This document shows positions 1-64,000 of a DNA stretch of 64,000 nt, in pieces; the stretch's first letter is position 1; each line of letters opens with the position of its first letter. The stretch spans positions 1 through 64,000 of the forward strand of contig JADBYT010000002.1 in NCBI GenBank assembly GCA_020402865.1. Reading direction: 5' to 3'. Position numbers and translations under genes: made by a program. The notes under the pieces are model-generated. The model did not search any database. It saw nothing but the letters and a program-made list of their open reading frames with translations, and was not told the origin of the DNA. The stretch is from Bacteroidota bacterium (lineage in GTDB: Bacteria; Bacteroidota; Bacteroidia; Palsa-965).

Positions 1-279
1 AGCTGCGTTTTGGTTTGTCGCTGCCGTATGAAGATTTTCCGTAAGGCTTATCGTCGTTGAATTTGCGGCGCGGCTTTTCATCATCGCTGCCGTAGCTGCG
101 TTTTGGTTTGTCGCTGCCGTATGAAGATTTTCCGTAAGGCTTATCGTCGTTGAATTTGCGGCGCGGTTTTTCCTCGTCGCTGCTGTAGCTGCGTTTTGGT
201 TTGTCGCTGCCGTATGAAGATTTTCCGTAAGGCTTATCGTCGTTGAATTTGCGGCGCGGTTTTTCCTCGTCGTTGCCGT
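1..279. repeat. 93-bp in-frame tandem repeat (three copies)
   Basis: Copies begin at 1, 94 and 187, each starting agctgcgttttggtttgtcg, with the next degenerate copy from 280. The period is exactly 93 bp, i.e. 31 codons, so copy-number change keeps the reading frame. Copies differ at only a few bases (for example cttttcatcatcg against tttttcctcgtcg). Since copy one begins at base 1, the array may extend beyond the window. Confidence 0.95.
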
Positions 280-460
280 AGCTGCGACGTGGTTTATCAT
301 CACCACCAAAGCCGGAAGATGACTTGCGGAAAGGCTTGTCGGACTTGCCGAAGCGATCGCCGCCGGTTGATTTTGAGGATTTCCCGTAGGGCTTTTTACC
401 CCCGGCAAATGATTTTCCGGAACCACCGGATGACGGCTTTCTGCCGAACGATTTTTTCAT
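1..460 (-). CDS. N-terminal part of a Lys/Arg/Ser/Gly-rich repeat protein, probably an rRNA pseudouridine synthase; cut by left edge
   Basis: Reading the minus strand from the ATG at 458-460 gives an open frame to base 1 with no stop. The visible 153 residues are low complexity: a Ser/Gly/Lys-rich head (starts MKKSFGRKPSSGGSGKSF) followed by a 31-residue unit with KPRRKFNDDKPYGKSSYGS at its core, present three times in near-identical form. No folded domain is visible. In Bacteroidota such basic, disordered N-terminal extensions most often precede the S4 and catalytic domains of RsuA/RluB-type rRNA pseudouridine synthases; DEAD-box RNA helicases carry similar tails but usually at the C-terminus. 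The function is therefore an inference from the tail alone; the reading frame is well supported because the repeats keep frame. A good -7 box lies at 480-487. Confidence 0.7.
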   Translation of the reverse strand, partial: MKKSFGRKPSSGGSGKSFAGGKKPYGKSSKSTGGDRFGKSDKPFRKSSSGFGGDDKPRRSYGNDEEKPRRKFNDDKPYGKSSYGSDKPKRSYSSDEEKPRRKFNDDKPYGKSSYGSDKPKRSYGSDDEKPRRKFNDDKPYGKSSYGSDKPKRS

Positions 461-479
461 GAGATGTGAAATCTGGCTG

Positions 480-487
480 CAAAGATA
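480..487 (-). promoter_or_regulatory. -7 box (TATCTTTG) for the left-edge gene
   Basis: On the minus strand TATCTTTG matches the Bacteroidota -7 consensus TAnnTTTG and lies 20 bp upstream of the ATG at 460. No clear TTG -33 box was found at the usual spacing. Confidence 0.5.
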
Positions 488-623
488 CGCATTTAGGCCG
501 GGAAATGGCGTGTATCGGGGGCGTTTGAGAGAGTGGATGTCAATCTGTTAATGATCGCGTAAGCATCAATTTGTCCGTTTTGCCTGATTCTGGATGGATG
601 TAACAGGAGGATCCGCTTACTCT

Positions 624-2231
624 TCAATGCCCGCTGCTGCCAGTATTTCGGTCAATTATCAGCACCTCTTCTCGCGAAATATTCGAATACGCAAGCCATT
701 TATCAAGTCCCTGATTATTGCAGCGGGTGAAAAATTCGTCGAAACTATCGGGGCAGTAGCTGGAATAGCCGTTAATTGTTTTCATACCCAGCGACTGTGC
801 CGCAAGCATGGCATCGAGGTGCGTAATGTACGCGGCTTGCGATGTGTCTGTAACGGCCAGTATTTTTTTGCTACTGCTGTTTTGTTTCACAATTGTGTTG
901 CGGAGTATTTCACGCCGTGCTGTGAGGTCTTTTTTCTGTGTGCGTGGAATGGATGTGGCGATGAACAGATTATCGGCAAAAACAAGCAGGAAGAGTGGCA
1001 GCACAAGAGCCGGGCGCAGGTTGCGCAGAAAATAGCCAAGCGCAACAACAAGCAGAAACAGCTCAACATGCATAAAACGCACGGGTACACGAATGCTGTT
1101 CATGCCCGGGAGTTTAAAGATGGCGGCGTAAAGCGAAATACCGTTGCCCCAATGGATATGCAGCAGTGCAATAAGAAAAATACAAAGCAGCAGTGCTTTT
1201 ATTTCCGGTTTCACCTGCACACGTTTATAGCGCGTATATGCAAGATGAATGGGGGCTGCAAGCAGTGTAACGAAAAGAATAATGCCCGGAAAAAGATAGT
1301 GCAGCCAGTATTCGCCAAGTCCGCGTTGCATGGGCGCCGAAAGGAAATTCCAGGGCACACTGCTTTCGTGTGGCAGCAGGTACGAGCACAATGCAGGAAG
1401 ATTGGGCGCAACTTCGCGGTACAGACGCAGCCCTACAGTTTTGCTCATTTCGTGGTAAGGCAGCAGCAGCAAGCCAATCAGTACCAGAAATGCAAGCGAT
1501 GCGATGCCGGTAAACAGCAGCTGCTCTTTGCGGAAATAGAATTTCAGATGGTCAAATTTCTTTGCCATAAAAGCATACACAGCAATAAAAAGCAGACTGA
1601 AATAAAGCAGGTAAATTCCAGTGTACATGACAAGATACAATTGTGCGGCAATGGCAAAAAGATACAGCAGCAGATACTTGCGTGAGGGCGTACTGACCAT
1701 GCGGAATGCGGCGTAAAAAGCAACCGGAACCATAAAGCGCACAATCATTTGCATGTAATTCAATTGTCCGATATTGAATATGCTGAAGGCAAATAACCAC
1801 GCCAGCACTGCCGCCAGCAATACCGGTTGATTCCATTTCCGCAGCACGAGGTAGCAAATCCAGAAATTGAGCGTACAAACGGTAAGCCACCATAGCTGGT
1901 AAGCGGTTTCAATATCGAAGCCTGCAAAACGCCAAACCGAGTAAAGAGGCAAGGAGCCAAGCATATTGTCGGAAAGGGCAATTGAATTTTGAAACGGGTA
2001 CATAAAGCCGGCGTTCCAGAACGATGTTTCCTTGCCACTGATCCATTGATGACCATGCTCGAGCAGGAAATTGATAAAGCGCGAATCGCCGAGATCGCCC
2101 GGAATGTACTCTAGTCCGAAGCCGAGTATGCGAAGGCAGAAATAAATCAGTCCGCTCAAAAACACCAGCGCAGGAAAACCCATTTCGTAAATGATCCGGA
2201 GTCGGTGAGATTGATTATTTTGCGCGTTCAT
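624..2231 (-). CDS. Multi-pass membrane protein, GT-C glycosyltransferase-like
   Basis: 535 residues from the ATG at 2231; a TTG four codons upstream (2243) would also be in frame, but ATG is preferred. The protein has roughly a dozen hydrophobic segments. After the first one (about residues 18-40) comes an acidic loop with GDLGDSR (D46, D49), where GT-C enzymes such as the PMT/ArnT families place their catalytic acid, and aromatic-rich loops follow. The last 100 residues look soluble. I recognise the overall GT-C layout but no specific family, so donor and acceptor are unknown; a YfhO-like protein is an alternative. It is divergent from the membrane protein beginning at 2291, which has a similar design, with only 59 bp between them for two promoters. 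Confidence 0.65.
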   Translation of the reverse strand: MNAQNNQSHRLRIIYEMGFPALVFLSGLIYFCLRILGFGLEYIPGDLGDSRFINFLLEHGHQWISGKETSFWNAGFMYPFQNSIALSDNMLGSLPLYSVWRFAGFDIETAYQLWWLTVCTLNFWICYLVLRKWNQPVLLAAVLAWLFAFSIFNIGQLNYMQMIVRFMVPVAFYAAFRMVSTPSRKYLLLYLFAIAAQLYLVMYTGIYLLYFSLLFIAVYAFMAKKFDHLKFYFRKEQLLFTGIASLAFLVLIGLLLLPYHEMSKTVGLRLYREVAPNLPALCSYLLPHESSVPWNFLSAPMQRGLGEYWLHYLFPGIILFVTLLAAPIHLAYTRYKRVQVKPEIKALLLCIFLIALLHIHWGNGISLYAAIFKLPGMNSIRVPVRFMHVELFLLVVALGYFLRNLRPALVLPLFLLVFADNLFIATSIPRTQKKDLTARREILRNTIVKQNSSSKKILAVTDTSQAAYITHLDAMLAAQSLGMKTINGYSSYCPDSFDEFFTRCNNQGLDKWLAYSNISREEVLIIDRNTGSSGH

Positions 2232-2290
2232 TGATAAACCCAAAGAAACGAATATAAGTTGATCCGGCCAATCGGATCCTGGCTGAATCT

Positions 2291-3883
2291 ATGTGGAAAA
2301 AACTGAAATCTGAAGTTCACGGCAGCGATGTGTTATTATTGTTGCTTTGGCTGCTGGCCCTGCTCCTTGTATCTCCGTTTGGTGAGTATCCGGTAAACGA
2401 CGACTGGTCATATGCGAAAAACGTATATAACCTGACACAGCAAAACAAGTTTGTAGTTGACACATGGCCTGCCATGAATCTGGTTTCGCAAACCCTCTAT
2501 GCTTCTGGCGTGGTGAGCGTATTCGGATTTTCTTTTGTTACGTTGCGTATGTCTGTGCTGGTGCTTGTTGTTATTGCTTCGTTAACACTTAAGCGCACAA
2601 TTGAAGATGTATCGGGATGCAATAAGTGGTTTGCGCTGTTTGCGGTGGTCGTATTTTTCTTCAATCCGATGATGCTTGAGCTTTCATTCACCTACATGAC
2701 CGACATGTTCTTTGTGTCGATGGTGATTTTTGCAATTCGTTTTCTGGTGCTTTATCTGCAACACCCAAAGCTGGTGTGGTATGTGTTGTTTGCGTTTTTT
2801 TGCGTGGTGGCCGTACTCAACCGGCAGCATGGTTTGTTTGTATCGTTGCTTTCGGCGAGTTTGTTTACAATAAATATGAAGTGGTGGAAAAAGCTGTTTC
2901 TCATTTTCCTTCCGCCTGTACTTGTATGGCTTGCCCATGATAAATACAGGCATTTTCTTACCGCCAATCATGTTCCGCATGGTATTAAGTATTCCGGCGA
3001 TTTGCTCAATTACCTTAGCACAGCTCCCACAAGAAATCACTTCATTCATGCGGGCGATAGTTTAATTGTGCTTGGATTGCTTATGTTGCCGCTATTGCTG
3101 GTGTTGATTTTTTCAGGTGTACGGCCAAAGCTCAGGCATATATTATATAGTGTACCGGTTTTGCTTCTCATGGGTTATTTTATTTCGTGGGGATGGGATA
3201 TTTATCCCTGCGGGAACATCAATCTTGTACTGGAGTGCGGCCCGCAAGTAGTAAAGACAGGGGAGATGCATCGTGCCGGAGGTTGGCTGGAAACCGTGCG
3301 CCTCATTCAGCTTGTGCTGGGCACTATTTCGGTGTTTCTGGCGGGGGTGTACGTCTTGTTCCGTAAAAGTGCATGTGCTTCGGCTGGTCGTTTTCTTCCG
3401 CTGGCATTGCTTGCCGTAGCGCTTACTTTTTACTTTTTTGTTGCTGTAAGTGATGCCTATTTTGACCGCTATTCTATTCCTTTAGCATTAATGCTGCTTC
3501 TGTTGCTCATTCCGCAGGAGCAATTCGTTTTTACTCGTAAGTCGGTTATCGTGGCGTTGCTTTCCGGCGTTTTTCTCTTCAGTATTTCGGTAATCGAAGT
3601 GCGTGACTATTTCGAATGGCAAAACACGAGATGGCGGGCATTAACGGCATTGCATGCTCAAGGAGTGACCGCCGCCGAAATTGATGGTGGATTTGAATAC
3701 AACGGCTGGTATAAACCTATTGAGGGCTGGCCGGAAGGTGAAAAAAGCTGGTGGTGGGTAAAGGATGACGTATATATTGTAAGTTCACAGCGTTTCCCGA
3801 ATTACGAGGTTAAAAAAACGTATGCCGTGCAACGCATATTACCCGTAAAGCACGATACGATTTTTGTATTACGGAGGAAATAA
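2291..3883 (+). CDS. Membrane glycosyltransferase, GT-C/PMT-like
   Basis: 530 residues, ATG start. TM1 covers residues 12-29 and is followed at once by EYPVNDDWSYA, with the D37-D38 pair in the first extracytoplasmic loop; this is the usual catalytic acidic position of GT-C enzymes that use polyprenyl-phosphate sugars. About ten more hydrophobic segments follow, then a soluble C-terminal portion of about 120 residues (from about 410). Likely role: transfer of a sugar from a lipid carrier to a surface glycan or protein on the periplasmic side of the inner membrane (family knowledge; the substrate is not readable). Divergent to a comparable gene on the minus strand. Confidence 0.65.
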   Translation: MWKKLKSEVHGSDVLLLLLWLLALLLVSPFGEYPVNDDWSYAKNVYNLTQQNKFVVDTWPAMNLVSQTLYASGVVSVFGFSFVTLRMSVLVLVVIASLTLKRTIEDVSGCNKWFALFAVVVFFFNPMMLELSFTYMTDMFFVSMVIFAIRFLVLYLQHPKLVWYVLFAFFCVVAVLNRQHGLFVSLLSASLFTINMKWWKKLFLIFLPPVLVWLAHDKYRHFLTANHVPHGIKYSGDLLNYLSTAPTRNHFIHAGDSLIVLGLLMLPLLLVLIFSGVRPKLRHILYSVPVLLLMGYFISWGWDIYPCGNINLVLECGPQVVKTGEMHRAGGWLETVRLIQLVLGTISVFLAGVYVLFRKSACASAGRFLPLALLAVALTFYFFVAVSDAYFDRYSIPLALMLLLLLIPQEQFVFTRKSVIVALLSGVFLFSISVIEVRDYFEWQNTRWRALTALHAQGVTAAEIDGGFEYNGWYKPIEGWPEGEKSWWWVKDDVYIVSSQRFPNYEVKKTYAVQRILPVKHDTIFVLRRK

Positions 3884-3929
3884 TAGCACTTAAGTTTCTT
3901 AAAAATATAGTTAAGCTGGCATCGCTCCC

Positions 3930-5144
3930 TTAGTTCGCAATTATCAGCGAGCCTGTGGCAATTACTTTTTCACCCTGAGTAATCTGCATAAAATAAAGTC
4001 CATCCGCTAATCCGTCTCGTGTAAACAAAATCTCCTGTCCCGAAATATGCGGTATGTATTTTACTTTTTCCCCCTGCGCATTAAAGAGAAACAGGTTTGC
4101 ATCACTGACTGCCGCTCCTAATCGTATTGTTGCAGAGGCGTTCAAGGGATTAGGATATACAATTACTTTGTTTTCTTCCGGCGGCGATTCCGGTAGCCCC
4201 GTTGCATAGTTATCAATTATATTTTTGAGTTGATAGAACACATGCTGACTGATCTTATAATGCCTGTAATGGGTACTGAAAATAAATACTCCAAACGAAT
4301 AGTAATCTGTGTTGTCTGTGAAAAAAAGCGAACTGCCGCTCTGGCCCGGAATACCTTGTACCTGCGGCCCTGTTACACCTAAATTATCGGGTAGCAGATT
4401 GTTAATGTAGCCGTAGTTGTAATAAAGCGTATCGCCGTTATACACTTTTGTACTGTCGAACGGACTTACAACGCCGGGATAGCTTAATTTATGAAATACG
4501 CGTCCGTTAAAATAGCTTGTGTCGTTGTTGAATGCCATTCCGACCCAGCCGGTTTGCAGGCCGATTGGCTGTTTCAGTTGCAGCAGCGCAATATCATCCC
4601 ATCCTGTATTTTCATAAAATGTTTTAAATAAATAGACCTTTTCAACAGCAGAAACAGGCATTGAGGGCTGAACGGTTCCGTTGTGAAAGGCCGGTGCAAC
4701 CAGCATACTGTCGTAATCCCAGCTCTGACCGACAATGTTATAGGCACAATGCCCGGCGGTAAGTACAAAATCCTTGCTCACCATTATTCCAGAGCAACAG
4801 CCGGCCAGTACGCCGTTGTTGTAATAAAACAGACGTGTAGCGGTTCGTGCTGGATAATCGGTAGCATTGAAAAACAAATTGACGGGGGCTATATCGCTGA
4901 AATTGGTATTGGCAAACAGGTTTGCAACGGGCGGAGTTAAGCTTAACGGAACCTGATTGCCAAGTGTACCTGCAGACGAAGATGTGTTATCTGATGTGGT
5001 ATTCGGATTGAATGCCACGGGAAGTATGGTGTCAATATTTTGTGTGTAGATGCTGTAAACGATAATTGTATCGGGCTGGGCCTGTACTTTGTTGAACAGC
5101 AGTGTAAAAAACGAAAGGGTGAGAAGTACGCAAACTGGTTTCAC
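3930..5144 (-). CDS. Secreted trypsin-like serine protease (S1 family) with T9SS type A sorting domain
   Basis: 404 residues from a GTG at 5144; no upstream in-frame ATG exists, and the signal peptide (residues 1-22, ending VQAQ) begins right at this start. The catalytic triad is visible: H132 in TAGHC, D184 in WDDIALL, and S269 in GQSGSS, where the family norm is GDSGG. C116/C117 and C133 could form the disulfide flanking the active His. The replacement of Asp by Gln and of Gly by Ser around the nucleophile is as in glutamyl-endopeptidase-like bacterial members. From about residue 325 a T9SS type A domain begins (VIVYPNPLNASATIRL), ending GSLIIAN, so the protease should cross the outer membrane. 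It stands alone, convergent with the GT-C gene ending at 3883. Confidence 0.9.
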   Translation of the reverse strand: MKPVCVLLTLSFFTLLFNKVQAQPDTIIVYSIYTQNIDTILPVAFNPNTTSDNTSSSAGTLGNQVPLSLTPPVANLFANTNFSDIAPVNLFFNATDYPARTATRLFYYNNGVLAGCCSGIMVSKDFVLTAGHCAYNIVGQSWDYDSMLVAPAFHNGTVQPSMPVSAVEKVYLFKTFYENTGWDDIALLQLKQPIGLQTGWVGMAFNNDTSYFNGRVFHKLSYPGVVSPFDSTKVYNGDTLYYNYGYINNLLPDNLGVTGPQVQGIPGQSGSSLFFTDNTDYYSFGVFIFSTHYRHYKISQHVFYQLKNIIDNYATGLPESPPEENKVIVYPNPLNASATIRLGAAVSDANLFLFNAQGEKVKYIPHISGQEILFTRDGLADGLYFMQITQGEKVIATGSLIIAN

Positions 5145-5276
5145 AGTGCAGCTGATTTTATGGGTGTGGAGTAAAAATTTCTGTGCTGACAGCCTCTAAC
5201 GTGCATTATCGTTTTTTATTGTGCAGGCGCAGAATACTAATGATTAGGAGTTGGTTTTTTTCGCAGTAAGTTATGG

Positions 5277-5305
5277 TTGAAGTGTATGCAAAAGTGGTAT
5301 AATTG
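5277..5305 (+). promoter_or_regulatory. Candidate promoter: TTG, 18 bp, TATAATTG
   Basis: TTG at 5277-5279 and TATAATTG at 5298-5305 fit the Bacteroidota pattern (TTG -33 box, 17-19 bp, TAnnTTTG with one mismatch), 7 bp before the ATG at 5313. The same TTG would otherwise be an extended start codon of the following gene; this arrangement argues for the later ATG. Confidence 0.45.
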
Positions 5306-5312
5306 CGTTGTT

Positions 5313-6011
5313 ATGAAAACGTACGTTCTTGGAGACATTCACGGCGCATATCGTGCCATGAAACAAGTGCTTGAGCGGGCCGGATTTGATTATGAAAATG
5401 ACCGGCTGATTCAAATAGGCGATGTGGTGGATGGCTGGCCCGATGCGGTGGCGTGTGTGGAGGAGCTGATGAAGGTGAAAAACCTGATTGCGATTCGCGG
5501 TAACCACGATTGCTGGCTTTACGACTGGCTGAAAACCGGGCGGTATGATACTTACTGGCCTGAGTTTGGAGGCGATGTAACGACGCGCGATTATTTACGC
5601 AAGGAGAAAGAAGACGATAAACGACACCTGCGCTTTTTCGAAAACCAGCGCGATTATTTTGTGGATGAGTGCAATCGTTTGTTTGTACACGCGGGCTACA
5701 ATCCCTCAGAGCCATTGGCCGTTCAGCCTTCGTGGATGTTTTATGGCAGCCGCGATTATTTCTCGATGATGCTGAAATGTTACCGTAATGAAACAGGTGC
5801 GCCGGCTGATCTGAACGGATTCAGCGAAGTATTTATCGGCCACACGCAAACGCCGAAGTATGCGGGGCATACTGATCCGCTAAATTTATATCACCTCTGG
5901 AATGTTGATCAGGGGTGTAAAGCCGGGAATAAGCTTACACTTCTCAATGTGAACACCAAAGAATATTTCCAGTCGGATCTGGTTTTTACGCTTTACCCGG
6001 AAATTGCCTGA
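5313..6011 (+). CDS. Calcineurin-like metallophosphoesterase, PPP Ser/Thr phosphatase type
   Basis: 232 residues from the ATG at 5313 (an in-frame TTG at 5277 would add 12 residues lacking family character). Metal-binding motifs appear in the right order: GDIHG (residues 7-11), GDVVDG, RGNHD, VHAGY and GHTQTP. This is the small bacterial PPP group related to lambda phosphatase and diadenosine tetraphosphatase, binding two metal ions and cleaving phosphomonoesters or dinucleoside polyphosphates in the cytoplasm; no signal peptide is present. The substrate cannot be read. It is convergent with the UPF0102 gene, ending 30 bp from its stop, and a promoter-like pair sits immediately upstream. Confidence 0.85.
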   Translation: MKTYVLGDIHGAYRAMKQVLERAGFDYENDRLIQIGDVVDGWPDAVACVEELMKVKNLIAIRGNHDCWLYDWLKTGRYDTYWPEFGGDVTTRDYLRKEKEDDKRHLRFFENQRDYFVDECNRLFVHAGYNPSEPLAVQPSWMFYGSRDYFSMMLKCYRNETGAPADLNGFSEVFIGHTQTPKYAGHTDPLNLYHLWNVDQGCKAGNKLTLLNVNTKEYFQSDLVFTLYPEIA

Positions 6012-6041
6012 TCCGGTTCAGGTTGTGTGTGTAAGTGTTTT

Positions 6042-6404
6042 TTATTTCACCAGAGGCTGAAATGCATCGGCAATATGCGTAATGCGGGCATCGGTTCCGG
6101 TGCCGAGGATACCCACCACGTCAAAACGCACTTCAAGATCAAGCCGGTGCTGGTCGAGATAAAGAGCGGCGGCACGGATGAGTTTCTTTTGTTTGGCGAG
6201 ACTTACGAAGGTTTCGGGTTCGCCCCAGAAGGCTGAAGTTCGGGTTTTTACCTCCACAATTACCAGAAATTCCTTGTAACGGGCCACTACGTCAATTTCC
6301 AGATGAAGAAACTGCCAGTTGGTGCAGATAACCTCATAGCCCTGCTGCTGCAGGTAAATGGCGGCGAGCATTTCTCCCCTGTTTCCCGTTTCCTTCGTGC
6401 TCAT
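6042..6404 (-). CDS. yraN: UPF0102 (YraN-type) predicted nuclease-fold protein
   Basis: 120 residues, ATG start. The family signature is complete: GNRGEMLAAIYLQQQGYEV near the N-terminus, EIDVVA in the middle and VEVKTR, which together form the E-x-D-ExK active site of the restriction-endonuclease-like (PD-(D/E)XK) fold. Length is typical (110-130 residues). YraN proteins are widespread and single-domain; a role in DNA processing or recombination is assumed from the fold, but no cellular substrate is established. It stands alone, divergent from the DUF4412-like gene at 6518. Confidence 0.9.
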   Translation of the reverse strand: MSTKETGNRGEMLAAIYLQQQGYEVICTNWQFLHLEIDVVARYKEFLVIVEVKTRTSAFWGEPETFVSLAKQKKLIRAAALYLDQHRLDLEVRFDVVGILGTGTDARITHIADAFQPLVK

Positions 6405-6517
6405 TTCACGAAGTTAACTTCCGGAATACCCGTTTTGCAAATTATTTGTGTGATGTAAACAGATAAAATTCACTGCCGCGTTTTCGTAAATTCGTTACCT
6501 CAACACATCCACCTGCC

Positions 6518-7147
6518 ATGATCCGGAATTCTCTTTTCATGCTATGCATGCTTACCGCCGCCTTTGCCGCCGGGCAAAGTTTCGAAGGGGTAATCGAATT
6601 CAAAAAACAATCGCTTACCGATACAGTCAACTACATGTATTCGGTAAAAGGCAGTATGGTGCGTATCGACGAGATCAATCCGCGCACACACCGCATTGAC
6701 GGCAGTTTTTTGCTGAATCTGAAAGAAGGCAGTATGCTTTACCTCAACCACGAGCGTAAAACCTGGGGCCGTAGAGAAAAAACCGGAAAGCCAACCGTTC
6801 CGTCGGGCCTTAGTGTAAGCAGCACAAAGGAAACCAAAGCGCTTTTCGGCTACAGGTGCAATCAGCACATTGTAAAAAATCCGGCCGACAATTCATCCAT
6901 TCACTATTATGTGTCGCCGGGGCGGTTTACTTTTTTTGTGCCGATGCTTGAACTGCTCAACCGCCGGGAAGATTTTTCGACGCATTATCTGGCGTTGCCT
7001 GTAAAAGACGGATCCTTTCCGTTTCTGGCGGTGAAATATGATGCGGCGGGGAAAGAGGTGGGGCGGCTGGAAGTGACGCGTATTGAAAAGAAAACAGTTT
7101 CGCTTTCGGTGTTTGATGTGCCGGCAGCGTATAAGGAATTTAAGTAA
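6518..7147 (+). CDS. Exported DUF4412-like protein
   Basis: 209 residues, ATG start, with a signal peptide at residues 1-19 (ending AAFAAGQ). The mature part begins FEGVIEFKKQSLTDTVNYMY and continues as alternating beta strands, with a central GYRCNQHIV segment. This beginning, a short beta-strand opening about converting a phrase 'generate a state' (YSVKGSMVRID) and the length resemble the DUF4412 family of periplasmic LolA/LppX-like folds common in Bacteroidota. The function is unknown; lipid or metal carriage is speculation. It ends 7 bp from the stop of the convergent membrane protein gene, with no hairpin between. Confidence 0.6.
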   Translation: MIRNSLFMLCMLTAAFAAGQSFEGVIEFKKQSLTDTVNYMYSVKGSMVRIDEINPRTHRIDGSFLLNLKEGSMLYLNHERKTWGRREKTGKPTVPSGLSVSSTKETKALFGYRCNQHIVKNPADNSSIHYYVSPGRFTFFVPMLELLNRREDFSTHYLALPVKDGSFPFLAVKYDAAGKEVGRLEVTRIEKKTVSLSVFDVPAAYKEFK

Positions 7148-7154
7148 ATGCCTG

Positions 7155-8018
7155 TTAACTGCGGCGAAATGCCGCCCAGCCGGTAACCAGCAGCGACACA
7201 CCCAACAGGGCAGCTGCCACTGAAAATACGCGGCTGCCGAATTTTGAGCGGGTTATTTCAGGACTTTCGTCAAGTGCCGTAAGCAGCAACAGCGGCTTGT
7301 TCTTTTCTTTCAACGCAGCAGCCAGTGTGTTTGCCCGGTTACCGGTTTCAATTTCAAAATATTGCTGTGAGGCAGGGCTGTAATTTCGAAAACGGTTTTC
7401 CCAATCTGCCGGTGAGCTGCCGCTGCGGCGCGCTTTGCGGTCGGCCTCGTTGCTTTGCGTGAGTGAAAGCGCCACTGAAAAGCGGCTGTAGCCCGGCACG
7501 GTGGCGGGCATTACAAATACCGCTTCGTCGTAAACGTAGGTGCGTATCTTATCGTCGGTTTCGGTACTGCCGTTGAGCGTATTTACTTCACGCAGCAGTA
7601 AATCGGGGCGGGTTGAATAATTGCTCAGGTGCAGGCAAAGTGTTTTGCCCTCCGCTTTGCTGCCGGTGTACTGCTCAATATTCACAATTACGGCATTGAG
7701 ACTGGCGGCATATTGCAGGTAATAGTTTACTCCAATTACAGCTATTGACAAGCCAAAGCAAATCTGTGCAGCCAGTAATGCTGTTTTAATTTCCGGCTTG
7801 GAAGGGAGTTGGCCTGCAATGAAACGCGTGAGCCGGTAATTGAGCCATAAAAACAACATAACTACACTCACACTCAGTATTATGGCCGAGAGGTAATAGT
7901 GCTGCTGTACAAAAGCCAGCGAGCAGGAATAATAGAAAAAAAGAATGCTGGCCAGCGACAGCAGCAGGGCGGTTAATCCGGTTACGAGCAGGCGGGTGAG
8001 ATGCAGGGCGAAATTCAT
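7155..8018 (-). CDS. Membrane protein of unknown function with extracytoplasmic domain
   Basis: 287 residues, ATG start. Hydrophobic segments lie near residues 8-32, 40-62, 80-105 and 262-283, so about 155 residues between the third and fourth (110-260) form one domain that is probably periplasmic. That domain contains paired aromatic and basic patches but no catalytic motif that I recognise. The C-terminus ends in a short basic tail (FRRS). No family was recognised. The gene is convergent with the DUF4412-like gene and divergent from the giant repeat gene at 8245, with 226 bp in between. Confidence 0.65.
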   Translation of the reverse strand: MNFALHLTRLLVTGLTALLLSLASILFFYYSCSLAFVQQHYYLSAIILSVSVVMLFLWLNYRLTRFIAGQLPSKPEIKTALLAAQICFGLSIAVIGVNYYLQYAASLNAVIVNIEQYTGSKAEGKTLCLHLSNYSTRPDLLLREVNTLNGSTETDDKIRTYVYDEAVFVMPATVPGYSRFSVALSLTQSNEADRKARRSGSSPADWENRFRNYSPASQQYFEIETGNRANTLAAALKEKNKPLLLLTALDESPEITRSKFGSRVFSVAAALLGVSLLVTGWAAFRRS

Positions 8019-8174
8019 GGCAGTGTTGATCGTTGCAAATATTACTCAGATTGTATGACGTGGCAAGTGAATTAAGCCCGCGAAATTTTGAAAATCAGAC
8101 AAAAATCTAATCCCCGGCTAATCATTTAGACCGACAAATTACTCAAATGGACCTGCCAATTAAACAGGTTGCAC

Positions 8175-8182
8175 TACATTTG
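8175..8182 (+). promoter_or_regulatory. -7 box (TACATTTG) for the giant repeat gene
   Basis: TACATTTG is a perfect TAnnTTTG box, 62 bp before the ATG at 8245. A CTG at 8153-8155 sits at the spacing of the -33 TTG. The long leader between box and start has no obvious hairpin. Confidence 0.5.
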
Positions 8183-8244
8183 CGCGATTATTACTGTCCG
8201 GCAAAACGCCCCCTTCGCCGTACCCCGAATCAAAACTTTTTAGG

Positions 8245-11200
8245 ATGAAAAAATTCTTACTCCTGCTCTTGTTATGTGTGGCCGGATTTGCAACCCGTGT
8301 GAATGCGCAAACCGTAACAGTAACCTCTCCCAACGGCAGCGAAATATGGCCGGCCTGCGCTCAGCGTACCATTTCGTGGACTGCTACCGGCACATCGGGG
8401 TTTTACAATGTGGATTATTCTACAAACAACGGCGTAACATGGGCTTCAATAGCCACCTTTCTCAACGCCACCAGCTTAAACTGGACCGTACCCAACGTAC
8501 AGTCAACCACCTGCCTGATCCGTGTGTATGACAGTTACAACAACACGGTGGTTGACCAGAGCAACGCCGTATTTACCATTAATGCGGCCGTTCGTGTAAC
8601 TGCACCCAACGGTGGCGAAAGCTGGCAGGTGGGTAACCCCGCCACGCAGCAGATTACCTGGGTGGCCAGCGGAACCAGCTCGTTTGTAACCATTGAGTAT
8701 TCCATTGATGCCGGTAACTCGTGGACCGTAATCAGCAATTCGGTTTCGGCCACCAGCGGCAGCTATACGTGGACAATTCCCAATACACCCAGTTCGCAGT
8801 GTCTGGTGCGTGTGCGCGATAACAATACGCCCTGCATGGCCGATGTGAGTGACAACCTCTTTACCATCGTGGCCCCCACGCCTCAAATTACCGTAACCAG
8901 CCCAAACACGGCTGTTACGTGGTACGTGGGTTATTCAAACACCATTCAATGGACAAGCCAGTATGTCACCAACCCGTTTGTCGCCATTGATTATTCAACT
9001 GACGGAGGAACAACATGGACGGTAATTACCACCTCCACCAACAACAGCGGCTCCTACAACTGGACCGTGCCCAACACCCCCAGCAGCCAGGCCCGTGTGC
9101 GTGTGAAGGATGCAGCGAACCCCTCAACCTTCGATATCAGCAACGTAAACTTTACCATTGCCGTGCCGGTGCCCACCATCAATATAAGCACACCCAACGG
9201 CGGTGAAACATGGAGCACCTGTCTCAGCTACAACATTAACTGGACCAACACATTTGTTACCGGCAACTACAACATTGAATACTCGCTCAACAACGGCGGA
9301 AGCTGGTCAACCATAGTAAACAACGTATCCGGGTCTGGCTATATCTGGCAGGTGCCCAATACCATTGCCACCAGTTCGCAGTGCCTGATCCGCGTATCAT
9401 CGGCCAGCAACCCTTCGGTATTTGATGTGAGCAATGCCACCTTTACCATTAATCAGGTGCAGTATGTGGCCATTACATCGCCCAACGGCGGAGAAAGCTG
9501 GCAGATTGGAAACCCCGCCACCCGCGCCATTACCTGGGCATGGTCTGGCACCACGAACACGTTCCGCATTGAATATTCGACAGATAACGGGGCTACATGG
9601 AATATAATTATGTCGTCGGTAACGGTATCAAGCAGTCCGGCAAGCTTTACATGGACACTGCCCAACACGCCTGCCGCATTGTGTCTGGTGCGGGTGAGTG
9701 ATGCCAACAACCTCTGCCGTTCAGACGTGAGCGACAATCCGTTTTCGCTGCTTGCACCTACGCCGGTAATTACCGTTACCAATCCAAACACAGCTACCAC
9801 GTTCTTTGTGGGAAGTTCATACAGCATTACCTGGACCAGCCAGTATGTAACTAACCCGTTTGTGGGAATTGATTATTCGACCGACAACGGAACTACCTGG
9901 AGTGTAGTCACCTCCTCCACCAACAACAATGGTTCGTTTACCTGGACCGTACCCAACACACCCAGCACACAATGTCTGGTACGTGTGAAAGATGCAGCCA
10001 ACCCCACCACCATTTTTGATGTAAGCAATGTGAATTTCACCATTGCCGTGCCGGTATCGGTAATTACTGTAACCTCGCCAAACGGAGGTGAAACCTGGAA
10101 CAGTTGCTCCAATTACAATATCTCGTGGACATCAAGCAACGTAACCGGCAACTTCCGTTTGGAATATTCGGCCGATGGTGGTTCAACGTGGACATTGATT
10201 ACCACTGTGTCAGCAAGCCCTTTCAGCTGGCAGGTACCCAACAATATTCCAACCAGCACGCAATGCCTTATCCGCGTATCGTCTGTAAGCAATCCAGCCA
10301 TTACAGACATCAGCAACGCAAGTTTCACAATCAACCAGATCCAGTTTATTGCCATTACATCGCCCAATGGCGGTGAGGTTTGGCAGGTGGGGAACCCCGC
10401 TACACGCACCATTTCGTGGGCCTACAGCGGAACCACTACACTTTTTACACTCGATTACTCGACTGACAACGGGGTAACATGGAACAGTATTACCACTGCC
10501 ACGTTCTCCAGCAGCCCGGCCAACTATACCTGGACGATCCCCAACGCACCCAGTACACAGTGTCTGGTGCGGGTGCGCGATGCCAACAACACCTGCCGCG
10601 CCGATCAGAGCGATGCAATCTTCACCATTCAGCCGCCTACGCCTACTATTACGGTTACCTCGCCCAACACGGCCGTAACATGGTTTATCGGGCAGAATTA
10701 CTCCATAAGCTGGAGCAGTCAGTTTGTAACAGATCCGTTTGTAGCCATCGATTATTCAATCGACAGCGGGGCAACGTGGATAAATATTATTTCGGCGGTG
10801 AATATTGGTGCAGGTTCTTATTCGTGGACTGTACCCAACACACCCAGCACGGCAGCTTATGTACGGGTAAGAAGCACTGCTAACCCGACTACTATTTTTG
10901 ATGTTAGTAATATCGACTTCACGATTGCCACACCGGTTCCCTCAATTACACTTCTTTCACCAAACGGTGGCGAGTCGTGGAACAGTTGTGTCAATTACAG
11001 TATAAGCTGGACCAGTCAGTTTGTAACGGGTAATTTCCGTCTCGAATATTCGGACGATAACGGTTCTTCGTGGAACACGATTACTACAGTATCATCGGGC
11101 CCGTTTAGCTGGCAGGTACCTAACAATATTCCTACCAGCACGCAGTGTCTTATTCGTGTTGTATCGGTAAACAACCCTGCTGTGCTGGATGCCAGCAATG

Positions 11201-14200
11201 CAGTATTTACCATTAACCAGATTCCCTATATAGCACTCAACTCACCCAATGGCGGCGAAGTGTGGCAGGTGGGCAATCCCAACTCACAGGTTATTACCTG
11301 GGCTTACAGCGGAACAACTACGCTGTTTACAATTGACTATTCAACAGATAACGGTGTTACGTGGAGTACAATCATTACCACCAACTTCAATACAAGTCCG
11401 GCCAGCTACACCTGGACTATTCCAAACACACCAAGCACACAGTGTCTGGTGCGTGTGCGCGATGCCAACGCCACCTGCCGTGCCGATCAGAGCAACAACG
11501 TATTTACCATACAGGCTCCCACGCCAACCATTACGGTTACATCGCCCAATACGGCGGTAACTTGGTATGTGGGGCAAACCTATTCTATTTCATGGAGCAG
11601 CCAGTTTGTAACCGATCCGTTTGTGTCGGTTGAGTATTCGACAGACAATGGCTCTACATGGGCCACCATTGTATCAAGTGTAAATACTTCTACAGGCAGC
11701 TGGAGCTGGACTGTGCCCAACACGCCCAGCACCACTGCGCTTGTACGTGTGCGAAGCACAATCAATCCGACAACCATTTTTGATGTAAGCAACGTTACAT
11801 TTACCATAGCGCCGCCAATATCTACCATTACACTCACCTCGCCAAACGGTGGCGAAAACTGGAATACTTGTGTGAACTATGGTATTTCATGGACAAGCCA
11901 GTTTGTAACAGGTAACTTCCGCATCGACTATTCTACCGATAACGGGTTGACATGGACAACCATAGTAACCGTAACAGGCAGCCCCTACACGTGGCAGCCA
12001 CCCGGAACAATAGCTACCAGTTCGCAATGCCTTGTTCGTGTGGTATCGGTTAGCAATCCGGCTGTGCTTGATGTAAGCAATGCGGTGTTTACGATTAACC
12101 AGGTACCTTATGTGGCCATCACGTCGCCTAACGGTGGCGAAAACTGGCAGGTGGGTAACCCCAACACGCAAACCATTACCTGGGCCTACAGCGGCACTAC
12201 TACGTTGTTTACCATTGACTATTCAACGGATAATGGTGTAACATGGTCAAGCATCATCACCACAACCTTCTCGTCGAGCCCGGCCAGCTACACCTGGACC
12301 ATTCCTAACACACCCAGCACACAATGTCTGGTGCGTGTGCGCGATGCCAATGCCACCTGCCGCGGCGACCAGAGCAATGCGGTATTTACCATACAACCGC
12401 CTACGCCTACCATTACGGTTACATCGCCAAACACTGCGGTAACGTGGTTTATCGGCCAGTCTTATTCCATCAACTGGTCATCGCTTTATGTAACCGATCC
12501 GTTTGTGTCAATTGATTATTCAACTGACAACGGCTCAACCTGGACAACACTTTTATCAAGCATTAATACCTCTACAGGAAGCTGGAGCTGGACCATTCCG
12601 AATACTCCAAGCACAACAGCACTTGTACGTGTAAAAAGCACTCTCAATCCGGCAACCATTTTTGATATAAGCAATGTAAACTTTACCATTGCTACGCCTG
12701 TGCCGGCCATTACACTTACAAGCCCTAACGGAGGTGAATTATGGAACAGTTGTGTGGCGTATAGTATTTCGTGGAGCAGCCAGTTTGTAACGGGTAATTT
12801 CAGGCTTGAGTATTCTGCCGATAACGGTGCCACCTGGACAACCATAACCACGGTTACGGCAAGTCCGTTTAGCTGGACAGTGCCCAACAACATTCCCACC
12901 AGTTCGCAATGTCTTGTACGTGTGGTATCGGTAAACAACCCCACGGTGCTGGATGCCAGCAACAATGTATTTACCATAAATCAGGTACCCTACATAGCCA
13001 TTACTTCGCCCAACGGCGGCGAAATATGGCAGGTGGGCAGTCCGGCCACACGCACTATTTCGTGGGCTTACAGCGGTACTACAACGTTGTTTAATATAGA
13101 ATATTCAACAGACAACGGCGCTTCGTGGACAAGCATTACTACTGCCAATTTCTCGACGAGCCCGGCCAACTTCACCTGGACAGTGCCCAACACACCCAGC
13201 GCGCAATGTCTGGTGCGTGTGCGCGATGCCAACGCCACCTGCCGCAGCGATGTGAGTGATGCGGTATTTACCATTCAGGCACCGGCGCCGGTAATTACGG
13301 TTACTTCGCCAAATACGAGTGTGCTTTGGGGTGTGGGCGGTGTATATGCCATTAACTGGACAAGCCAGTTTGTAACCTCGCCGTTTGTAGCCATTGACTA
13401 TTCAACCGATGGCGGGGCTACTTGGACAAACATTGTATCGGCCGTAAACACTACTGCCGGCACATACAACTGGACTGTGCCCAACACCCTGAGCAACCAG
13501 TGCCGTGTACGTGTGCGTGATAACACAAGCCCTGCAGTAAACGATATCAGCAACGTAAACTTCAGTATTGTACCTGCCATTACGGTTACCTCGCCAAACG
13601 GCGGTGAGAACTGGGGCGGATGTACGGTGTCGAGTGTAACGTGGACAGCCTACGGTACATCGGGCAGTTTCCGTATTGAGTATTCGCTTGATAACGGACA
13701 GAACTGGGTAACCGTAATTTCTTCGTTTGCTGCAAGCGGACCCAACTGCACCTATTCCTGGACCATTCCGCACGTAAACTCGGCAATTTGTCTGGTGCGT
13801 GTGAGTGATGCTGCTGTGCCTACCAAAATGGACATCAGCAACAACGTGTTTACCATGTTCCCGGCCATCATTGTTACCAACCCGTCGAACAACGTGGCGG
13901 TATTTGCCGGACAAACACTGAACATTGCATGGACATCAAACGGTGTTTCCAACTTCTACAATATTGATTACTCGATAAACGGCGGTTCAAGCTGGATTTC
14001 GATTGTGTTCAATACACTCATTACCACCAACACCTTTGCATGGACAGTGCCCGCCACACTTTCTACCAACTGTCTGGTACGCGTAACCGACAACCAGAAT
14101 ACCTGTAAGCAAGATATCAGCGACGGTACATTCGCCATTTCTTCGTCAACCGCCAACGTGGTAATTACAGCGCCCAACGGCGGCGAGAACTGGGTGGCGT

Positions 14201-17200
14201 GCAGCCAGCAAACCATACAGTGGAGTGCACAGGGCACATCAGGAGTATATAATATCGAGTATTCGGTAAACGGTGGCAGTTCGTGGCTGCCGGTAGCCAC
14301 CAGCTTCTCCTCGCCCGGTCCCAACTGCTCGTTTACCTGGACAGTGCCCAACAACTTATCCAGCAACTGCCTGATACGCGTGACTGATGCGGCAAACAAC
14401 ACCCGCACCGACCAGAGCAACGCCATATTTACAATTTCGGCCTTTGCTGTTTCGGCCACGGCTTCGTCGGCATCGGTTTGTGCCGGTGCTTCCACCACGC
14501 TTACAGCCACGGGAGCGGCCAGCTATACCTGGCAGCCGGGCAACCTGAGCGGCAACACTATTTCGGTTACACCCGGCGGTACCACAACTTATACGGTAAC
14601 GGGCACATCGGGCGCATGTTCGGCGGTGGCTACGGTAACGGTAACGGTGTTGCCTTTGCCCACGGTAACGGCTTCGGCTTCATCCACCACCATTTGCCAG
14701 TCGGGCTCGGTTACGCTTAATGCTACGGGCGCCACCAGCTACCTCTGGTCGCCGGGCGGAAGTCTGAACATTTCAAACATTCAGTCGCCCACGGCATCGC
14801 CCACAGCTACTACTACTTATACCGTAACCGGTACCAACAGCAATGGTTGCTCTAACACCGGCACAGTAACCGTAACAGTAATTGCCGCAGGATCAGTATC
14901 GCTTACGGCATCGCAAAACAACATTTGCCCGGGCACCAACGTAACGCTTACCGCATCGGGCGCAAGTACCTACAACTGGCAGCCGGGCAATACATCGGGA
15001 GCTACACTCAGCGTGGCGCCTACGGCTACTACCACCTACACGGTAACCGGCACATCGGGTTCGTGCTCAAGCTCATCAACCATTACCATCACAGTAACCA
15101 CTCCGCCGGCGGTGAGCGTTTCTGCATCAGCAGCAAACATTTGCTCGGGCAACAGCACTACGCTAACGGCCAGCGGCGCAGCCACCTATGCGTGGACACC
15201 CGGCAACCTCACCGGCGCATCAGTGAGTGTGAGTCCTGCTGTAACAACTACCTACACCGTAATCGGTTCAAACGGAAGCTGCAACGATACTGATTTTGTA
15301 ACCATCACTGTTGCTCCCTCGCCGGCTGTTTCGCTTAGCGGCAACACCACAGTTTGCGCGGGCAGCAGTACTACACTCACTGCTACGGGAGCTACCTCGT
15401 ATCTCTGGCAGCCGGGCAACCTCAGTGGCAGCAGTGTAACGGTAACACCGTTGGCCACCACTACCTACACCATTACCGGCACTACCGGAAGCTGCACAGC
15501 TACGCAAACAATTACAGTAACAGTTAATCCGCTGCCCGCAGTGGCCGCATCGGCATCGCAAACCATTTGCACGGGTGCTACCACTACTGTTTCGGCCACA
15601 GGCGCAGTAACCTACAACTGGATGCCCGGCAACCTCAGCGGCGCATCAGTTGCTGTTACACCGGCATCAACTACTACCTATACGGTTACCGGTACCGGCA
15701 GCAATGGTTGCACCGCCACATCAACCACCACAATTACCGTTATCAATCCGCCCACCGTTACAGTGAGTGGTAATACTACACTTTGCGCCGGCAGCACCAC
15801 TACGCTTACGGCCAACGGCGCGGTAACCTATACCTGGCAGCCGGGCAACTTAACCGGAGCCAGTGTAACAGTTACACCTTCATCAACCACTACCTACACC
15901 ATAACCGGCACCACCGGAAGCTGCAGCGCCACGCAAACAGTAACCGTAACCGTGAATGCGGCGCCTGTAGTTGCGGCTACTGCTTCGCAAACGGTGGCCT
16001 GCACGGGTTCGCCGGTAACGTTAACCGCTACCGGCGCGGCTACCTACACGTGGCAGCCCGGCAACCTGAGCGGCAGCAGTGTAAGTGTATCACCGGTTTC
16101 GGCTACTACTTATACTGTAACCGGTACAGCGGCCAGCGGCTGTGCGGCTACGGCTACTGTGGCGCTCAGTGTACAAACTACGCCTACCGTTTCGGTAACG
16201 GGCAATAGTGTAATCTGCAGCGGTGGATCAACCACATTAACGGCTACCGGTGCGGCAAGTTATGTGTGGCAGCCGGGCAACTTCCCCGGAAGTTCGGTAA
16301 CTGTATCGCCTGCATCGGCCACTACTTACACGGTAACCGGCAGTAACGGCATCTGTACATCCACACAAACCTTTGCCGTAACCATTGCGCCCACACCCAC
16401 GGTAACAGCCACCGCGTCACAAAGTACGGTGTGCAGCGGCAGTCCTGTAACACTTACGGCTAACGGCGCTGCTTCATATACCTGGATGCCCGGCAACTTA
16501 ACCGGCGCTTCGGTTAGTGTAACACCTGCAACCACTACAACATACACAGTAACTGGCGTAAACGGCAGCTGCTCGTCCACAGCTACGGTAGCTGTAACCG
16601 TGTCGCCTGCTTCGCCGGTAACGGTGAGCGGAGCAACCTCTGTTTGCGCCGGCAGCAGCACCACGCTCACCGCATCGGGTGCGGCAAGTTATGTGTGGAT
16701 GCCGGGTAACCTTACCACTGCATCGGTTACACTTACACCTTCATCAACCACTACCTACACGGTTACCGGCACTTCGGTGAACGGATGTACAGCCACACAA
16801 ACCGTGCTTGTAACCGTGCAGCCGATTCCGGTAGTTACGGCTACGGGGCCTGCGTCGGTGTGTGCGGGTTCGCCGGTTACGTTTACGGCTTCGGGTGCAA
16901 CTTCATACACCTGGCAGCCCGGCAACTTCCCCGGAAATACATTAACTGTAACACCACTTTCAAACAGCACCTACACCGTTACCGGTGTGAGCGCCGGATG
17001 CAGCAACACAGCCACAGTGGCTGTAACAGTTGCACCCACGCCCACAGTTACAGCCACCGCTTCGTCGTCGTCAGTTTGTCCGGGCGGAACAGTAACACTT
17101 ACTGCATCGGGTGCAAGTTCATACATCTGGATGCCGGGCAACCTCAGCGGAAGCAGTGTGGTGGTTACGCCTTCAGTTACTACCACATATACGGTAACGG

Positions 17201-19911
17201 GTGTTGACGGAAGCTGCCAAACTTCTGCAACGGTTAGCATAACGGTAAATCCGGTAGCGCCTGTAACAGTTAGCGGCTCATCAAGCGTGTGTGCCGGAAG
17301 CGCGGTTACACTCACAGCAACCGGTGCAGCAAGCTATACGTGGCAACCGGGTAATTTAACCGGCAGCAGCATTTCAACCATTCCTTCAACCAACACCACA
17401 TACACTGTAACCGGACTCACCGCAGCGGGTTGTACTACCACAGGCACATTTGCGGTAACGGTATTGAGCGTTCCCGCAGTAACAGTAGCCGGACCGGCCT
17501 CTGTATGTTCGGGTAGTCCGGCCACACTTACGGCTTTGGGAGCAAGTTCATACACCTGGCAGCCGGGCAACTTTACCGGAAGCAGTGTAACAGTAGCACC
17601 GCTTGTTACTACCACCTACACAGTTGCAGGAACAAACGGCACATGCAGCGATACGTTATTGTATGTACTCACTGTTTCATCATCGCCGGTAGTTACGGCA
17701 GTGGCGGCACAATCGTCGGTATGTACGGGTGGTTCTACCACGCTTACAGCCAGCGGCGCCGCAGCTTATACCTGGATGCCGGGCAACCTGAGCGGAAGCA
17801 GCATTACGGTTACGCCTTCGGCCACCACTACTTACACGGTAACGGGTATAAATGGCAGCTGCAGCGCAACGGCTACAGTTACTGTTACCGTAAACTCATC
17901 GTTGCCGTTGTTTGCATCGGCTGCGCAGAGCAGTGTGTGCGCGGGAAGCAGCACCACGCTTACGGCCACAGGTGCCAGCTCATACACCTGGCAGCCGGGC
18001 AACCTGAGCGGCAGCAGCATTAATGTAACGCCGGCAGCAACAACTACTTATACCGTAACTGGCATAAGCGGTACCTGTTCGGGCACGCAAACGGTAACAG
18101 TAACAACCAATGCAGCGCCCAGCGTGGTGGTGCTTGGTGGCGGCAGTGTGTGTGCGGGCGGTTCGGCCACGCTTACGGCCAGCGGCGCGGCAAGTTATGT
18201 GTGGCAGCCGGGCAACCTGAGTGGCAGCAGCGTAACCGTTGCCCCCACGGTAAATACTACTTACACGGTAACAGGCACCGGCAGCAATGGTTGTACAAAT
18301 ACAGTTACTGTTTCGGTGAATGTGAATGCTGTGCCGGTAATTACAATTACGGGCGATGGTGTGATATGTGCTGGAAGCAGTTCGCAGCTTACTGCTTCGG
18401 GAGCAGCTAGCTATACGTGGATGCCCGGTAATTTGAGCGGGGCTTCAGTTTCTGTATCACCTGCAGTGAATACCACATACACGGTAACCGGTGTCGATTC
18501 GCTTGGCTGTTCGGCTACGGCGGTACAGTCTATTTTGGTAACACCATTGCCGGTAGTGCTGTTGAGCGGCAACACGCAGATCTGTTCGGGCGGAACTACG
18601 CAGCTGTTTGCTACAGGGGCTGCAAGTTATTTGTGGATGCCGGGCAACCTGAGTGACAGCAGCGTTACCGTGAATCCTGCAGCAACGACCACATACACGG
18701 TAACCGGCACTACGGGCAACTGTTCGTCCACCTCAACCATAACGGTAACGGTGAGTCCGTCGCCTGTAGTAACGGCTTCGGCGCTGCAAAGTGTTGTGTG
18801 TGCGGGCGGCTCAACTACGCTTAGTGCATCGGGGGCCTCGTCGTACATCTGGCAGCCGGGCAACCTGACGGGTGCTGTGGTGGCGGTATCGCCTCAGGCT
18901 ACTACAACTTACACCGTAACCGGCATAAGCGGCAACTGCAGCAGTACGGCTACTGTGCTGGTGACAGTATTGCCTGCACCGGCGTTGTTTGTGCAGCCTC
19001 AACCGCTCAGCATTTGTCAGGGAACCACAGCCACACTGGTGGCAGGTGGTGCGGCAAATTACCTGTGGCAGCCGGGCAACGTAAGCAACGATTCGCTCGT
19101 TGTGGCACCCTCGGTAACCACTACATACACTGTAACTGCAACTGATGCAAACGGATGTACAGCCACTACTACAGCCACAGTAAACGTAGGCACTGCGCCG
19201 GTTGTAAGTGCATTTGCAAACAACACGGTTATTTGTGCCGGCGATGCGGTTACACTCAATGCCGTAGGTGCTGATGTGTACAGCTGGATTCCGGGCAACC
19301 TCGGCGGTTCGTCTGTTTCATCCACACCTGCATCAACCACAACCTATACGGTAACCGGCACCACCAGCAACGGCTGTTCATCAACCGACACCATTACCGT
19401 ACAGGTGAACGCTTTGCCCGCGGTAAGTTTTGCCCTGAGTAGCGACACTGTGTGCAGCGGCGAGGCTCCGTTTGCCCTCGGCGGTGGTATTCCGGCCGGC
19501 GGCACATACAGCGGTCAGGGTGTGGTGGCCGGGCAGTTTGACCCCATGAATTCGGGCACCGGACTTATCCAGATCACCTATTCATATACTGATCCGGTAA
19601 CCGGCTGTGCCAACACCGCTACTGATCTGATGTATGTGGATCCGTGTGCGGGTGTGAATGAAAGCACAGGTAATACCGTTTCGTTTACACTGTATCCGAA
19701 CCCGGCCGATGACAGGGTAACGCTGGTGTACAGCATGTGGAGCGGGCCTGTATCGGTGATTATGTACAATTCACTCGGCCAGCAGGTGAGCAGTGTTCAG
19801 CTTACCGGCGTACAAACCGACATCAGTTTGCGCGATTTGCCGGTTGGTGTGTATCACCTCACACTGATTACATCCGAAGGAACCACCACACAGAAAGTAA
19901 TTAAACAATAA
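8245..19911 (+). CDS. Giant T9SS-secreted repeat protein: 21 SPNGGE-type plus 23 Ig-like domains
   Basis: 3,888 residues, about the largest protein type in such genomes. Signal peptide 1-22 (ends VNAQ). Residues about 23-2065 hold 21 copies of a beta-sandwich unit of about 97 residues, each opening SPNGGE.W or SPNTAVTW and containing YSTDNG.TW and QCLVRV; this pattern resembles the Kre9/KNH-like Ser-Thr-rich family. Residues about 2068-3722 hold 23 Ig-like units of about 72 residues with VCAGSSTTLTA, W.PGNLSG and TTTYTVTG. A single GG(I/L)PAGG.Y.G.GV domain follows, then a T9SS type A domain (FTLYPNPADDRVTL to QKVIKQ). No catalytic motif is seen. Likely role: long surface stalk or adhesin, exported by T9SS. 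Thr, Ser and Asn make up much of the chain; each domain tends to carry two Cys. Monocistronic, with its own promoter-like box and strong terminator. Confidence 0.95.
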   Translation: MKKFLLLLLLCVAGFATRVNAQTVTVTSPNGSEIWPACAQRTISWTATGTSGFYNVDYSTNNGVTWASIATFLNATSLNWTVPNVQSTTCLIRVYDSYNNTVVDQSNAVFTINAAVRVTAPNGGESWQVGNPATQQITWVASGTSSFVTIEYSIDAGNSWTVISNSVSATSGSYTWTIPNTPSSQCLVRVRDNNTPCMADVSDNLFTIVAPTPQITVTSPNTAVTWYVGYSNTIQWTSQYVTNPFVAIDYSTDGGTTWTVITTSTNNSGSYNWTVPNTPSSQARVRVKDAANPSTFDISNVNFTIAVPVPTINISTPNGGETWSTCLSYNINWTNTFVTGNYNIEYSLNNGGSWSTIVNNVSGSGYIWQVPNTIATSSQCLIRVSSASNPSVFDVSNATFTINQVQYVAITSPNGGESWQIGNPATRAITWAWSGTTNTFRIEYSTDNGATWNIIMSSVTVSSSPASFTWTLPNTPAALCLVRVSDANNLCRSDVSDNPFSLLAPTPVITVTNPNTATTFFVGSSYSITWTSQYVTNPFVGIDYSTDNGTTWSVVTSSTNNNGSFTWTVPNTPSTQCLVRVKDAANPTTIFDVSNVNFTIAVPVSVITVTSPNGGETWNSCSNYNISWTSSNVTGNFRLEYSADGGSTWTLITTVSASPFSWQVPNNIPTSTQCLIRVSSVSNPAITDISNASFTINQIQFIAITSPNGGEVWQVGNPATRTISWAYSGTTTLFTLDYSTDNGVTWNSITTATFSSSPANYTWTIPNAPSTQCLVRVRDANNTCRADQSDAIFTIQPPTPTITVTSPNTAVTWFIGQNYSISWSSQFVTDPFVAIDYSIDSGATWINIISAVNIGAGSYSWTVPNTPSTAAYVRVRSTANPTTIFDVSNIDFTIATPVPSITLLSPNGGESWNSCVNYSISWTSQFVTGNFRLEYSDDNGSSWNTITTVSSGPFSWQVPNNIPTSTQCLIRVVSVNNPAVLDASNAVFTINQIPYIALNSPNGGEVWQVGNPNSQVITWAYSGTTTLFTIDYSTDNGVTWSTIITTNFNTSPASYTWTIPNTPSTQCLVRVRDANATCRADQSNNVFTIQAPTPTITVTSPNTAVTWYVGQTYSISWSSQFVTDPFVSVEYSTDNGSTWATIVSSVNTSTGSWSWTVPNTPSTTALVRVRSTINPTTIFDVSNVTFTIAPPISTITLTSPNGGENWNTCVNYGISWTSQFVTGNFRIDYSTDNGLTWTTIVTVTGSPYTWQPPGTIATSSQCLVRVVSVSNPAVLDVSNAVFTINQVPYVAITSPNGGENWQVGNPNTQTITWAYSGTTTLFTIDYSTDNGVTWSSIITTTFSSSPASYTWTIPNTPSTQCLVRVRDANATCRGDQSNAVFTIQPPTPTITVTSPNTAVTWFIGQSYSINWSSLYVTDPFVSIDYSTDNGSTWTTLLSSINTSTGSWSWTIPNTPSTTALVRVKSTLNPATIFDISNVNFTIATPVPAITLTSPNGGELWNSCVAYSISWSSQFVTGNFRLEYSADNGATWTTITTVTASPFSWTVPNNIPTSSQCLVRVVSVNNPTVLDASNNVFTINQVPYIAITSPNGGEIWQVGSPATRTISWAYSGTTTLFNIEYSTDNGASWTSITTANFSTSPANFTWTVPNTPSAQCLVRVRDANATCRSDVSDAVFTIQAPAPVITVTSPNTSVLWGVGGVYAINWTSQFVTSPFVAIDYSTDGGATWTNIVSAVNTTAGTYNWTVPNTLSNQCRVRVRDNTSPAVNDISNVNFSIVPAITVTSPNGGENWGGCTVSSVTWTAYGTSGSFRIEYSLDNGQNWVTVISSFAASGPNCTYSWTIPHVNSAICLVRVSDAAVPTKMDISNNVFTMFPAIIVTNPSNNVAVFAGQTLNIAWTSNGVSNFYNIDYSINGGSSWISIVFNTLITTNTFAWTVPATLSTNCLVRVTDNQNTCKQDISDGTFAISSSTANVVITAPNGGENWVACSQQTIQWSAQGTSGVYNIEYSVNGGSSWLPVATSFSSPGPNCSFTWTVPNNLSSNCLIRVTDAANNTRTDQSNAIFTISAFAVSATASSASVCAGASTTLTATGAASYTWQPGNLSGNTISVTPGGTTTYTVTGTSGACSAVATVTVTVLPLPTVTASASSTTICQSGSVTLNATGATSYLWSPGGSLNISNIQSPTASPTATTTYTVTGTNSNGCSNTGTVTVTVIAAGSVSLTASQNNICPGTNVTLTASGASTYNWQPGNTSGATLSVAPTATTTYTVTGTSGSCSSSSTITITVTTPPAVSVSASAANICSGNSTTLTASGAATYAWTPGNLTGASVSVSPAVTTTYTVIGSNGSCNDTDFVTITVAPSPAVSLSGNTTVCAGSSTTLTATGATSYLWQPGNLSGSSVTVTPLATTTYTITGTTGSCTATQTITVTVNPLPAVAASASQTICTGATTTVSATGAVTYNWMPGNLSGASVAVTPASTTTYTVTGTGSNGCTATSTTTITVINPPTVTVSGNTTLCAGSTTTLTANGAVTYTWQPGNLTGASVTVTPSSTTTYTITGTTGSCSATQTVTVTVNAAPVVAATASQTVACTGSPVTLTATGAATYTWQPGNLSGSSVSVSPVSATTYTVTGTAASGCAATATVALSVQTTPTVSVTGNSVICSGGSTTLTATGAASYVWQPGNFPGSSVTVSPASATTYTVTGSNGICTSTQTFAVTIAPTPTVTATASQSTVCSGSPVTLTANGAASYTWMPGNLTGASVSVTPATTTTYTVTGVNGSCSSTATVAVTVSPASPVTVSGATSVCAGSSTTLTASGAASYVWMPGNLTTASVTLTPSSTTTYTVTGTSVNGCTATQTVLVTVQPIPVVTATGPASVCAGSPVTFTASGATSYTWQPGNFPGNTLTVTPLSNSTYTVTGVSAGCSNTATVAVTVAPTPTVTATASSSSVCPGGTVTLTASGASSYIWMPGNLSGSSVVVTPSVTTTYTVTGVDGSCQTSATVSITVNPVAPVTVSGSSSVCAGSAVTLTATGAASYTWQPGNLTGSSISTIPSTNTTYTVTGLTAAGCTTTGTFAVTVLSVPAVTVAGPASVCSGSPATLTALGASSYTWQPGNFTGSSVTVAPLVTTTYTVAGTNGTCSDTLLYVLTVSSSPVVTAVAAQSSVCTGGSTTLTASGAAAYTWMPGNLSGSSITVTPSATTTYTVTGINGSCSATATVTVTVNSSLPLFASAAQSSVCAGSSTTLTATGASSYTWQPGNLSGSSINVTPAATTTYTVTGISGTCSGTQTVTVTTNAAPSVVVLGGGSVCAGGSATLTASGAASYVWQPGNLSGSSVTVAPTVNTTYTVTGTGSNGCTNTVTVSVNVNAVPVITITGDGVICAGSSSQLTASGAASYTWMPGNLSGASVSVSPAVNTTYTVTGVDSLGCSATAVQSILVTPLPVVLLSGNTQICSGGTTQLFATGAASYLWMPGNLSDSSVTVNPAATTTYTVTGTTGNCSSTSTITVTVSPSPVVTASALQSVVCAGGSTTLSASGASSYIWQPGNLTGAVVAVSPQATTTYTVTGISGNCSSTATVLVTVLPAPALFVQPQPLSICQGTTATLVAGGAANYLWQPGNVSNDSLVVAPSVTTTYTVTATDANGCTATTTATVNVGTAPVVSAFANNTVICAGDAVTLNAVGADVYSWIPGNLGGSSVSSTPASTTTYTVTGTTSNGCSSTDTITVQVNALPAVSFALSSDTVCSGEAPFALGGGIPAGGTYSGQGVVAGQFDPMNSGTGLIQITYSYTDPVTGCANTATDLMYVDPCAGVNESTGNTVSFTLYPNPADDRVTLVYSMWSGPVSVIMYNSLGQQVSSVQLTGVQTDISLRDLPVGVYHLTLITSEGTTTQKVIKQ
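8311..14440 (+). repeat. 21 SPNGGE-type domain repeats with 882-bp three-domain superperiod
   Basis: Domains come in an A-B-C order: A opens PNGGE(T/S/N)WNSC, B opens PNGGE.WQVGNPATR, C opens PNTAVTW(Y/F)(V/I)G. The Pro codon of successive A domains is at 8329, 9193, 10078, 10960, 11842, 12724 and 13594, giving steps of 864, 885, 882, 882, 882 and 870 bp. The first six triplets are regular; the last three domains (from 13594) are divergent. Confidence 0.95.
14446..19410 (+). repeat. 23 Ig-like domain repeats of about 216 bp
   Basis: The W(Q/M/T/S/I)PG motif occurs 23 times at intervals of about 215 bp, from 14532 to 19288. Each unit has a VC-G start, W.PG in the middle, TTTYTVTG near the end and a G.C following. 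Codon choices differ between units, so most copies are not very recent. Confidence 0.92.
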
Positions 19912-19931
19912 CATTGTTTTTTAACCTAACG

Positions 19932-19966
19932 AAAAGCGCCGGAACAACTCCGGCGCTTTTCGTTTT
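19932..19966 (+). terminator. Strong intrinsic terminator after the giant gene
   Basis: Perfect 12-bp stem aaaagcgccgga (19932-19943) and its complement (19949-19960), loop acaac, then cgtttttt. It lies 21 bp past the stop of the giant gene and just before the stop of the convergent HAD gene, so it may act in both directions, though the T-run favours the plus strand. Confidence 0.93.
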
Positions 19967-19982
19967 TTAGCAGGTAAAGAGT

Positions 19983-20603
19983 TTAATATACGCCCTGTTC
20001 GAGCAGCGTAAATACGGTTTGGCCGGGTTCAAGCCACACGGCTTTAATGCCGGTGCGGGCTGCACCGGTTACATGTTGTTTAGAATCATCGATAAATAAT
20101 GTTTCTTCGGCTTTCAGCCCGTGGTCGTTCATTACTTTGCGGAAGAATTCTTCGTCGGGTTTTCGCATACCCATGCGGCAGGAGTAATACCATTGATCAA
20201 AGTAATTGCTGAAATCGGGGAACCCGAAGGTTTGCTGCAGGTAATCTGAGAATGCGCTAACATGAATTTCGTTGGTATTGCTGAGCAGGTAGAGTTTGTA
20301 TTTTTTACGCAGGTTTTGCAGCAGTTCAAGACGTTCGGCAGGGAGGTTGAGCAGCATGGCATTCCATGCAGTGTCAATAGCATCATCGCTGGTATGCGGC
20401 GGCAGGTGTTTGCGGAGCTCGTTTCTGAATTGGGCCGGAGAAATATTGCCTTTGTCGAATTCGTCGAAAAACCCGGTTTGCCTGGCCTGAGTATAGAGTT
20501 CGTCGAAATTGTGCAGCCCCAATGCCCGGAAACTGCTTGCGGTAGCTTCAAAATCGAGGTTAAGCAGCACGCCGCCAAGGTCAAATATCAGATTACGAAT
20601 CAT
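19983..20603 (-). CDS. HAD-superfamily hydrolase, subfamily IA (YihX-like)
   Basis: 206 residues, ATG start. HAD motifs in order: FDLGGVL (nucleophile D8), LLSNTN (motif II), the KPDEEFF stretch with its Lys (motif III) and FIDDS (motif IV). The usual second Asp of DxD is Gly, as in the YihX sugar-phosphatase type (FDLGNV), so a small-molecule phosphatase acting on sugar phosphates or a similar metabolite is likely. The cap domain (residues about 15-90) is helical, as in subfamily IA. Cytoplasmic. It is divergent from the redoxin gene at 20684 and convergent with the giant gene. Confidence 0.85.
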   Translation of the reverse strand: MIRNLIFDLGGVLLNLDFEATASSFRALGLHNFDELYTQARQTGFFDEFDKGNISPAQFRNELRKHLPPHTSDDAIDTAWNAMLLNLPAERLELLQNLRKKYKLYLLSNTNEIHVSAFSDYLQQTFGFPDFSNYFDQWYYSCRMGMRKPDEEFFRKVMNDHGLKAEETLFIDDSKQHVTGAARTGIKAVWLEPGQTVFTLLEQGVY

Positions 20604-20683
20604 AGGGCTGCTAAATTAATGCAAAACAAAATCAGTCGAAATTGGTTTCTTTGCATGGGAGAGATTATTCCTCAACACATTAA

Positions 20684-21664
20684 ATGAACCGGCAGCCCTA
20701 CTTTACGTGGATAAGTTTATTGCTTGCACCTGCTGCGTTAATGCTGGCGTTGGCGGGTGTGCCGGTTTATGTGTGTGCAATTCCGGCTTGTGCAGCGTAT
20801 TTTATTACAGCCAAAGATTTTTCGCGTTTTACGGGCCCGTTGCAATCGTTTACCCTTATACTTTCGGCCATGGTGCTGGGTGTAGTGCTGGGCGAGAAGC
20901 GTATGCCGGGAATGGTATTGTTTAGTGCTTCCATGCTTTTTGCCGCGCTTGCCACTTACGGGCGCATGCTGTTTTTTAAGGTATTCAGGTATGTAAACAA
21001 GCTTTGGTTTGAGCCGTTGATGCTTGTGTTTTCACTGGCGTTATTTATGCCGGCAGCTTTGGAATCACAGCATGTTTATGTATGGATTTTTGCTGTTCCG
21101 GTGTGGTTGTTTGCACTGGTAATCATGCGGGGCATTCTTAAAGATGGTAAACAGCTGAAACCCGGACAGCCTAAAGCCTATCAGGTAGCGGTAAACAGTC
21201 AGGCGCCCGATTTTGAGTTGAGTGATGAAAACGGGAATAAAGTAAATCTTAGCGATTTTAAAGATAAAACGCATTTGCTGCTTGTGTTTGTGCGCGGCGA
21301 CTGGTGTCCGGGATGTCACATTATGCTCAGGGCCTATCAGCGCGAGGCTGAGCGGCTGCGAAGAAAGAACATTCATGTTTTGTCGATAGGGCCTGACCCT
21401 ACGGGAGTGAATAAAGAAATGGTGCAGCGCCTCGGGCTTAGCTTCCATGTGCTGGCCGATGAGGGGCAGCGCACAGCCATGAAATATGGTGTACAGCTTG
21501 AGGAATACGGAAATGAATTTGCGGAGAAATACGAAGAAGGCATTCCGTTGCCGGCCTCATTTCTTATTGATAAATCGGGTAAAGTATTGTATGTTTCACG
21601 TCCAGATAAAGTGGGGGAGTTTCTAAATCCGGAACTTATCTTTCCTATTATCGACAAACTATAA
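20684..21664 (+). CDS. Membrane-anchored redoxin (AhpC/TSA-like)
   Basis: 326 residues, ATG start. Residues 1-150 contain about five membrane helices; from about 165 a peroxiredoxin-type thioredoxin fold starts (SQAPDFELSDENG), with FVRGDWCPGC giving C208 and C211. The CxxC pattern points to a thiol reductase or atypical peroxiredoxin rather than a one-Cys peroxidase. Which side of the membrane the redoxin domain faces is not certain. The next gene begins 14 bp after the stop on the same strand, so it is probably co-transcribed with the PAS-SpoIIE phosphatase, linking redox state and a phosphatase signal (inference from position only). Confidence 0.82.
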   Translation: MNRQPYFTWISLLLAPAALMLALAGVPVYVCAIPACAAYFITAKDFSRFTGPLQSFTLILSAMVLGVVLGEKRMPGMVLFSASMLFAALATYGRMLFFKVFRYVNKLWFEPLMLVFSLALFMPAALESQHVYVWIFAVPVWLFALVIMRGILKDGKQLKPGQPKAYQVAVNSQAPDFELSDENGNKVNLSDFKDKTHLLLVFVRGDWCPGCHIMLRAYQREAERLRRKNIHVLSIGPDPTGVNKEMVQRLGLSFHVLADEGQRTAMKYGVQLEEYGNEFAEKYEEGIPLPASFLIDKSGKVLYVSRPDKVGEFLNPELIFPIIDKL

Positions 21665-21678
21665 CCGGTAACTATTGT

Positions 21679-23004
21679 ATGTTGAGTTATCCTGAATTAC
21701 TGGCACTGGTACTTGTTTTTTTTGTGGTTGTAGTGATTATACTTCTGCTGCGCATTGTAAGGCTACAGGCGAAGCAGGAGAAAAACGGCGAAGGGAATGA
21801 TAATTTCAAAAGCATTGTAGAGCTGGCCAATGATTCAATACTGGTTATTGATATTGCCGACGGAAAAATTTTGCAATCGAATCCGGGTACTGAAAAACTG
21901 TTGGGTTATACGTGGAACGACCTGCACGACAAACGCTTCTTTGATCTTGTGGAGGCTCATAATGTGCAGCGAAGCTCAATGCTTGTAGCGGATGTGTGGG
22001 AGAAGAAAGGACTTATTTTCAGCGATCTTCCGCTCATTACCAAATCGGGCGAGGTGATTCCGGTTGAGTGCAGTGCGCGGGTAGCGCCGTTTGCAGGAAG
22101 GCCGGCTATTGTAATTTATGCGCGCGATATACGTGAACGTTTGCGTATGGAGCTTGAAATTCAGCATCAGGCCACCGAAATTGAGCAGAAGAACAGAGAT
22201 ATTACCGACAGTATTACTTACGCCCGCAAAATTCAGGAGTCGATTTTGCCTACAGATGAAGAGTTGGGCGAAGTACTGCCGGAACATTTCGTGTTCTATA
22301 AGCCCAAGGATATTGTGAGCGGCGATTTTTACTGGGCTACGCAGGTAATCACCACGCCTCCGGGTGGTGCCACACCGCATCAATTAAAAATTGTGGCTGC
22401 GGTTGATTGCACCGGGCATGGTGTGCCGGGCGCATTCATGAGTATTATCGGGCATACGCTGCTCAACCAAACACGCACGGCACCAGGCGTAAACAGTGTG
22501 GCTGAGGCGTTGGGCTACGTCAACAACGAGTTGCTGAATACACTCAAACAACGTTACCACGTGACTGCACTGCGCGATGGCATGGATATGTCGATGTGCG
22601 CTATTAATTTACAGGATAACTGGCTTGAGTTTGCCGGAGCCAATCATCCGTTGTATTTAATCCGCAACGGGCAGCTCACAATCATCAAAGGCGATAAGCA
22701 GCCCATTGGCCGCCACAGCGAGGAAGCCCGTCCGTTTACCTCACATCGCATAGCACTTGAGCCCGGCGACCGGTTTTACCTTTTTTCCGACGGCATTGCT
22801 GATCAGTTTGGCGGGCCCAAGGGCAAGAAATTCAAGTATAAAAGGCTGCAGGAAGTATTGCTTCAGCACGCACATCTGCCCATGGCAGCACAGGGCGAAG
22901 CAGTAGAAAAAGCCATTAGTGCGTGGATGAATACGCCGTTGCCCGGCGGTGGTTTACCGGAGCAAACGGATGATATGCTGGTGATCGGATTTCGGGTGGG
23001 TTAG
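21679..23004 (+). CDS. Membrane-tethered PAS domain plus SpoIIE-type PP2C phosphatase
   Basis: 441 residues. One N-terminal helix (6-26), then a PAS domain (about 42-155: SIVELANDSILVIDIADGKI and LLGYTWNDL), a coiled-coil linker rich in Glu and Gln (155-185: MELEIQHQATEIEQK), and a SpoIIE/RsbU-type phosphatase domain (about 190-440) with DFYWA, VDCTGHGVPGAFMS, GANHPLY and SDGIADQFGG. The metal-binding Asp residues of PP2C are in place. Such proteins dephosphorylate an anti-anti-sigma or other partner protein under a PAS-sensed signal; no RsbV or RsbW partner is in the window. The stop codon overlaps the stop of the convergent phosphoesterase gene (23001-23004). Confidence 0.9.
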   Translation: MLSYPELLALVLVFFVVVVIILLLRIVRLQAKQEKNGEGNDNFKSIVELANDSILVIDIADGKILQSNPGTEKLLGYTWNDLHDKRFFDLVEAHNVQRSSMLVADVWEKKGLIFSDLPLITKSGEVIPVECSARVAPFAGRPAIVIYARDIRERLRMELEIQHQATEIEQKNRDITDSITYARKIQESILPTDEELGEVLPEHFVFYKPKDIVSGDFYWATQVITTPPGGATPHQLKIVAAVDCTGHGVPGAFMSIIGHTLLNQTRTAPGVNSVAEALGYVNNELLNTLKQRYHVTALRDGMDMSMCAINLQDNWLEFAGANHPLYLIRNGQLTIIKGDKQPIGRHSEEARPFTSHRIALEPGDRFYLFSDGIADQFGGPKGKKFKYKRLQEVLLQHAHLPMAAQGEAVEKAISAWMNTPLPGGGLPEQTDDMLVIGFRVG

Positions 23005-24290
23005 GCTTTTTCCGGAGCCTTTCCGCGACGAAGCGTAAGCACAGCCACTTCGGGCCAAATGCCCACACGCCCGGGAAATGCGAGGAAGCCAAAACCACGG
23101 TTTACATACAGGTAGCGACGCGTTTCGTGATACAATCCGGCCCAGTGCGGGTAGCGGAATTGAACGGGACTGAATTTCACGCCGGGAATTTCAATACCAA
23201 ACTGCATGCCGTGCGTATGTCCGGAAAGCGTGAGATGCACGGGCGTTTTGTGCTCACTCACTACATGGTCGAAATGCGAGGGATCGTGTGAAAGAAGGAC
23301 TTTAAACGCATTTTCAGGCACCTGCTGTAAAGCCTTATCAAGATCGCCGCGCTGCCCGAAACCATGCCCCCAGTTTTCTACACCAAGCAGAAAAAGCTGC
23401 TGACCGTCTTTCTCAATTACAGTATGCTCATTGCGCATGAGTTTGAAGCCAATTTCGCCATGTATGGCATAAAGCCTTTGCATGTTGGCTTCTTTTGCCG
23501 TGGCGGACTCCCAGCCCACATAGTCGCCGTAATCATGATTGCCGAGGATGGAGAATTGTCCGTAAGGTGCGCGAAGTTTGCTGAAACTGTTTATCCATGG
23601 CTCCATTTCCGAGGACATGTTGTTTACAAGGTCGCCGGTAAACACGAATAAATCGCTTTTCTGAGCGTTGGCAAGTGCAATACCTTCTTCCACTGCCTTG
23701 CGGTCGCTTTCAGGGTCAAAGCTGCCCACGTGGATATCGGAAAGCTGGGTGATGGTAAATCCATCGAAAGCTTCGGGCAGATCAGGCAGCCAGATATCCT
23801 CGCGGCGCACGGTAAAGCGGAATTTACCACGGCTCATGCCATGCAGAATGCCCACAAAAGGAATAGCCGCTACACCAGCAGCAATAAGCCCGATGAACTT
23901 ACGCCGGCTTTGTCCCACCTGCATGGGCGTTTCAGATACTGCATTGTTTATCAACGCATATCCGCCATGAAACAGGCGGTAAATATCTTCACCCAGCAGA
24001 AAAACACTGAAAATGAGTTTTGGTACAAAAAACAGCAGCCAGATACCCATAAACGTCATAAACGACCGCGGCATGGCTTGCCTCCCGCTGTCGCCAACCA
24101 CAAAAAAGCCGAGTATAAACCAGGCAAACAGCCCGATATTTATAACCCAGTACGACCAATGAATTATTTTGCGTGTGCGTGCTTCGAGCCCGGCGGTGAG
24201 CGGGCGGATGCCTGTAAACACATACCAGTCAACCAGAAGCAGAATGGCCAGAAATATAAGAATGCCCATTATGGGCGGACCTGTTCGCAT
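23001..24290 (-). CDS. Membrane metallophosphoesterase (YkuE/YaeI-like)
   Basis: 429 residues, ATG start (a second ATG at 24269 is also possible). Three to four helices at the N-terminus (8-27, 42-66, 76-100), then a Tat-like SRRKFIGLIAAG motif at residues 128-139 preceding a further hydrophobic stretch, so the catalytic part is probably on the outside of the membrane. Phosphoesterase motifs: SDIHVGS (D185, H187), FTGDLVNN, LGNHDYGD, LLSHDP and SGHTHG. This is the group that includes UDP-2,3-diacylglucosamine and phospholipid-headgroup hydrolases (YkuE, YaeI); the substrate is unknown. Its tail overlaps the convergent phosphatase gene by four bases. Confidence 0.88.
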   Translation of the reverse strand: MRTGPPIMGILIFLAILLLVDWYVFTGIRPLTAGLEARTRKIIHWSYWVINIGLFAWFILGFFVVGDSGRQAMPRSFMTFMGIWLLFFVPKLIFSVFLLGEDIYRLFHGGYALINNAVSETPMQVGQSRRKFIGLIAAGVAAIPFVGILHGMSRGKFRFTVRREDIWLPDLPEAFDGFTITQLSDIHVGSFDPESDRKAVEEGIALANAQKSDLFVFTGDLVNNMSSEMEPWINSFSKLRAPYGQFSILGNHDYGDYVGWESATAKEANMQRLYAIHGEIGFKLMRNEHTVIEKDGQQLFLLGVENWGHGFGQRGDLDKALQQVPENAFKVLLSHDPSHFDHVVSEHKTPVHLTLSGHTHGMQFGIEIPGVKFSPVQFRYPHWAGLYHETRRYLYVNRGFGFLAFPGRVGIWPEVAVLTLRRGKAPEKA

Positions 24291-24382
24291 AAGAAGGAGT
24301 AAAATTACGTATTGGAACAGTCGTAAAGCCCCTCTGGTTTATTTTACCTGACGAAAGTTTTTCTTACCGAAGTGATTTCTGT

Positions 24383-24390
24383 TATTTTTG
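24383..24390 (+). promoter_or_regulatory. -7 box (TATTTTTG) for the tRNA gene
   Basis: TATTTTTG is a perfect TAnnTTTG match 34 bp before the mature tRNA 5' end. A TTC at 24361-24363 is a weak -33 candidate. Confidence 0.5.
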
Positions 24391-24424
24391 CAGCCCGCAC
24401 TCTGGTAAACCACTTGTGTGCAAC

Positions 24425-24497
<73 letters not shown>

Positions 24498-24515
24498 CAT
24501 ACTGTGTAAAACTGA

Positions 24516-24552
24516 AACGGGAGCATTGTAAGGCAATGTTCCCGTTTTTTTT
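24516..24552 (+). terminator. Intrinsic terminator after the tRNA
   Basis: 13-bp stem aacgggagcattg (24516-24528) with its near-perfect complement (24534-24546; one G-U), loop taagg, then seven to eight T. It follows the tRNA by 18 bp. The opposite-strand gene ending at 24570 may also use it. Confidence 0.93.
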
Positions 24553-24569
24553 CATCTTCAGATTTGTAC

Positions 24570-25691
24570 TTACTCAACCACCAACTTCCCCATACCCGTC
24601 AATCCCCGCTCATCACTCACCGCAAAAACATAAACACCTTTTTCAATCCCGCTCAAATCAACAGCGCATGTTTCAGTATTTACGTATTGGTGCATTATTT
24701 CGCGGCCTCGTATATCATAAACGGTAAGCACACTGCCGGGCTGTATGCCTTTAAATACAAATATCCCGTTACCCGGATTCGGGAACACCTGAACCGGGTT
24801 TAGTTGCGGCGACTCATCCAGTCCCACCGCCGAAACTGAAAAATCCCACACTACGGAATACGCACTGGTATCGCCGCCGTTGTTGCTGCGTACGCGCCAG
24901 TAGTATTTGTTTCCGGCGGTGAGTCCGGTAACGGTGTATTGGTTAATGCCCACATCAACCGAGCGGTAGGTGGTGGCGAAGGTTGAATCGGTTGATACTT
25001 CTACGTGGTAGATGATTCCGTCGCTTTGTGCGTCCCAGCGCAGCACACGGTTGGGCGAGGTGGAAAACGAATGGTTGGCGGGCAGATTGGGCACCGGAAC
25101 CGTGGCCAGCGTATCGTTTGAGCCGGCGTAGGTGATGAACATTTCTATTTTCTGATACGGATTGTCGAGCGCATCGCGTGGCTCGGAAACAATAGTATCC
25201 ACAATATCCATTCCCGAAACTACGCGCCCGTAAACTGAATATTGATTGTTAAGCCACGATGCGGCCGCCACACAAATAAAGAACTGTGAATTGGCGCTGT
25301 TAATGCCCGTGTCGCGTGCGGCAGAGAGGATGCCGCGCACATGGCGTGCGGCGGTAAATTCGGCATTCACGGTGGGCTGGCTCGGGTCGCCATAGCCCCA
25401 GGTAGAACGTGGCCCGCTGCGCGAATTCGGATCACCACCCTGTATCATAAAGCCGGGAATAACGCGGTGAAATGCGGTGCTGTCGTAAAATAGTGTACTT
25501 ACCAGACTATCGAAATTGGCCGTGTGCAAGGGCGCAATAGCCGGGAATAATTCTACTGTAATCGTACCAAGATAGTTGCCCGAACGTTTGGTCACAATCT
25601 GGTACATGGGCTTGCCGGTAAATACGGTTTGTGCAAATATGGTGGTAGCCATACTGCCAAATAAAGCGGCGAGGAGCAGAATCTTTTTCAT
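24570..25691 (-). CDS. Secreted cyclophilin-type peptidyl-prolyl isomerase with FN3 and T9SS domains
   Basis: 373 residues, ATG start, signal peptide 1-20 (ends TIFAQ). Cyclophilin domain about 25-195 with the catalytic FHRVIPGFMIQGGD and later NSQFFICVAA and YSVYGRVVSGMDIV; the Arg, Phe and Gln residues that line the active site are present. Residues about 205-290 look like a fibronectin type III domain (LRWDAQSDGIIYHVEVSTD, YYWRVRSNNGG). From about 300 a T9SS type A domain (VQVFPNPGNGIFVF to GKLVVE). The enzyme would speed proline isomerisation in proteins outside the cell or on its surface. Combining a foldase with a sorting domain is uncommon; periplasmic cyclophilins usually lack it. Start and domain order are clear; extracellular clients are unknown. 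Confidence 0.92.
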   Translation of the reverse strand: MKKILLLAALFGSMATTIFAQTVFTGKPMYQIVTKRSGNYLGTITVELFPAIAPLHTANFDSLVSTLFYDSTAFHRVIPGFMIQGGDPNSRSGPRSTWGYGDPSQPTVNAEFTAARHVRGILSAARDTGINSANSQFFICVAAASWLNNQYSVYGRVVSGMDIVDTIVSEPRDALDNPYQKIEMFITYAGSNDTLATVPVPNLPANHSFSTSPNRVLRWDAQSDGIIYHVEVSTDSTFATTYRSVDVGINQYTVTGLTAGNKYYWRVRSNNGGDTSAYSVVWDFSVSAVGLDESPQLNPVQVFPNPGNGIFVFKGIQPGSVLTVYDIRGREIMHQYVNTETCAVDLSGIEKGVYVFAVSDERGLTGMGKLVVE

Positions 25692-25784
25692 CTATCAAAT
25701 ATAAACAAAGCAAGGCAGCAAGCCGCTTCGAAGCGGTTAATGAATAACCTTCAGTTTATGATGAGTGAATAAAGACCTGCCAGC

Positions 25785-26354
25785 TTACAGTTGTGCTAGC
25801 ACTTTTTCCACCACTTTCGGATAGTACTCGTGTTCGAGCTGAAGCACTCGGCTGGCAAGTGTTTCGGCGGTATCATCAGCAAACACGGGGCATGTAAATT
25901 GTGCAATGTGGCTGCCTTCGTCGAAATGTTCATTTACGAAATGAATGGTAATGCCGCTTTCCGTTTCGCCAGCTTCCACTACGGCACGATGCACATGCCT
26001 GCCGTACATGCCCTTGCCGCCAAATTTGGGCAGCAGCGCAGGATGAATGTTTATAATACGGCCTGCAAAATCTTTCACTAGCACTGGCGGCACTAACCAG
26101 AGGAAACCGGCCAGCACAATAAGATCAATGCCGCGTACTTTGAGTTCTTCCGAAACCGAGCGGTGATCGTAAAAAAGTTCACGATCCACAAGCAGAATCT
26201 CTACGCCGTTTTCGCGTGCGATATCAAGCACGCCGGCATTGGCATTGTTGCACACGAGCAGTGTAACCTGCGCATCAGGATGGAACTCGAAAAACTGCAT
26301 CAGTGCACGGGCATTGGAGCCTGAGCCGGATGCAAACACGGCAATTCTTTTCAC
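25785..26354 (-). CDS. purN: Phosphoribosylglycinamide formyltransferase
   Basis: 190 residues from a GTG at 26354. A longer in-frame reading reaches 26477, but those 41 residues lack family character and would overlap the divergent gene at 26426, so the GTG is preferred; it begins KRIAVFASGSGSNARALMQ. Family features: the GSGSNA phosphate-binding loop, N-I-H-P-ALLPKF with the catalytic Asn and His, and HFVNEHFDEG with the catalytic Asp. The enzyme transfers a formyl group from 10-formyl-tetrahydrofolate to GAR in step three of purine synthesis, in the cytoplasm. No other pur genes adjoin it. Length is normal for the family. Confidence 0.93.
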   Translation of the reverse strand: MKRIAVFASGSGSNARALMQFFEFHPDAQVTLLVCNNANAGVLDIARENGVEILLVDRELFYDHRSVSEELKVRGIDLIVLAGFLWLVPPVLVKDFAGRIINIHPALLPKFGGKGMYGRHVHRAVVEAGETESGITIHFVNEHFDEGSHIAQFTCPVFADDTAETLASRVLQLEHEYYPKVVEKVLAQL

Positions 26355-26425
26355 GGCTGCGAAATTACAGGTTTTGGCGCGTTTGACCGACAGAAATTGC
26401 GGAGTTCCTGTTATCTTTCGCTCCA

Positions 26426-28396
26426 ATGATTCGCAGCACCGAACAGCCGCGCCATGAGCGCAGTTTTCTGCTGGCACTGGGCGTAATTACGCTTGGCGGC
26501 CTGCTGCTCAGGCTGCGCGGCCTTGGCAGCGAATCGTTCACAGCCGATGAAATGTATTCACTCATCTGCACGCGCGAGTCAGCCAGCCCCGCCGATCTTA
26601 TTTCCAGCTGGGTAGCGCGCGACGGTCATCCGCCGCTTTCGTACCTCATCGAATATTTCTGGCAGCGGCTGTTTGGTACGGGCGTATTTGCTTTGCGTTT
26701 ACCCTTTGCGCTTATGGGTGCGGCGGCGGTGTGGTGGACAGGTCGTACAGCTGCGCGGCTTTTCAGCTCGGGTACCGGACTTGCGGCTGCGGCGGCAATG
26801 GCTTTTTTGCAGCTTCCGCTCATGTACAGCCAGCTTACACGACCGTATGCGACAGGTGTGTTTTTTGCGGCTTTGCTGGTGTGGGCGTGGGTGCGTGTGC
26901 TTACCGATAAGAAGCCGCATATTGGCTGGTATGCCGTGTTTGTGCTGGCTGCGGCCGGCGCGGCGTATTCACATTTTTTCAGTTTGTTTTTTGCCGCGCT
27001 GGTGGGTGCAAGCGGATTGTTTTTCCGCGCTGGCCGCACATGGAAATATCTGCTTGCATGTGTGCTGGCGGCCTTGCTGTTTGTGCCGTATCTCGGCATA
27101 TTTTTCGGGCAACTGAATACGGGTGGCATTGGTGCGGCATCAGGCGGCTGGCTGGCGGTTCCCACACCTTCGTTTTTTGGCGAACATATTTTTGTAGTGT
27201 TCAATCGTTCCTACGGGTTGCTGTGGCTGAGCCTTGCGCTCATTGCTGTTTCTGCCGTAATCTTTTTCCGTCGCCGGTCAAAATGGCAATTGTTCATGCT
27301 GTTGTGGTTTACTGCGCCGCTGCTTACGGGCTATTTTTATTCGGTAATGCGCAATCCGGTTTTACAGCATTCAGTGTTGCTTTTTTCATTGCCGGCATTG
27401 TTCATGCTGCTTTTCAGCTGGTTGCCGCCAGTGCACGAAAGGCTTGTGAACTGGAGTTTCCCGGCTGTGTTTGCAGTAACGTTTGCCGGTTACGTAACGG
27501 TGTGGAAACCGTTTCATCTTACCGATCATTTTGGCCGTTTGTGTGAGATAGCAGAAGTAACCCGCGAAACTGAAAAACAGTTTGGCGCAGCCAATGTAGC
27601 ATGCGCATTTAATGTCGATTTCGACTATTTTCTCGGATACTATTGGGACCAAACCGGCAAACCACGCGAGGTGCTGAGCATGATGAACAATGGCGATAAT
27701 GAATTACGCACCTTCAAACGGCAACTCGAAAAAACAACCGGCGATTATTTTGTGTACGGCTGGAGCACGCGTTACTCGCCCCCCGAAATGCTGCTCATCA
27801 TTCAGGCCAGATATCCGCACCTGATTCGCTGTGAGCGCTGGTTTAACTCAGCCGTGTACGTATTCTCTCGAAACAACATGCACAAAGCCATTGAAGGTGA
27901 AACACCGTTCAGCACAAACACCAGCTTTACTTCTGCACAAAACGGATGGAATGCCGCCGATGAGAAATTCTTACACACTGATTCGGCTTCGCAAACGCGT
28001 TACCTGTTGCTCGACAGTACAAACCAGTTTTCGCCATCGTGGAAGGGGAACGTGCAGCAACTCATCCAAAATGCCGATCAGCGCATTGATGTGGCTGCAA
28101 CCATTCAGCTAAGCGATACAAATGCTAACGCCATACTCGTGGTGCAGATTAACCGCAACGGAAAGCAGCTTTTCTGGAATGGCCGCGCATCGCGCACGCA
28201 GTATTTACCCGAGCAGGCAGGGCAGTGGCAAACAGTTTATTATGGCTGGTATCCGCCCGATGAACTGAAGCTGAATGATGAAGTGATTGTATATGTGTAT
28301 TCAGAAAACGGATTACCGGTGAAAGTGGCAGATGTGAAAGTGACAGGAAGTAAAGGGCATCCGGGTATTTATGGGGTGAGGAATGGTTTTGAGTAG
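26426..28396 (+). CDS. PMT/ArnT-like GT-C membrane glycosyltransferase with soluble tail
   Basis: 656 residues, ATG start. TM1 (13-30) is followed by SESFTADEMYSL with the D41-E42 acidic pair, and a later DGHPPLSYLIEYFW motif, both hallmarks of the PMT_2-like family. About ten further helices run to about residue 370. Residues about 380-656 appear soluble, with alternating strands and a late beta-sandwich-like part (from about 500). Expected reaction: transfer of a sugar from a polyprenyl-phosphate carrier at the periplasmic face to lipid, glycan or protein. Divergent from purN; the start is preceded by a TATCTTTC box at 26412-26419 close to the -7 consensus. Confidence 0.8.
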   Translation: MIRSTEQPRHERSFLLALGVITLGGLLLRLRGLGSESFTADEMYSLICTRESASPADLISSWVARDGHPPLSYLIEYFWQRLFGTGVFALRLPFALMGAAAVWWTGRTAARLFSSGTGLAAAAAMAFLQLPLMYSQLTRPYATGVFFAALLVWAWVRVLTDKKPHIGWYAVFVLAAAGAAYSHFFSLFFAALVGASGLFFRAGRTWKYLLACVLAALLFVPYLGIFFGQLNTGGIGAASGGWLAVPTPSFFGEHIFVVFNRSYGLLWLSLALIAVSAVIFFRRRSKWQLFMLLWFTAPLLTGYFYSVMRNPVLQHSVLLFSLPALFMLLFSWLPPVHERLVNWSFPAVFAVTFAGYVTVWKPFHLTDHFGRLCEIAEVTRETEKQFGAANVACAFNVDFDYFLGYYWDQTGKPREVLSMMNNGDNELRTFKRQLEKTTGDYFVYGWSTRYSPPEMLLIIQARYPHLIRCERWFNSAVYVFSRNNMHKAIEGETPFSTNTSFTSAQNGWNAADEKFLHTDSASQTRYLLLDSTNQFSPSWKGNVQQLIQNADQRIDVAATIQLSDTNANAILVVQINRNGKQLFWNGRASRTQYLPEQAGQWQTVYYGWYPPDELKLNDEVIVYVYSENGLPVKVADVKVTGSKGHPGIYGVRNGFE

Positions 28397-28442
28397 CGTT
28401 GTTAGTTGAATTAATCGCAAAAACAGACAGGTTAGTTCAGCA

Positions 28443-30026
28443 TTATTTCATAACGGTTAATTTCTTTGTTTCGAGATGTTCGTCGCAATCAATAGTAATC
28501 AAGTATATACCTTTTGGTATCCCAACAAGACTGATAGTTGCTGTTTGTTGTCCGTAATATGTTTCGTTGATTAATTCGCGTCCTGACAAATCAATTATTT
28601 TGATAGTTAAATTAAAAAATGGCAGATGAGGTTTTATGGTTAACACATTTTCAGCAGGGTTTGGGAAGATGTTTATTTTTCCGCATTCGTTAGCTAAATG
28701 ACCTGTACTCAAAATTGTAGATGTTGTATCCCTGTATTTTGAAGTTCGGTAGGCATAATTATTTTGACTCACAAATGAATTCCCCGTAACGTAAATATCG
28801 TAGTTGCTTATATCTAACTCTACGGCGTTCTTATAATAATTTTGCGATATTGTTTGACTCCATTGAATACTGCCTGAATTACTGAACTTATGAATTTTAG
28901 TTGGTTCGCAAACATAAAAGTGTGAACTGCTGCCAGTAATTAATGTATGTGGAAATGAGCTTCCTATTGGAGATGTATATTGATTTGTCCATAAAATATT
29001 CCCATACGGGTCAAACATTACTGTGAGAAGATCACTTATGCTGTTTGTGGATACCGCAGCGGTTCCTGTTAATATCACATTCCCAAGGTTATCAGTTGAA
29101 ATGGCCTTTGGATGACAGTCTAATCCTTGGATTCCGAAACTTCTATTTATGACAATTGTTCCAGCAGTATCAATTTGCAGATAATGATATTCATATTCTC
29201 CCGACCGGAATCCTGATAAGCATGCATAGACCTGCTCGGTATTTTCATCAAAGAAAAAATTATTGACAATTGAAGTTAGGTGTTGTGATGAATTATATAC
29301 GATTTGCCAAATTCGAACTCCTGTTGGGGAATAATGAAAAAAACAAGCAGGGCCTTCACTGCTTGATAAAATATATATACTTCCACCGACAAGAGTAACA
29401 CAATGTTTTTTATCAATATACAATCCCAACGGATATGAGCCGACATTAACATTTCGGGTATCACTCCAGATTATTGTGCCGCCTGACAGGGAAACAGCAG
29501 CCAGATAAAAATCATTAACTCCTTGATTTCCTGACGAGCAGGCGATGTAAATAGTTTGGAGAGAGTTATCAACTTTCAGGAAACATTCTGTGAAACCAAT
29601 ACTAATTGTTTTACCAGGGTGTATTGATGACCATTGTTGAACTCCTGCCTGATTATATTTATAAAGAATAGTTATCCACGCTGAGCCCGCCCAAGCATAT
29701 CCTGCAACATATACGTTATCAGCAGAATCTGTTTCAATTGCAATTAACTTTTCCATGCAACAGTTAAATGCAGTAGTTATTCGCTGCTGCCATAGTATGG
29801 TGCCAAGAGAATCATATTTACATACATAAAAACCATCTAGCAAGGCTGTTGTTGAGAAATATCCACATGAATATACAGCATTGTTGAATGCTTTTTTGAT
29901 TGCATAACCCTGAAAGTTGTTTGTAGATTGCAATGGATTGTGAGCCCTTGACCACTCCTGTACAAGTTGTGCATTTAATGAACCTGATAGAAGAATAAAT
30001 ACAAAATAAGACAAGAGGGTTTTCAT
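28443..30026 (-). CDS. T9SS-secreted beta-propeller-like repeat protein in an AT-rich gene
   Basis: 527 residues, ATG start, signal peptide 1-19 (ends GSLNAQ). The middle (about 40-430) is a series of strands with recurring patterns such as DNVYVAGYA, GNVILTGTA, IYVTGNSF and KYDSLGTILWQQ, the kind seen in SBBP-type beta-propellers. The end is a T9SS type A domain (INIFPNPAENVLTI to KKLTVMK). The gene stands out in composition: two 60-base samples counted by hand gave 32 and 37 percent G+C, against about 60 percent in a sample of the neighbouring gpsA. Likely acquired horizontally or relocated. Function unknown; a surface or extracellular binding protein is the reasonable guess. Confidence 0.88.
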   Translation of the reverse strand: MKTLLSYFVFILLSGSLNAQLVQEWSRAHNPLQSTNNFQGYAIKKAFNNAVYSCGYFSTTALLDGFYVCKYDSLGTILWQQRITTAFNCCMEKLIAIETDSADNVYVAGYAWAGSAWITILYKYNQAGVQQWSSIHPGKTISIGFTECFLKVDNSLQTIYIACSSGNQGVNDFYLAAVSLSGGTIIWSDTRNVNVGSYPLGLYIDKKHCVTLVGGSIYILSSSEGPACFFHYSPTGVRIWQIVYNSSQHLTSIVNNFFFDENTEQVYACLSGFRSGEYEYHYLQIDTAGTIVINRSFGIQGLDCHPKAISTDNLGNVILTGTAAVSTNSISDLLTVMFDPYGNILWTNQYTSPIGSSFPHTLITGSSSHFYVCEPTKIHKFSNSGSIQWSQTISQNYYKNAVELDISNYDIYVTGNSFVSQNNYAYRTSKYRDTTSTILSTGHLANECGKINIFPNPAENVLTIKPHLPFFNLTIKIIDLSGRELINETYYGQQTATISLVGIPKGIYLITIDCDEHLETKKLTVMK

Positions 30027-30253
30027 AGATTACTGCATTTATTGGGGTTTATATTATAGATGAATATACTCATTGAATGCTAATCTTATTCCAAGTTTAC
30101 ACATGTTTTTGCAAACTTAGAATGTTCTGAGCAGTTCTGAAATGTTTTGTATGTCTCTTGATATGGAACTGATTAGCTACTTCGTGTCGCAACCGTCGGG
30201 ATTGGCATCTAGATATGAACAATATGCTTTTATAATTTCCTATCTTCGCCAGC

Positions 30254-31264
30254 ATGAGTAAACGCATTGCAGTAATTGGAGGCGGAAGCTGGGCCACTGC
30301 CATTGTTAAAATGCTCTGCGACGAATCAGCAGGGGCTGTGGCGGGTGAAACGATTACGTGGTGGATTCGTAGTCAAGAAACCATTGACTATATTACCCGC
30401 TACCGTCATAACCCGCGCTACCTGAGTTCGGTAGAGTTGAAACTGACTCTGATTGAGTTGCAGCACAGCCTTAAAGCAGTAGTAGAGCAATGCGATGTAC
30501 TCATTATGGCAGTGCCCGCCGCATTTCTGGCCGAAGCACTTAGCGGCTTCACAAGCGAAGATTTTAAAGGCAAAGTAGTTTTTTCGGCCATCAAAGGTAT
30601 TGTACCCGGCCCCAATCTGATTGTTGGCGAATATTTCAACCAGCAGTTTGATGTGCCGTATTCGCACATCGGCGTAATAACCGGGCCCTGCCACGCCGAA
30701 GAAGTGGCGCTCGAAAAACTTTCCTACCTCACGGTGGCTTCGCAGTCGGCCGAATTTGCGCAGCTTGTGGCTGATCGTATCCGCTGCCGCTACATCCGCG
30801 CCAGTGTGAGTGATGACATTTACGGCACTGAATACGCCGCCGTGCTTAAAAACGTGTTTGCCATTGCCAGCGGCATTTGCCACGGACTGGGCTACGGCGA
30901 TAACTTTCAGGCGGTGCTTATTTCCAACGCCATTCAGGAAATTTCGCGCTTTGTGGACGCTGTGCACCCGATTGACCGCGACATCAAAAGCACGGCTTAC
31001 CTCGGCGATTTACTGGTTACGGCCTACTCACAGTTTAGCCGCAACCGTATGTTTGGTGCCATGGTAGGCAAAGGCTACTCGGTAAAAATGGCCCAGCTCG
31101 AAATGAACATGGTGGCCGAAGGTTACTACGCCGTAAAATGTGTACATGAAATAAACTCGCGCTACGGTGTACACATGCCCATTACCGAAGCCGTGTACCG
31201 CATACTGTACGAAAAAATGTCGCCAGCCATAGAAATCCGGCTGCTCTGCGACAAACTCAACTAA
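30254..31264 (+). CDS. gpsA: NAD(P)-dependent glycerol-3-phosphate dehydrogenase
   Basis: 336 residues, ATG start. The Rossmann motif IAVIGGGSWATA is at residues 5-16, followed by VLIMAVPAAFL, the conserved SAIKGIVPG Lys-containing motif, ITGPCHAEEVA and AVLKNVFAIASGICHGLGYGDN, which together identify GpsA. It reduces dihydroxyacetone phosphate to sn-glycerol-3-phosphate, the backbone for membrane lipids, in the cytoplasm. TATCTTCG lies just upstream (30241-30248), five bases from the start codon, so the transcript may be nearly leaderless. The next gene begins 5 bp after the stop, suggesting an operon with a membrane protein. Confidence 0.95.
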   Translation: MSKRIAVIGGGSWATAIVKMLCDESAGAVAGETITWWIRSQETIDYITRYRHNPRYLSSVELKLTLIELQHSLKAVVEQCDVLIMAVPAAFLAEALSGFTSEDFKGKVVFSAIKGIVPGPNLIVGEYFNQQFDVPYSHIGVITGPCHAEEVALEKLSYLTVASQSAEFAQLVADRIRCRYIRASVSDDIYGTEYAAVLKNVFAIASGICHGLGYGDNFQAVLISNAIQEISRFVDAVHPIDRDIKSTAYLGDLLVTAYSQFSRNRMFGAMVGKGYSVKMAQLEMNMVAEGYYAVKCVHEINSRYGVHMPITEAVYRILYEKMSPAIEIRLLCDKLN

Positions 31265-31269
31265 GCGCC

Positions 31270-32682
31270 ATGATGCAGTTGCTTACCACCAACCCGCACA
31301 GGCGTTACCTGCTTTTTTCACATTTGTACTTTGTGCTGGCCGCCGTGCTGGCTATTGTCTTTTATCGCGAACGCATTCAAAGTGATTCGGCTTACTATCT
31401 CTTTCATGTAGCTGATACCGAAAACTTCCGCATCGAGCATCAGCGTTATATTCTTGCCTTTTCACAATTTCTCCCGCTTATTGGCATAAAACTCGGATTG
31501 GGGATGAAAGCAGTAATGATACTTTACTCGCTTAATCCCATACTCTGGTTTTATCTGTTGTTTCTGTACTGCGTATTTTTTCTGCGCGATAAAACGGCCG
31601 GCTCGTCCATCATTCTGGTAAGCGTACTGGGTGTGGTGCACATGTTTTTTTGTCCGATGTATGAAATCTGGTACGGCTCGGCGCTGCTGATACTGGTGCG
31701 TTCGCACCTTTATTACAACCGCATACAACGCGGGCACGAACTACTTTTTTTTCTCGGCATTACGATCACGGTTCTGTTCAGTCATCCGCTGCTGATTATT
31801 CCGCTGGTGTATCTGCTTTTGCTTGATGCGCTTGAAAAATGGTGGCTGCATTGGAAACAACTGCTCGCGGTAATGCTGGTATTTGCCATTTGGTATGCCA
31901 TCAAAAAACTCATGCTCAGCGAATACGAAAGTGGTAAATTTTCGCTGCTCGATTTCAGCTGGAACAAGGCTTACCAGTCGCTCAGCGATGCCGGTTATCT
32001 CTGGCTGCGGCTGAAGTATATTTTTACTTATTACACCGTGCCGCTGTTTATGGTCATTATAACCTCCGCATTTTATCTGATGCGTGGCATGCGGTTGCGG
32101 CTTCTTTTGCTTAATGCGTTTTTCTGGGGGCATATTCTCATTATTAATATTACGCATTACCACCCTGATTTTCCGCAAACGCTGTATTACGAGCGCATGT
32201 ACATGCCGCTGGTAACTATTGCACTGCTGCCGTTTATGTATGATGTGTTTACACAAATACTTCTGACCAACAGTTTGGGCGGCATACTGATTGCACTGGT
32301 AACAGGCTGGCGTTGCTGGATATTTGTGCAAACCGCACCGCATTATACCTTGTATCTGGCCAAAACCGATATGGCCATAAAGGCTGCGCAGCAGGCCGGA
32401 GGCAGCAAATTTGTGCTCAGCCCGCTGCTCTGGAAAGGCGCTTTCGAGCATGCCGAATGGTCGTTTCCGATGGAAACCATGCTGTATTCGTCGTTTGACG
32501 GGCCAGATAAGGTGGTGTCCATCGCTTTACCCGAAGATTTTATACATGAAGACAATGCCCGGAAAGTAACCGACGGCATTATCATGGTTCGCCGTTGGGA
32601 TCTCAGGCCCGACAATGGTGTGAATCCGCGCTATTTCCGCATACAGAAAGGTCCTTACCGCCGGCTCGACCGATTAAATTAA
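31270..32682 (+). CDS. Multi-pass membrane protein, possibly GT-C-like
   Basis: 470 residues, ATG start, 5 bp after gpsA. About nine to ten hydrophobic segments between residues 13 and 365; the first loop carries RERIQSDSAYYLFH (D39), a position where GT-C enzymes put an acidic residue, but the family motif is weaker than in the other GT-C genes of this window. A soluble end of about 110 residues follows the last helix. I cannot name the family. Coupling to gpsA suggests an envelope or lipid-linked role but does not prove it. Confidence 0.6.
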   Translation: MMQLLTTNPHRRYLLFSHLYFVLAAVLAIVFYRERIQSDSAYYLFHVADTENFRIEHQRYILAFSQFLPLIGIKLGLGMKAVMILYSLNPILWFYLLFLYCVFFLRDKTAGSSIILVSVLGVVHMFFCPMYEIWYGSALLILVRSHLYYNRIQRGHELLFFLGITITVLFSHPLLIIPLVYLLLLDALEKWWLHWKQLLAVMLVFAIWYAIKKLMLSEYESGKFSLLDFSWNKAYQSLSDAGYLWLRLKYIFTYYTVPLFMVIITSAFYLMRGMRLRLLLLNAFFWGHILIINITHYHPDFPQTLYYERMYMPLVTIALLPFMYDVFTQILLTNSLGGILIALVTGWRCWIFVQTAPHYTLYLAKTDMAIKAAQQAGGSKFVLSPLLWKGAFEHAEWSFPMETMLYSSFDGPDKVVSIALPEDFIHEDNARKVTDGIIMVRRWDLRPDNGVNPRYFRIQKGPYRRLDRLN

Positions 32683-32734
32683 GCAGGGGTGTTTTGAGGA
32701 GTCGCGTTTCGGGTCTTGTGTGGCAAAAATCACA

Positions 32735-32763
32735 TTACAGCCCGGCAGAATTGCCTAACTTTG
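32735..32763 (+). promoter_or_regulatory. Candidate promoter: TTA, 18 bp, TAACTTTG
   Basis: TAACTTTG (32756-32763) is a perfect -7 box; TTA at 32735-32737 is one base from the TTG -33 element at an 18-bp spacing. It lies 35 bp before the aldehyde dehydrogenase start, with the palindrome at 32776-32789 between them. Confidence 0.55.
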
Positions 32764-32775
32764 CACTCCTTCATT

Positions 32776-32789
32776 TGTGAAATTTCACA
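32776..32789. promoter_or_regulatory. Perfect 14-bp palindrome TGTGAAATTTCACA, candidate operator
   Basis: The palindrome has TGTGA and TCACA half-sites of the Crp/Fnr family, separated by 4 bp (the spacing of Fnr sites rather than the 6 bp of Crp). It sits between the -7 box and the ATG at 32799, a position that would favour repression. A Crp/Fnr-type protein is coded at 61618-62208. The link is inference. Confidence 0.5.
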
Positions 32790-32798
32790 TAAACAACC

Positions 32799-34352
32799 AT
32801 GTCGAACGTACTTACAGACAATTACGGCATTGCAGAAGCGCTTGAACAGCTTGGCATCCGCGAAATGAACTACGGCGCCTCTACCGGCGTGCAGCACTGG
32901 ATTACTTCCGGTCCCCGCATTGATTCATACTCTCCTGCCGACGGGCAGCTTATTGGCAGCGTAAATCAGGCCACAGCCGAGGATTACGAAAAGGTAATGC
33001 AGGCCGCCGAGGCTGCATTTCCCGTATGGCGCATGATGCCTGCGCCCAAGCGTGGTGAAATTGTTCGCCAGATGGGCGAGGAATTCCGCCGCCACAAAGA
33101 AGCCCTGGGCAAACTCGTTTCTTACGAAATGGGCAAAAGCCTGCAGGAGGGCCTTGGTGAGGTGCAGGAAATTATCGACATCTGCGATTTTGCCGTGGGT
33201 CTTTCGCGCCAGTTGTATGGCCTTACCATGCACAGCGAGCGTCCGCGTCACCGTATGTATGAGCAATGGCATCCGCTGGGCATTGTGGGTGTTATTTCGG
33301 CGTTCAACTTCCCGGTAGCGGTGTGGAGCTGGAACACCATGCTGGCATGGGTTTGCGGCGATGTATGTGTGTGGAAGCCTTCTTCCAAAACACCGCTTTG
33401 CGCTGTAGCCTGCCAGAACATTATTACCGGCGTATTGCGCCGCAACAATGTGCCCGAAGGGGTAAGCGGCGTGCTCATCGGCAATCCCGTTGGCGATCTG
33501 ATGAACAACGACAAGCGCGTGCCGCTCATTTCATTTACCGGTTCAACCCGTATTGGACGCATTGTGGCTGCGGCAACCGCACAACGCTTTGCGCGCAGCA
33601 TTCTGGAACTCGGTGGCAACAATGCGATCATCGTTTCACAGCATGCTGATCTGAACATGGTGCTTGTGGGCGCTGTGTTTGGTGCAGTGGGTACAGCCGG
33701 TCAGCGTTGCACCACCACCCGCCGCCTCATCATTCACGAAAGCATTTACGATAAAACACTGAGCGTGCTGAAAAATGCTTACGGCCAGCTCAAAATCGGC
33801 AATCCGCTTGATGCAGCCAACCACGTAGGCCCGCTCATCGACAAAAAAGCGGTGGAAGATTACCTTAACGCCATTGCCAAAGCCAAAACCGAAGGCGGCA
33901 AAGAAGTGGTTGAAGGCGGCGTACTCAGCGGCGAAGGTTACGAAAGCGGCTGCTATGTAAAACCCTGCATCATTGAGGCAAAGAACGAATTCCACATTGT
34001 ACAGGAAGAAACCTTTGCCCCCATTCTGTATGTAATGAAGTACAGCACCATTGAGGAAGCCATTGCCATGCAAAACGGCGTTCCGCAGGGCCTTTCTTCA
34101 TCCATTTTCACCACCAACATGCGCGAAATGGAAACCTTCCTCTCGCACGAAGGTTCAGACTGCGGCATTGCCAACGTAAACATCGGTACATCCGGTGCCG
34201 AAATCGGCGGTGCTTTCGGTGGTGAAAAAGAAACCGGCGGCGGCCGCGAATCAGGCTCTGATGCCTGGAAAGCCTACATGCGCCGTCAAACCAATACCAT
34301 CAACTACAGCACCACGCTTCCGCTGGCGCAGGGTATTCAGTTTAATTTCTGA
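32799..34352 (+). CDS. ALDH7-type aldehyde dehydrogenase (aminoadipate-semialdehyde dehydrogenase-like)
   Basis: 517 residues, ATG start. ALDH signatures: NFPVAVWSWN, PSSKTPL, FTGSTRIGR, ELGGNN with catalytic E270, and GTAGQRCTTTRR with nucleophile C304. Length, the GQRCTTTRR form and the NVNIGTSGAEIGGAFGG ending are those of the antiquitin (ALDH7A1/AmaB) group, which oxidises alpha-aminoadipate semialdehyde to alpha-aminoadipate in lysine breakdown, using NAD. In Bacteroidota this gene can also serve in aldehyde detoxification. It has its own promoter-like boxes, a palindromic operator candidate and a terminator, so it is a single-gene unit under separate control. Confidence 0.92.
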   Translation: MSNVLTDNYGIAEALEQLGIREMNYGASTGVQHWITSGPRIDSYSPADGQLIGSVNQATAEDYEKVMQAAEAAFPVWRMMPAPKRGEIVRQMGEEFRRHKEALGKLVSYEMGKSLQEGLGEVQEIIDICDFAVGLSRQLYGLTMHSERPRHRMYEQWHPLGIVGVISAFNFPVAVWSWNTMLAWVCGDVCVWKPSSKTPLCAVACQNIITGVLRRNNVPEGVSGVLIGNPVGDLMNNDKRVPLISFTGSTRIGRIVAAATAQRFARSILELGGNNAIIVSQHADLNMVLVGAVFGAVGTAGQRCTTTRRLIIHESIYDKTLSVLKNAYGQLKIGNPLDAANHVGPLIDKKAVEDYLNAIAKAKTEGGKEVVEGGVLSGEGYESGCYVKPCIIEAKNEFHIVQEETFAPILYVMKYSTIEEAIAMQNGVPQGLSSSIFTTNMREMETFLSHEGSDCGIANVNIGTSGAEIGGAFGGEKETGGGRESGSDAWKAYMRRQTNTINYSTTLPLAQGIQFNF

Positions 34353-34372
34353 GTTAGCGAATCCAGTACTTT

Positions 34373-34411
34373 CTGCCACAACCAACTTATGTAGGTTGTG
34401 GCAGTTGTTTT
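34373..34411 (+). terminator. Intrinsic terminator after the aldehyde dehydrogenase
   Basis: 11-bp perfect stem ctgccacaacc (34373-34383) with its complement (34394-34404), 10-base loop, then ttgtttt. It lies 20 bp past the stop. Confidence 0.85.
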
Positions 34412-34498
34412 ATGTTAATAACATCACGCTCAAAACAGCAACCCAAATCATCAAAACCAAGTATATACAAAGTACCTCTGCGCTTTAACCGAGAATTT

Positions 34499-35755
34499 AT
34501 GAAAGTGAAAAAAAGAAACGCGCTGACACTCCTGCTTGCCTGTAATTTGTGGGCACTTACCATTTTTGCACAGCAGCCTGAATTACTCAAGCCCGGTTTG
34601 TGGCGCGGGGTGCTGAAGCTGAATGACACAACTGATTTACCCTTTTCGTTTTCGGTAGTGCCGGGTGCGAAACCACAACTGATTATCACCAACGGCGAGG
34701 AGCGTATTTTCGCCGAGCAGCTTAGCATTACTGCCGATTCGGTAACCTGGCGTATGCCGGTGTTTGATTCCGGCTTCAGGTGCAGGCGCGACAGCGCCAC
34801 GTCGTTTCACGGCATCTGGGTAAACCGCAACGGCAAAAATCCGGTGAATGTGCCTTTCCGTGCCGTACACGGGCAGGTGCGTTTCCCGATTGAGAAGCCG
34901 GGCTTTCGCGGAGCAACCATAGACGGGCGCTGGAGCACGATGTTTTCGCCGGGTACTGCCGACAGTACGGTTGCTGTGGGCGTTTTTACCACCACGCCTC
35001 GCGGTGTAATCGGCACTTTCCTCACCGAAACCGGCGATTACCGCTACCTGCAGGGCGATTTTGTGAAGGCCGACGTGTTTAAACTCTCGTGTTTCGACGG
35101 TGCACACGCATTCCTTTTCCGCGCGCAGATTTTGCCCGATGGCACCATCAGCGGCCGCTTCTGGTCGGGGAATACGTGGACAGAACCGTGGACTGCCTAC
35201 CGGAACGACAGTGTACAGCTGCGAAATCCCGAGCAACTGACCTGGATAAAAGACAGCAGCAAAATCGGCTTCACTTTCCGCGATTTAAACGGCAATCCGG
35301 TTTCGCTCAGCGACCCGCGCTTTGAGGGGAAAGTAGTAGTGGTGCAGCTCATGGGATCGTGGTGCCCCAACTGCATGGACGAAACGCGCTGGCTGGCCGG
35401 CCTGCATAAAAAGTATGCAAATTCCGGCTTTGAAGTAGTAGCGCTTTGTTTCGAACGCACAGGCGATACAGCACGATCAAATGCCAACATACGCCGCATG
35501 AAAGCCAACCTCGCCGCCAATTACCTTTTCCTCAACACCGGGCTGAGCAGTAAAGCGCAGGCTTCAGCTGCGTTGCCGTTTCTTAATGGCGTAATGGCTT
35601 TCCCCACTACACTTTACATTGACCGCACCGGCAACGTGCGCAAAATACACACTGGTTTCAGCGGCCCCGGAACCGGAGCAGACTACGAAAGATTCACTGC
35701 TGAAATGAATATCTTCATTCAGCAGTTGCTGGCCGAAGGAGCAGCGAAAGAGTAG
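34499..35755 (+). CDS. Exported TlpA-like thioredoxin-fold protein
   Basis: 418 residues from the ATG at 34499 (the open frame reaches 34412, but the signal peptide begins MKVKKRNALTLLLACNLWAL and ends IFAQQ). Residues about 25-250 form a beta-rich domain with no recognised family; residues about 260-418 are a TlpA/ResA thioredoxin fold with DLNGNPVSLSDPRFEGK, QLMGSWCPNC (C289, C292) and YIDRTGNVRKIHTGF. It probably reduces or relays disulfides in the periplasm. The gene is one of the Bacteroidota lineage of TlpA proteins with extra N-terminal domains. It is convergent with the patatin-like gene, with 14 bp between the stops. Confidence 0.85.
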   Translation: MKVKKRNALTLLLACNLWALTIFAQQPELLKPGLWRGVLKLNDTTDLPFSFSVVPGAKPQLIITNGEERIFAEQLSITADSVTWRMPVFDSGFRCRRDSATSFHGIWVNRNGKNPVNVPFRAVHGQVRFPIEKPGFRGATIDGRWSTMFSPGTADSTVAVGVFTTTPRGVIGTFLTETGDYRYLQGDFVKADVFKLSCFDGAHAFLFRAQILPDGTISGRFWSGNTWTEPWTAYRNDSVQLRNPEQLTWIKDSSKIGFTFRDLNGNPVSLSDPRFEGKVVVVQLMGSWCPNCMDETRWLAGLHKKYANSGFEVVALCFERTGDTARSNANIRRMKANLAANYLFLNTGLSSKAQASAALPFLNGVMAFPTTLYIDRTGNVRKIHTGFSGPGTGADYERFTAEMNIFIQQLLAEGAAKE

Positions 35756-35769
35756 AGGGTAATAAACCG

Positions 35770-37947
35770 TCAGATATTCACCAGCGATGTTTCCTGATGT
35801 TTGGTGTCAAACAAATCGCAGCCAATTTTATACCCTAGTTCCCGGTAGGCTTCAAACTGCTTCTCATCAAAAAACTGATCGGCGGTTGACTGGTGCGGGA
35901 ATTCGGGATGTACGCCTTTATAGCTGTACACATCGGTTGGCAGGTTTTTCACCATGGTCAGTTTGAGGTAATACAACGTGCCTTTTTTGCCCGAAGCGTA
36001 GTTGATGTCGGCCACAGCAAAACCGCGCTGCGCCAGTGCATATTTAGCTATGAATATTTTATTTGCACTGTCGGTTTCAGTTTCCGGAAGAAGATCGCTT
36101 AGCGGATATTCTTTTCTGAATTCAATCTCTGCGCCAAAATCAACACGCACTTTTTCTACGGCATTGGCCAGATCATCAAAGTTGAACAGCGGATCGGCGC
36201 CACCATCAGACACCACGATTACTGAAAGTTCGCGGCGGATGAGTTCGTAAATGCCCAGATTTTCGAAGTGACCACCGTCTGAAAGCTGAATGTTCCGGTT
36301 GGTTTCCTTCAGTCCCCAGCCAAAAAGCTGGCCGTTTAATCCGGGGACAAAAAAGTTGGGCGGCATTTTCCACGGTTTTTTGTTCGGATTGGTCATCCAG
36401 AAACCCAGTCTGATGTTGAGAATAATAAACATCACCGAAACAATGGTGTTTCGCGTGGCACCTTCGCCCGAAACACCGGCGTTGGGATTTACTGCCGCAG
36501 CCGATGTGGCCATAGCGGTAGCCAGTGAAACACGGCGACTGAAATGCCGGTGCGTTTTATCGGTTTTGCACCAGCCGGTGGCGCTGCTGCCGCAGAAAAG
36601 TGGCGAAAGCACAAAGTTGTCGCCCCCCCGGCTTCTGAATTTTACTGTCTCCGAGTTTGCCAGAATGAGGTTGGTATTGATGAGGTGATAGGGCTTTTTG
36701 TTTTTGCCCTGACACATATCCTCAAGCAGCGTTTTATCGGCCGAAATGGCGGGTTGCCATTTATTTTCCTTCACGGCATCAGGCTCCGGCATAAATGTTT
36801 CCATTAAACGGTTACGCCAGATGCGGCTGGGCGAAATGAGGTTGAGGTTTACAAACACACCAAAGAAGAACGAAAGAAGTAAAAGACTGCCGCTGAAAAT
36901 AACGGGCCAGAAAAACCGCACTCCGCTGATGCTAACCGACTGCCCGAAGGCAATGCCTTTTTGACCGAGGAGGTAGGCAATAAAAGTAAGTCCGTAAATC
37001 AGCGAAAATGCCCCCAGATAGACCATTGTACCGGATATTGCACCTGAACTCTTATCGTGTTTCTGTGCTTTCCAGTATTGCCAGATACTTACAAGGATAC
37101 CAAACGATGTAGAACCACCCGCAAGCATCAGGCCTCCGCCCGAATTATTCAAATCATCAATCTGAAGGTGAATAAACGGGATCAATCCAAATAACAGAAA
37201 CAATAGAATAATCTTCCACAGCAAACCTGCCAGGCGTTGTGTGGTGATAAAATATTTGTATTTCGTTTCAGGACTTTTTTTGCTGCCAAACTTGGTGTAA
37301 AGGGAATAGTACATATTTAACAGAAGATATACACCGGTTAGGAGCATCGCAAGGGGTACAAAAATACCTTCGCCGCCAAACGATTCACGGGGAAGGCCAA
37401 GCAGTTCGCCAAAGTATCTGGTATCAAATGCCGATACGGCCACTAATATCCCCATGATCGATACAAACAAAAGCATGTAAACCAGCAGCGACATGAAAAT
37501 GCTGCGTACAGCCACACTTGCTACGGAGAGCAATCCCAGTTTGTCGGGTGTAAGATAATTGCTGTGCAGGCGTATATAATCAAGTCGTTTATTCCGCTCA
37601 GGATTATCACGTTTATTTCCCTGAGCGTCTTTATGCCCCAGCGGAAAATTTTCGGGCGTGGTGCCTGCGTTGTCTTTTTCCTGATGCAAGGCCCATGTAA
37701 GTGCCGTGCCCAGATAACCACCACCGGACACGGTTGACATGTAGTGCATTTTTTCGAGTTTCCGGTGTTTTACCATTGCCTGCATAACACCCATACCGAA
37801 AGAAGCCGAGCGGATGCCTCCGCCCGAAAATGCAATGCCATAAAGTGGCTCGTCGGTGCTCGAAGTCAGGTATTGTTTTTCTTCATGCAGTACCTCATGA
37901 AAATCATCAAGGGATGCAGAGCCGGGCTTTTGTTCGCTGTATGTCAC
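35770..37947 (-). CDS. Patatin/cPLA2-like phospholipase with a multi-helix membrane insertion
   Basis: 725 residues from a GTG at 37947 (no ATG nearby). Residues 36-100 hold the patatin core start: AFSGGGIRSASFGMGV (oxyanion loop) and STVSGGGYLG with the expected nucleophile S74. The catalytic Asp is in LSDGGHFENLG (D557). Between them lie about six helices (137-173, 194-214, 241-260, 270-289, 305-328, 345-370), so the two halves of the Ser-Asp dyad are separated in sequence by a membrane domain of about 240 residues plus a soluble stretch. Family role: hydrolysis of phospholipid or acyl esters. Whether the fold comes together is not visible but the motifs are intact. The N-terminus lacks a signal peptide, so the catalytic side is likely cytoplasmic. 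Confidence 0.82.
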   Translation of the reverse strand: MTYSEQKPGSASLDDFHEVLHEEKQYLTSSTDEPLYGIAFSGGGIRSASFGMGVMQAMVKHRKLEKMHYMSTVSGGGYLGTALTWALHQEKDNAGTTPENFPLGHKDAQGNKRDNPERNKRLDYIRLHSNYLTPDKLGLLSVASVAVRSIFMSLLVYMLLFVSIMGILVAVSAFDTRYFGELLGLPRESFGGEGIFVPLAMLLTGVYLLLNMYYSLYTKFGSKKSPETKYKYFITTQRLAGLLWKIILLFLLFGLIPFIHLQIDDLNNSGGGLMLAGGSTSFGILVSIWQYWKAQKHDKSSGAISGTMVYLGAFSLIYGLTFIAYLLGQKGIAFGQSVSISGVRFFWPVIFSGSLLLLSFFFGVFVNLNLISPSRIWRNRLMETFMPEPDAVKENKWQPAISADKTLLEDMCQGKNKKPYHLINTNLILANSETVKFRSRGGDNFVLSPLFCGSSATGWCKTDKTHRHFSRRVSLATAMATSAAAVNPNAGVSGEGATRNTIVSVMFIILNIRLGFWMTNPNKKPWKMPPNFFVPGLNGQLFGWGLKETNRNIQLSDGGHFENLGIYELIRRELSVIVVSDGGADPLFNFDDLANAVEKVRVDFGAEIEFRKEYPLSDLLPETETDSANKIFIAKYALAQRGFAVADINYASGKKGTLYYLKLTMVKNLPTDVYSYKGVHPEFPHQSTADQFFDEKQFEAYRELGYKIGCDLFDTKHQETSLVNI

Positions 37948-38132
37948 GGTGTAGTGGTTTCTGGCTAAAGTATAAATTGATTCAGCAATTCATACAAGCT
38001 GCAACGTTTTTCGTGTGTAAAACCGGGAATTATACCCGTTTTTTGAGCAATGAGTTTTTCAACAGAAATAGTTTACACGGTCATATGTTATTTAACATTT
38101 GTCTTTTACCTTGCAGATTAAAATCAACGCAA

Positions 38133-38627
38133 ATGGAACCGGTACACATTCACCTCATTGTAACACACTTTCCCATTATCGCTTCATTCCTTGGCGCCGT
38201 GGTGCTGGTGTGGGGAATGCTTTACAAATCAAAACCCACGCAAACAATAGCACTGCTTATTCTGGTTGCCTCGGCTGTAGGTGCGGCGATTTCTAATTTT
38301 ACCGGCGAGGCCGCCGAAGAAGTGGCTGAGCGCATTGCCGGTGTGTCACACAGTGTGATCCATGAACATGAAGAAGCGGCTGAGCTTGCTTTTGTGCTTC
38401 AGCTAGTAATGGGTGTGCTGGCGTTGGTTTCGCTTATTATGGCCTGGCGTAAATCGGCACTTACCCGTATTGCAACCATCGTAACCCTGCTGGTGGCGCT
38501 GGCTGCTTTTGTGTTTGTGGCCCGTGCCGGCTATTATGGCGGAATGATTCGTCACCCCGAAGCCACCGGGCAACTCCAGCCTGCAGCCGCCGGTGCGGAA
38601 CATGACGAGCCTGAATCTGAACATTAA
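38133..38627 (+). CDS. Small membrane protein, DUF2231-like
   Basis: 164 residues from the ATG at 38133; an in-frame opening reaches 37830, but it overlaps the opposite patatin-like gene start and has no membrane character. Four hydrophobic segments (about 9-28, 36-56, 86-106, 112-131) and conserved-looking His: HIHLIVTHFPI at the N-terminus, SVIHEHEEAAE before the third helix, and MIRHPEA near the end. The N-terminal H..L.THFPI pattern resembles DUF2231 membrane proteins, which may bind heme or metal; this is a family-level guess. It is followed by a strong hairpin terminator. Confidence 0.65.
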   Translation: MEPVHIHLIVTHFPIIASFLGAVVLVWGMLYKSKPTQTIALLILVASAVGAAISNFTGEAAEEVAERIAGVSHSVIHEHEEAAELAFVLQLVMGVLALVSLIMAWRKSALTRIATIVTLLVALAAFVFVARAGYYGGMIRHPEATGQLQPAAAGAEHDEPESEH

Positions 38628-38647
38628 CCACGTTTGTCTATAAAGCA

Positions 38648-38683
38648 AAACAGCCGGTAAATCGTAAGACTTACCGGCTGTTT
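38648..38683. terminator. Bidirectional hairpin between convergent genes
   Basis: 13-bp perfect stem aaacagccggtaa (38648-38660) and complement (38671-38683), 10-base loop, A-rich before and TTT after. It lies between the stops of the DUF2231-like gene and the convergent BNR/Ig gene and so probably ends both transcripts. Confidence 0.85.
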
Positions 38684-38700
38684 ATATAAATGCACAGTGT

Positions 38701-41700
38701 TTACTCTTTCACCACTTTCTGAATCAGCATACCCTCGCCGCGTGTAATGCGCAGCATATACATACCGGCAGGCAGCATGGAAGTGTCAATTGTTTCCCGC
38801 TCGCGGGTGGCTTGTGTGCGCATTACGCTGCGGCCAAGCGCATCAGTAAGTTCAAGCTGATCGCCTGCTGCAGCACCCTCAACCACAAACTGGTCGCGGA
38901 ACGGATTGGGATAAATGCTTACGCCTGCCAGTGTGTTTTCGCCAATGCCTACACAGGCATTTACGGTGTAAAGCACATAGGCCGTGTCTGAACATCCGCT
39001 GGCATTGGTGTAGGAATAACCAATATTAAACGTACCCACACCCGACACCGAAGGCGAGAACTGTCCGCCCGACACGCCGGGGCCAAAGTAATTGCCGCCT
39101 GCAGGCAGGCCGCCGGTAATTGTGCGCGGACCATCGGTTACACACAACACAGCCGGTGAGTTAAAAATTACGTTGGGCGAAGGCGCCACAGTAAGTGTAA
39201 TTTGTGTTTGCCCCGAACAGTTGAATACATCTGAGCCCGTTACCGTGTACGTAGTTGTAGAGGCTGGTGTAACTACCACGCTTTGTCCGCCAAGATTGCC
39301 CGGGTTCCAGATGTAGGTAAGTGCACCGGTGGCGCTAAGCACAACCTGTTCGCCCAAACACGCCACAGAGTCGCTGCTGGTGGCGGTGAGTACCGGCAAC
39401 GGGTTTACCGTAAGTGTAAGCGTATCGTTATCCGAGCAGTTGTTGTTATCGGTTACCGTAAGCACGTAAGTTGTGGTGGCCGGTGGCGTTACCGTAATTG
39501 AACTGCTGATCTGGTTGCCGGGAAGCCAGGCATAGTTGTTTGCACCGCTTCCGTTAAGTGTAGCCGAACTTCCTGCACATACTACGGTTGATGATGTAGT
39601 AATTGCAGCCACCGGAGCCGGATTCACTACAAACTGTACCACGGCTGTACCTGTGCAGCCGGTATTCATATCGGTGTATGAATAGGTCACAGGAAATGTT
39701 CCGGGGCCGGTCAACGCCGGGTCGAAGGTGTTTGAAAAAATGCCGGGGCCTGTAATGACCACAGGTAAATTGGCAGGCGGACATACAATTGCAGTGTCGT
39801 TTGCGCACAGTGTTACGGTAGAAACACTTGGAGTAACCACAGGCAACGGTATGGCGGTTACATTCACCGTATCGCTCGACGGGCAACCGCCTGCGCTCAC
39901 GCCATCTACTACATAGGCAATATTTTGTGTGGGCGTAACGGTAACTGTAGTGGAGGTTGAATTGAGCGGCGCCTGCCAGTTGTAGGAAGCCACACCGGTT
40001 GCAGTAAGTGTAAGCTGGTCGCCGGCGCACACGGTTGGTGCTGCAGGCGATACATGTACACGTGCAGTATCAACGGTAACGGTTATGGGTGTATTGTCCA
40101 CACATCCGCCCGTGCCCCCCGCGCTCAGCGTGTAGGTAGTGGTAACGGCAGGAGAAACGTTAATTGCGTTGCCCGCCACGTTGCCGGGATTCCATGTATA
40201 GGAAAGCGCATTGCCAACCACACTCAGCAGTGTGGAGTTTCCTGCACATATATTGGTAATGCCTGCGGTATCCACGGCAAGCTGCACAATGCTGATGCTG
40301 TCTCTGCCAATGGTGCAGCCCGAACGGGCGGTAAGTGTAACGGTGCCAATTGCGTTTACGGCAGTTGACGCCGTATTGGCGCCGTTGCTCCAGAGTAAAC
40401 TGTTATACGAGCCGGTTACCGAAAGCGTAGCCACTGCGCTTGTGCATTTGATGTAGCTTGAACCCTGATCAATGTTCACCGTGGCTGTGGGCTGGGCAAT
40501 GGTAAAGTCGCTGTTGGAAAAGGTCACGTTGTTCAGGAAACGGAAATTGGCGATGTTAATCGGATCGTTGGCGGTGAAGATGCCTACCACTGATGCAATT
40601 TTATACTGGCCTGCAGCCGGTTCAAGTACTTCGCGTGCAAAGTGCGGATAAAAAGCGGCACCATTTAATGTGGGCTGGCAGGCCGTTACATCACGCACGG
40701 TGGTCCAGGTTTGTGCAGTTACATTATAACCGGCAATAAACAGGTTGGGTGTTTGATTGGGACTGCCTGCGGTATAAGCACTATTGTCGGCCCAGCCGAA
40801 GAAGATTTTTGTTCCATCAGCCGTGCGTGTAATTTGTGGCGCCATGTCCATGGTGGTATTGTTAGGCGCTACGCCCCAGGTGCCGCGTCCGGCCTGTACG
40901 TTGGCAATATCCACCGCATTCCAAAGTCCGCTGGTTTTGGTAATGTCATACATGTGGTGCCAGAGCCCGAAGAACACGGCGTAGGCATTGTTCCCGTTGC
41001 AGATGGTGGTGAGCAGGTGCGGTTCGCCGTTTGCATCAACCGTTAGCGCCGATTCGAATGCCGTGGTGGCAAAGTTGCCGACTGCAATATTACCGGTGAT
41101 GCAGGGGTACTGGTTCAGGTCAACCTGCTCAGGTGCGCTCCAGGTGTTTCCGCCATCGGAGGTGCGCCAGAATACAGGATAGAACGAGTAGGGCGTGGGG
41201 CCCGGCGTAAGGTGCGTAAGCATTGATACCCAGCCGATCTGGCCGGAAGGATCAAACGCAATATGGTAATCGCCTACGTTGGGAAGGCCATTATACGCCA
41301 CATTGAAGTTGGGGGTAAGCGTGGTGTTAACCGTCCACGAAATATCAGTGCCTGTCCACTGGCCTTTAAGGATGCGCAGGCCTGTGGCATTGGTGCCGTT
41401 CCACACCAGATCCACAGCCCAGAATACGCCGGGTGCGCCCGTTACATACGAGTGCGGAATAAGTGTTTGTGTAGTGGCTGCCTGGTTGTAGTTTTCGGTA
41501 TTGCCTGTGCCGTTCAACTGGCGCACACCGTTTACATAGCCTGTCCAGGCCGAACCGGTAACTACAGGGGCATGGTATCCAATAAACGCATTGGAAGGCG
41601 TGGTATTGCCGGTAGGATTGTAGATTACCGCATTGGGATAACGTGCCGGAAGTGTAAGCAGCGGATTGACTACACCCTGATCGTTGGTCCAGGTATTTCC

Positions 41701-41937
41701 ACCGTCGGTAGAAATATCATAGCGAAGATTTCCTGAACTTCCGCCAAATGAAGTAGCATTGTTGCGGTGAATAAATACAACAGTATTCAGGTTTTTGTTT
41801 GCTGCAACAGGTGTGGTACCGTTACGGATATTGGTAAACATGTTGGATGCGCTTCCGTTGGCCACGCCCGTGGCACATGGTTGTGCAGCCAGCATACTTC
41901 CCAAAAATAATGAGGAAAAGAGTAGGAGTTTTTTCAT
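38701..41937 (-). CDS. T9SS-secreted protein with BNR/sialidase-like propeller and Ig-like repeats
   Basis: 1,078 residues, ATG start, signal peptide 1-18 (ends MLAAQ). The N-terminal half (about 40-480) carries Asp-box motifs STDGGNTW (about residue 75) and TSDGGNTW, marks of sialidase-type propellers, though the catalytic Arg triad and Tyr of sialidases could not be identified. From about 490 follow Ig-like units with W.PGN and TTTYT.T, of the same type as the second half of the giant protein, and two PAGG.Y.G.GV or GPGIFSNTFDP modules. A T9SS type A domain ends it (VSIYPNPFRDQFVV to IQKVVKE). Role: surface or extracellular glycan-binding or adhesion; enzymatic activity is doubtful. Confidence 0.9.
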   Translation of the reverse strand: MKKLLLFSSLFLGSMLAAQPCATGVANGSASNMFTNIRNGTTPVAANKNLNTVVFIHRNNATSFGGSSGNLRYDISTDGGNTWTNDQGVVNPLLTLPARYPNAVIYNPTGNTTPSNAFIGYHAPVVTGSAWTGYVNGVRQLNGTGNTENYNQAATTQTLIPHSYVTGAPGVFWAVDLVWNGTNATGLRILKGQWTGTDISWTVNTTLTPNFNVAYNGLPNVGDYHIAFDPSGQIGWVSMLTHLTPGPTPYSFYPVFWRTSDGGNTWSAPEQVDLNQYPCITGNIAVGNFATTAFESALTVDANGEPHLLTTICNGNNAYAVFFGLWHHMYDITKTSGLWNAVDIANVQAGRGTWGVAPNNTTMDMAPQITRTADGTKIFFGWADNSAYTAGSPNQTPNLFIAGYNVTAQTWTTVRDVTACQPTLNGAAFYPHFAREVLEPAAGQYKIASVVGIFTANDPINIANFRFLNNVTFSNSDFTIAQPTATVNIDQGSSYIKCTSAVATLSVTGSYNSLLWSNGANTASTAVNAIGTVTLTARSGCTIGRDSISIVQLAVDTAGITNICAGNSTLLSVVGNALSYTWNPGNVAGNAINVSPAVTTTYTLSAGGTGGCVDNTPITVTVDTARVHVSPAAPTVCAGDQLTLTATGVASYNWQAPLNSTSTTVTVTPTQNIAYVVDGVSAGGCPSSDTVNVTAIPLPVVTPSVSTVTLCANDTAIVCPPANLPVVITGPGIFSNTFDPALTGPGTFPVTYSYTDMNTGCTGTAVVQFVVNPAPVAAITTSSTVVCAGSSATLNGSGANNYAWLPGNQISSSITVTPPATTTYVLTVTDNNNCSDNDTLTLTVNPLPVLTATSSDSVACLGEQVVLSATGALTYIWNPGNLGGQSVVVTPASTTTYTVTGSDVFNCSGQTQITLTVAPSPNVIFNSPAVLCVTDGPRTITGGLPAGGNYFGPGVSGGQFSPSVSGVGTFNIGYSYTNASGCSDTAYVLYTVNACVGIGENTLAGVSIYPNPFRDQFVVEGAAAGDQLELTDALGRSVMRTQATRERETIDTSMLPAGMYMLRITRGEGMLIQKVVKE

Positions 41938-42178
41938 TTGCAGAGTATTAAGGTTAACAGCAATTTACAAGAAATAGCAACAGAAACTTGTATCAGGGCA
42001 TATTAATTTCATGATTTTGTCCATGTAAATCCTTTATTTCTTTCTTGCTGCACCCCAAAGTCTGAAATTCTGGTTTTGATTGTTGTTAAAGGAAGTTGTT
42101 ATTCACAAAAGATTATTTACCTTGTCGAGCCCTGTTGTAAACTCAAAGTCAACACACTACAAGGAAAAAATCCCAAAC

Positions 42179-44272
42179 ATGAAAAGAATTATACTGTTCA
42201 GCGTATTTGCGCTTGGTTCGGTAGCTGCTTCAGCACAGTGTACCACTACCAATGCCACATCCTGCCAATGCCAGAACGCGCAGCAAACCAATTGCGACCT
42301 TTTACCCGATATTACAATATCGTGGCAAGGCATCAGCAACGGTGGTTACACAGAGTATTCGCAGAACTCAACCGACATGACGTACAATCAGGGCCCCAAT
42401 GCCGGTCGTTTGCGTGTAACGGGTTCTACGCCAAACATTGGCCATGGCCCGCTCACGGCACGTGGTGTGGACTCGCTGGGCTATCGCTGGTTCATTTGCG
42501 GAACAGATACATTTTCAATTTACGATCCGAACTCCACACAGCAGTTTACCTGCCCCAACGGGAATCCCTCTCCTCACCAGATCATTTTCCAGCGGATCTA
42601 TCACAAAAACGGTAATACCATGACTTACCGTGAAGAATCGGCCGGAACAATGACCTATCATCCCACTCACGGCCACAACCACGTGGATGCCTGGGGCGTG
42701 TTCACACTTCGCATCGAAGATCCGAACGATCCGAATCCCACTCACTGGCCTATTGTAGGTCAGGGTCAGAAAATGGGTTTTTGCCTTATGGATTACGGCC
42801 AGTGTGGCTCAAGCTCATACATTGGGCACTGCCGCGATACCAATACCGTATATAACAACGGTAACATCCTCATCAACTCAAATTTCCCCAACTGGGGCCT
42901 CGGCGGCGGACAGTACAACTGTTCGCAGGTTGAGCAGGGAATTTCATCGGGCTGGACGGATGTGTACGGTAAGCACCTCGACGGGATGTGGATTAATATT
43001 CCTCCCGGCACGTGCAACGGCAATTACTGGATTGTGGTAGAAGTTGATCCGAACAACAACTTCGTTGAAGAAGATGAAACCAACAATTACACCGCAGTAC
43101 CCGTAACGCTTACCCAGCAAAACAGCAGCAACCCGATCATTACTATTGCTGCAAACCGTAACCCGGTAATTTGTCCGGGCGAAAATATCACCCTCACTGC
43201 ATCGGCCGGCACCGCGTTCCTCTGGAGCAATGGCGCCACCACACAAAGCATCACCGTAAACCAGCCGGGCAACTATACCTGTCAGGTTACCACGTTCTGC
43301 GGCAGCGGCACAGCTGTATTTAATGTCTATGCCTCGGCAGTTGTAAACCAGCCCGTAGCGGCCGGCGATACCGCCTGTGTGAACACAACCATTACACTTA
43401 ACGCCAGCGGTCCCGGTACATTGAAATGGTATGATAACGGTGGTAATTTTGTGGGTACGGGCAGCAGCTTCATTACACCGCCCATCACCGCATCAACCAC
43501 ATTCTACGTTGAATCTGTAGTGTCGCAAACCGATACCACACATGCCACGCCCCACAACAAAAACATGGGTAGCGGAAGCAACGTAACCTCTGCTCAGTAC
43601 GAAATCTTCAACGTATTTACAGCAGCCACACTGCTTGATGTAAAAATCTACGCCAACGCTGCCGGAAACGTTACTATTCAGCTTCAGGACTCAACCGGCG
43701 CCATGCTGCAGTCGCAGGTAGCTACACTGGTAGCCGGCGAACAGCGCGTTACGCTCAATTTCAACCTTACACCCGGCAACAATTATCGTTTGGCCGCTAC
43801 CGGCACCAACCCCGGTCTTTTCCGCAACGATGGCGGTGTGAGCTACCCTTACGACCTGCCCGGCGTACTGCGCATTGTAAACTCATCGGCCGGTTTGGCA
43901 CGCTACTATTACTTCTACGACTGGAAAGTAGCCACCACCAACGAAACCTGCGCCAGCGTACAAACCGCAGTGCCGGTAACTATGGATCTCTGCCTCGGTC
44001 TTGGCGAAGATCCCGGCTTCCGCCAGTCGCTCAGCGTAGCACCCAACCCGAACAACGGTGTGTTTAACCTCAGTTTCAATGCCTACAACCGCAGCGATGT
44101 AGCTGTGTTTGTAACCGACCTCACTGGACGTGCGGTTTACAACGAAACCATGCAGGGCACACAGGGCAAAGTAATGCGCGAAATCAATCTCAACGGCCTT
44201 GCCAAAGGAGTATATATGCTTAATGTAGTGTACGAAGGCAAGTCGTATGTAGAGAAAGTAGTGATTGATTAA
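42179..44272 (+). CDS. Secreted lysyl-oxidase-like copper amine oxidase with Ig-like and T9SS domains
   Basis: 697 residues from the ATG at 42179 (signal peptide 1-20, MKRIILFSVF to SAQ; an upstream opening to 42080 is ignored). Residues about 38-305 match the lysyl oxidase family: a PDI opening, H161-PTHGHNH (H164, H166, H168: copper ligands), K198 in QKMGFCLMD and Y263 in GWTDVYGKHLDGMWI, the Lys and Tyr that in animal LOX form the LTQ cofactor, then VVEVDPNNNFVEEDETNNY. The family oxidises lysine side chains to aldehydes that crosslink proteins. Next come an Ig-like unit, a carbohydrate-binding-like sandwich (about 500-620) and a T9SS type A domain (LSVAPNPNNGVFNL). It is followed after 8 bp by a propeller gene. 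Confidence 0.9.
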   Translation: MKRIILFSVFALGSVAASAQCTTTNATSCQCQNAQQTNCDLLPDITISWQGISNGGYTEYSQNSTDMTYNQGPNAGRLRVTGSTPNIGHGPLTARGVDSLGYRWFICGTDTFSIYDPNSTQQFTCPNGNPSPHQIIFQRIYHKNGNTMTYREESAGTMTYHPTHGHNHVDAWGVFTLRIEDPNDPNPTHWPIVGQGQKMGFCLMDYGQCGSSSYIGHCRDTNTVYNNGNILINSNFPNWGLGGGQYNCSQVEQGISSGWTDVYGKHLDGMWINIPPGTCNGNYWIVVEVDPNNNFVEEDETNNYTAVPVTLTQQNSSNPIITIAANRNPVICPGENITLTASAGTAFLWSNGATTQSITVNQPGNYTCQVTTFCGSGTAVFNVYASAVVNQPVAAGDTACVNTTITLNASGPGTLKWYDNGGNFVGTGSSFITPPITASTTFYVESVVSQTDTTHATPHNKNMGSGSNVTSAQYEIFNVFTAATLLDVKIYANAAGNVTIQLQDSTGAMLQSQVATLVAGEQRVTLNFNLTPGNNYRLAATGTNPGLFRNDGGVSYPYDLPGVLRIVNSSAGLARYYYFYDWKVATTNETCASVQTAVPVTMDLCLGLGEDPGFRQSLSVAPNPNNGVFNLSFNAYNRSDVAVFVTDLTGRAVYNETMQGTQGKVMREINLNGLAKGVYMLNVVYEGKSYVEKVVID

Positions 44273-44280
44273 TTGCTCAG

Positions 44281-45522
44281 ATGAAATCATTCAAATACAG
44301 TTTACTGCTCCTGCTGGCACTGGCCTGCAGGAGCAGTTTGCTTTTTGGTCAGGCTTCGTGGACGATATACAATACCATCAACTCAGGACTGCCCGATGAT
44401 AATGTGCGCGCCATTGCAGTCGATCATCAGCAAGTAAAATGGATTGGCACTGATGCCGGGCTGGTAAAGTTTGATGGTACAAACTGGACCGTATTTAACA
44501 GCTCAAATTCGGCACTCCCCGACAACAGCGTGCGCACCATTGTGGTAGATGATACCAATGCCATCTGGATAGGCATGTTTCAGGGCGGGCTGGCTAAATT
44601 CGACGGGGTGTCGCAATGGCAAATCTGGAACACCGCCAACAGCGGCCTGCCCAACGATTTTGTGCGCGGCATTGCATTCGATACGTCGGGCTATCTCTGG
44701 CTGGCCACAAGTTCGGGGCTGGCGTATTACAACTGGAACAGCTGGCAGGTGTGGAATACGTCGAACTCTATTTTGTTTTCCGACAATATTTCAGGCATTG
44801 CCGTGGGGCCCACCAACCATAAATACCTCTGCACCATTAACGGTGGTTTTTATGATATTAACGATACAGGCTGGGTGATGTATTCGATTGCGCAGAACGG
44901 ATTGCCTGATAATTCGGCCGTGCGCGTAGTGCTCGATACCAACCAGACTCGCTGGTATGCATCGCCTGCGGCCGGGCTTATGCTCAACTACAATTTCAAT
45001 TACTGGACTTGGTACAATACACTTAATTCCGGCATAGGATCCAATGCGCTCACGGATGTCTGCATCGACTCGTTGCAGCGGAAATACTGCGCCACCATGC
45101 AGCGCGGCATTATACGGTTTACACCGCCCGCAGGCTGGACCATTTGGGATACGGCATCTACGCCTATACCTGATGAGTATGTGCAATGCGTGGCCAAAGA
45201 AAACAATGCGGTTACATGGGCCGGCACACGCATTGGCGGATTAGTGCGTATCGACGAAAACCCTACTTCAGTGCAAAGTATAAATGCACAAACGCAAGCC
45301 CTGCGCATTTATCCTAATCCGGCTTCGGCTGGCCGCATGGTAAGTTTGAGCGCACCGCTTGCTGCCGAAATTGACTTCTACAACAGTACCGGCCAGCTTG
45401 TAGCTTCACTCACCACACCCGACGGGCAGTTCCGGCTTCCCTCCGAACTCGGCGCAGGCATGTATATGACCGAAGTACGCTGCGAAAATCAAACATATCG
45501 TATGCAGCTTATTGTGTATTGA
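44281..45522 (+). CDS. T9SS-secreted protein with Reg_prop-type propeller repeats
   Basis: 413 residues, ATG start, 8 bp after the lysyl-oxidase-like gene. Signal peptide 1-24. Residues about 28-320 are repeats of about 45 residues with [30 protein letters not shown] and DTNAIWIGM, the pattern of two-component-regulator propellers (Reg_prop) but here without the kinase or Y_Y_Y domains found in hybrid sensors. T9SS type A domain from about 335 ([16 protein letters not shown] to YRMQLIVY). Likely a secreted propeller used for binding. Probably in one transcript with the preceding and the following genes. Confidence 0.88.
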
Positions 45523-45587
45523 GCATTGCTCCACTGCATGGCCTGTATGCACACATGTTGTATTTTTCGCGCATCAAGCACTCCGCT

Positions 45588-46052
45588 ATGAAGGCCATTC
45601 CGCAATACATCCGGCACATACTTCTTTACGGCGTTTCACTGGCGCTGCTGGTGATGCTGCTCAAATGGATGCAGTGGAAATTCCTCATCATCGACCACTC
45701 AACCGAAATATATGTGGGACTGATTGCCGTGTTTTTTACCCTGCTCGGCATCTGGGTGGCAAAACAGCTTACCCGCCCCAAAGTGCAAACCGTGGTGGTG
45801 GAAAAAGAAGTACTTGTTTCGGACCCGCCGCAGCGCAATGAGGAGGAACTGAAAAAACTCGGCCTGAGTGCGCGAGAAACGGAAGTGCTAGAACTTATCG
45901 CCAAAGGAAACAGCAATGCCGAAATTGCCGCACAGCTTTTTCTCTCGGTAAGCACCGTGAAAACACACGTCTCCAACCTGTTCGTGAAAATGGATGTGAA
46001 AAGCCGCACACAAGCTATCGAAAAAGCCAAACGTCTGAAAATCATTGTGTAG
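45588..46052 (+). CDS. Membrane-tethered LuxR-type transcription regulator
   Basis: 154 residues from the ATG at 45588; in-frame ATG (45555) and TTG (45519) starts exist upstream, but [15 protein letters not shown] is the usual beginning in relatives and a TATTTTTC box lies at 45560-45567. Two helices (about 8-32, 43-62), then a Val/Glu-rich linker and a LuxR/NarL helix-turn-helix (about 90-150: [37 protein letters not shown]). There is no receiver domain, so the signal must come through the membrane or be intrinsic. It lies 65 bp after the propeller gene and may read out the surface function coded just before. Confidence 0.85.
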
Positions 46053-46165
46053 TTGTGCAGGCAGGATAAAAATAGTACCCGGCTCATACCCGTTTTGGTA
46101 CTAAAGTATGAGTGGTTTCTGACTGTACAACTGCATTATTGCAGCAAATCAAACTCAAACCTGAA

Positions 46166-46684
46166 ATGAAAAAAATTGCACTCGTTTACGGATTAATTGC
46201 CGGCGCCATTTTCTTTGCAAATATCGTTGTGCTCATCAGTCTCATGCACAACAATCCCAAGTATGAAGGAAGCCTTCTTGTGGGCTATACCATAATTGTA
46301 CTCACATTTTCGCTCATTTTCTTTGGCGTAAAAAATTACCGCGATAAGTTGTCCAACGGAATCATAAGTTTTGGTAAGGCATTTAAACTTGGTCTTTTCA
46401 TCATGCTTATTGCCTCTACTATTTACGTATTAACATGGGTAATTGGCAGTTCCATTTTCGTGCCCGATTTTATGGAACGATACTCAGAAAGCGTAATTGC
46501 CGAAGCCACCAAAACCGGGCAGGATGTAGCGGCCGTAACCAAGGAAATGGAAGAGTTTAAAGCGATGTACAAAAATCCGTTGTTTATGATGATGATGACT
46601 TACCTCGAAGTATTGCCAGCGGGTTTGCTTATTTCGTTGGTGAGTGCGTTGATGTTGAAACGTAAGACGAAACAGGCTGCATGA
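46166..46684 (+). CDS. DUF4199 membrane protein
   Basis: 172 residues from the ATG at 46166 (opening extends to 46112 without matching the family start). Four helices (about 5-27, 38-60, 74-98, 140-163), with a loop after the third helix that contains a Glu/Lys-rich stretch (AVTKEMEEFKAMYKN). Length, layout and the KKIALVYGLIAG beginning fit DUF4199, an integral-membrane family of Bacteroidota with no known function. It is convergent with the LytTR regulator gene, 77 bp away, with an imperfect hairpin (46726-46748) in between. Confidence 0.82.
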   Translation: MKKIALVYGLIAGAIFFANIVVLISLMHNNPKYEGSLLVGYTIIVLTFSLIFFGVKNYRDKLSNGIISFGKAFKLGLFIMLIASTIYVLTWVIGSSIFVPDFMERYSESVIAEATKTGQDVAAVTKEMEEFKAMYKNPLFMMMMTYLEVLPAGLLISLVSALMLKRKTKQAA

Positions 46685-46761
46685 GGTATATACAATCTGT
46701 TTGTTAACGTGTAGTACGGCTAAGGTTATTCCCGATCGGGGTGAATAATGATGTTCTTCCC

Positions 46762-47460
46762 TCACTGCTTAAACTCGGCCGCAAATGCCCGCGAGGCATG
46801 AATTTCCATGCCGTTGAGCAACACAAAAGTTAAGCCGCGGCCGCTTCGCCTGATGGTTTGAATGTGATTGCGGTTTACGAGCTGGCTGCGGTTTATTTTG
46901 AGGAAATGATGTTCGGGAAGTTCGGACTGAAGGCGTTTGAGGGTGATGAACTTGAGCACCTTTTTATCGCGGAAGTAATAGCACACGAAATTCCCGTCGG
47001 ATTCGAGCAAATACACTTCCGATAAATCCGTGAGGTAATGCTGTGTGCCCGACTGTAGCATGATTCGTGTTTTGCTGAGGTCTTTCGAGGCCGATTCCTG
47101 CTGTTTTTGAAGCAGCCGGGCTATACATTTTTCGAGCCTGTCCTGCTGTACGGGTTTCAACAGGTAATCCACGGCATCGGTCTCGAAAGCCTGCAGGGCA
47201 AACTGATCGTAAGCCGTGCAGAAAACCACATGGGGCAGGTAACTCAGTCGCTTGAGCAGCTCGAACCCGTTGTGCGGCGGTATTTCTATATCGAGAAAAA
47301 TTACATCAGGCCTGTAAGCGGCAATCATTTTCTCCGCCTCATCAGTCTGCGTGGCAATACCTGCAATTTCGATTTCCGTATAGGCGCGCAGCAGATCGGC
47401 CATTTCTTCGCGGGCCGGACGTTCATCGTCAATTATTATTGCGCGAAGTTTATGAAGCAT
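46762..47460 (-). CDS. LytTR-family response regulator
   Basis: 232 residues, ATG start. Receiver domain 1-120 with D11-D12, phosphoacceptor D57 in FLDIEIPPHNGFELL, T81-A in FCTAYD and K102 in LLKPV; LytTR DNA-binding domain about 130-232 (MLQSGTQHYLTDLSEVYLLE, FLKINRSQLVNRNHI). It pairs with the histidine kinase whose reading frame overlaps its start by 11 bp. It binds direct-repeat sites upstream of targets, typically cell-surface genes. Given the location at the end of the cytochrome/copper-oxygenase operon, self-regulation of that operon is likely (inference). Confidence 0.95.
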   Translation of the reverse strand: MLHKLRAIIIDDERPAREEMADLLRAYTEIEIAGIATQTDEAEKMIAAYRPDVIFLDIEIPPHNGFELLKRLSYLPHVVFCTAYDQFALQAFETDAVDYLLKPVQQDRLEKCIARLLQKQQESASKDLSKTRIMLQSGTQHYLTDLSEVYLLESDGNFVCYYFRDKKVLKFITLKRLQSELPEHHFLKINRSQLVNRNHIQTIRRSGRGLTFVLLNGMEIHASRAFAAEFKQ

Positions 47461-48499
47461 ACAAAGGATGTTTTATAACCACCTGAACCATAGGCCCGGC
47501 AAGTTCCCGAATGGAAACAGAATCGGTTTCGGGTGTAACGTTATTTAAAAGCGCGTCTATGCTTTTCAGCCCGAAACCCGGTTCAATACCTTCGAGCTTC
47601 CCCGTGTTTTCAACTACAATGAGAATATGTTCTTTCTCCTGTGTAATGCGGATGCCGATTAATCCCGAGCCGGTAATTTTTGATATTCCGTGTTTGATGG
47701 CGTTTTCAACCGTATTCAACAGCACAAACGGAATGATGAAATTGCCGCCCACACCTTCATCGACAGAAATCGAATAATTTAAACGCTCATCGAATCTGAT
47801 TTTTTCGATTTCAAGATATTGACTCACAATACTGATTTCATCGTCGAAGCGGCGTTTTATCGCACTGTCGGTTAAGTTGTAGCGAAGTATATTACTCAGT
47901 TTATCCAATGCCCCGGGTGAACTCTGGTGGTTGTTTTTTACCAGCCAGCGAATCGTATTCAATGTATTGAACATGAAATGCGGGTTGAGCTTGGATACCA
48001 TATTTTCGTACTGCAACCGCTGAACCAATTTTTCCTGCTCCAGCAACTTGTTGCGTAGCTGGTGCTGGGCCTCAATGTATTTGTAAAAATGAAACAGGAG
48101 GAACCAGGGAATGACTTCCACCACATTCTCAATAACGATAACCAGATTAATGCCAATTAGCGAGCCGTTCGACTTCCCGGCCAACGTTTCGAGTTCCTGC
48201 TTCACCGAAGGATCAACCTGAATTACCACAACCTGATAAACTGCCAGACTCAGAAAACACCCGATTGTACATACCAGAATCGACTTTCGGATATTCGTAT
48301 AGTCGTGCTTTCGCCAACGCAGTATTTCGCGATACGCCGATGAGATTGCCACACCCAGAATGCAGATCAGCAACACATAATCCCACGGAAAAAATTCATC
48401 CATTCCGGCCAGATAGCCCGGCACAATACGATACATACCGAATAAAATCCAGTACAGCGTATTGATCAGATAGAATTTGCGGTTACGTGCTATACTCAT
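47450..48499 (-). CDS. LytS-type sensor histidine kinase
   Basis: 349 residues, ATG start. Four helices between residues 12 and 140, a coiled-coil region (145-168) and a His_kinase domain with the phosphoacceptor H174 in LNPHFMFNTLNTIRWL, followed by a HATPase region with LLNTVENAIKHGISK. No extracytoplasmic sensor domain of note; the four helices with short loops suggest sensing in or near the membrane. The stop overlaps the LytTR regulator start by 11 bp, indicating translational coupling, and the start lies 26 bp after the beta-barrel gene, so it belongs to the operon that begins with the cytochrome lipoprotein at 50594. Confidence 0.95.
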   Translation of the reverse strand: MSIARNRKFYLINTLYWILFGMYRIVPGYLAGMDEFFPWDYVLLICILGVAISSAYREILRWRKHDYTNIRKSILVCTIGCFLSLAVYQVVVIQVDPSVKQELETLAGKSNGSLIGINLVIVIENVVEVIPWFLLFHFYKYIEAQHQLRNKLLEQEKLVQRLQYENMVSKLNPHFMFNTLNTIRWLVKNNHQSSPGALDKLSNILRYNLTDSAIKRRFDDEISIVSQYLEIEKIRFDERLNYSISVDEGVGGNFIIPFVLLNTVENAIKHGISKITGSGLIGIRITQEKEHILIVVENTGKLEGIEPGFGLKSIDALLNNVTPETDSVSIRELAGPMVQVVIKHPLYAS

Positions 48500-48525
48500 T
48501 CATGCAAATATATCGGCAAAGCCGG

Positions 48526-49143
48526 TTACAAATGCCAGCGAACTCCTATACCTGCCACCGAAAAACTGGCTCCGAGCGGAACATCGCTGCTAAACCAGTT
48601 GCGAATGACAATCACATTGCCGTTTACAAACACATCGAGCGGTAATTTGGTGAAGCGATAGCCCAACTCGGCCTGCGGCCGAATAATTTGCCGGGTATAG
48701 ATAAACTTGCCGGGATAAGTCATTGCCACCCATTTTTCGCCATTGTATTTATAAACCAGGTCAGCGCGCCTTGCCTGTTGCATGCCCAGGCCAATTTCCC
48801 AGCCCCCATAAAAGCCTTTGAACAGGCGATAATTTCCGCCAATGGTTAAATTGAACTGAAAACTTTCATCGACCAGCGTGTTTTTGTGAAACCCGATTTC
48901 GATTCCCGCATAGGTGCGCCTGTTGTGTCTGACTTTGAAATTGTAGTCGGCCGAAGCATAGAAATAGGGATGAAGCACATTAAACACCTTATTCTCCACC
49001 CCAATTACTTTCACAAGATTGAAGTTTCGCGTTTCGGAAATTCCGGCTTCAAAGCTCCATTTCCCGGAAAATTGTTTTTCCGAATCCTGCGCATTTACCG
49101 CACTGGCAAAAGCAAGGAATGCCATACACAATATTTTTTTCAT
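48526..49143 (-). CDS. Small outer-membrane beta-barrel protein
   Basis: 205 residues from the ATG at 49143 (a GTG directly before it is ignored). Signal peptide 1-18 (ends VNAQ). The mature protein is a chain of amphipathic strands rich in Tyr, Phe and Gly (FEAGISETRNFNL, YAGIEIGFHKN, YRLFKGFYGGWEIGLGM, ELGYRF) ending in aromatic/hydrophobic VRWHL, typical of an 8-stranded barrel. No known family was identified. It lies 5 bp after the copper oxygenase gene and 26 bp before the kinase gene. It could be a channel or anchor for the two lipoproteins in this operon (inference). Confidence 0.75.
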   Translation of the reverse strand: MKKILCMAFLAFASAVNAQDSEKQFSGKWSFEAGISETRNFNLVKVIGVENKVFNVLHPYFYASADYNFKVRHNRRTYAGIEIGFHKNTLVDESFQFNLTIGGNYRLFKGFYGGWEIGLGMQQARRADLVYKYNGEKWVAMTYPGKFIYTRQIIRPQAELGYRFTKLPLDVFVNGNVIVIRNWFSSDVPLGASFSVAGIGVRWHL

Positions 49144-49148
49144 CACGT

Positions 49149-50090
49149 TCAGGGATTGAAGTAATAGTAAAACAGGTAATTCATCTCGTCTTCGCTGGTT
49201 ACACCATAACTCACCGTGTTGCCGGTTTCATTACGGTAGGTAACAATGGTGCGCAGTCCCTGCCCGGCTTCGAGTATGAGCGGAGTGTTTATGAAATAAC
49301 CCACTTCCGGGTGCTGATAATCGTAGCTCGTGAGAATGATTTCCCCATCGCGCGGGCCGCCCACAATCTGTACTTTAAATTCCTGCCCGCGTTTGTGGTA
49401 GTGCGGTGTCATGAGCACAATTTGCGTGCGTCTCGTAAACAGCTCTTCGGTGGTAATGGTGGTGGTGGCATTGGGCGGAAGGCTGAACGACTCGTTGCCC
49501 AGCACACCGTTTTCCACAATCTGCTGAACCTGATTTCGCGGCAGCGTGTACAGGTTGCAATACACTTCACCGAAACGGGTGTTGTCGGTGCGGTTGAAGT
49601 AATGCGAATTGCAAAGAATTTTCATGTCGGCCGGCATACGCAAACCATAGCCTGGCGGAAGTGCCAGGGTATATTCCGAACTCTGTGCTTCGTACAGAAT
49701 GAAATCACGATTTACCGTCGATAACAAATTGAACGTGCCGTCGAAATTGTTCTGATCGTACATCACATCCGGTTCGGGCAGTGGAAAATTCCCGTCCGAA
49801 TAAAGGGTACTGAGTACAAAATGATGTGTGCCCGAACGGCATTTGCTTGTAATCCGGTTCACGAAAATTTCTTCGCTGTTGTGCAGGTCGCGGCGAATGA
49901 AAATTTCGCGCTCGAAATTGGCCGGAATCGGAAACGGCTCGATATGCAGTTGATAACCGCTGTCGGCTGGCAATGGTGCCAGACCTGTCCAGGCCGGAAT
50001 ATCGTTCGGGTCGTAATCGACTGTTTTTTTGCAGGAGCCGGCAAGCAACAGTATTGTGCCGCCAAGCAACAATAAATTTTTCATGTGCAT
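49149..50090 (-). CDS. Lipoprotein of the copper type II (PHM/DBM-like) monooxygenase fold
   Basis: 313 residues from the ATG at 50090 (or 50084). Lipobox at LLLAGSC (C20). All six copper ligands known from peptidylglycine hydroxylating monooxygenase can be placed: H89-H90 in SGTHHFVL and H163 in CNSHYFN (CuH site), H230 and H232 in TPHYHKRG and M303 in TSEDEMNYLF (CuM site). The spacings (73, 67 and 71 residues) are close to those in PHM (64, 70 and 70, from H108 to H172, H172 to H242, H244 to M314). The family hydroxylates C-H bonds with O2 and two one-electron donations from ascorbate. The disulfide pattern of animal PHM is largely missing. Substrate unknown. It lies 6 bp after the cytochrome-like gene. 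Confidence 0.85.
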   Translation of the reverse strand: MHMKNLLLLGGTILLLAGSCKKTVDYDPNDIPAWTGLAPLPADSGYQLHIEPFPIPANFEREIFIRRDLHNSEEIFVNRITSKCRSGTHHFVLSTLYSDGNFPLPEPDVMYDQNNFDGTFNLLSTVNRDFILYEAQSSEYTLALPPGYGLRMPADMKILCNSHYFNRTDNTRFGEVYCNLYTLPRNQVQQIVENGVLGNESFSLPPNATTTITTEELFTRRTQIVLMTPHYHKRGQEFKVQIVGGPRDGEIILTSYDYQHPEVGYFINTPLILEAGQGLRTIVTYRNETGNTVSYGVTSEDEMNYLFYYYFNP

Positions 50091-50096
50091 TGATGA

Positions 50097-50594
50097 TTAA
50101 TGTGCGTGTAGTAATCGGTAATCGGCCACCACACCTGTGCGCGGTGCTCCGGCAGCAATCCATTGCCGTATAAATTCGATTTCATTACCCGTGAGCGGGT
50201 TGGCTCCCAACGGCATTTCGTTTCCGAAATGAAATTGCGGAAAAGCATTCCAGTTTACCTTATGATACAGAAAACTGCTGTCGGGCACACCCGGTTTCAC
50301 TAATGTTAAACCGCTGTCGAGGGCTTGCGTATTGCGCGGAACCACGTTCACCAGTCGTTCGTAAACATCGCCCCCTTCGAGCACTAATCCGTGCTGCTGG
50401 TTGGTGGCTTGTGCAGCACTGTGGCAGCCCGATGTGCTGCAGTTGTGCTTGAAAATATGCTGTTTCATATTTTCGAAACTCGCCAGATTGGGATCAACAG
50501 TTTCCGCGGGCTCTGCAGACTCGCGTTTGCAGCCATTCAACACACTAAGGGAAATAACTCCGGTAAACAAAATCAGATTCAGGACTACACGCAT
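50097..50594 (-). CDS. c-type cytochrome-like lipoprotein (CX4CH heme motif)
   Basis: 165 residues from the ATG at 50594 (the frame opens to 50711, but the lipoprotein signal MRVVLNLILFTGV to LNGC22 starts here). The mature part has C52-STSG-C57-H58, a CX4CH heme-attachment motif, with M127 in GNEMPLG as a possible sixth ligand, plus LVKPGVPDSSFLYHKV and EIEFIRQWIAAGAP, all of which fit the planctomycete-type cytochrome (PSCyt1) family. CX4CH is unusual but known in that family; heme attachment is therefore likely, not certain. It is the first gene of the operon with the copper oxygenase-like protein, the barrel and the LytS/LytTR pair, and could feed electrons to the copper enzyme. Confidence 0.82.
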   Translation of the reverse strand: MRVVLNLILFTGVISLSVLNGCKRESAEPAETVDPNLASFENMKQHIFKHNCSTSGCHSAAQATNQQHGLVLEGGDVYERLVNVVPRNTQALDSGLTLVKPGVPDSSFLYHKVNWNAFPQFHFGNEMPLGANPLTGNEIEFIRQWIAAGAPRTGVVADYRLLHAH

Positions 50595-50693
50595 GGCAAT
50601 GAATTTTGAATCAAAACTAATCAGGCCATACGGCAAGGCATGACACATCTTGATAAACCGGAAAAATACTTGACGAACGGAACACAAAATACA

Positions 50694-50725
50694 AACCGGC
50701 CCTGACAGCATCGTCAGGGCCGGTT
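50694..50725 (-). terminator. Intrinsic terminator after the SprB/PKD gene
   Basis: 13-bp perfect stem aaccggccctgac (50694-50706) with its complement (50713-50725), loop agcatc; on the minus strand it is followed by TGTATTTTG. It sits 34 bp after the stop of the minus-strand gene ending at 50759 and upstream of the cytochrome operon, insulating it. Confidence 0.85.
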
Positions 50726-50758
50726 CAAATTAACGGCGTGTTCCGTTTTTCTGGTTCT

Positions 50759-53700
50759 TTACTTCAGCAACGATACATGACCGGTAAGCTTCTGTACCCG
50801 CCCGGTGAAGTCTGTGGCAACAATTTTATATACATACACATCCTGCTGGGCTACTTCTGCTCCTTTATTTGCGGTACCATCCCAGCCAATTTCCATTTTG
50901 TCTGTGGCAAAAATATGGTTGCCCCAGCGGTCGTATATATCCATGTTGAAGGCAATTATTTCAAGTCCTACGGCCATAAACACATCGTTTTTGCCATCGC
51001 CGTTGGGTGTAAAGGCATTGGGCACAAAAAGTGTCTGCTCCGGATTTACCTCAATGGTTTGCCAGGCAGTATCGGTGCAGCCGCCATCGCCGGTTACTAC
51101 CAGCATTACCTGATAGGTGCCGCGTCCGCTGTACGTGTGCGTGGGCGAAGGTGTGGTGGACGTGGTAGTGTCGCCGAAATTCCAGAACCAGCCCAGCGTG
51201 TTTGCCGATGAAAGATCGGTAAAGATTACAGTGGGTTCGAGTGTGGTAATTTCGGTTGATGATGCGATGAATGATGCGTTGGGTGAAGCGTAAACCGTAA
51301 CCTGCACCACAGTAGAAGCATTGCCAGCACAACCAGCGGCTGATGTGGCCACCACATTTATGGTGTATGTGCCGCTCACCGGATAGTCGTGAAACACCGG
51401 CGAGCCTGTGCCCGTGTTGCCATCGCCAAAGTCCCAGGCATAGAAGCAACTGCTGTTACCGGCATTGTTGTCGAAAATTGTCAGCCGTGCTTCGTCGCAA
51501 CCGCTTATGGTTTGCGGCTGCAGCAATACTACAGGCAGCGCATTCACCGTAACCTGCGTGCTTCCGGTAACCGATACATTGCACACATTGGTAGCTGTTA
51601 CCACATACGTAGTAGTTGTTTGTGGTTGCACGGTGTAAGGCCCTGCCGTATTCCATCCGGCCACATTCCAGTTCCAGAGAATTGGTCCGGTGTTGCCGGT
51701 AACCGCACAGCTTACTACAGCTGTATTACCTGCACAAATACTGGTTGACGGGCTCATGCTCAGGTTGGCCGGAGTAAACTGGAATACATCAAGCACAATT
51801 GTATCGGCGGGGCTTGCGCATCCGCTAGCATCAACAGCCTGTACAATGTAGCTTGTGGCTTGTGCAGGATACACCGTGTACTGCGGACCGTTGCCCAGCG
51901 GCACATTCCAGTTGTAGGTGTAAGGCCCGTTGCCGCCATTGCCCATAGCCGAAATTACAGCAGGCTGTGCAGGACAAACCGTATCGTTGCCGAGTGTGGT
52001 TATTGTAACCGGCGTTGGCTCAAGAATGGTAACCGTGGTTACTGTGGCACAGCCGTTGGCATCGGTTATACTTACGGTTTGCGTGCCTGCTGCAAGGTTG
52101 TTTGCAAACGGCGAAGTTTGCACCGGCACCGTACTCCATGCGTAGCTGTAAGGCCCGGTTCCGCCGGCAGCTGTAATGGAGGCGCTGCCGTTGTTGCCGC
52201 CGTTGCAGGTTACATTGCTTGCACCGCTAATGGTGGCCGAAAGCGGTGCCGGCTGCGAAATATTGGCTACTGTTAATGCCTGGCAGCCATTGCCGTCGGT
52301 GATACTTACTACGTAAGTGCCTGCCCCCAGATTAATAGCCGCCGGACCCGATTGCGCGGGGACACTGTTCCACGTGTACACATACGTACCCGTGCCGCCC
52401 GACGCAAGTACCTGCGCCGCACCATTGCTGCCTCCGTTGCACGAAACCGGTGTGGTGCTCACAAGTCCGGTAATGGCTGCTGGCTGCGTGAGTATAATGC
52501 TGCCTTGTGTCGTGCAGCCGTTATCGTCGGTAATGCTTACCGCGTATGTACCTGCACCTAAGCCGGTGGCCTGTGCCGTTTGCTGTGCGGGGGTGGTGCT
52601 CCAGTTAAACGTATAAGGTGTGGTGCCGCCGCTGACAGCTGCAAGAGCTGCACCGTTTGTATTTCCGTTGCACAAAATCGGTGTGGTAATGCTGGTGTTT
52701 ACACTCAGTGCTGCAGCAGGTTGTGTAATGGTTACCGTGCCCGTAGAAATGCAGCCATTGGCTGTGGTTACGGTTACACTGTAGGTGCCGGGTGCAAGGT
52801 TGTTAAGCGTGGCTGTGTTGCCGCCGTTGCTCCACACATAGGTGTAGGGTTGCTGGCCGCCGTTCATGTTGGCGTTGGCCGATCCGTTGTTGTTGCCAAA
52901 GCAGTCAATATCGGTGCTGCTCATTACCAGATTGCCTGGTGCAGCACCCTGTGTAACGGTTACGGTTTGCACCATCTGGCAGCCGCTGCCGTCGGTAACG
53001 GTGCAGCTGTAGGTGCCGGGCGTGAGACCGGTGGCTGTTGCATTGTTGCCGCCCGACGGGGCCCACGTATAACTGTAAGGCGATTGACCGCCCGAAGCAA
53101 GCACTGCTGCTGATCCGTTGGAGGCATTGCAGTTGGCCGGTGAACTGGTGGCGCTGGTGGCAAAGCCGGTAACCGTAATGCAATAGGCAAATGTTTGTGA
53201 GCCGGAATACGGGCAGTTATCATCGCTTACTGTAATGGTAAAGCAGTGCGGCACATTGCTGATATCGGCCGGGCCGGGTGTCCATGTAAATGTGCCTACG
53301 GGCAGCGGGCCGGCCGTTTGTGTAAAGGTGGCGTTGGCAATGCTGTTGTTCCAGCTCAGCGTAATGTTCTGATTCGGATCGGGATCAGAGGAGTTTACAA
53401 AGAAGGAAAGTGTGTTGCCGGCACATACACTGATGTTAAAGTTGCTGGTGTTGTTTATGCCCGATACGGCAGGCAGCGTGTTTGTACACATAATGGTGCG
53501 TAACTGAATATCGCGCACTACGCTGCCAATGAGAATGCCGTTTCGCCATTCTTCCACGCGCACAGCCATTACCGTTACCAGCAGCTGCGAAGGCGTCATG
53601 CAAATATCACCGTTGGTGGTGTTAAACGTCATGGCCGGGTTTGATGCTACCGGCTGCGTAGCGGAGTAAGGTGTAACGTAGGTTACAGTGGATGTGGCAC

Positions 53701-54337
53701 TATTGGCGGGCGGTATGAGCGCATACACCAGTGAGTCGCCGTCGGGATCAGTTGCACCGTGGTTGAAGCAATAGCTTTGACCTACGCATACAAACGGGAT
53801 CGGCCTGTTTGAGAAGGTTGGTGAATTGTTGCAGGGCGCGTTCAGATTATTGAGCAGCGACTGCACAAAAATGTTCTGCGATCCAGGATTCTGAATCGTG
53901 CTGATCGCATTGTTGCGGCAGCAAAAATTAAAACTGAACACCCAGTCGGTACACGCCATTGGTAATGTGACGGTGCCTTCGTAGATGAATTCTTGTACGC
54001 CCGGATTTTGACCGCCGTTGCAAACGGTCAGCATGTTTGGACAGATGGGCGTAACGTCCTGTCCGGTTCCTGCAATGGGGTTGAGGACGACAGAGAGGGA
54101 TTGGTTGCAGGAGACTGAAGCAATGTCTATAGTGACATTATTGGGCGCCTGACTACCGCTGCAATCGCGGTAAAAGGCGAGGCGTAACAGGTATTGGTTG
54201 CCGCCAAGGCAGGTGTAGGTTAAATCGGCGCCCTGCGCATGGGTGGCTTTCAACTGATGGTTTGCCAATGGCAATAATGCCAGTATCATCAGGAAGCGCA
54301 TCCAATTAACCCGGGTGTGTGTGTAGCTTATTCCCAT
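50759..54337 (-). CDS. SprB-repeat/PKD gliding-type surface protein with T9SS type B C-terminus
   Basis: 1,192 residues, ATG start (M13 is an alternative); a GGAGA tract 9 bp upstream is Shine-Dalgarno-like, rare here. Signal region 13-34. Residues about 35-395 are beta-rich with many Cys and DPDGDSLVYALIPPAN. Five SprB repeats follow (about 398-775) with C.G..NG.A, GGT.PY.Y.W and GAGTY.VSITD.NGC. Then Ig/PKD-like units, two with WDFGDG or WNFGDT. The last 90 residues start LFVPNAFTPNGDGKND (about residue 1100), the 'gliding motility-associated C-terminal' (type B) T9SS domain, ending GHVSLLK. SprB is a mobile adhesin in gliding flavobacteria; this smaller relative may serve attachment. Has its own terminator. 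Confidence 0.93.
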   Translation of the reverse strand: MGISYTHTRVNWMRFLMILALLPLANHQLKATHAQGADLTYTCLGGNQYLLRLAFYRDCSGSQAPNNVTIDIASVSCNQSLSVVLNPIAGTGQDVTPICPNMLTVCNGGQNPGVQEFIYEGTVTLPMACTDWVFSFNFCCRNNAISTIQNPGSQNIFVQSLLNNLNAPCNNSPTFSNRPIPFVCVGQSYCFNHGATDPDGDSLVYALIPPANSATSTVTYVTPYSATQPVASNPAMTFNTTNGDICMTPSQLLVTVMAVRVEEWRNGILIGSVVRDIQLRTIMCTNTLPAVSGINNTSNFNISVCAGNTLSFFVNSSDPDPNQNITLSWNNSIANATFTQTAGPLPVGTFTWTPGPADISNVPHCFTITVSDDNCPYSGSQTFAYCITVTGFATSATSSPANCNASNGSAAVLASGGQSPYSYTWAPSGGNNATATGLTPGTYSCTVTDGSGCQMVQTVTVTQGAAPGNLVMSSTDIDCFGNNNGSANANMNGGQQPYTYVWSNGGNTATLNNLAPGTYSVTVTTANGCISTGTVTITQPAAALSVNTSITTPILCNGNTNGAALAAVSGGTTPYTFNWSTTPAQQTAQATGLGAGTYAVSITDDNGCTTQGSIILTQPAAITGLVSTTPVSCNGGSNGAAQVLASGGTGTYVYTWNSVPAQSGPAAINLGAGTYVVSITDGNGCQALTVANISQPAPLSATISGASNVTCNGGNNGSASITAAGGTGPYSYAWSTVPVQTSPFANNLAAGTQTVSITDANGCATVTTVTILEPTPVTITTLGNDTVCPAQPAVISAMGNGGNGPYTYNWNVPLGNGPQYTVYPAQATSYIVQAVDASGCASPADTIVLDVFQFTPANLSMSPSTSICAGNTAVVSCAVTGNTGPILWNWNVAGWNTAGPYTVQPQTTTTYVVTATNVCNVSVTGSTQVTVNALPVVLLQPQTISGCDEARLTIFDNNAGNSSCFYAWDFGDGNTGTGSPVFHDYPVSGTYTINVVATSAAGCAGNASTVVQVTVYASPNASFIASSTEITTLEPTVIFTDLSSANTLGWFWNFGDTTTSTTPSPTHTYSGRGTYQVMLVVTGDGGCTDTAWQTIEVNPEQTLFVPNAFTPNGDGKNDVFMAVGLEIIAFNMDIYDRWGNHIFATDKMEIGWDGTANKGAEVAQQDVYVYKIVATDFTGRVQKLTGHVSLLK

Positions 54338-54921
54338 AGCTTTTCTCCTTTCCGGTTAAATGATTTGTGTGAAGCAAAGAACTACCTGATCTAACGCCCC
54401 TGATGAGTACAGAGTTTCGCAGATTACACAAGCTTAATCATGGGAATAGGTGATGCGAATTTTTTTGAGGAAGCTAATTCGCTGAAAATCAAAATTTCAA
54501 CCAGTAATCGTGGAAATGTTACGCATCAAAAAAGAAACAATATTTTTTTCGCTGCGTATTAAATGCTTTTGCTCTTCTTTGAAATATAAGAAATAATATG
54601 ATGTTTTAGATATGCATCAATAAGCGTGCCATCCATAAAATAGGCATTTTAAGTATCTGATATTATTCCATTAGTTCAATACTTATTTTTCGGCAATTTG
54701 CATCTTTCTGTCGATAGTTTGTAAAGACAATGAGGTAGTTTACCCATTTTGTCGGTAGTTGGTTCATTTTCTTCGGGCAATGGAATATGAAATCTGATTA
54801 TCAGGTATTGGTTGAGAATAATCTAAACGCCATATTAAATTAATATGCAGTATATCAATTGATTAGATCTGTATAGGGCTTTGCCCTGTTACCTTTCCCC
54901 GAATTATCCGACATTATATTC
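54338..54921. other. AT-rich 584-bp intergenic region
   Basis: It separates the divergent SprB-repeat gene and ECF sigma gene. The middle (about 54450-54900) is strongly AT-rich, with runs of T and A. No coding frame of note, no hairpin terminator and no RNA gene was seen; a 40-codon open frame at 54440 has no support. It must hold promoters for the two divergent genes. Confidence 0.5.
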
Positions 54922-55476
54922 GTGAATCCATCACACAACGATATAAACAGGGATTTCCTGACCCGCTATGCGGGCATACATGAGCGTTTTGCGCGTTACT
55001 GCCGGAGCCATGCGTGGGGATTGCTTGATCCGGAGGATCTGGTGCAGGAAACCGTGCTTATTGCGTTGCAGCGTTACGAAAGCATAAAAGACCGCGAAAA
55101 GCTGCTGGGCTGGATGATTTGTGTGGCGAACAATTTAGTGCGTGATCTTATGCGCAGGCAAAAATTCTCGGCGGTGTACGACGAGAAAATGCTCCGCCGC
55201 ATGGAAAGCCGCACCGGCAGCCCCGACACGGCAATGGATATGCACTACCTGCACAAAGCCATCAATCAGCTGGGTGCACAGGAGAAAGAAGCCCTGCTTA
55301 TGTTCGAAGTATCGGGTTTCAGCATGCAGGAAATTGCAGATTTGCAAAACTGCCGTGTAGAAGCAGTGAAAACCCGTGTAAGCCGTGCCCGACAGCGGGT
55401 ACGCAAACTGCTCGACGATGAAGGTGTACCGGAATTACGTCAGGAACATTCATTCAGACTCACTTCATTACTTTAA
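54922..55476 (+). CDS. ECF-type RNA polymerase sigma factor
   Basis: 184 residues from a GTG at 54922, with no in-frame ATG for 60 codons. Region 2 (about 10-80) includes DPEDLVQETVLIALQRYESI and ending WMICVANNLVRDLMRRQ; region 4 (about 115-165) has LGAQEKEALLMFEVSGFSMQ and VEAVKTRVSRARQRVRKLL, a helix-turn-helix for the -35 box. There is no region 1 or 3, as in ECF sigmas. It is followed after 36 bp by a single-helix membrane protein that is likely its anti-sigma partner. Confidence 0.95.
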   Translation: MNPSHNDINRDFLTRYAGIHERFARYCRSHAWGLLDPEDLVQETVLIALQRYESIKDREKLLGWMICVANNLVRDLMRRQKFSAVYDEKMLRRMESRTGSPDTAMDMHYLHKAINQLGAQEKEALLMFEVSGFSMQEIADLQNCRVEAVKTRVSRARQRVRKLLDDEGVPELRQEHSFRLTSLL

Positions 55477-55512
55477 TACAGAATACAATAAATTCATAAC
55501 CACGACCATAAA

Positions 55513-56346
55513 ATGACAGATCAACGCATCACCGATCTTTTTAGCCGGCTCAATGAGCTGCCTTCGGAGGTGCCACTGAGCGAAGTGGAGCACTGGGCCC
55601 GTCTCCATGCCGCAGGTCAGCTTATGCCGCAGGCTCCCAATGTGGGCGCACCGGGCAAATTACCGTGGTACTCATTTAAACCACCGCTTTACATGACATC
55701 CATTCTCATTGCCGGCGCTGCATCGGGCCTTGCAGCTTTAATAGCCGTAAACACCACATCCGATAATCCTGCCCCGCAGCAAAACCAGCCCGCTGCCGCA
55801 CTAACAGATTCTGCACTGCTCATGCCGGCCGATACGCCGGTGGTGAAAGTAAATGTGAAACAAAATCCCGATGGCGATTCACTCCGCCGCGAGTATATCA
55901 TTAACGCACCGGCAAATGCACGCATCACCGTATCGGCTGCCGATGCCGACGCAGTGACCAATGTGCAGATTACGCCCGACGGTGTTGAAGCAACCACTGA
56001 TGCTGCTCAGGAAGATCCCGACGGATATTCTTATCAGTACGAAAGGGGTGAAGATGGTGGTGTGGATATTGAGGTAAACAACCGCGGCAATTACAACGAC
56101 GTCTGCTACTGCAACACGCAAAACGACAGTTTACAGCACGAGTTTGTAAAACAACTTCTGGCCGACGGCATTATCAGCAGCGATAAGAATTATACGTTTA
56201 TGATTGATATGCGCAAGTTTGTGGTAAACGGCAAACGCCAGTCGGCTGCTGTGCATCTGAAATACCTGCGTTTGTACGAACAGCTGAATGGCGACGAGCA
56301 CATCTCCGGCAATTTCTCGTGGCAGGTGCAGGTATCTTCCCGTTAA
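55513..56346 (+). CDS. Single-pass membrane protein, probable anti-sigma factor
   Basis: 277 residues, ATG start. The N-terminal 58 residues are cytoplasmic and helical (ITDLFSRLNELPSEVPLSEV), followed by one membrane helix (about 60-79: MTSILIAGAASGLAALIAV) and about 195 extracytoplasmic residues rich in Asp, Asn, Thr and Pro. That arrangement, right after an ECF sigma gene, is typical of anti-sigma factors, though the zinc-binding motif H-x3-C-x2-C is absent, and I see no family hit by eye. Role inferred from position. Confidence 0.6.
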   Translation: MTDQRITDLFSRLNELPSEVPLSEVEHWARLHAAGQLMPQAPNVGAPGKLPWYSFKPPLYMTSILIAGAASGLAALIAVNTTSDNPAPQQNQPAAALTDSALLMPADTPVVKVNVKQNPDGDSLRREYIINAPANARITVSAADADAVTNVQITPDGVEATTDAAQEDPDGYSYQYERGEDGGVDIEVNNRGNYNDVCYCNTQNDSLQHEFVKQLLADGIISSDKNYTFMIDMRKFVVNGKRQSAAVHLKYLRLYEQLNGDEHISGNFSWQVQVSSR

Positions 56347-56393
56347 GCGACTACAGCAAGTAACAGCAAGTTTACTTCGAAAATGCCCGGCGG

Positions 56394-57746
56394 TTAAGCG
56401 GCCTGCAGCACCGAAGTAAAATCAATGAGCAGCGAAAACAAATCGTCGAACTCGGTAAGCGGAAGTGTTTCGCGCCGGTCGCAGGTGTCGTGATAGGCTT
56501 TTATGCCCCCCAGTGTATAAATGTAAAAGCAGGGCACATCGCGCTCTGTAAAGTAATAATGATCGCTGATAGCGGCTTTCCCCCGCGGCTTGATGAGGGG
56601 AAGATAACTGCGCTGCGCATTAAGTTTCTGAAGTGTTTTAAAGTCTTCATCAAACAAGCTGGCATTTACCACGGTGATGCCTTCATCACCCGTGCCGATA
56701 ATATCCATGTTGATGAGAAACTTAATGCTGTTGAGCGGGAAAAGCGGATTGCGGCAATACCAGCCTGAACCAAGCAGCCCCACTTCCTCGGCACCGAAAG
56801 CCATAAATACGATTGAACATTTGGGCTTGTTGGCCGGGTTGCTGTAATGACGCGCCAGGCACAAAAGCATGGCTACGCCGCTTGCATTGTCGTTGGCGCC
56901 GGGAAAATATACATGCTGCCCCATGCGGCCCAGATGGTCGTAGTGCGCAGTAAATACAATGAACGAATCAGGCTGCTCGCTGCCGCGTATGTAGCCGATT
57001 ACGTTTTGCGATGTGTAGTTGCGGATATACTTAGCACCGATTGCCACATCAATTTCACTCACCGTTTTCCACGCGGCTTCAATTTCAATTACCGGCACAA
57101 GCGATTGTGTTTGCGAAAAGTCCCAGGGATTTAATTTGGTGCAGGCATCGCCCTCGTGTTCGTGCATGATATTTAGTTGCACGGGCAGCAAAATGCCTTT
57201 TACATTGCGCGGGAAGCGCACAAAGTTTACCAGCAAATCGCGCTTGGCTTTTTCGCGCACACCGGTTGTATCCACCAGCACAAATACTTTCTTAAGGTTT
57301 TGTGCCAGAAAGGCTTTTATCCCGGCATCGGTTTTCACCACATTCGAATCAAACCGCACCACCTGATAATGTCCTTTCACCGAAGGCGATGAACTGCGCA
57401 CAATGAAATGCTCGCCCGGATCGCTCGTTTCGCGGCGGCCGTCTTTCCAGATAAAGGTCATTTCCACTTTACCAGGAAATGTATTAACCGGGAAAGAAAA
57501 TGGCTGCTCAAAACTTCCGCTTTTGTTGAACGAAAGCAGTCCAAGTTTTTTAAACTCATTGCCAATCCACGTGGCTGCCACTTTATCGCCTTTGTTTACA
57601 TAGCCGCGTCCGTGCATGGCCGGCGAGGCCAGCGTGTCGATAATGCTGCGGGCGTAGGGCAGTTGCGAAACCACATCGCTTTGTTGCGCGGCCAGCTGGG
57701 CCAGCAGCAACAGGGTAAATAAAAGCGAAAGGCTGAGACGAGGCAT
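56394..57746 (-). CDS. M28 family zinc aminopeptidase, exported
   Basis: 450 residues, ATG start, signal peptide 1-21. Two-zinc site of family M28: H268 in AHYDHLG, D286 in GANDNASG, E320-E321 in GAEEVGLLGS, D348 in NMDIIG and H396 in ISDHYYF. The PA-like insert common in M28 (about 110-240) is present. It probably removes N-terminal residues from peptides in the periplasm or outside. There is no T9SS domain. Its start lies 8 bp downstream of the stop of the next minus-strand gene (57755), so the two may be co-transcribed. Confidence 0.92.
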   Translation of the reverse strand: MPRLSLSLLFTLLLLAQLAAQQSDVVSQLPYARSIIDTLASPAMHGRGYVNKGDKVAATWIGNEFKKLGLLSFNKSGSFEQPFSFPVNTFPGKVEMTFIWKDGRRETSDPGEHFIVRSSSPSVKGHYQVVRFDSNVVKTDAGIKAFLAQNLKKVFVLVDTTGVREKAKRDLLVNFVRFPRNVKGILLPVQLNIMHEHEGDACTKLNPWDFSQTQSLVPVIEIEAAWKTVSEIDVAIGAKYIRNYTSQNVIGYIRGSEQPDSFIVFTAHYDHLGRMGQHVYFPGANDNASGVAMLLCLARHYSNPANKPKCSIVFMAFGAEEVGLLGSGWYCRNPLFPLNSIKFLINMDIIGTGDEGITVVNASLFDEDFKTLQKLNAQRSYLPLIKPRGKAAISDHYYFTERDVPCFYIYTLGGIKAYHDTCDRRETLPLTEFDDLFSLLIDFTSVLQAA

Positions 57747-57754
57747 GGGGTTGA

Positions 57755-58462
57755 TTAGCTGAAACGACGTTTTACCACATTGCGAAACAACTCAGCCGGC
57801 TCCGAATCGGCAGACCAGCGGTATTCGCTTTGCAGTACTGATACAAAAGACTCAGCCTCGCCGGGCGAGGAGCTGGAATTAATATGATTAAGTGCTTCGT
57901 CGTAAGCAGCTGCATCGCCGCCAAAGAGATTGCGCAAGAACATAAGCTTTTCATTAAACCCGATCAGGCTGCGCACGTCTTTACCCGTGGCTGCAGGCTG
58001 CGGCGCTTTCGGTTCGGCTTTGGGCGGTTCGGGCGCTTTTACTTCGGGCACTGCCACCGGTTCGGCTTTGGGCGGTTCGGGCGCTTTTACTTCGGGCACT
58101 GCCACCGGTTCGGCTTTAGGCGGTTCGGGCGCTTTTACTTCGGCAATTGCTACCGGTTCCACTTTTGGTGGTTCGGGTGCTGTAATTTCAGGTTCCGGCT
58201 TCTTCTCCGGCACGGCAGCAATAACAACCGGCTGCGGCATAACAACCGTTTCGGGCGTTTCTTCCTCGTCGGGCAAGGTATTGAGGTAGCTGAACACCAC
58301 GGCTTTGCGGTGCAGCTGCTCGATGCTGTGCAGGATAAGGTCAATATCGGTTTGCGGAACGTTGCGGGTAGTGCCAATTCTGTCCGACTGATTCTTAATA
58401 CTGTCGATGAGCGCAGCAATCTCCTTGCGGAGTTCATTTTTACGCGGCTTCTGATGGGCCAT
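57755..58462 (-). CDS. Coiled-coil and Pro-rich repeat-linker protein of unknown function
   Basis: 235 residues, ATG start. Three parts: a helical, charged N-terminus (1-65, with [17 protein letters not shown]), a Pro/Glu/Lys/Ala-rich linker (about 80-155) made of 16-residue repeats [16 protein letters not shown], and a helical C-terminal domain (about 160-235) with [20 protein letters not shown], a sequence type known in Bacteroidota only as an uncharacterised domain. No signal peptide. The linker resembles TonB-type Pro-rich spacers but no TonB domain follows. Divergent from tdk with 91 bp in between. Confidence 0.75.
58011..58202. repeat. 48-bp tandem repeats coding the Pro-rich linker
   Basis: Copies start at 58011, 58059, 58107 and 58155 (ggttcggctttgggcggttc at the first two; the last has diverged). 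The period of exactly 48 bp is 16 codons, so copy loss or gain preserves the frame. Confidence 0.93.
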
Positions 58463-58553
58463 GAGCGATAGGAAAACGCCTTTTTGGTTAGATTTGCCGG
58501 AAAGCGGCCGGCTTTACAAAATTACACATTTTCCGTCCGCATATCCGAGAACA

Positions 58554-59147
58554 ATGTTCATCGAAAATACACAACATCCGCAAAAGCGCCGTGGCTGGAT
58601 CGAAGTCGTTTGCGGATCTATGTTTTCCGGCAAAACCGAAGAGCTCATCCGCCGTCTCAAACGCGCCCAGTTTGCACGGCTAAAGGTGGAAATTTTCAAG
58701 CCTGCCGTGGATACGCGTTACGACGAAACACAAGTTGTATCGCACGATGCCAATGCCATTCACTCAACCCCCGTGCCTTCTTCGGCAAACATTCTGCTGC
58801 TTGCCAGCGATGTGGATGTGGTGGGAATTGATGAAGCGCAGTTTTTTGATGAAGGACTTACGCAGGTGTGCAACCAGCTGGCCGATAACGGCATCCGCGT
58901 AATTGTGGCCGGGCTTGATATGGATTATCTCGGCAAACCGTTTGGGCCCATTCCGGCACTCATGTCGGTAGCCGAATATGTAACCAAAGTGCACGCCATT
59001 TGTATGCGCTGCGGACACATCGCCAACCACTCACACCGCATTACCGGCGGCGAATCGCTTATTCAGCTGGGCGAAAAAGACAGTTACGAACCACTCTGCC
59101 GCGACTGTTTCAGCGAAGCCATGCAGACTGAGCATCCGCAGCCATGA
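58554..59147 (+). CDS. tdk: Thymidine kinase
   Basis: 197 residues from the ATG at 58554. The open frame reaches back to 58461, but that would run into the divergent gene, and the family begins here ([15 protein letters not shown]). P-loop [14 protein letters not shown] (Asp of Walker B type) and zinc ligands CMRCGH and CRDC identify the type II (Tdk) family. It phosphorylates thymidine with ATP for DNA precursor salvage in the cytoplasm. The stop overlaps the start of murF-alr by the sequence ATGA, so translation is coupled. Confidence 0.95.
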
Positions 59148-61621
59148 ACTACCGCTTTTCTGATATTGCCCGCATCCTGCACGCCGCGCCGCCCGCCGCC
59201 GACGGGCCTGTGCAGCACCTGCTGATCGACAGCCGCAACACGGCACAAACCGAGGCGGCAGTATTTTTCGCCATACGCGGTGAGCGGCACGACGGCCACA
59301 GCTTCATTGCCGATTTGTATGCGCGCGGCATCCGCTTTTTTGTGGTGTCTGAAATGCCTGATGCCACTGCATTTCCCGATGCAGGCTTTATTCAGGTAAG
59401 TGATACGCTTACGGCCTTGCAGGAGCTTGCCGCGCATCACCGCCGGCAGTTTCATTTTCCGGTTATTGCCATTACGGGCAGCAACGGAAAAACCATTGTG
59501 AAGGAATGGCTCTGGCAACTGCTGCGCGATGATTACCGCATTGTGCGCAGTCCCAAAAGCTACAACTCGCAGGTAGGCGTGCCGCTTTCGGTGTGGCAGA
59601 TGAGTGAAGAACATACGCTGGGCATTTTCGAAGCCGGTATTTCACGCACGGGTGAAATGCAGCGCCTGCAAAAAATTCTTCGCCCCGATGTGGCGCTGCT
59701 TACCAACATCGGCCCTGCACACGACGAAAATTTTTCATCGCGCGAAGAAAAAACACACGAAAAACTCAAACTCCTCGAAGGCGCCACACTTATTATTTCC
59801 GGCAAAGACGATGCGGCCACCTACGGCATCCTTGCCTCCGGCGAAGGCGCTGCCAGCCAGCGATTCAGCTGGTCGCGCAAAACAAAAGCCACACTCCAGC
59901 TGGCCGATATCAAGCGCGACGGGCACGAAACCGAACTCAAAGGGGTTTACGACCACCGGTTTGTCACCATCCGCATTCCGTTTACCGACGAAGCCTCCAT
60001 TGAGAACGCCATTCATTGCTGGTGTGTGCTGCTGCATTTCGAGCTAAGCGACGAGACCATTGCCGCGCGTATGAAACAGCTTACGCCCGTGGCCATGCGT
60101 CTGGAAATGAAAGAAGGCGTAAGCAACTGCTCGGTCATCAACGACAGCTACAACTCCGATCTCGGATCGCTGTCTGTGGCGCTCGATTTTCTGAACCAGC
60201 AGCAGCAGCATCCCAAGCGCACACTCATTCTGAGCGATATTCTCCAAAGCGGGCGCAACGAAACCCAGCTTTACGGCGAAGTGGCCGCGCTGCTTCAGGC
60301 CAAAGGCATCAACCGCATCATTGGCATTGGCAGCGCCATAAGCAGCCAGCAGCAGTTGTTTCAGGTGCCCGAAAAACAGTTCTTCGCCACCACGCGCGAT
60401 TTTCTGGCTGCCTTTCACGTATCGCAGTTTCACGACGAAACCATTCTCATTAAAGGCGCGCGTGCATTTGGTTTCGAGGCCATCAGTAAAGTGCTTCAGC
60501 AGAAAGCCCATGAAACGGTACTCGAAATAGATCTTAATGCTGTAGTGCATAACCTCAATTACTTCCGCTCACGCATTCACCCCGGCACAAAAATTATGGC
60601 TATGGTGAAAGCATTTTCCTACGGAAGCGGAAGTTTTGAAATTGCCAACGTACTGCAATACCATCGTGTCGATTACCTGGCGGTAGCCTATGCCGATGAA
60701 GGGGTGGAATTGCGCCGCGCGGGTATTACATTACCGGTAATGGTAATGAATCCCGAAGAGCAGAGCTACGAAACAATGATCCGCTACCAGCTGGAGCCTG
60801 AAATTTTTTCGTTCCGCATCCTTCAGCTTTTTGATGAGGTGGCAAAACGATACCGTCAGCGTCACCCTGAAACCCCGCCGGTGCCCGTACACATTAAACT
60901 CGACACCGGAATGCGCAGGTTAGGGTTTGAGCAAAGTGAAATAAACGAACTGGTGGTGCGGCTTAAAAATGCGAAAGACTTAACCGTGCGCTCCGTGTTT
61001 TCGCACCTTGCGGCCAGCGATGAGGAGGAACATGATGGGTTTACCAACATACAGATAAAACAGTTCATTGCCATGAGCGAGGTGATACGCAGTCATTTCG
61101 CACAACCCGTTTTCCGACACATCCTCAACTCGGCAGGCATTGTGCGTTTCCCGGATGCACAGCTTGAATGTGTGCGCCTCGGTGTAGGACTTTACGGCGT
61201 GGGGGTGGATGAAGCTGAACAAAAACGACTGCGGCAAATAGGCACACTACGCACCACCATTTCGCAAATAAAAAATGTAGCTGCCGGCGATACCATTGGC
61301 TACAGCCGCAAAGGAAAAACAGCGCGCAACACCCGCACCGCCACCGTTCCCATTGGCTATGCCGACGGGCTGAGCCGTAAACTCAGCAACGGTCGCGGAT
61401 GTATGTGGATAAACGGAAAGCCCGCACACATCATTGGCAATGTGTGCATGGATATGTGCATGCTCGATGTAACCGACATTGACTGCGAGGAAGGTGACGA
61501 AGTAATTGTATTCAGCCCCGAGCACCCCATCGGCGAACTGGCTGCAGCTATGGAAACAATTCCTTACGAAGTGCTTACCAATGTTTCGGCCCGCGTAAAA
61601 CGGGTGTATTATCAGGAATGA
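59144..61621 (+). CDS. murF-alr: Bifunctional MurF / alanine racemase fusion
   Basis: 825 residues, ATG start overlapping tdk by 4 bp. MurF half, residues 1 to about 455: P-loop GSNGKT (112-117, K116) and further Mur ligase motifs ([21 protein letters not shown]); it adds D-Ala-D-Ala to the UDP-MurNAc-tripeptide. Alanine racemase half, from about 459 ([16 protein letters not shown]): [10 protein letters not shown] with PLP Lys K489, [11 protein letters not shown], and GYSRKG with the catalytic Tyr. This fusion is typical of Bacteroidota and brings D-Ala formation and use into one protein. Its stop again overlaps the next start by ATGA. Confidence 0.96.
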
Positions 61622-62208
61622 GCCAGACTGAATCTTTGCAGCGTTTGAGCACGTATCTGCACACGTTTGGTTTTCTGACTGAAACGGATGTGAGGGAAAT
61701 GCTTGCATTTGCCTCTTTCCGCAAGCTGGAACGGAATGATTTTTTTATTCGTGAAGGAGAAGTAAACAAGGAGGTGGGCTTCGTGCTTTCGGGTATTTTC
61801 CGCTCGTTTTATGTATCGCCTCCGGGCGATGAGATTACTTACTGCATTTTATTTCCCGGTATTTTTATTGCTGCTTATTCCTCGTATATCACCGGTAATC
61901 CTTCGGTTGAAAATATTCAGGCCATTGCTGCGGCAGAATTAATCGTTATTCCGCGCAGCCAGATTCTCCGTCTTTCAGAAAAAAGTCCCGGCTGGCTGCG
62001 GTTTGAGAAAATGGTGGCCGAGCAGCAATACCTCGAACTTGAACGAAGGTTGTTTCAGTTTCAGAAAGAATCGGCGCTTGAGCGTTATCAGTCGCTGCTG
62101 CGCGATTATCCTGAATATGTGAAACACATTCCGCTGCATTATCTGGCAAGCTATCTTGGTATTACACAGCGCCACCTCAGCCGCATCCGCCGCGAGGCTG
62201 TTGTTTAA
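61618..62208 (+). CDS. Crp/Fnr-family transcription regulator
   Basis: 196 residues, ATG start overlapping murF-alr by 4 bp. Cyclic-nucleotide-binding-like beta-roll (about 25-120: FFIREGEVNKEVGFVLSGIF, AYSSYITGNPSVENIQAI), a long helix and a short helix-turn-helix (about 165-195: HYLASYLGITQRHLSRIRRE). The beta-roll has no clear cNMP-binding Arg-Glu motif and no Cys cluster for an iron-sulfur centre, so the signal is unknown. It may act on the palindrome at 32776-32789 and on the next gene, the oxidoreductase (inference). Confidence 0.93.
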   Translation: MSQTESLQRLSTYLHTFGFLTETDVREMLAFASFRKLERNDFFIREGEVNKEVGFVLSGIFRSFYVSPPGDEITYCILFPGIFIAAYSSYITGNPSVENIQAIAAAELIVIPRSQILRLSEKSPGWLRFEKMVAEQQYLELERRLFQFQKESALERYQSLLRDYPEYVKHIPLHYLASYLGITQRHLSRIRREAVV

Positions 62209-62245
62209 TAGACAAATGTCCTCGTTACCTCTTTTTATGCTGCAA

Positions 62246-62253
62246 TAGCTTTG
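62246..62253 (+). promoter_or_regulatory. -7 box (TAGCTTTG) for the oxidoreductase gene
   Basis: A perfect TAnnTTTG box 4 bp before the ATG at 62258. If transcription begins at the usual distance after such a box, the mRNA would be leaderless or nearly so. Confidence 0.5.
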
Positions 62254-62257
62254 CGGC

Positions 62258-62836
62258 ATGAAAAAGATTCTGGTTATCAATTGTCATCCCGACAAAGCAA
62301 GTTTCAATTTTGCACTGGCGGCAGCTTATTGCAAAGGCGCGCAAAGTGCGGGCGCAGAAGTGGCGGAAATTGTACTTGCAGATCTTCACTTCGACCCTAA
62401 TTTGCGGCATGGTTACCGGCAGCGCACCGAACTTGAGCCGGATCTTCTGCAAGCCTGGCAAAAAATACAATGGGCCGATCATCTGGTGTGGATTCATCCG
62501 GTGTGGTGGGGAGGTTTGCCTGCCATTGCCAAAGGCTTTATCGACCGGCTTTTTTTGCCCGGCATGGCGTTTAAGCCTCGTCCAAACAGTGTGTGGTGGG
62601 ATAAATTGCTGGCGGGTAAAACAGCGCATATCATCACCACACTCGATCAGCCGGGCTGGTATTACCGTTTCGCATTCGGGCGGCCGAGTGTGAACCAGTT
62701 AAGGAAATCAACACTCGAATTTTGCGGTGTGAAGCCGGTGCGGGTAACCTATATCGGCATTGTGAAAACGGCTGATGAAGCGAAGAGGAGGGAATGGTTG
62801 GAGAAGGTGAGGAGGTTGGGGGATACACAGGGATAG
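62258..62836 (+). CDS. NAD(P)H oxidoreductase, flavodoxin-like fold (KefF/MdaB type)
   Basis: 192 residues, ATG start. Flavodoxin-like fold starting KKILVINCHPDKASFN (FMN/FAD phosphate region), with WIHPVWWGGLPAIAKGFIDR and FLPGMAF, signatures of the quinone reductase / KefF-like family. It transfers two electrons from NAD(P)H through FAD or FMN to quinones or similar acceptors. It is 49 bp downstream of the Crp/Fnr gene and has its own -7 box, a pairing often seen for redox stress genes. Confidence 0.9.
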   Translation: MKKILVINCHPDKASFNFALAAAYCKGAQSAGAEVAEIVLADLHFDPNLRHGYRQRTELEPDLLQAWQKIQWADHLVWIHPVWWGGLPAIAKGFIDRLFLPGMAFKPRPNSVWWDKLLAGKTAHIITTLDQPGWYYRFAFGRPSVNQLRKSTLEFCGVKPVRVTYIGIVKTADEAKRREWLEKVRRLGDTQG

Positions 62837-62869
62837 GTTAAAATACTGCAAGTTGCTGCGGTGATATTA

Positions 62870-62925
62870 ATTGCAATTTTTATGAATGTCGAAATTAGTC
62901 CGGTATAACAATCGAAAATTGCAAT
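62870..62925. repeat. Inverted repeat with two ATTGCAAT palindromes
   Basis: attgcaatttt (62870-62880) and its exact complement aaaattgcaat (62915-62925) are separated by 34 bp. Each contains the self-complementary ATTGCAAT. It could be an operator pair or a weak hairpin in front of the small gene at 63006. Confidence 0.45.
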
Positions 62926-62976
62926 AATTTAACCGGTGTTTTATCAACAGATTTTCGCAAATCGGGCATGATTAGT

Positions 62977-62984
62977 TATTTTTG
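62977..62984 (+). promoter_or_regulatory. -7 box (TATTTTTG) for the small gene at 63006
   Basis: A perfect TAnnTTTG box, 21 bp before the ATG. No clear -33 TTG was seen. Confidence 0.45.
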
Positions 62985-63005
62985 TATTTGAAAATAAATC
63001 ATTCA

Positions 63006-63194
63006 ATGCAGTCTCAAAGTCAAAAGCGTTCTAAAACAACAAATCAGGAAGCTATTCCAGAAGAAGTTTTGCGCTCTGTAATTTCGCATTTACAGGATAA
63101 ACTTGATGCCCGTAGAATAGAAAAGGAAATGTTCACCGCCTCCATGAAAAAAATTACCGGAGGCAAAGGGTTTACATTAACTTTTTCAAAGTAA
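63006..63194 (+). CDS. Small charged protein of unknown function
   Basis: 62 residues from the ATG at 63006. The sequence is hydrophilic, with a helical Glu/Arg/Lys-rich middle (EEVLRSVISHLQDKLDARRI) and ending KGFTLTFSK. The composition is AT-rich, unlike the preceding genes. Its stop directly abuts the stop of the convergent gene at 63195. No family recognised; an antitoxin-like or phage-derived origin is possible but unsupported. Confidence 0.5.
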   Translation: MQSQSQKRSKTTNQEAIPEEVLRSVISHLQDKLDARRIEKEMFTASMKKITGGKGFTLTFSK

Positions 63195-63392
63195 TTACAG
63201 GTGCCTGGTAGGTTTGATTATTGATTTACCCAAAATAAAGTTTATCCCATTTTCATTTATTGTGGCCAGTTTTATATGCCCGCCTACAGTGGGTATTTCT
63301 TTTGTGTAAGCCTGAAAATCGCGTTCAACTTTTAGCAGAAGGTATGCCAGATCGGCAGCTTGTTGAAGGCTTATATTTGAAATATGAAACAT
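63195..63392 (-). CDS. Small protein of unknown function
   Basis: 65 residues, ATG at 63392, 9 bp after the stop of the gene at 63402, so probably translated from the same transcript. Helical N-terminus (ISLQQAADLAYLLLKVERDF) and a strand-like end. No family recognised, and no signal peptide or membrane helix. The AT-rich composition matches its neighbours. Confidence 0.5.
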   Translation of the reverse strand: MFHISNISLQQAADLAYLLLKVERDFQAYTKEIPTVGGHIKLATINENGINFILGKSIIKPTRHL

Positions 63393-63401
63393 TTGTGCCT
63401 C

Positions 63402-64000
63402 TTAAATCTGGCTGTTTATTATTTGGAGGGTTTGGGTTTCATCCAGAGACTTGAAAAAGCCATTTGGCAGTTGCTTTCCTTCAACAATGCCATTTTTACC
63501 CAATTCCTGTTTCAAGGAATCTAAAATCAGATTTTTTATCTCCAAGCCCTCGATTATTCCTCCATATAATATTCTGTATGCTATTCCTGGCTGACCATCG
63601 CAAACAATGAGTTCTTTTACTGTGTTTGTATTTATGCTTACTGAATTAATGTCGCTTGATGGTTTTACACTTACTTTAAATACATGAGGAGTGAGGGAGT
63701 TTTTATCAAAATGAGAGAAAATGAATGTGGTTTCTCCAATAGATCCGTGTTCATTCATGTGCGCACTTACTTCCTGATGTAATATTTCACAGAACTCTTC
63801 GATTTTTCTGACAATTCCCTGTTGCCTGTAGCTGCGTTTGTTTTTCTGCGTTTTTTTCTTGATTTCGGCTACCAGATTGACAATACGTTTATTATTAATT
63901 ATTGCCGAACCCGCAGTTGAGATGAGAGTATAATCATCATATTCAAAGAGTTTGTTTTCGAAGTCTTTTGTGTGAGATGGTTTGGTTTGAAATAGCTGTG
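63402..64000 (-). CDS. Unknown protein, cut by right edge
   Basis: The minus-strand frame is open from the edge to the stop at 63402, so at least 199 residues are visible and the start is outside the window (an internal ATG at 63758 is not the start). The visible part begins with hydrophilic sequence, includes YDDYTLISTAGSAIINNKR and a Lys/Arg-rich stretch (AEIKKKTQKNKRSYRQQ), and ends TLQIINSQI. The STAGSA segment faintly resembles Ntn-hydrolase (proteasome-like) N-terminal strands, but this is too weak for a call. A hand-counted 60-base sample (63481-63540) is 30 percent G+C against 55 percent in 62521-62580. Confidence 0.6.
   Translation of the reverse strand, partial: QLFQTKPSHTKDFENKLFEYDDYTLISTAGSAIINNKRIVNLVAEIKKKTQKNKRSYRQQGIVRKIEEFCEILHQEVSAHMNEHGSIGETTFIFSHFDKNSLTPHVFKVSVKPSSDINSVSINTNTVKELIVCDGQPGIAYRILYGGIIEGLEIKNLILDSLKQELGKNGIVEGKQLPNGFFKSLDETQTLQIINSQI

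Follow-up and report, generated by a model that had tools for sequence, protein, structure and literature searches.

The catalytic core treated here is known from animals, where related enzymes complete the maturation of peptide hormones and synthesize noradrenaline. Both PHM and DBH are driven by ascorbate, and how electrons reach the two coppers, and cross the long distance between them, is a matter of debate. A heme domain feeding a copper monooxygenase is familiar from cellobiose dehydrogenase, whose cytochrome serves lytic polysaccharide monooxygenase. That pair differs from the present one in having unrelated folds, a b-type heme, a single copper and a polysaccharide substrate. In DBH the N-terminal DOMON domain has a cytochrome-domain fold from which the heme ligands are absent, and the enzyme uses ascorbate (PMC4846438). 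The cytochrome-fed form of this core was not found described: among the titles and abstracts listed from the open full-text literature, a scope outside which most subscription journals fall, there was no description of a bacterial cytochrome-PHM protein, and no NCBIfam model names such a form. The original prediction had likewise known of no described system with the composition of this locus, and the open literature agrees.

A five-gene unit with a PHM/DBH-type copper protein

We analyzed a 64,000-nucleotide stretch of a Bacteroidota contig, hereafter the window. Its minus strand carries five open reading frames spaced by 6, 5 and 26 bp, with an 11-bp overlap between the last two, exactly as originally described. 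They are predicted to encode a mono-heme c-type cytochrome lipoprotein of 165 aa (50594-50097), a dicopper monooxygenase lipoprotein of 311 aa resembling PHM (50084, or 50090, to 49149), a putative barrel of about 205 aa whose gene is found beside split-type PHM genes (49143-48526), a LytS-type sensor histidine kinase of 349 aa (48499-47450) and a LytTR response regulator of 232 aa (47460-46762). In a Pfam scan of the five, the names above cut-off were Cu2_monoox_C, His_kinase (PF06580, 78.8 bits) and Response_reg plus LytTR (PF00072, 70.3 bits; PF04397, 61.0 bits); the cytochrome and barrel proteins are recognized by motifs and, in family scans, by weak matches only. The 5' border of the unit is the intrinsic terminator (50727-50692, minus strand) of the upstream gene at 50759-54337. 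With a 16-bp stem containing 9 G-C pairs and a fold of -28.8 kcal/mol (z -7.0 vs shuffles), this strong terminator separates the five genes from their upstream neighbor. The fully linked five-gene set was seen in the window's genome only. Base composition bears no sign of recent transfer, although the split-type gene is absent from all six congeners (0/6). The viral contigs searched contained no relative.

The PHM-like protein scores barely above the cut-off for PF03712 (Cu2_monoox_C; 23.7 bits against 23). An AlphaFold model built with an eight-sequence alignment (pLDDT 83.7) matched rat PHM with a Z of 22.6 at 2.8 Å over 258 residues and human DBH with a Z of 21.0, vs 9.7 for PNGase, the next unrelated fold. 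The model thus predicts the double jelly-roll catalytic core of the PHM/DBH type. Both copper sites are represented by candidate ligands, a His-His pair and a third His for CuH (H87, H88, H161) and a His-x-His and a Met for CuM (H228, H230, M301). These positions fit the CuH ligands H107/H108/H172 of rat PHM (PMC6123673) and the ligands H262/H263/H333/H412/H414/M487 of human DBH (PMC4846438). Across the 44 PHM domains that we aligned, all six ligands (HH, H, HxH, Met) are invariant, and so is the Glu neighboring the labile CuM Met (44/44 in each case). Judged by alignment and model, the window protein is an intact PHM/DBH-type catalytic core with both copper sites complete, which bears out the earlier assignment of a PHM-like copper oxygenase.

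The differences from the animal enzymes lie around this core. In contrast to PHM, the protein is a bacterial lipoprotein, bearing a signal peptide of its own and the lipobox AGSC18, it is partnered by a c-type cytochrome that is usually fused to it, and it has no lyase domain. With DBH and tyramine beta-monooxygenase it shares the core and, in its fused relatives, an extra domain N-terminal of the core; this partner, however, bears a c-type heme motif, whereas DOMON lacks heme ligands. The substrate pocket differs as well. We take Arg240, Asn316 and Tyr318 of PHM to be the residues that bind the substrate carboxylate. Among the same 44 domains, the Arg240 position (-2 of HxH) is T, F, W, S or Y and never R, the Asn316 position (Met+2) is hydrophobic or aromatic and never N, and the Tyr318 position (Met+4) is mostly Phe, as in the window protein, with Tyr in 3. 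By these residues the window protein does not qualify as a peptidylglycine hydroxylase, and its substrate is therefore probably not a glycine-extended peptide.

The cytochrome partner, its fusion in relatives and a split clade

The cytochrome lipoprotein (lipobox LNGC22) contains a single CX4CH at residues 52-58 and a downstream Met127 within MPLG, and it shares 33-43% identity with the N-terminal region of the fused relatives. Profile methods say little about it: the nearest model, TIGR03806 (diheme c-type cytochrome), gives 21.6 bits, far below its cut-off, and a PDB profile search returned no useful match. The PSCyt1-like label given to this gene at the outset finds no support, since PF07635 does not match the window protein and appears, below threshold, in the relative L003 only. 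In an alignment of 40 sequences, the homologous heme position alternates among CX4CH, CX3CH and CX2CH with CH always kept, and the downstream Met is kept in 39. This pattern argues for CX4CH as a genuine heme site; the motifs fit a c-type cytochrome with a putative heme attachment site of unusual spacing and a distal Met. The same variation from CX2CH through CX3CH to CX4CH is seen inside one domain family in the cytochrome parts of L045, L046 and L048.

Of the 395 genomes sampled from the phylum, 22 contain a close relative, with 23 matches in all, and 21 of these 23 unite cytochrome and PHM in a single protein, the cytochrome always N-terminal and the PHM domain C-terminal. Among the genome_contigs relatives the two share one ORF in 11/13, a count that includes L020 despite a frameshift in its copper domain. 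A frameshift also interrupts L017, near-copies of which are intact, and L019 is PHM alone. In the T9SS-exported fusions L003 and L006, too, the PHM domain comes after a CXXCH cytochrome domain, but L003 ends in a Por_Secre_tail sorting domain and they form a distant outgroup in the tree. The window's genome itself holds a paralogue (L064:5556-7121, plus strand; C2:401.9 kb), one ORF of roughly 521 aa in which CXXCH precedes a distant PHM-like region.

A separate PHM gene occurs in the window and in four genomes from another family (G476, G577, G673 and G733). In our tree these five form one clade (support 99/99) nested inside the fused forms, for which a single fission event is the simplest reading. 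G476, G673 and G733 have a separate cytochrome gene just upstream of the PHM gene, whereas G577 has no adjoining one. Since cytochrome and PHM are fused in most relatives, we infer a dedicated electron donor, and the originally proposed cytochrome powering the copper oxygenase is to this extent upheld. A cytochrome nearby is nevertheless not obligatory, because L019, G309 and G577 have none beside PHM.

The third gene is less easily named. In G476, G673 and G577 a protein of about 205 aa, 18-21% identical to the window's, is encoded right behind PHM in the same order at a distance of 2 to 8 bp, so that the gene adjoins PHM in all four split-clade genomes with sequence there (4/4); in G733 the contig ends. 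It was not found in other genomes of the window's own order. No Pfam score exceeds its cut-off, the window protein reaching 17.1 against 27 for DUF6048 and a relative 16.4 against 28.7 for OMP_b-brl, and the fold from a single-sequence model (pLDDT 33) was not usable. An outer-membrane beta-barrel is thus a plausible but weak assignment. Other weak barrel matches outside the split clade (G629, G651, G704, G710 and G588) were set aside, as they stand beside serine-hydrolase-like genes and not PHM. Distant barrel-like genes of about 200 aa likewise lie directly upstream of serine-hydrolase-like lipoprotein genes in several genomes of the same taxonomic class (L076, L095-L099).

By comparative sequence evidence, then, cytochrome and copper core, joined in the split clade by the barrel, are a conserved module, and within that clade cytochrome, PHM and barrel form a conserved trio, the G577 cytochrome excepted. 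Recruitment of the barrel there is a new detail. On the synteny check proposed with the original prediction, linkage of cytochrome and PHM is conserved, the barrel belongs to the module in the split clade only, and the sensor pair is absent next to the module in almost every relative.

The sensor pair and alternative readings of the locus

The kinase (motifs LNPHFMFNTLN, NAIKHG and GFGL; PF06580) and the Response_reg/LytTR regulator make up a LytS/LytTR pair. For its transcription we looked at TAnnTTTG, which in flavobacteria serves as the sigma-A -7 box (PMC9723704). On the minus strand of the unit it occurs at two sites only, namely the promoter-like boxes TAGTTTTG (50612-50619) before the cytochrome gene and TATATTTG (48505-48512), 5 nt before the kinase start codon, while both strands of the whole window hold 29 instances vs 49 expected, a depletion. 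With so rare a motif this close to its start codon, the kinase is probably transcribed from a start of its own, which may be leaderless. Two further such sites in the window also lie 5 nt before gene starts; boxes at this distance from start codons hint at leaderless mRNAs in the lineage. A scan for E. coli-type promoters gave fewer sites than shuffles, none of which fits the unit. For the single five-gene transcript once proposed, the tight spacing speaks in favor and the box before the kinase against.

Were the five genes a true regulated system, LytS would sense substrate, copper or redox state and LytTR would drive one transcript. Apart from the tight spacing, two relatives fit this picture: in G733 a LytS/LytTR pair on the same strand immediately precedes cytochrome-PHM, its kinase being the best of 10 matches to the window kinase in that genome, and G577 has another pair about 4 kb away, behind opposite-strand genes. 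Yet the pair is missing beside the module in G476, in G673 and at the fused loci L008-L020 and L057-L063. Moreover, the kinase and regulator of G733 resemble those of the window no more than unlinked LytS/LytTR proteins do, and a tree of the 7 usable full-length kinases, too long-branched to be informative, does not join the two kinases. With 16 matches to the window kinase in the window's genome, one such neighbor among four other genomes could be chance. The kinase's own -7 box and a search that found no direct repeat of the LytTR-site type ahead of either the cytochrome or the kinase gene count further against regulation of this kind, which we consider unlikely. Control by 'its own sensor' therefore lacks support as a conserved feature, the pair being non-adjacent in three of five split-clade genomes and in all fused loci examined. 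Rather, the pair appears to be a local addition, read from a promoter of its own or from a shared one, and it could, but need not, control the module.

Two other readings concern the core itself. The PHM-like protein might not be an oxygenase at all, and might bind, store or sense copper with the cytochrome as its redox partner in envelope copper handling. The loss of the PHM substrate-binding residues, the lack of a linked substrate gene and the lipoprotein location would suit such a role. Storage, however, does not need the catalytic dicopper geometry, whose six ligands are unchanged throughout the alignment down to the labile CuM Met and its neighboring Glu, and the neighbors listed include no copper transport gene; we regard this role as improbable. 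The separation of the two genes could in principle be artefactual, an ordinary fused gene broken by a sequencing error or a frameshift, given the frameshifted copies in L017 and L020. But the signal peptide and lipobox at the start of the window's PHM protein have no counterpart at the junction of the fused proteins, and the PHM genes of the split-clade relatives begin in the same way. The same separate gene in four other genomes of one clade, three of them with a separate upstream cytochrome, refutes an artefactual origin, and we give it virtually no weight.

A proposed cytochrome-fed copper monooxygenase in Bacteroidota

Where the module would act is suggested by its lipoboxes, which both the cytochrome and the PHM-like product possess. 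In Bacteroidota, lipoprotein export signals following the Cys include K-(D/E)2, SDDDD and SDDFE (PMC5080379). Residues +2 to +6 read KRESA in the cytochrome and KKTVD in the PHM-like protein, so that neither carries a known signal, although these may not be the signals of this lineage. The earlier description of a surface-exposed hydroxylase thus finds no support in known export signals, and the default reading is that both lipoproteins sit in the outer membrane facing the periplasm. Surface exposure may still occur, since a T9SS sorting domain is present in distant relatives such as L003. The window also encodes, on the plus strand, a T9SS-tailed Lysyl_oxidase protein (42080-44272; PF01186, 34.8 bits), which adds another exported copper-enzyme family some 2.5 kb from the unit, and a T9SS-tailed giant of 3888 aa with Reelin-like and Ig-like repeats (8245-19911).

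The reading we favor, with somewhat better than even confidence, is that the core of the locus is a putative cytochrome c-fed dicopper monooxygenase of the PHM/DBH type, accompanied by a split-clade barrel and a local sensor pair. In this enzyme, respiratory electrons would pass one at a time through the His/Met-ligated heme to CuH, and CuM would bind and use O2. The substrate hydroxylated at a C-H bond would be small or peptide-like, though not a glycine-extended peptide, and the cytochrome would replace ascorbate as electron source. In the split clade, the barrel from the same operon would probably, though on weak grounds, either let substrate or product cross the outer membrane or anchor the complex. 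The frequent fusion suggests that these copper enzymes draw electrons from a cytochrome of their own and not from vitamin C.

More broadly, and at slightly less than an even chance in our estimation, the module may represent a widespread, undescribed and ascorbate-independent class of PHM/DBH-type enzymes in Bacteroidota, in which a covalent c-type heme, on the same polypeptide or on a separate lipoprotein, feeds the copper from the respiratory chain, and of which one clade is split and paired with an outer-membrane barrel dedicated to the passage of substrate or product. If this holds, a bacterial form with a built-in heme donor would offer a one-polypeptide system in which electron entry could be followed by the color of the heme and set by its potential. 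It would also suggest, speculatively, why DBH has a heme-less, cytochrome-like DOMON domain on its N-terminal side: the class may have possessed a donor domain from early on.
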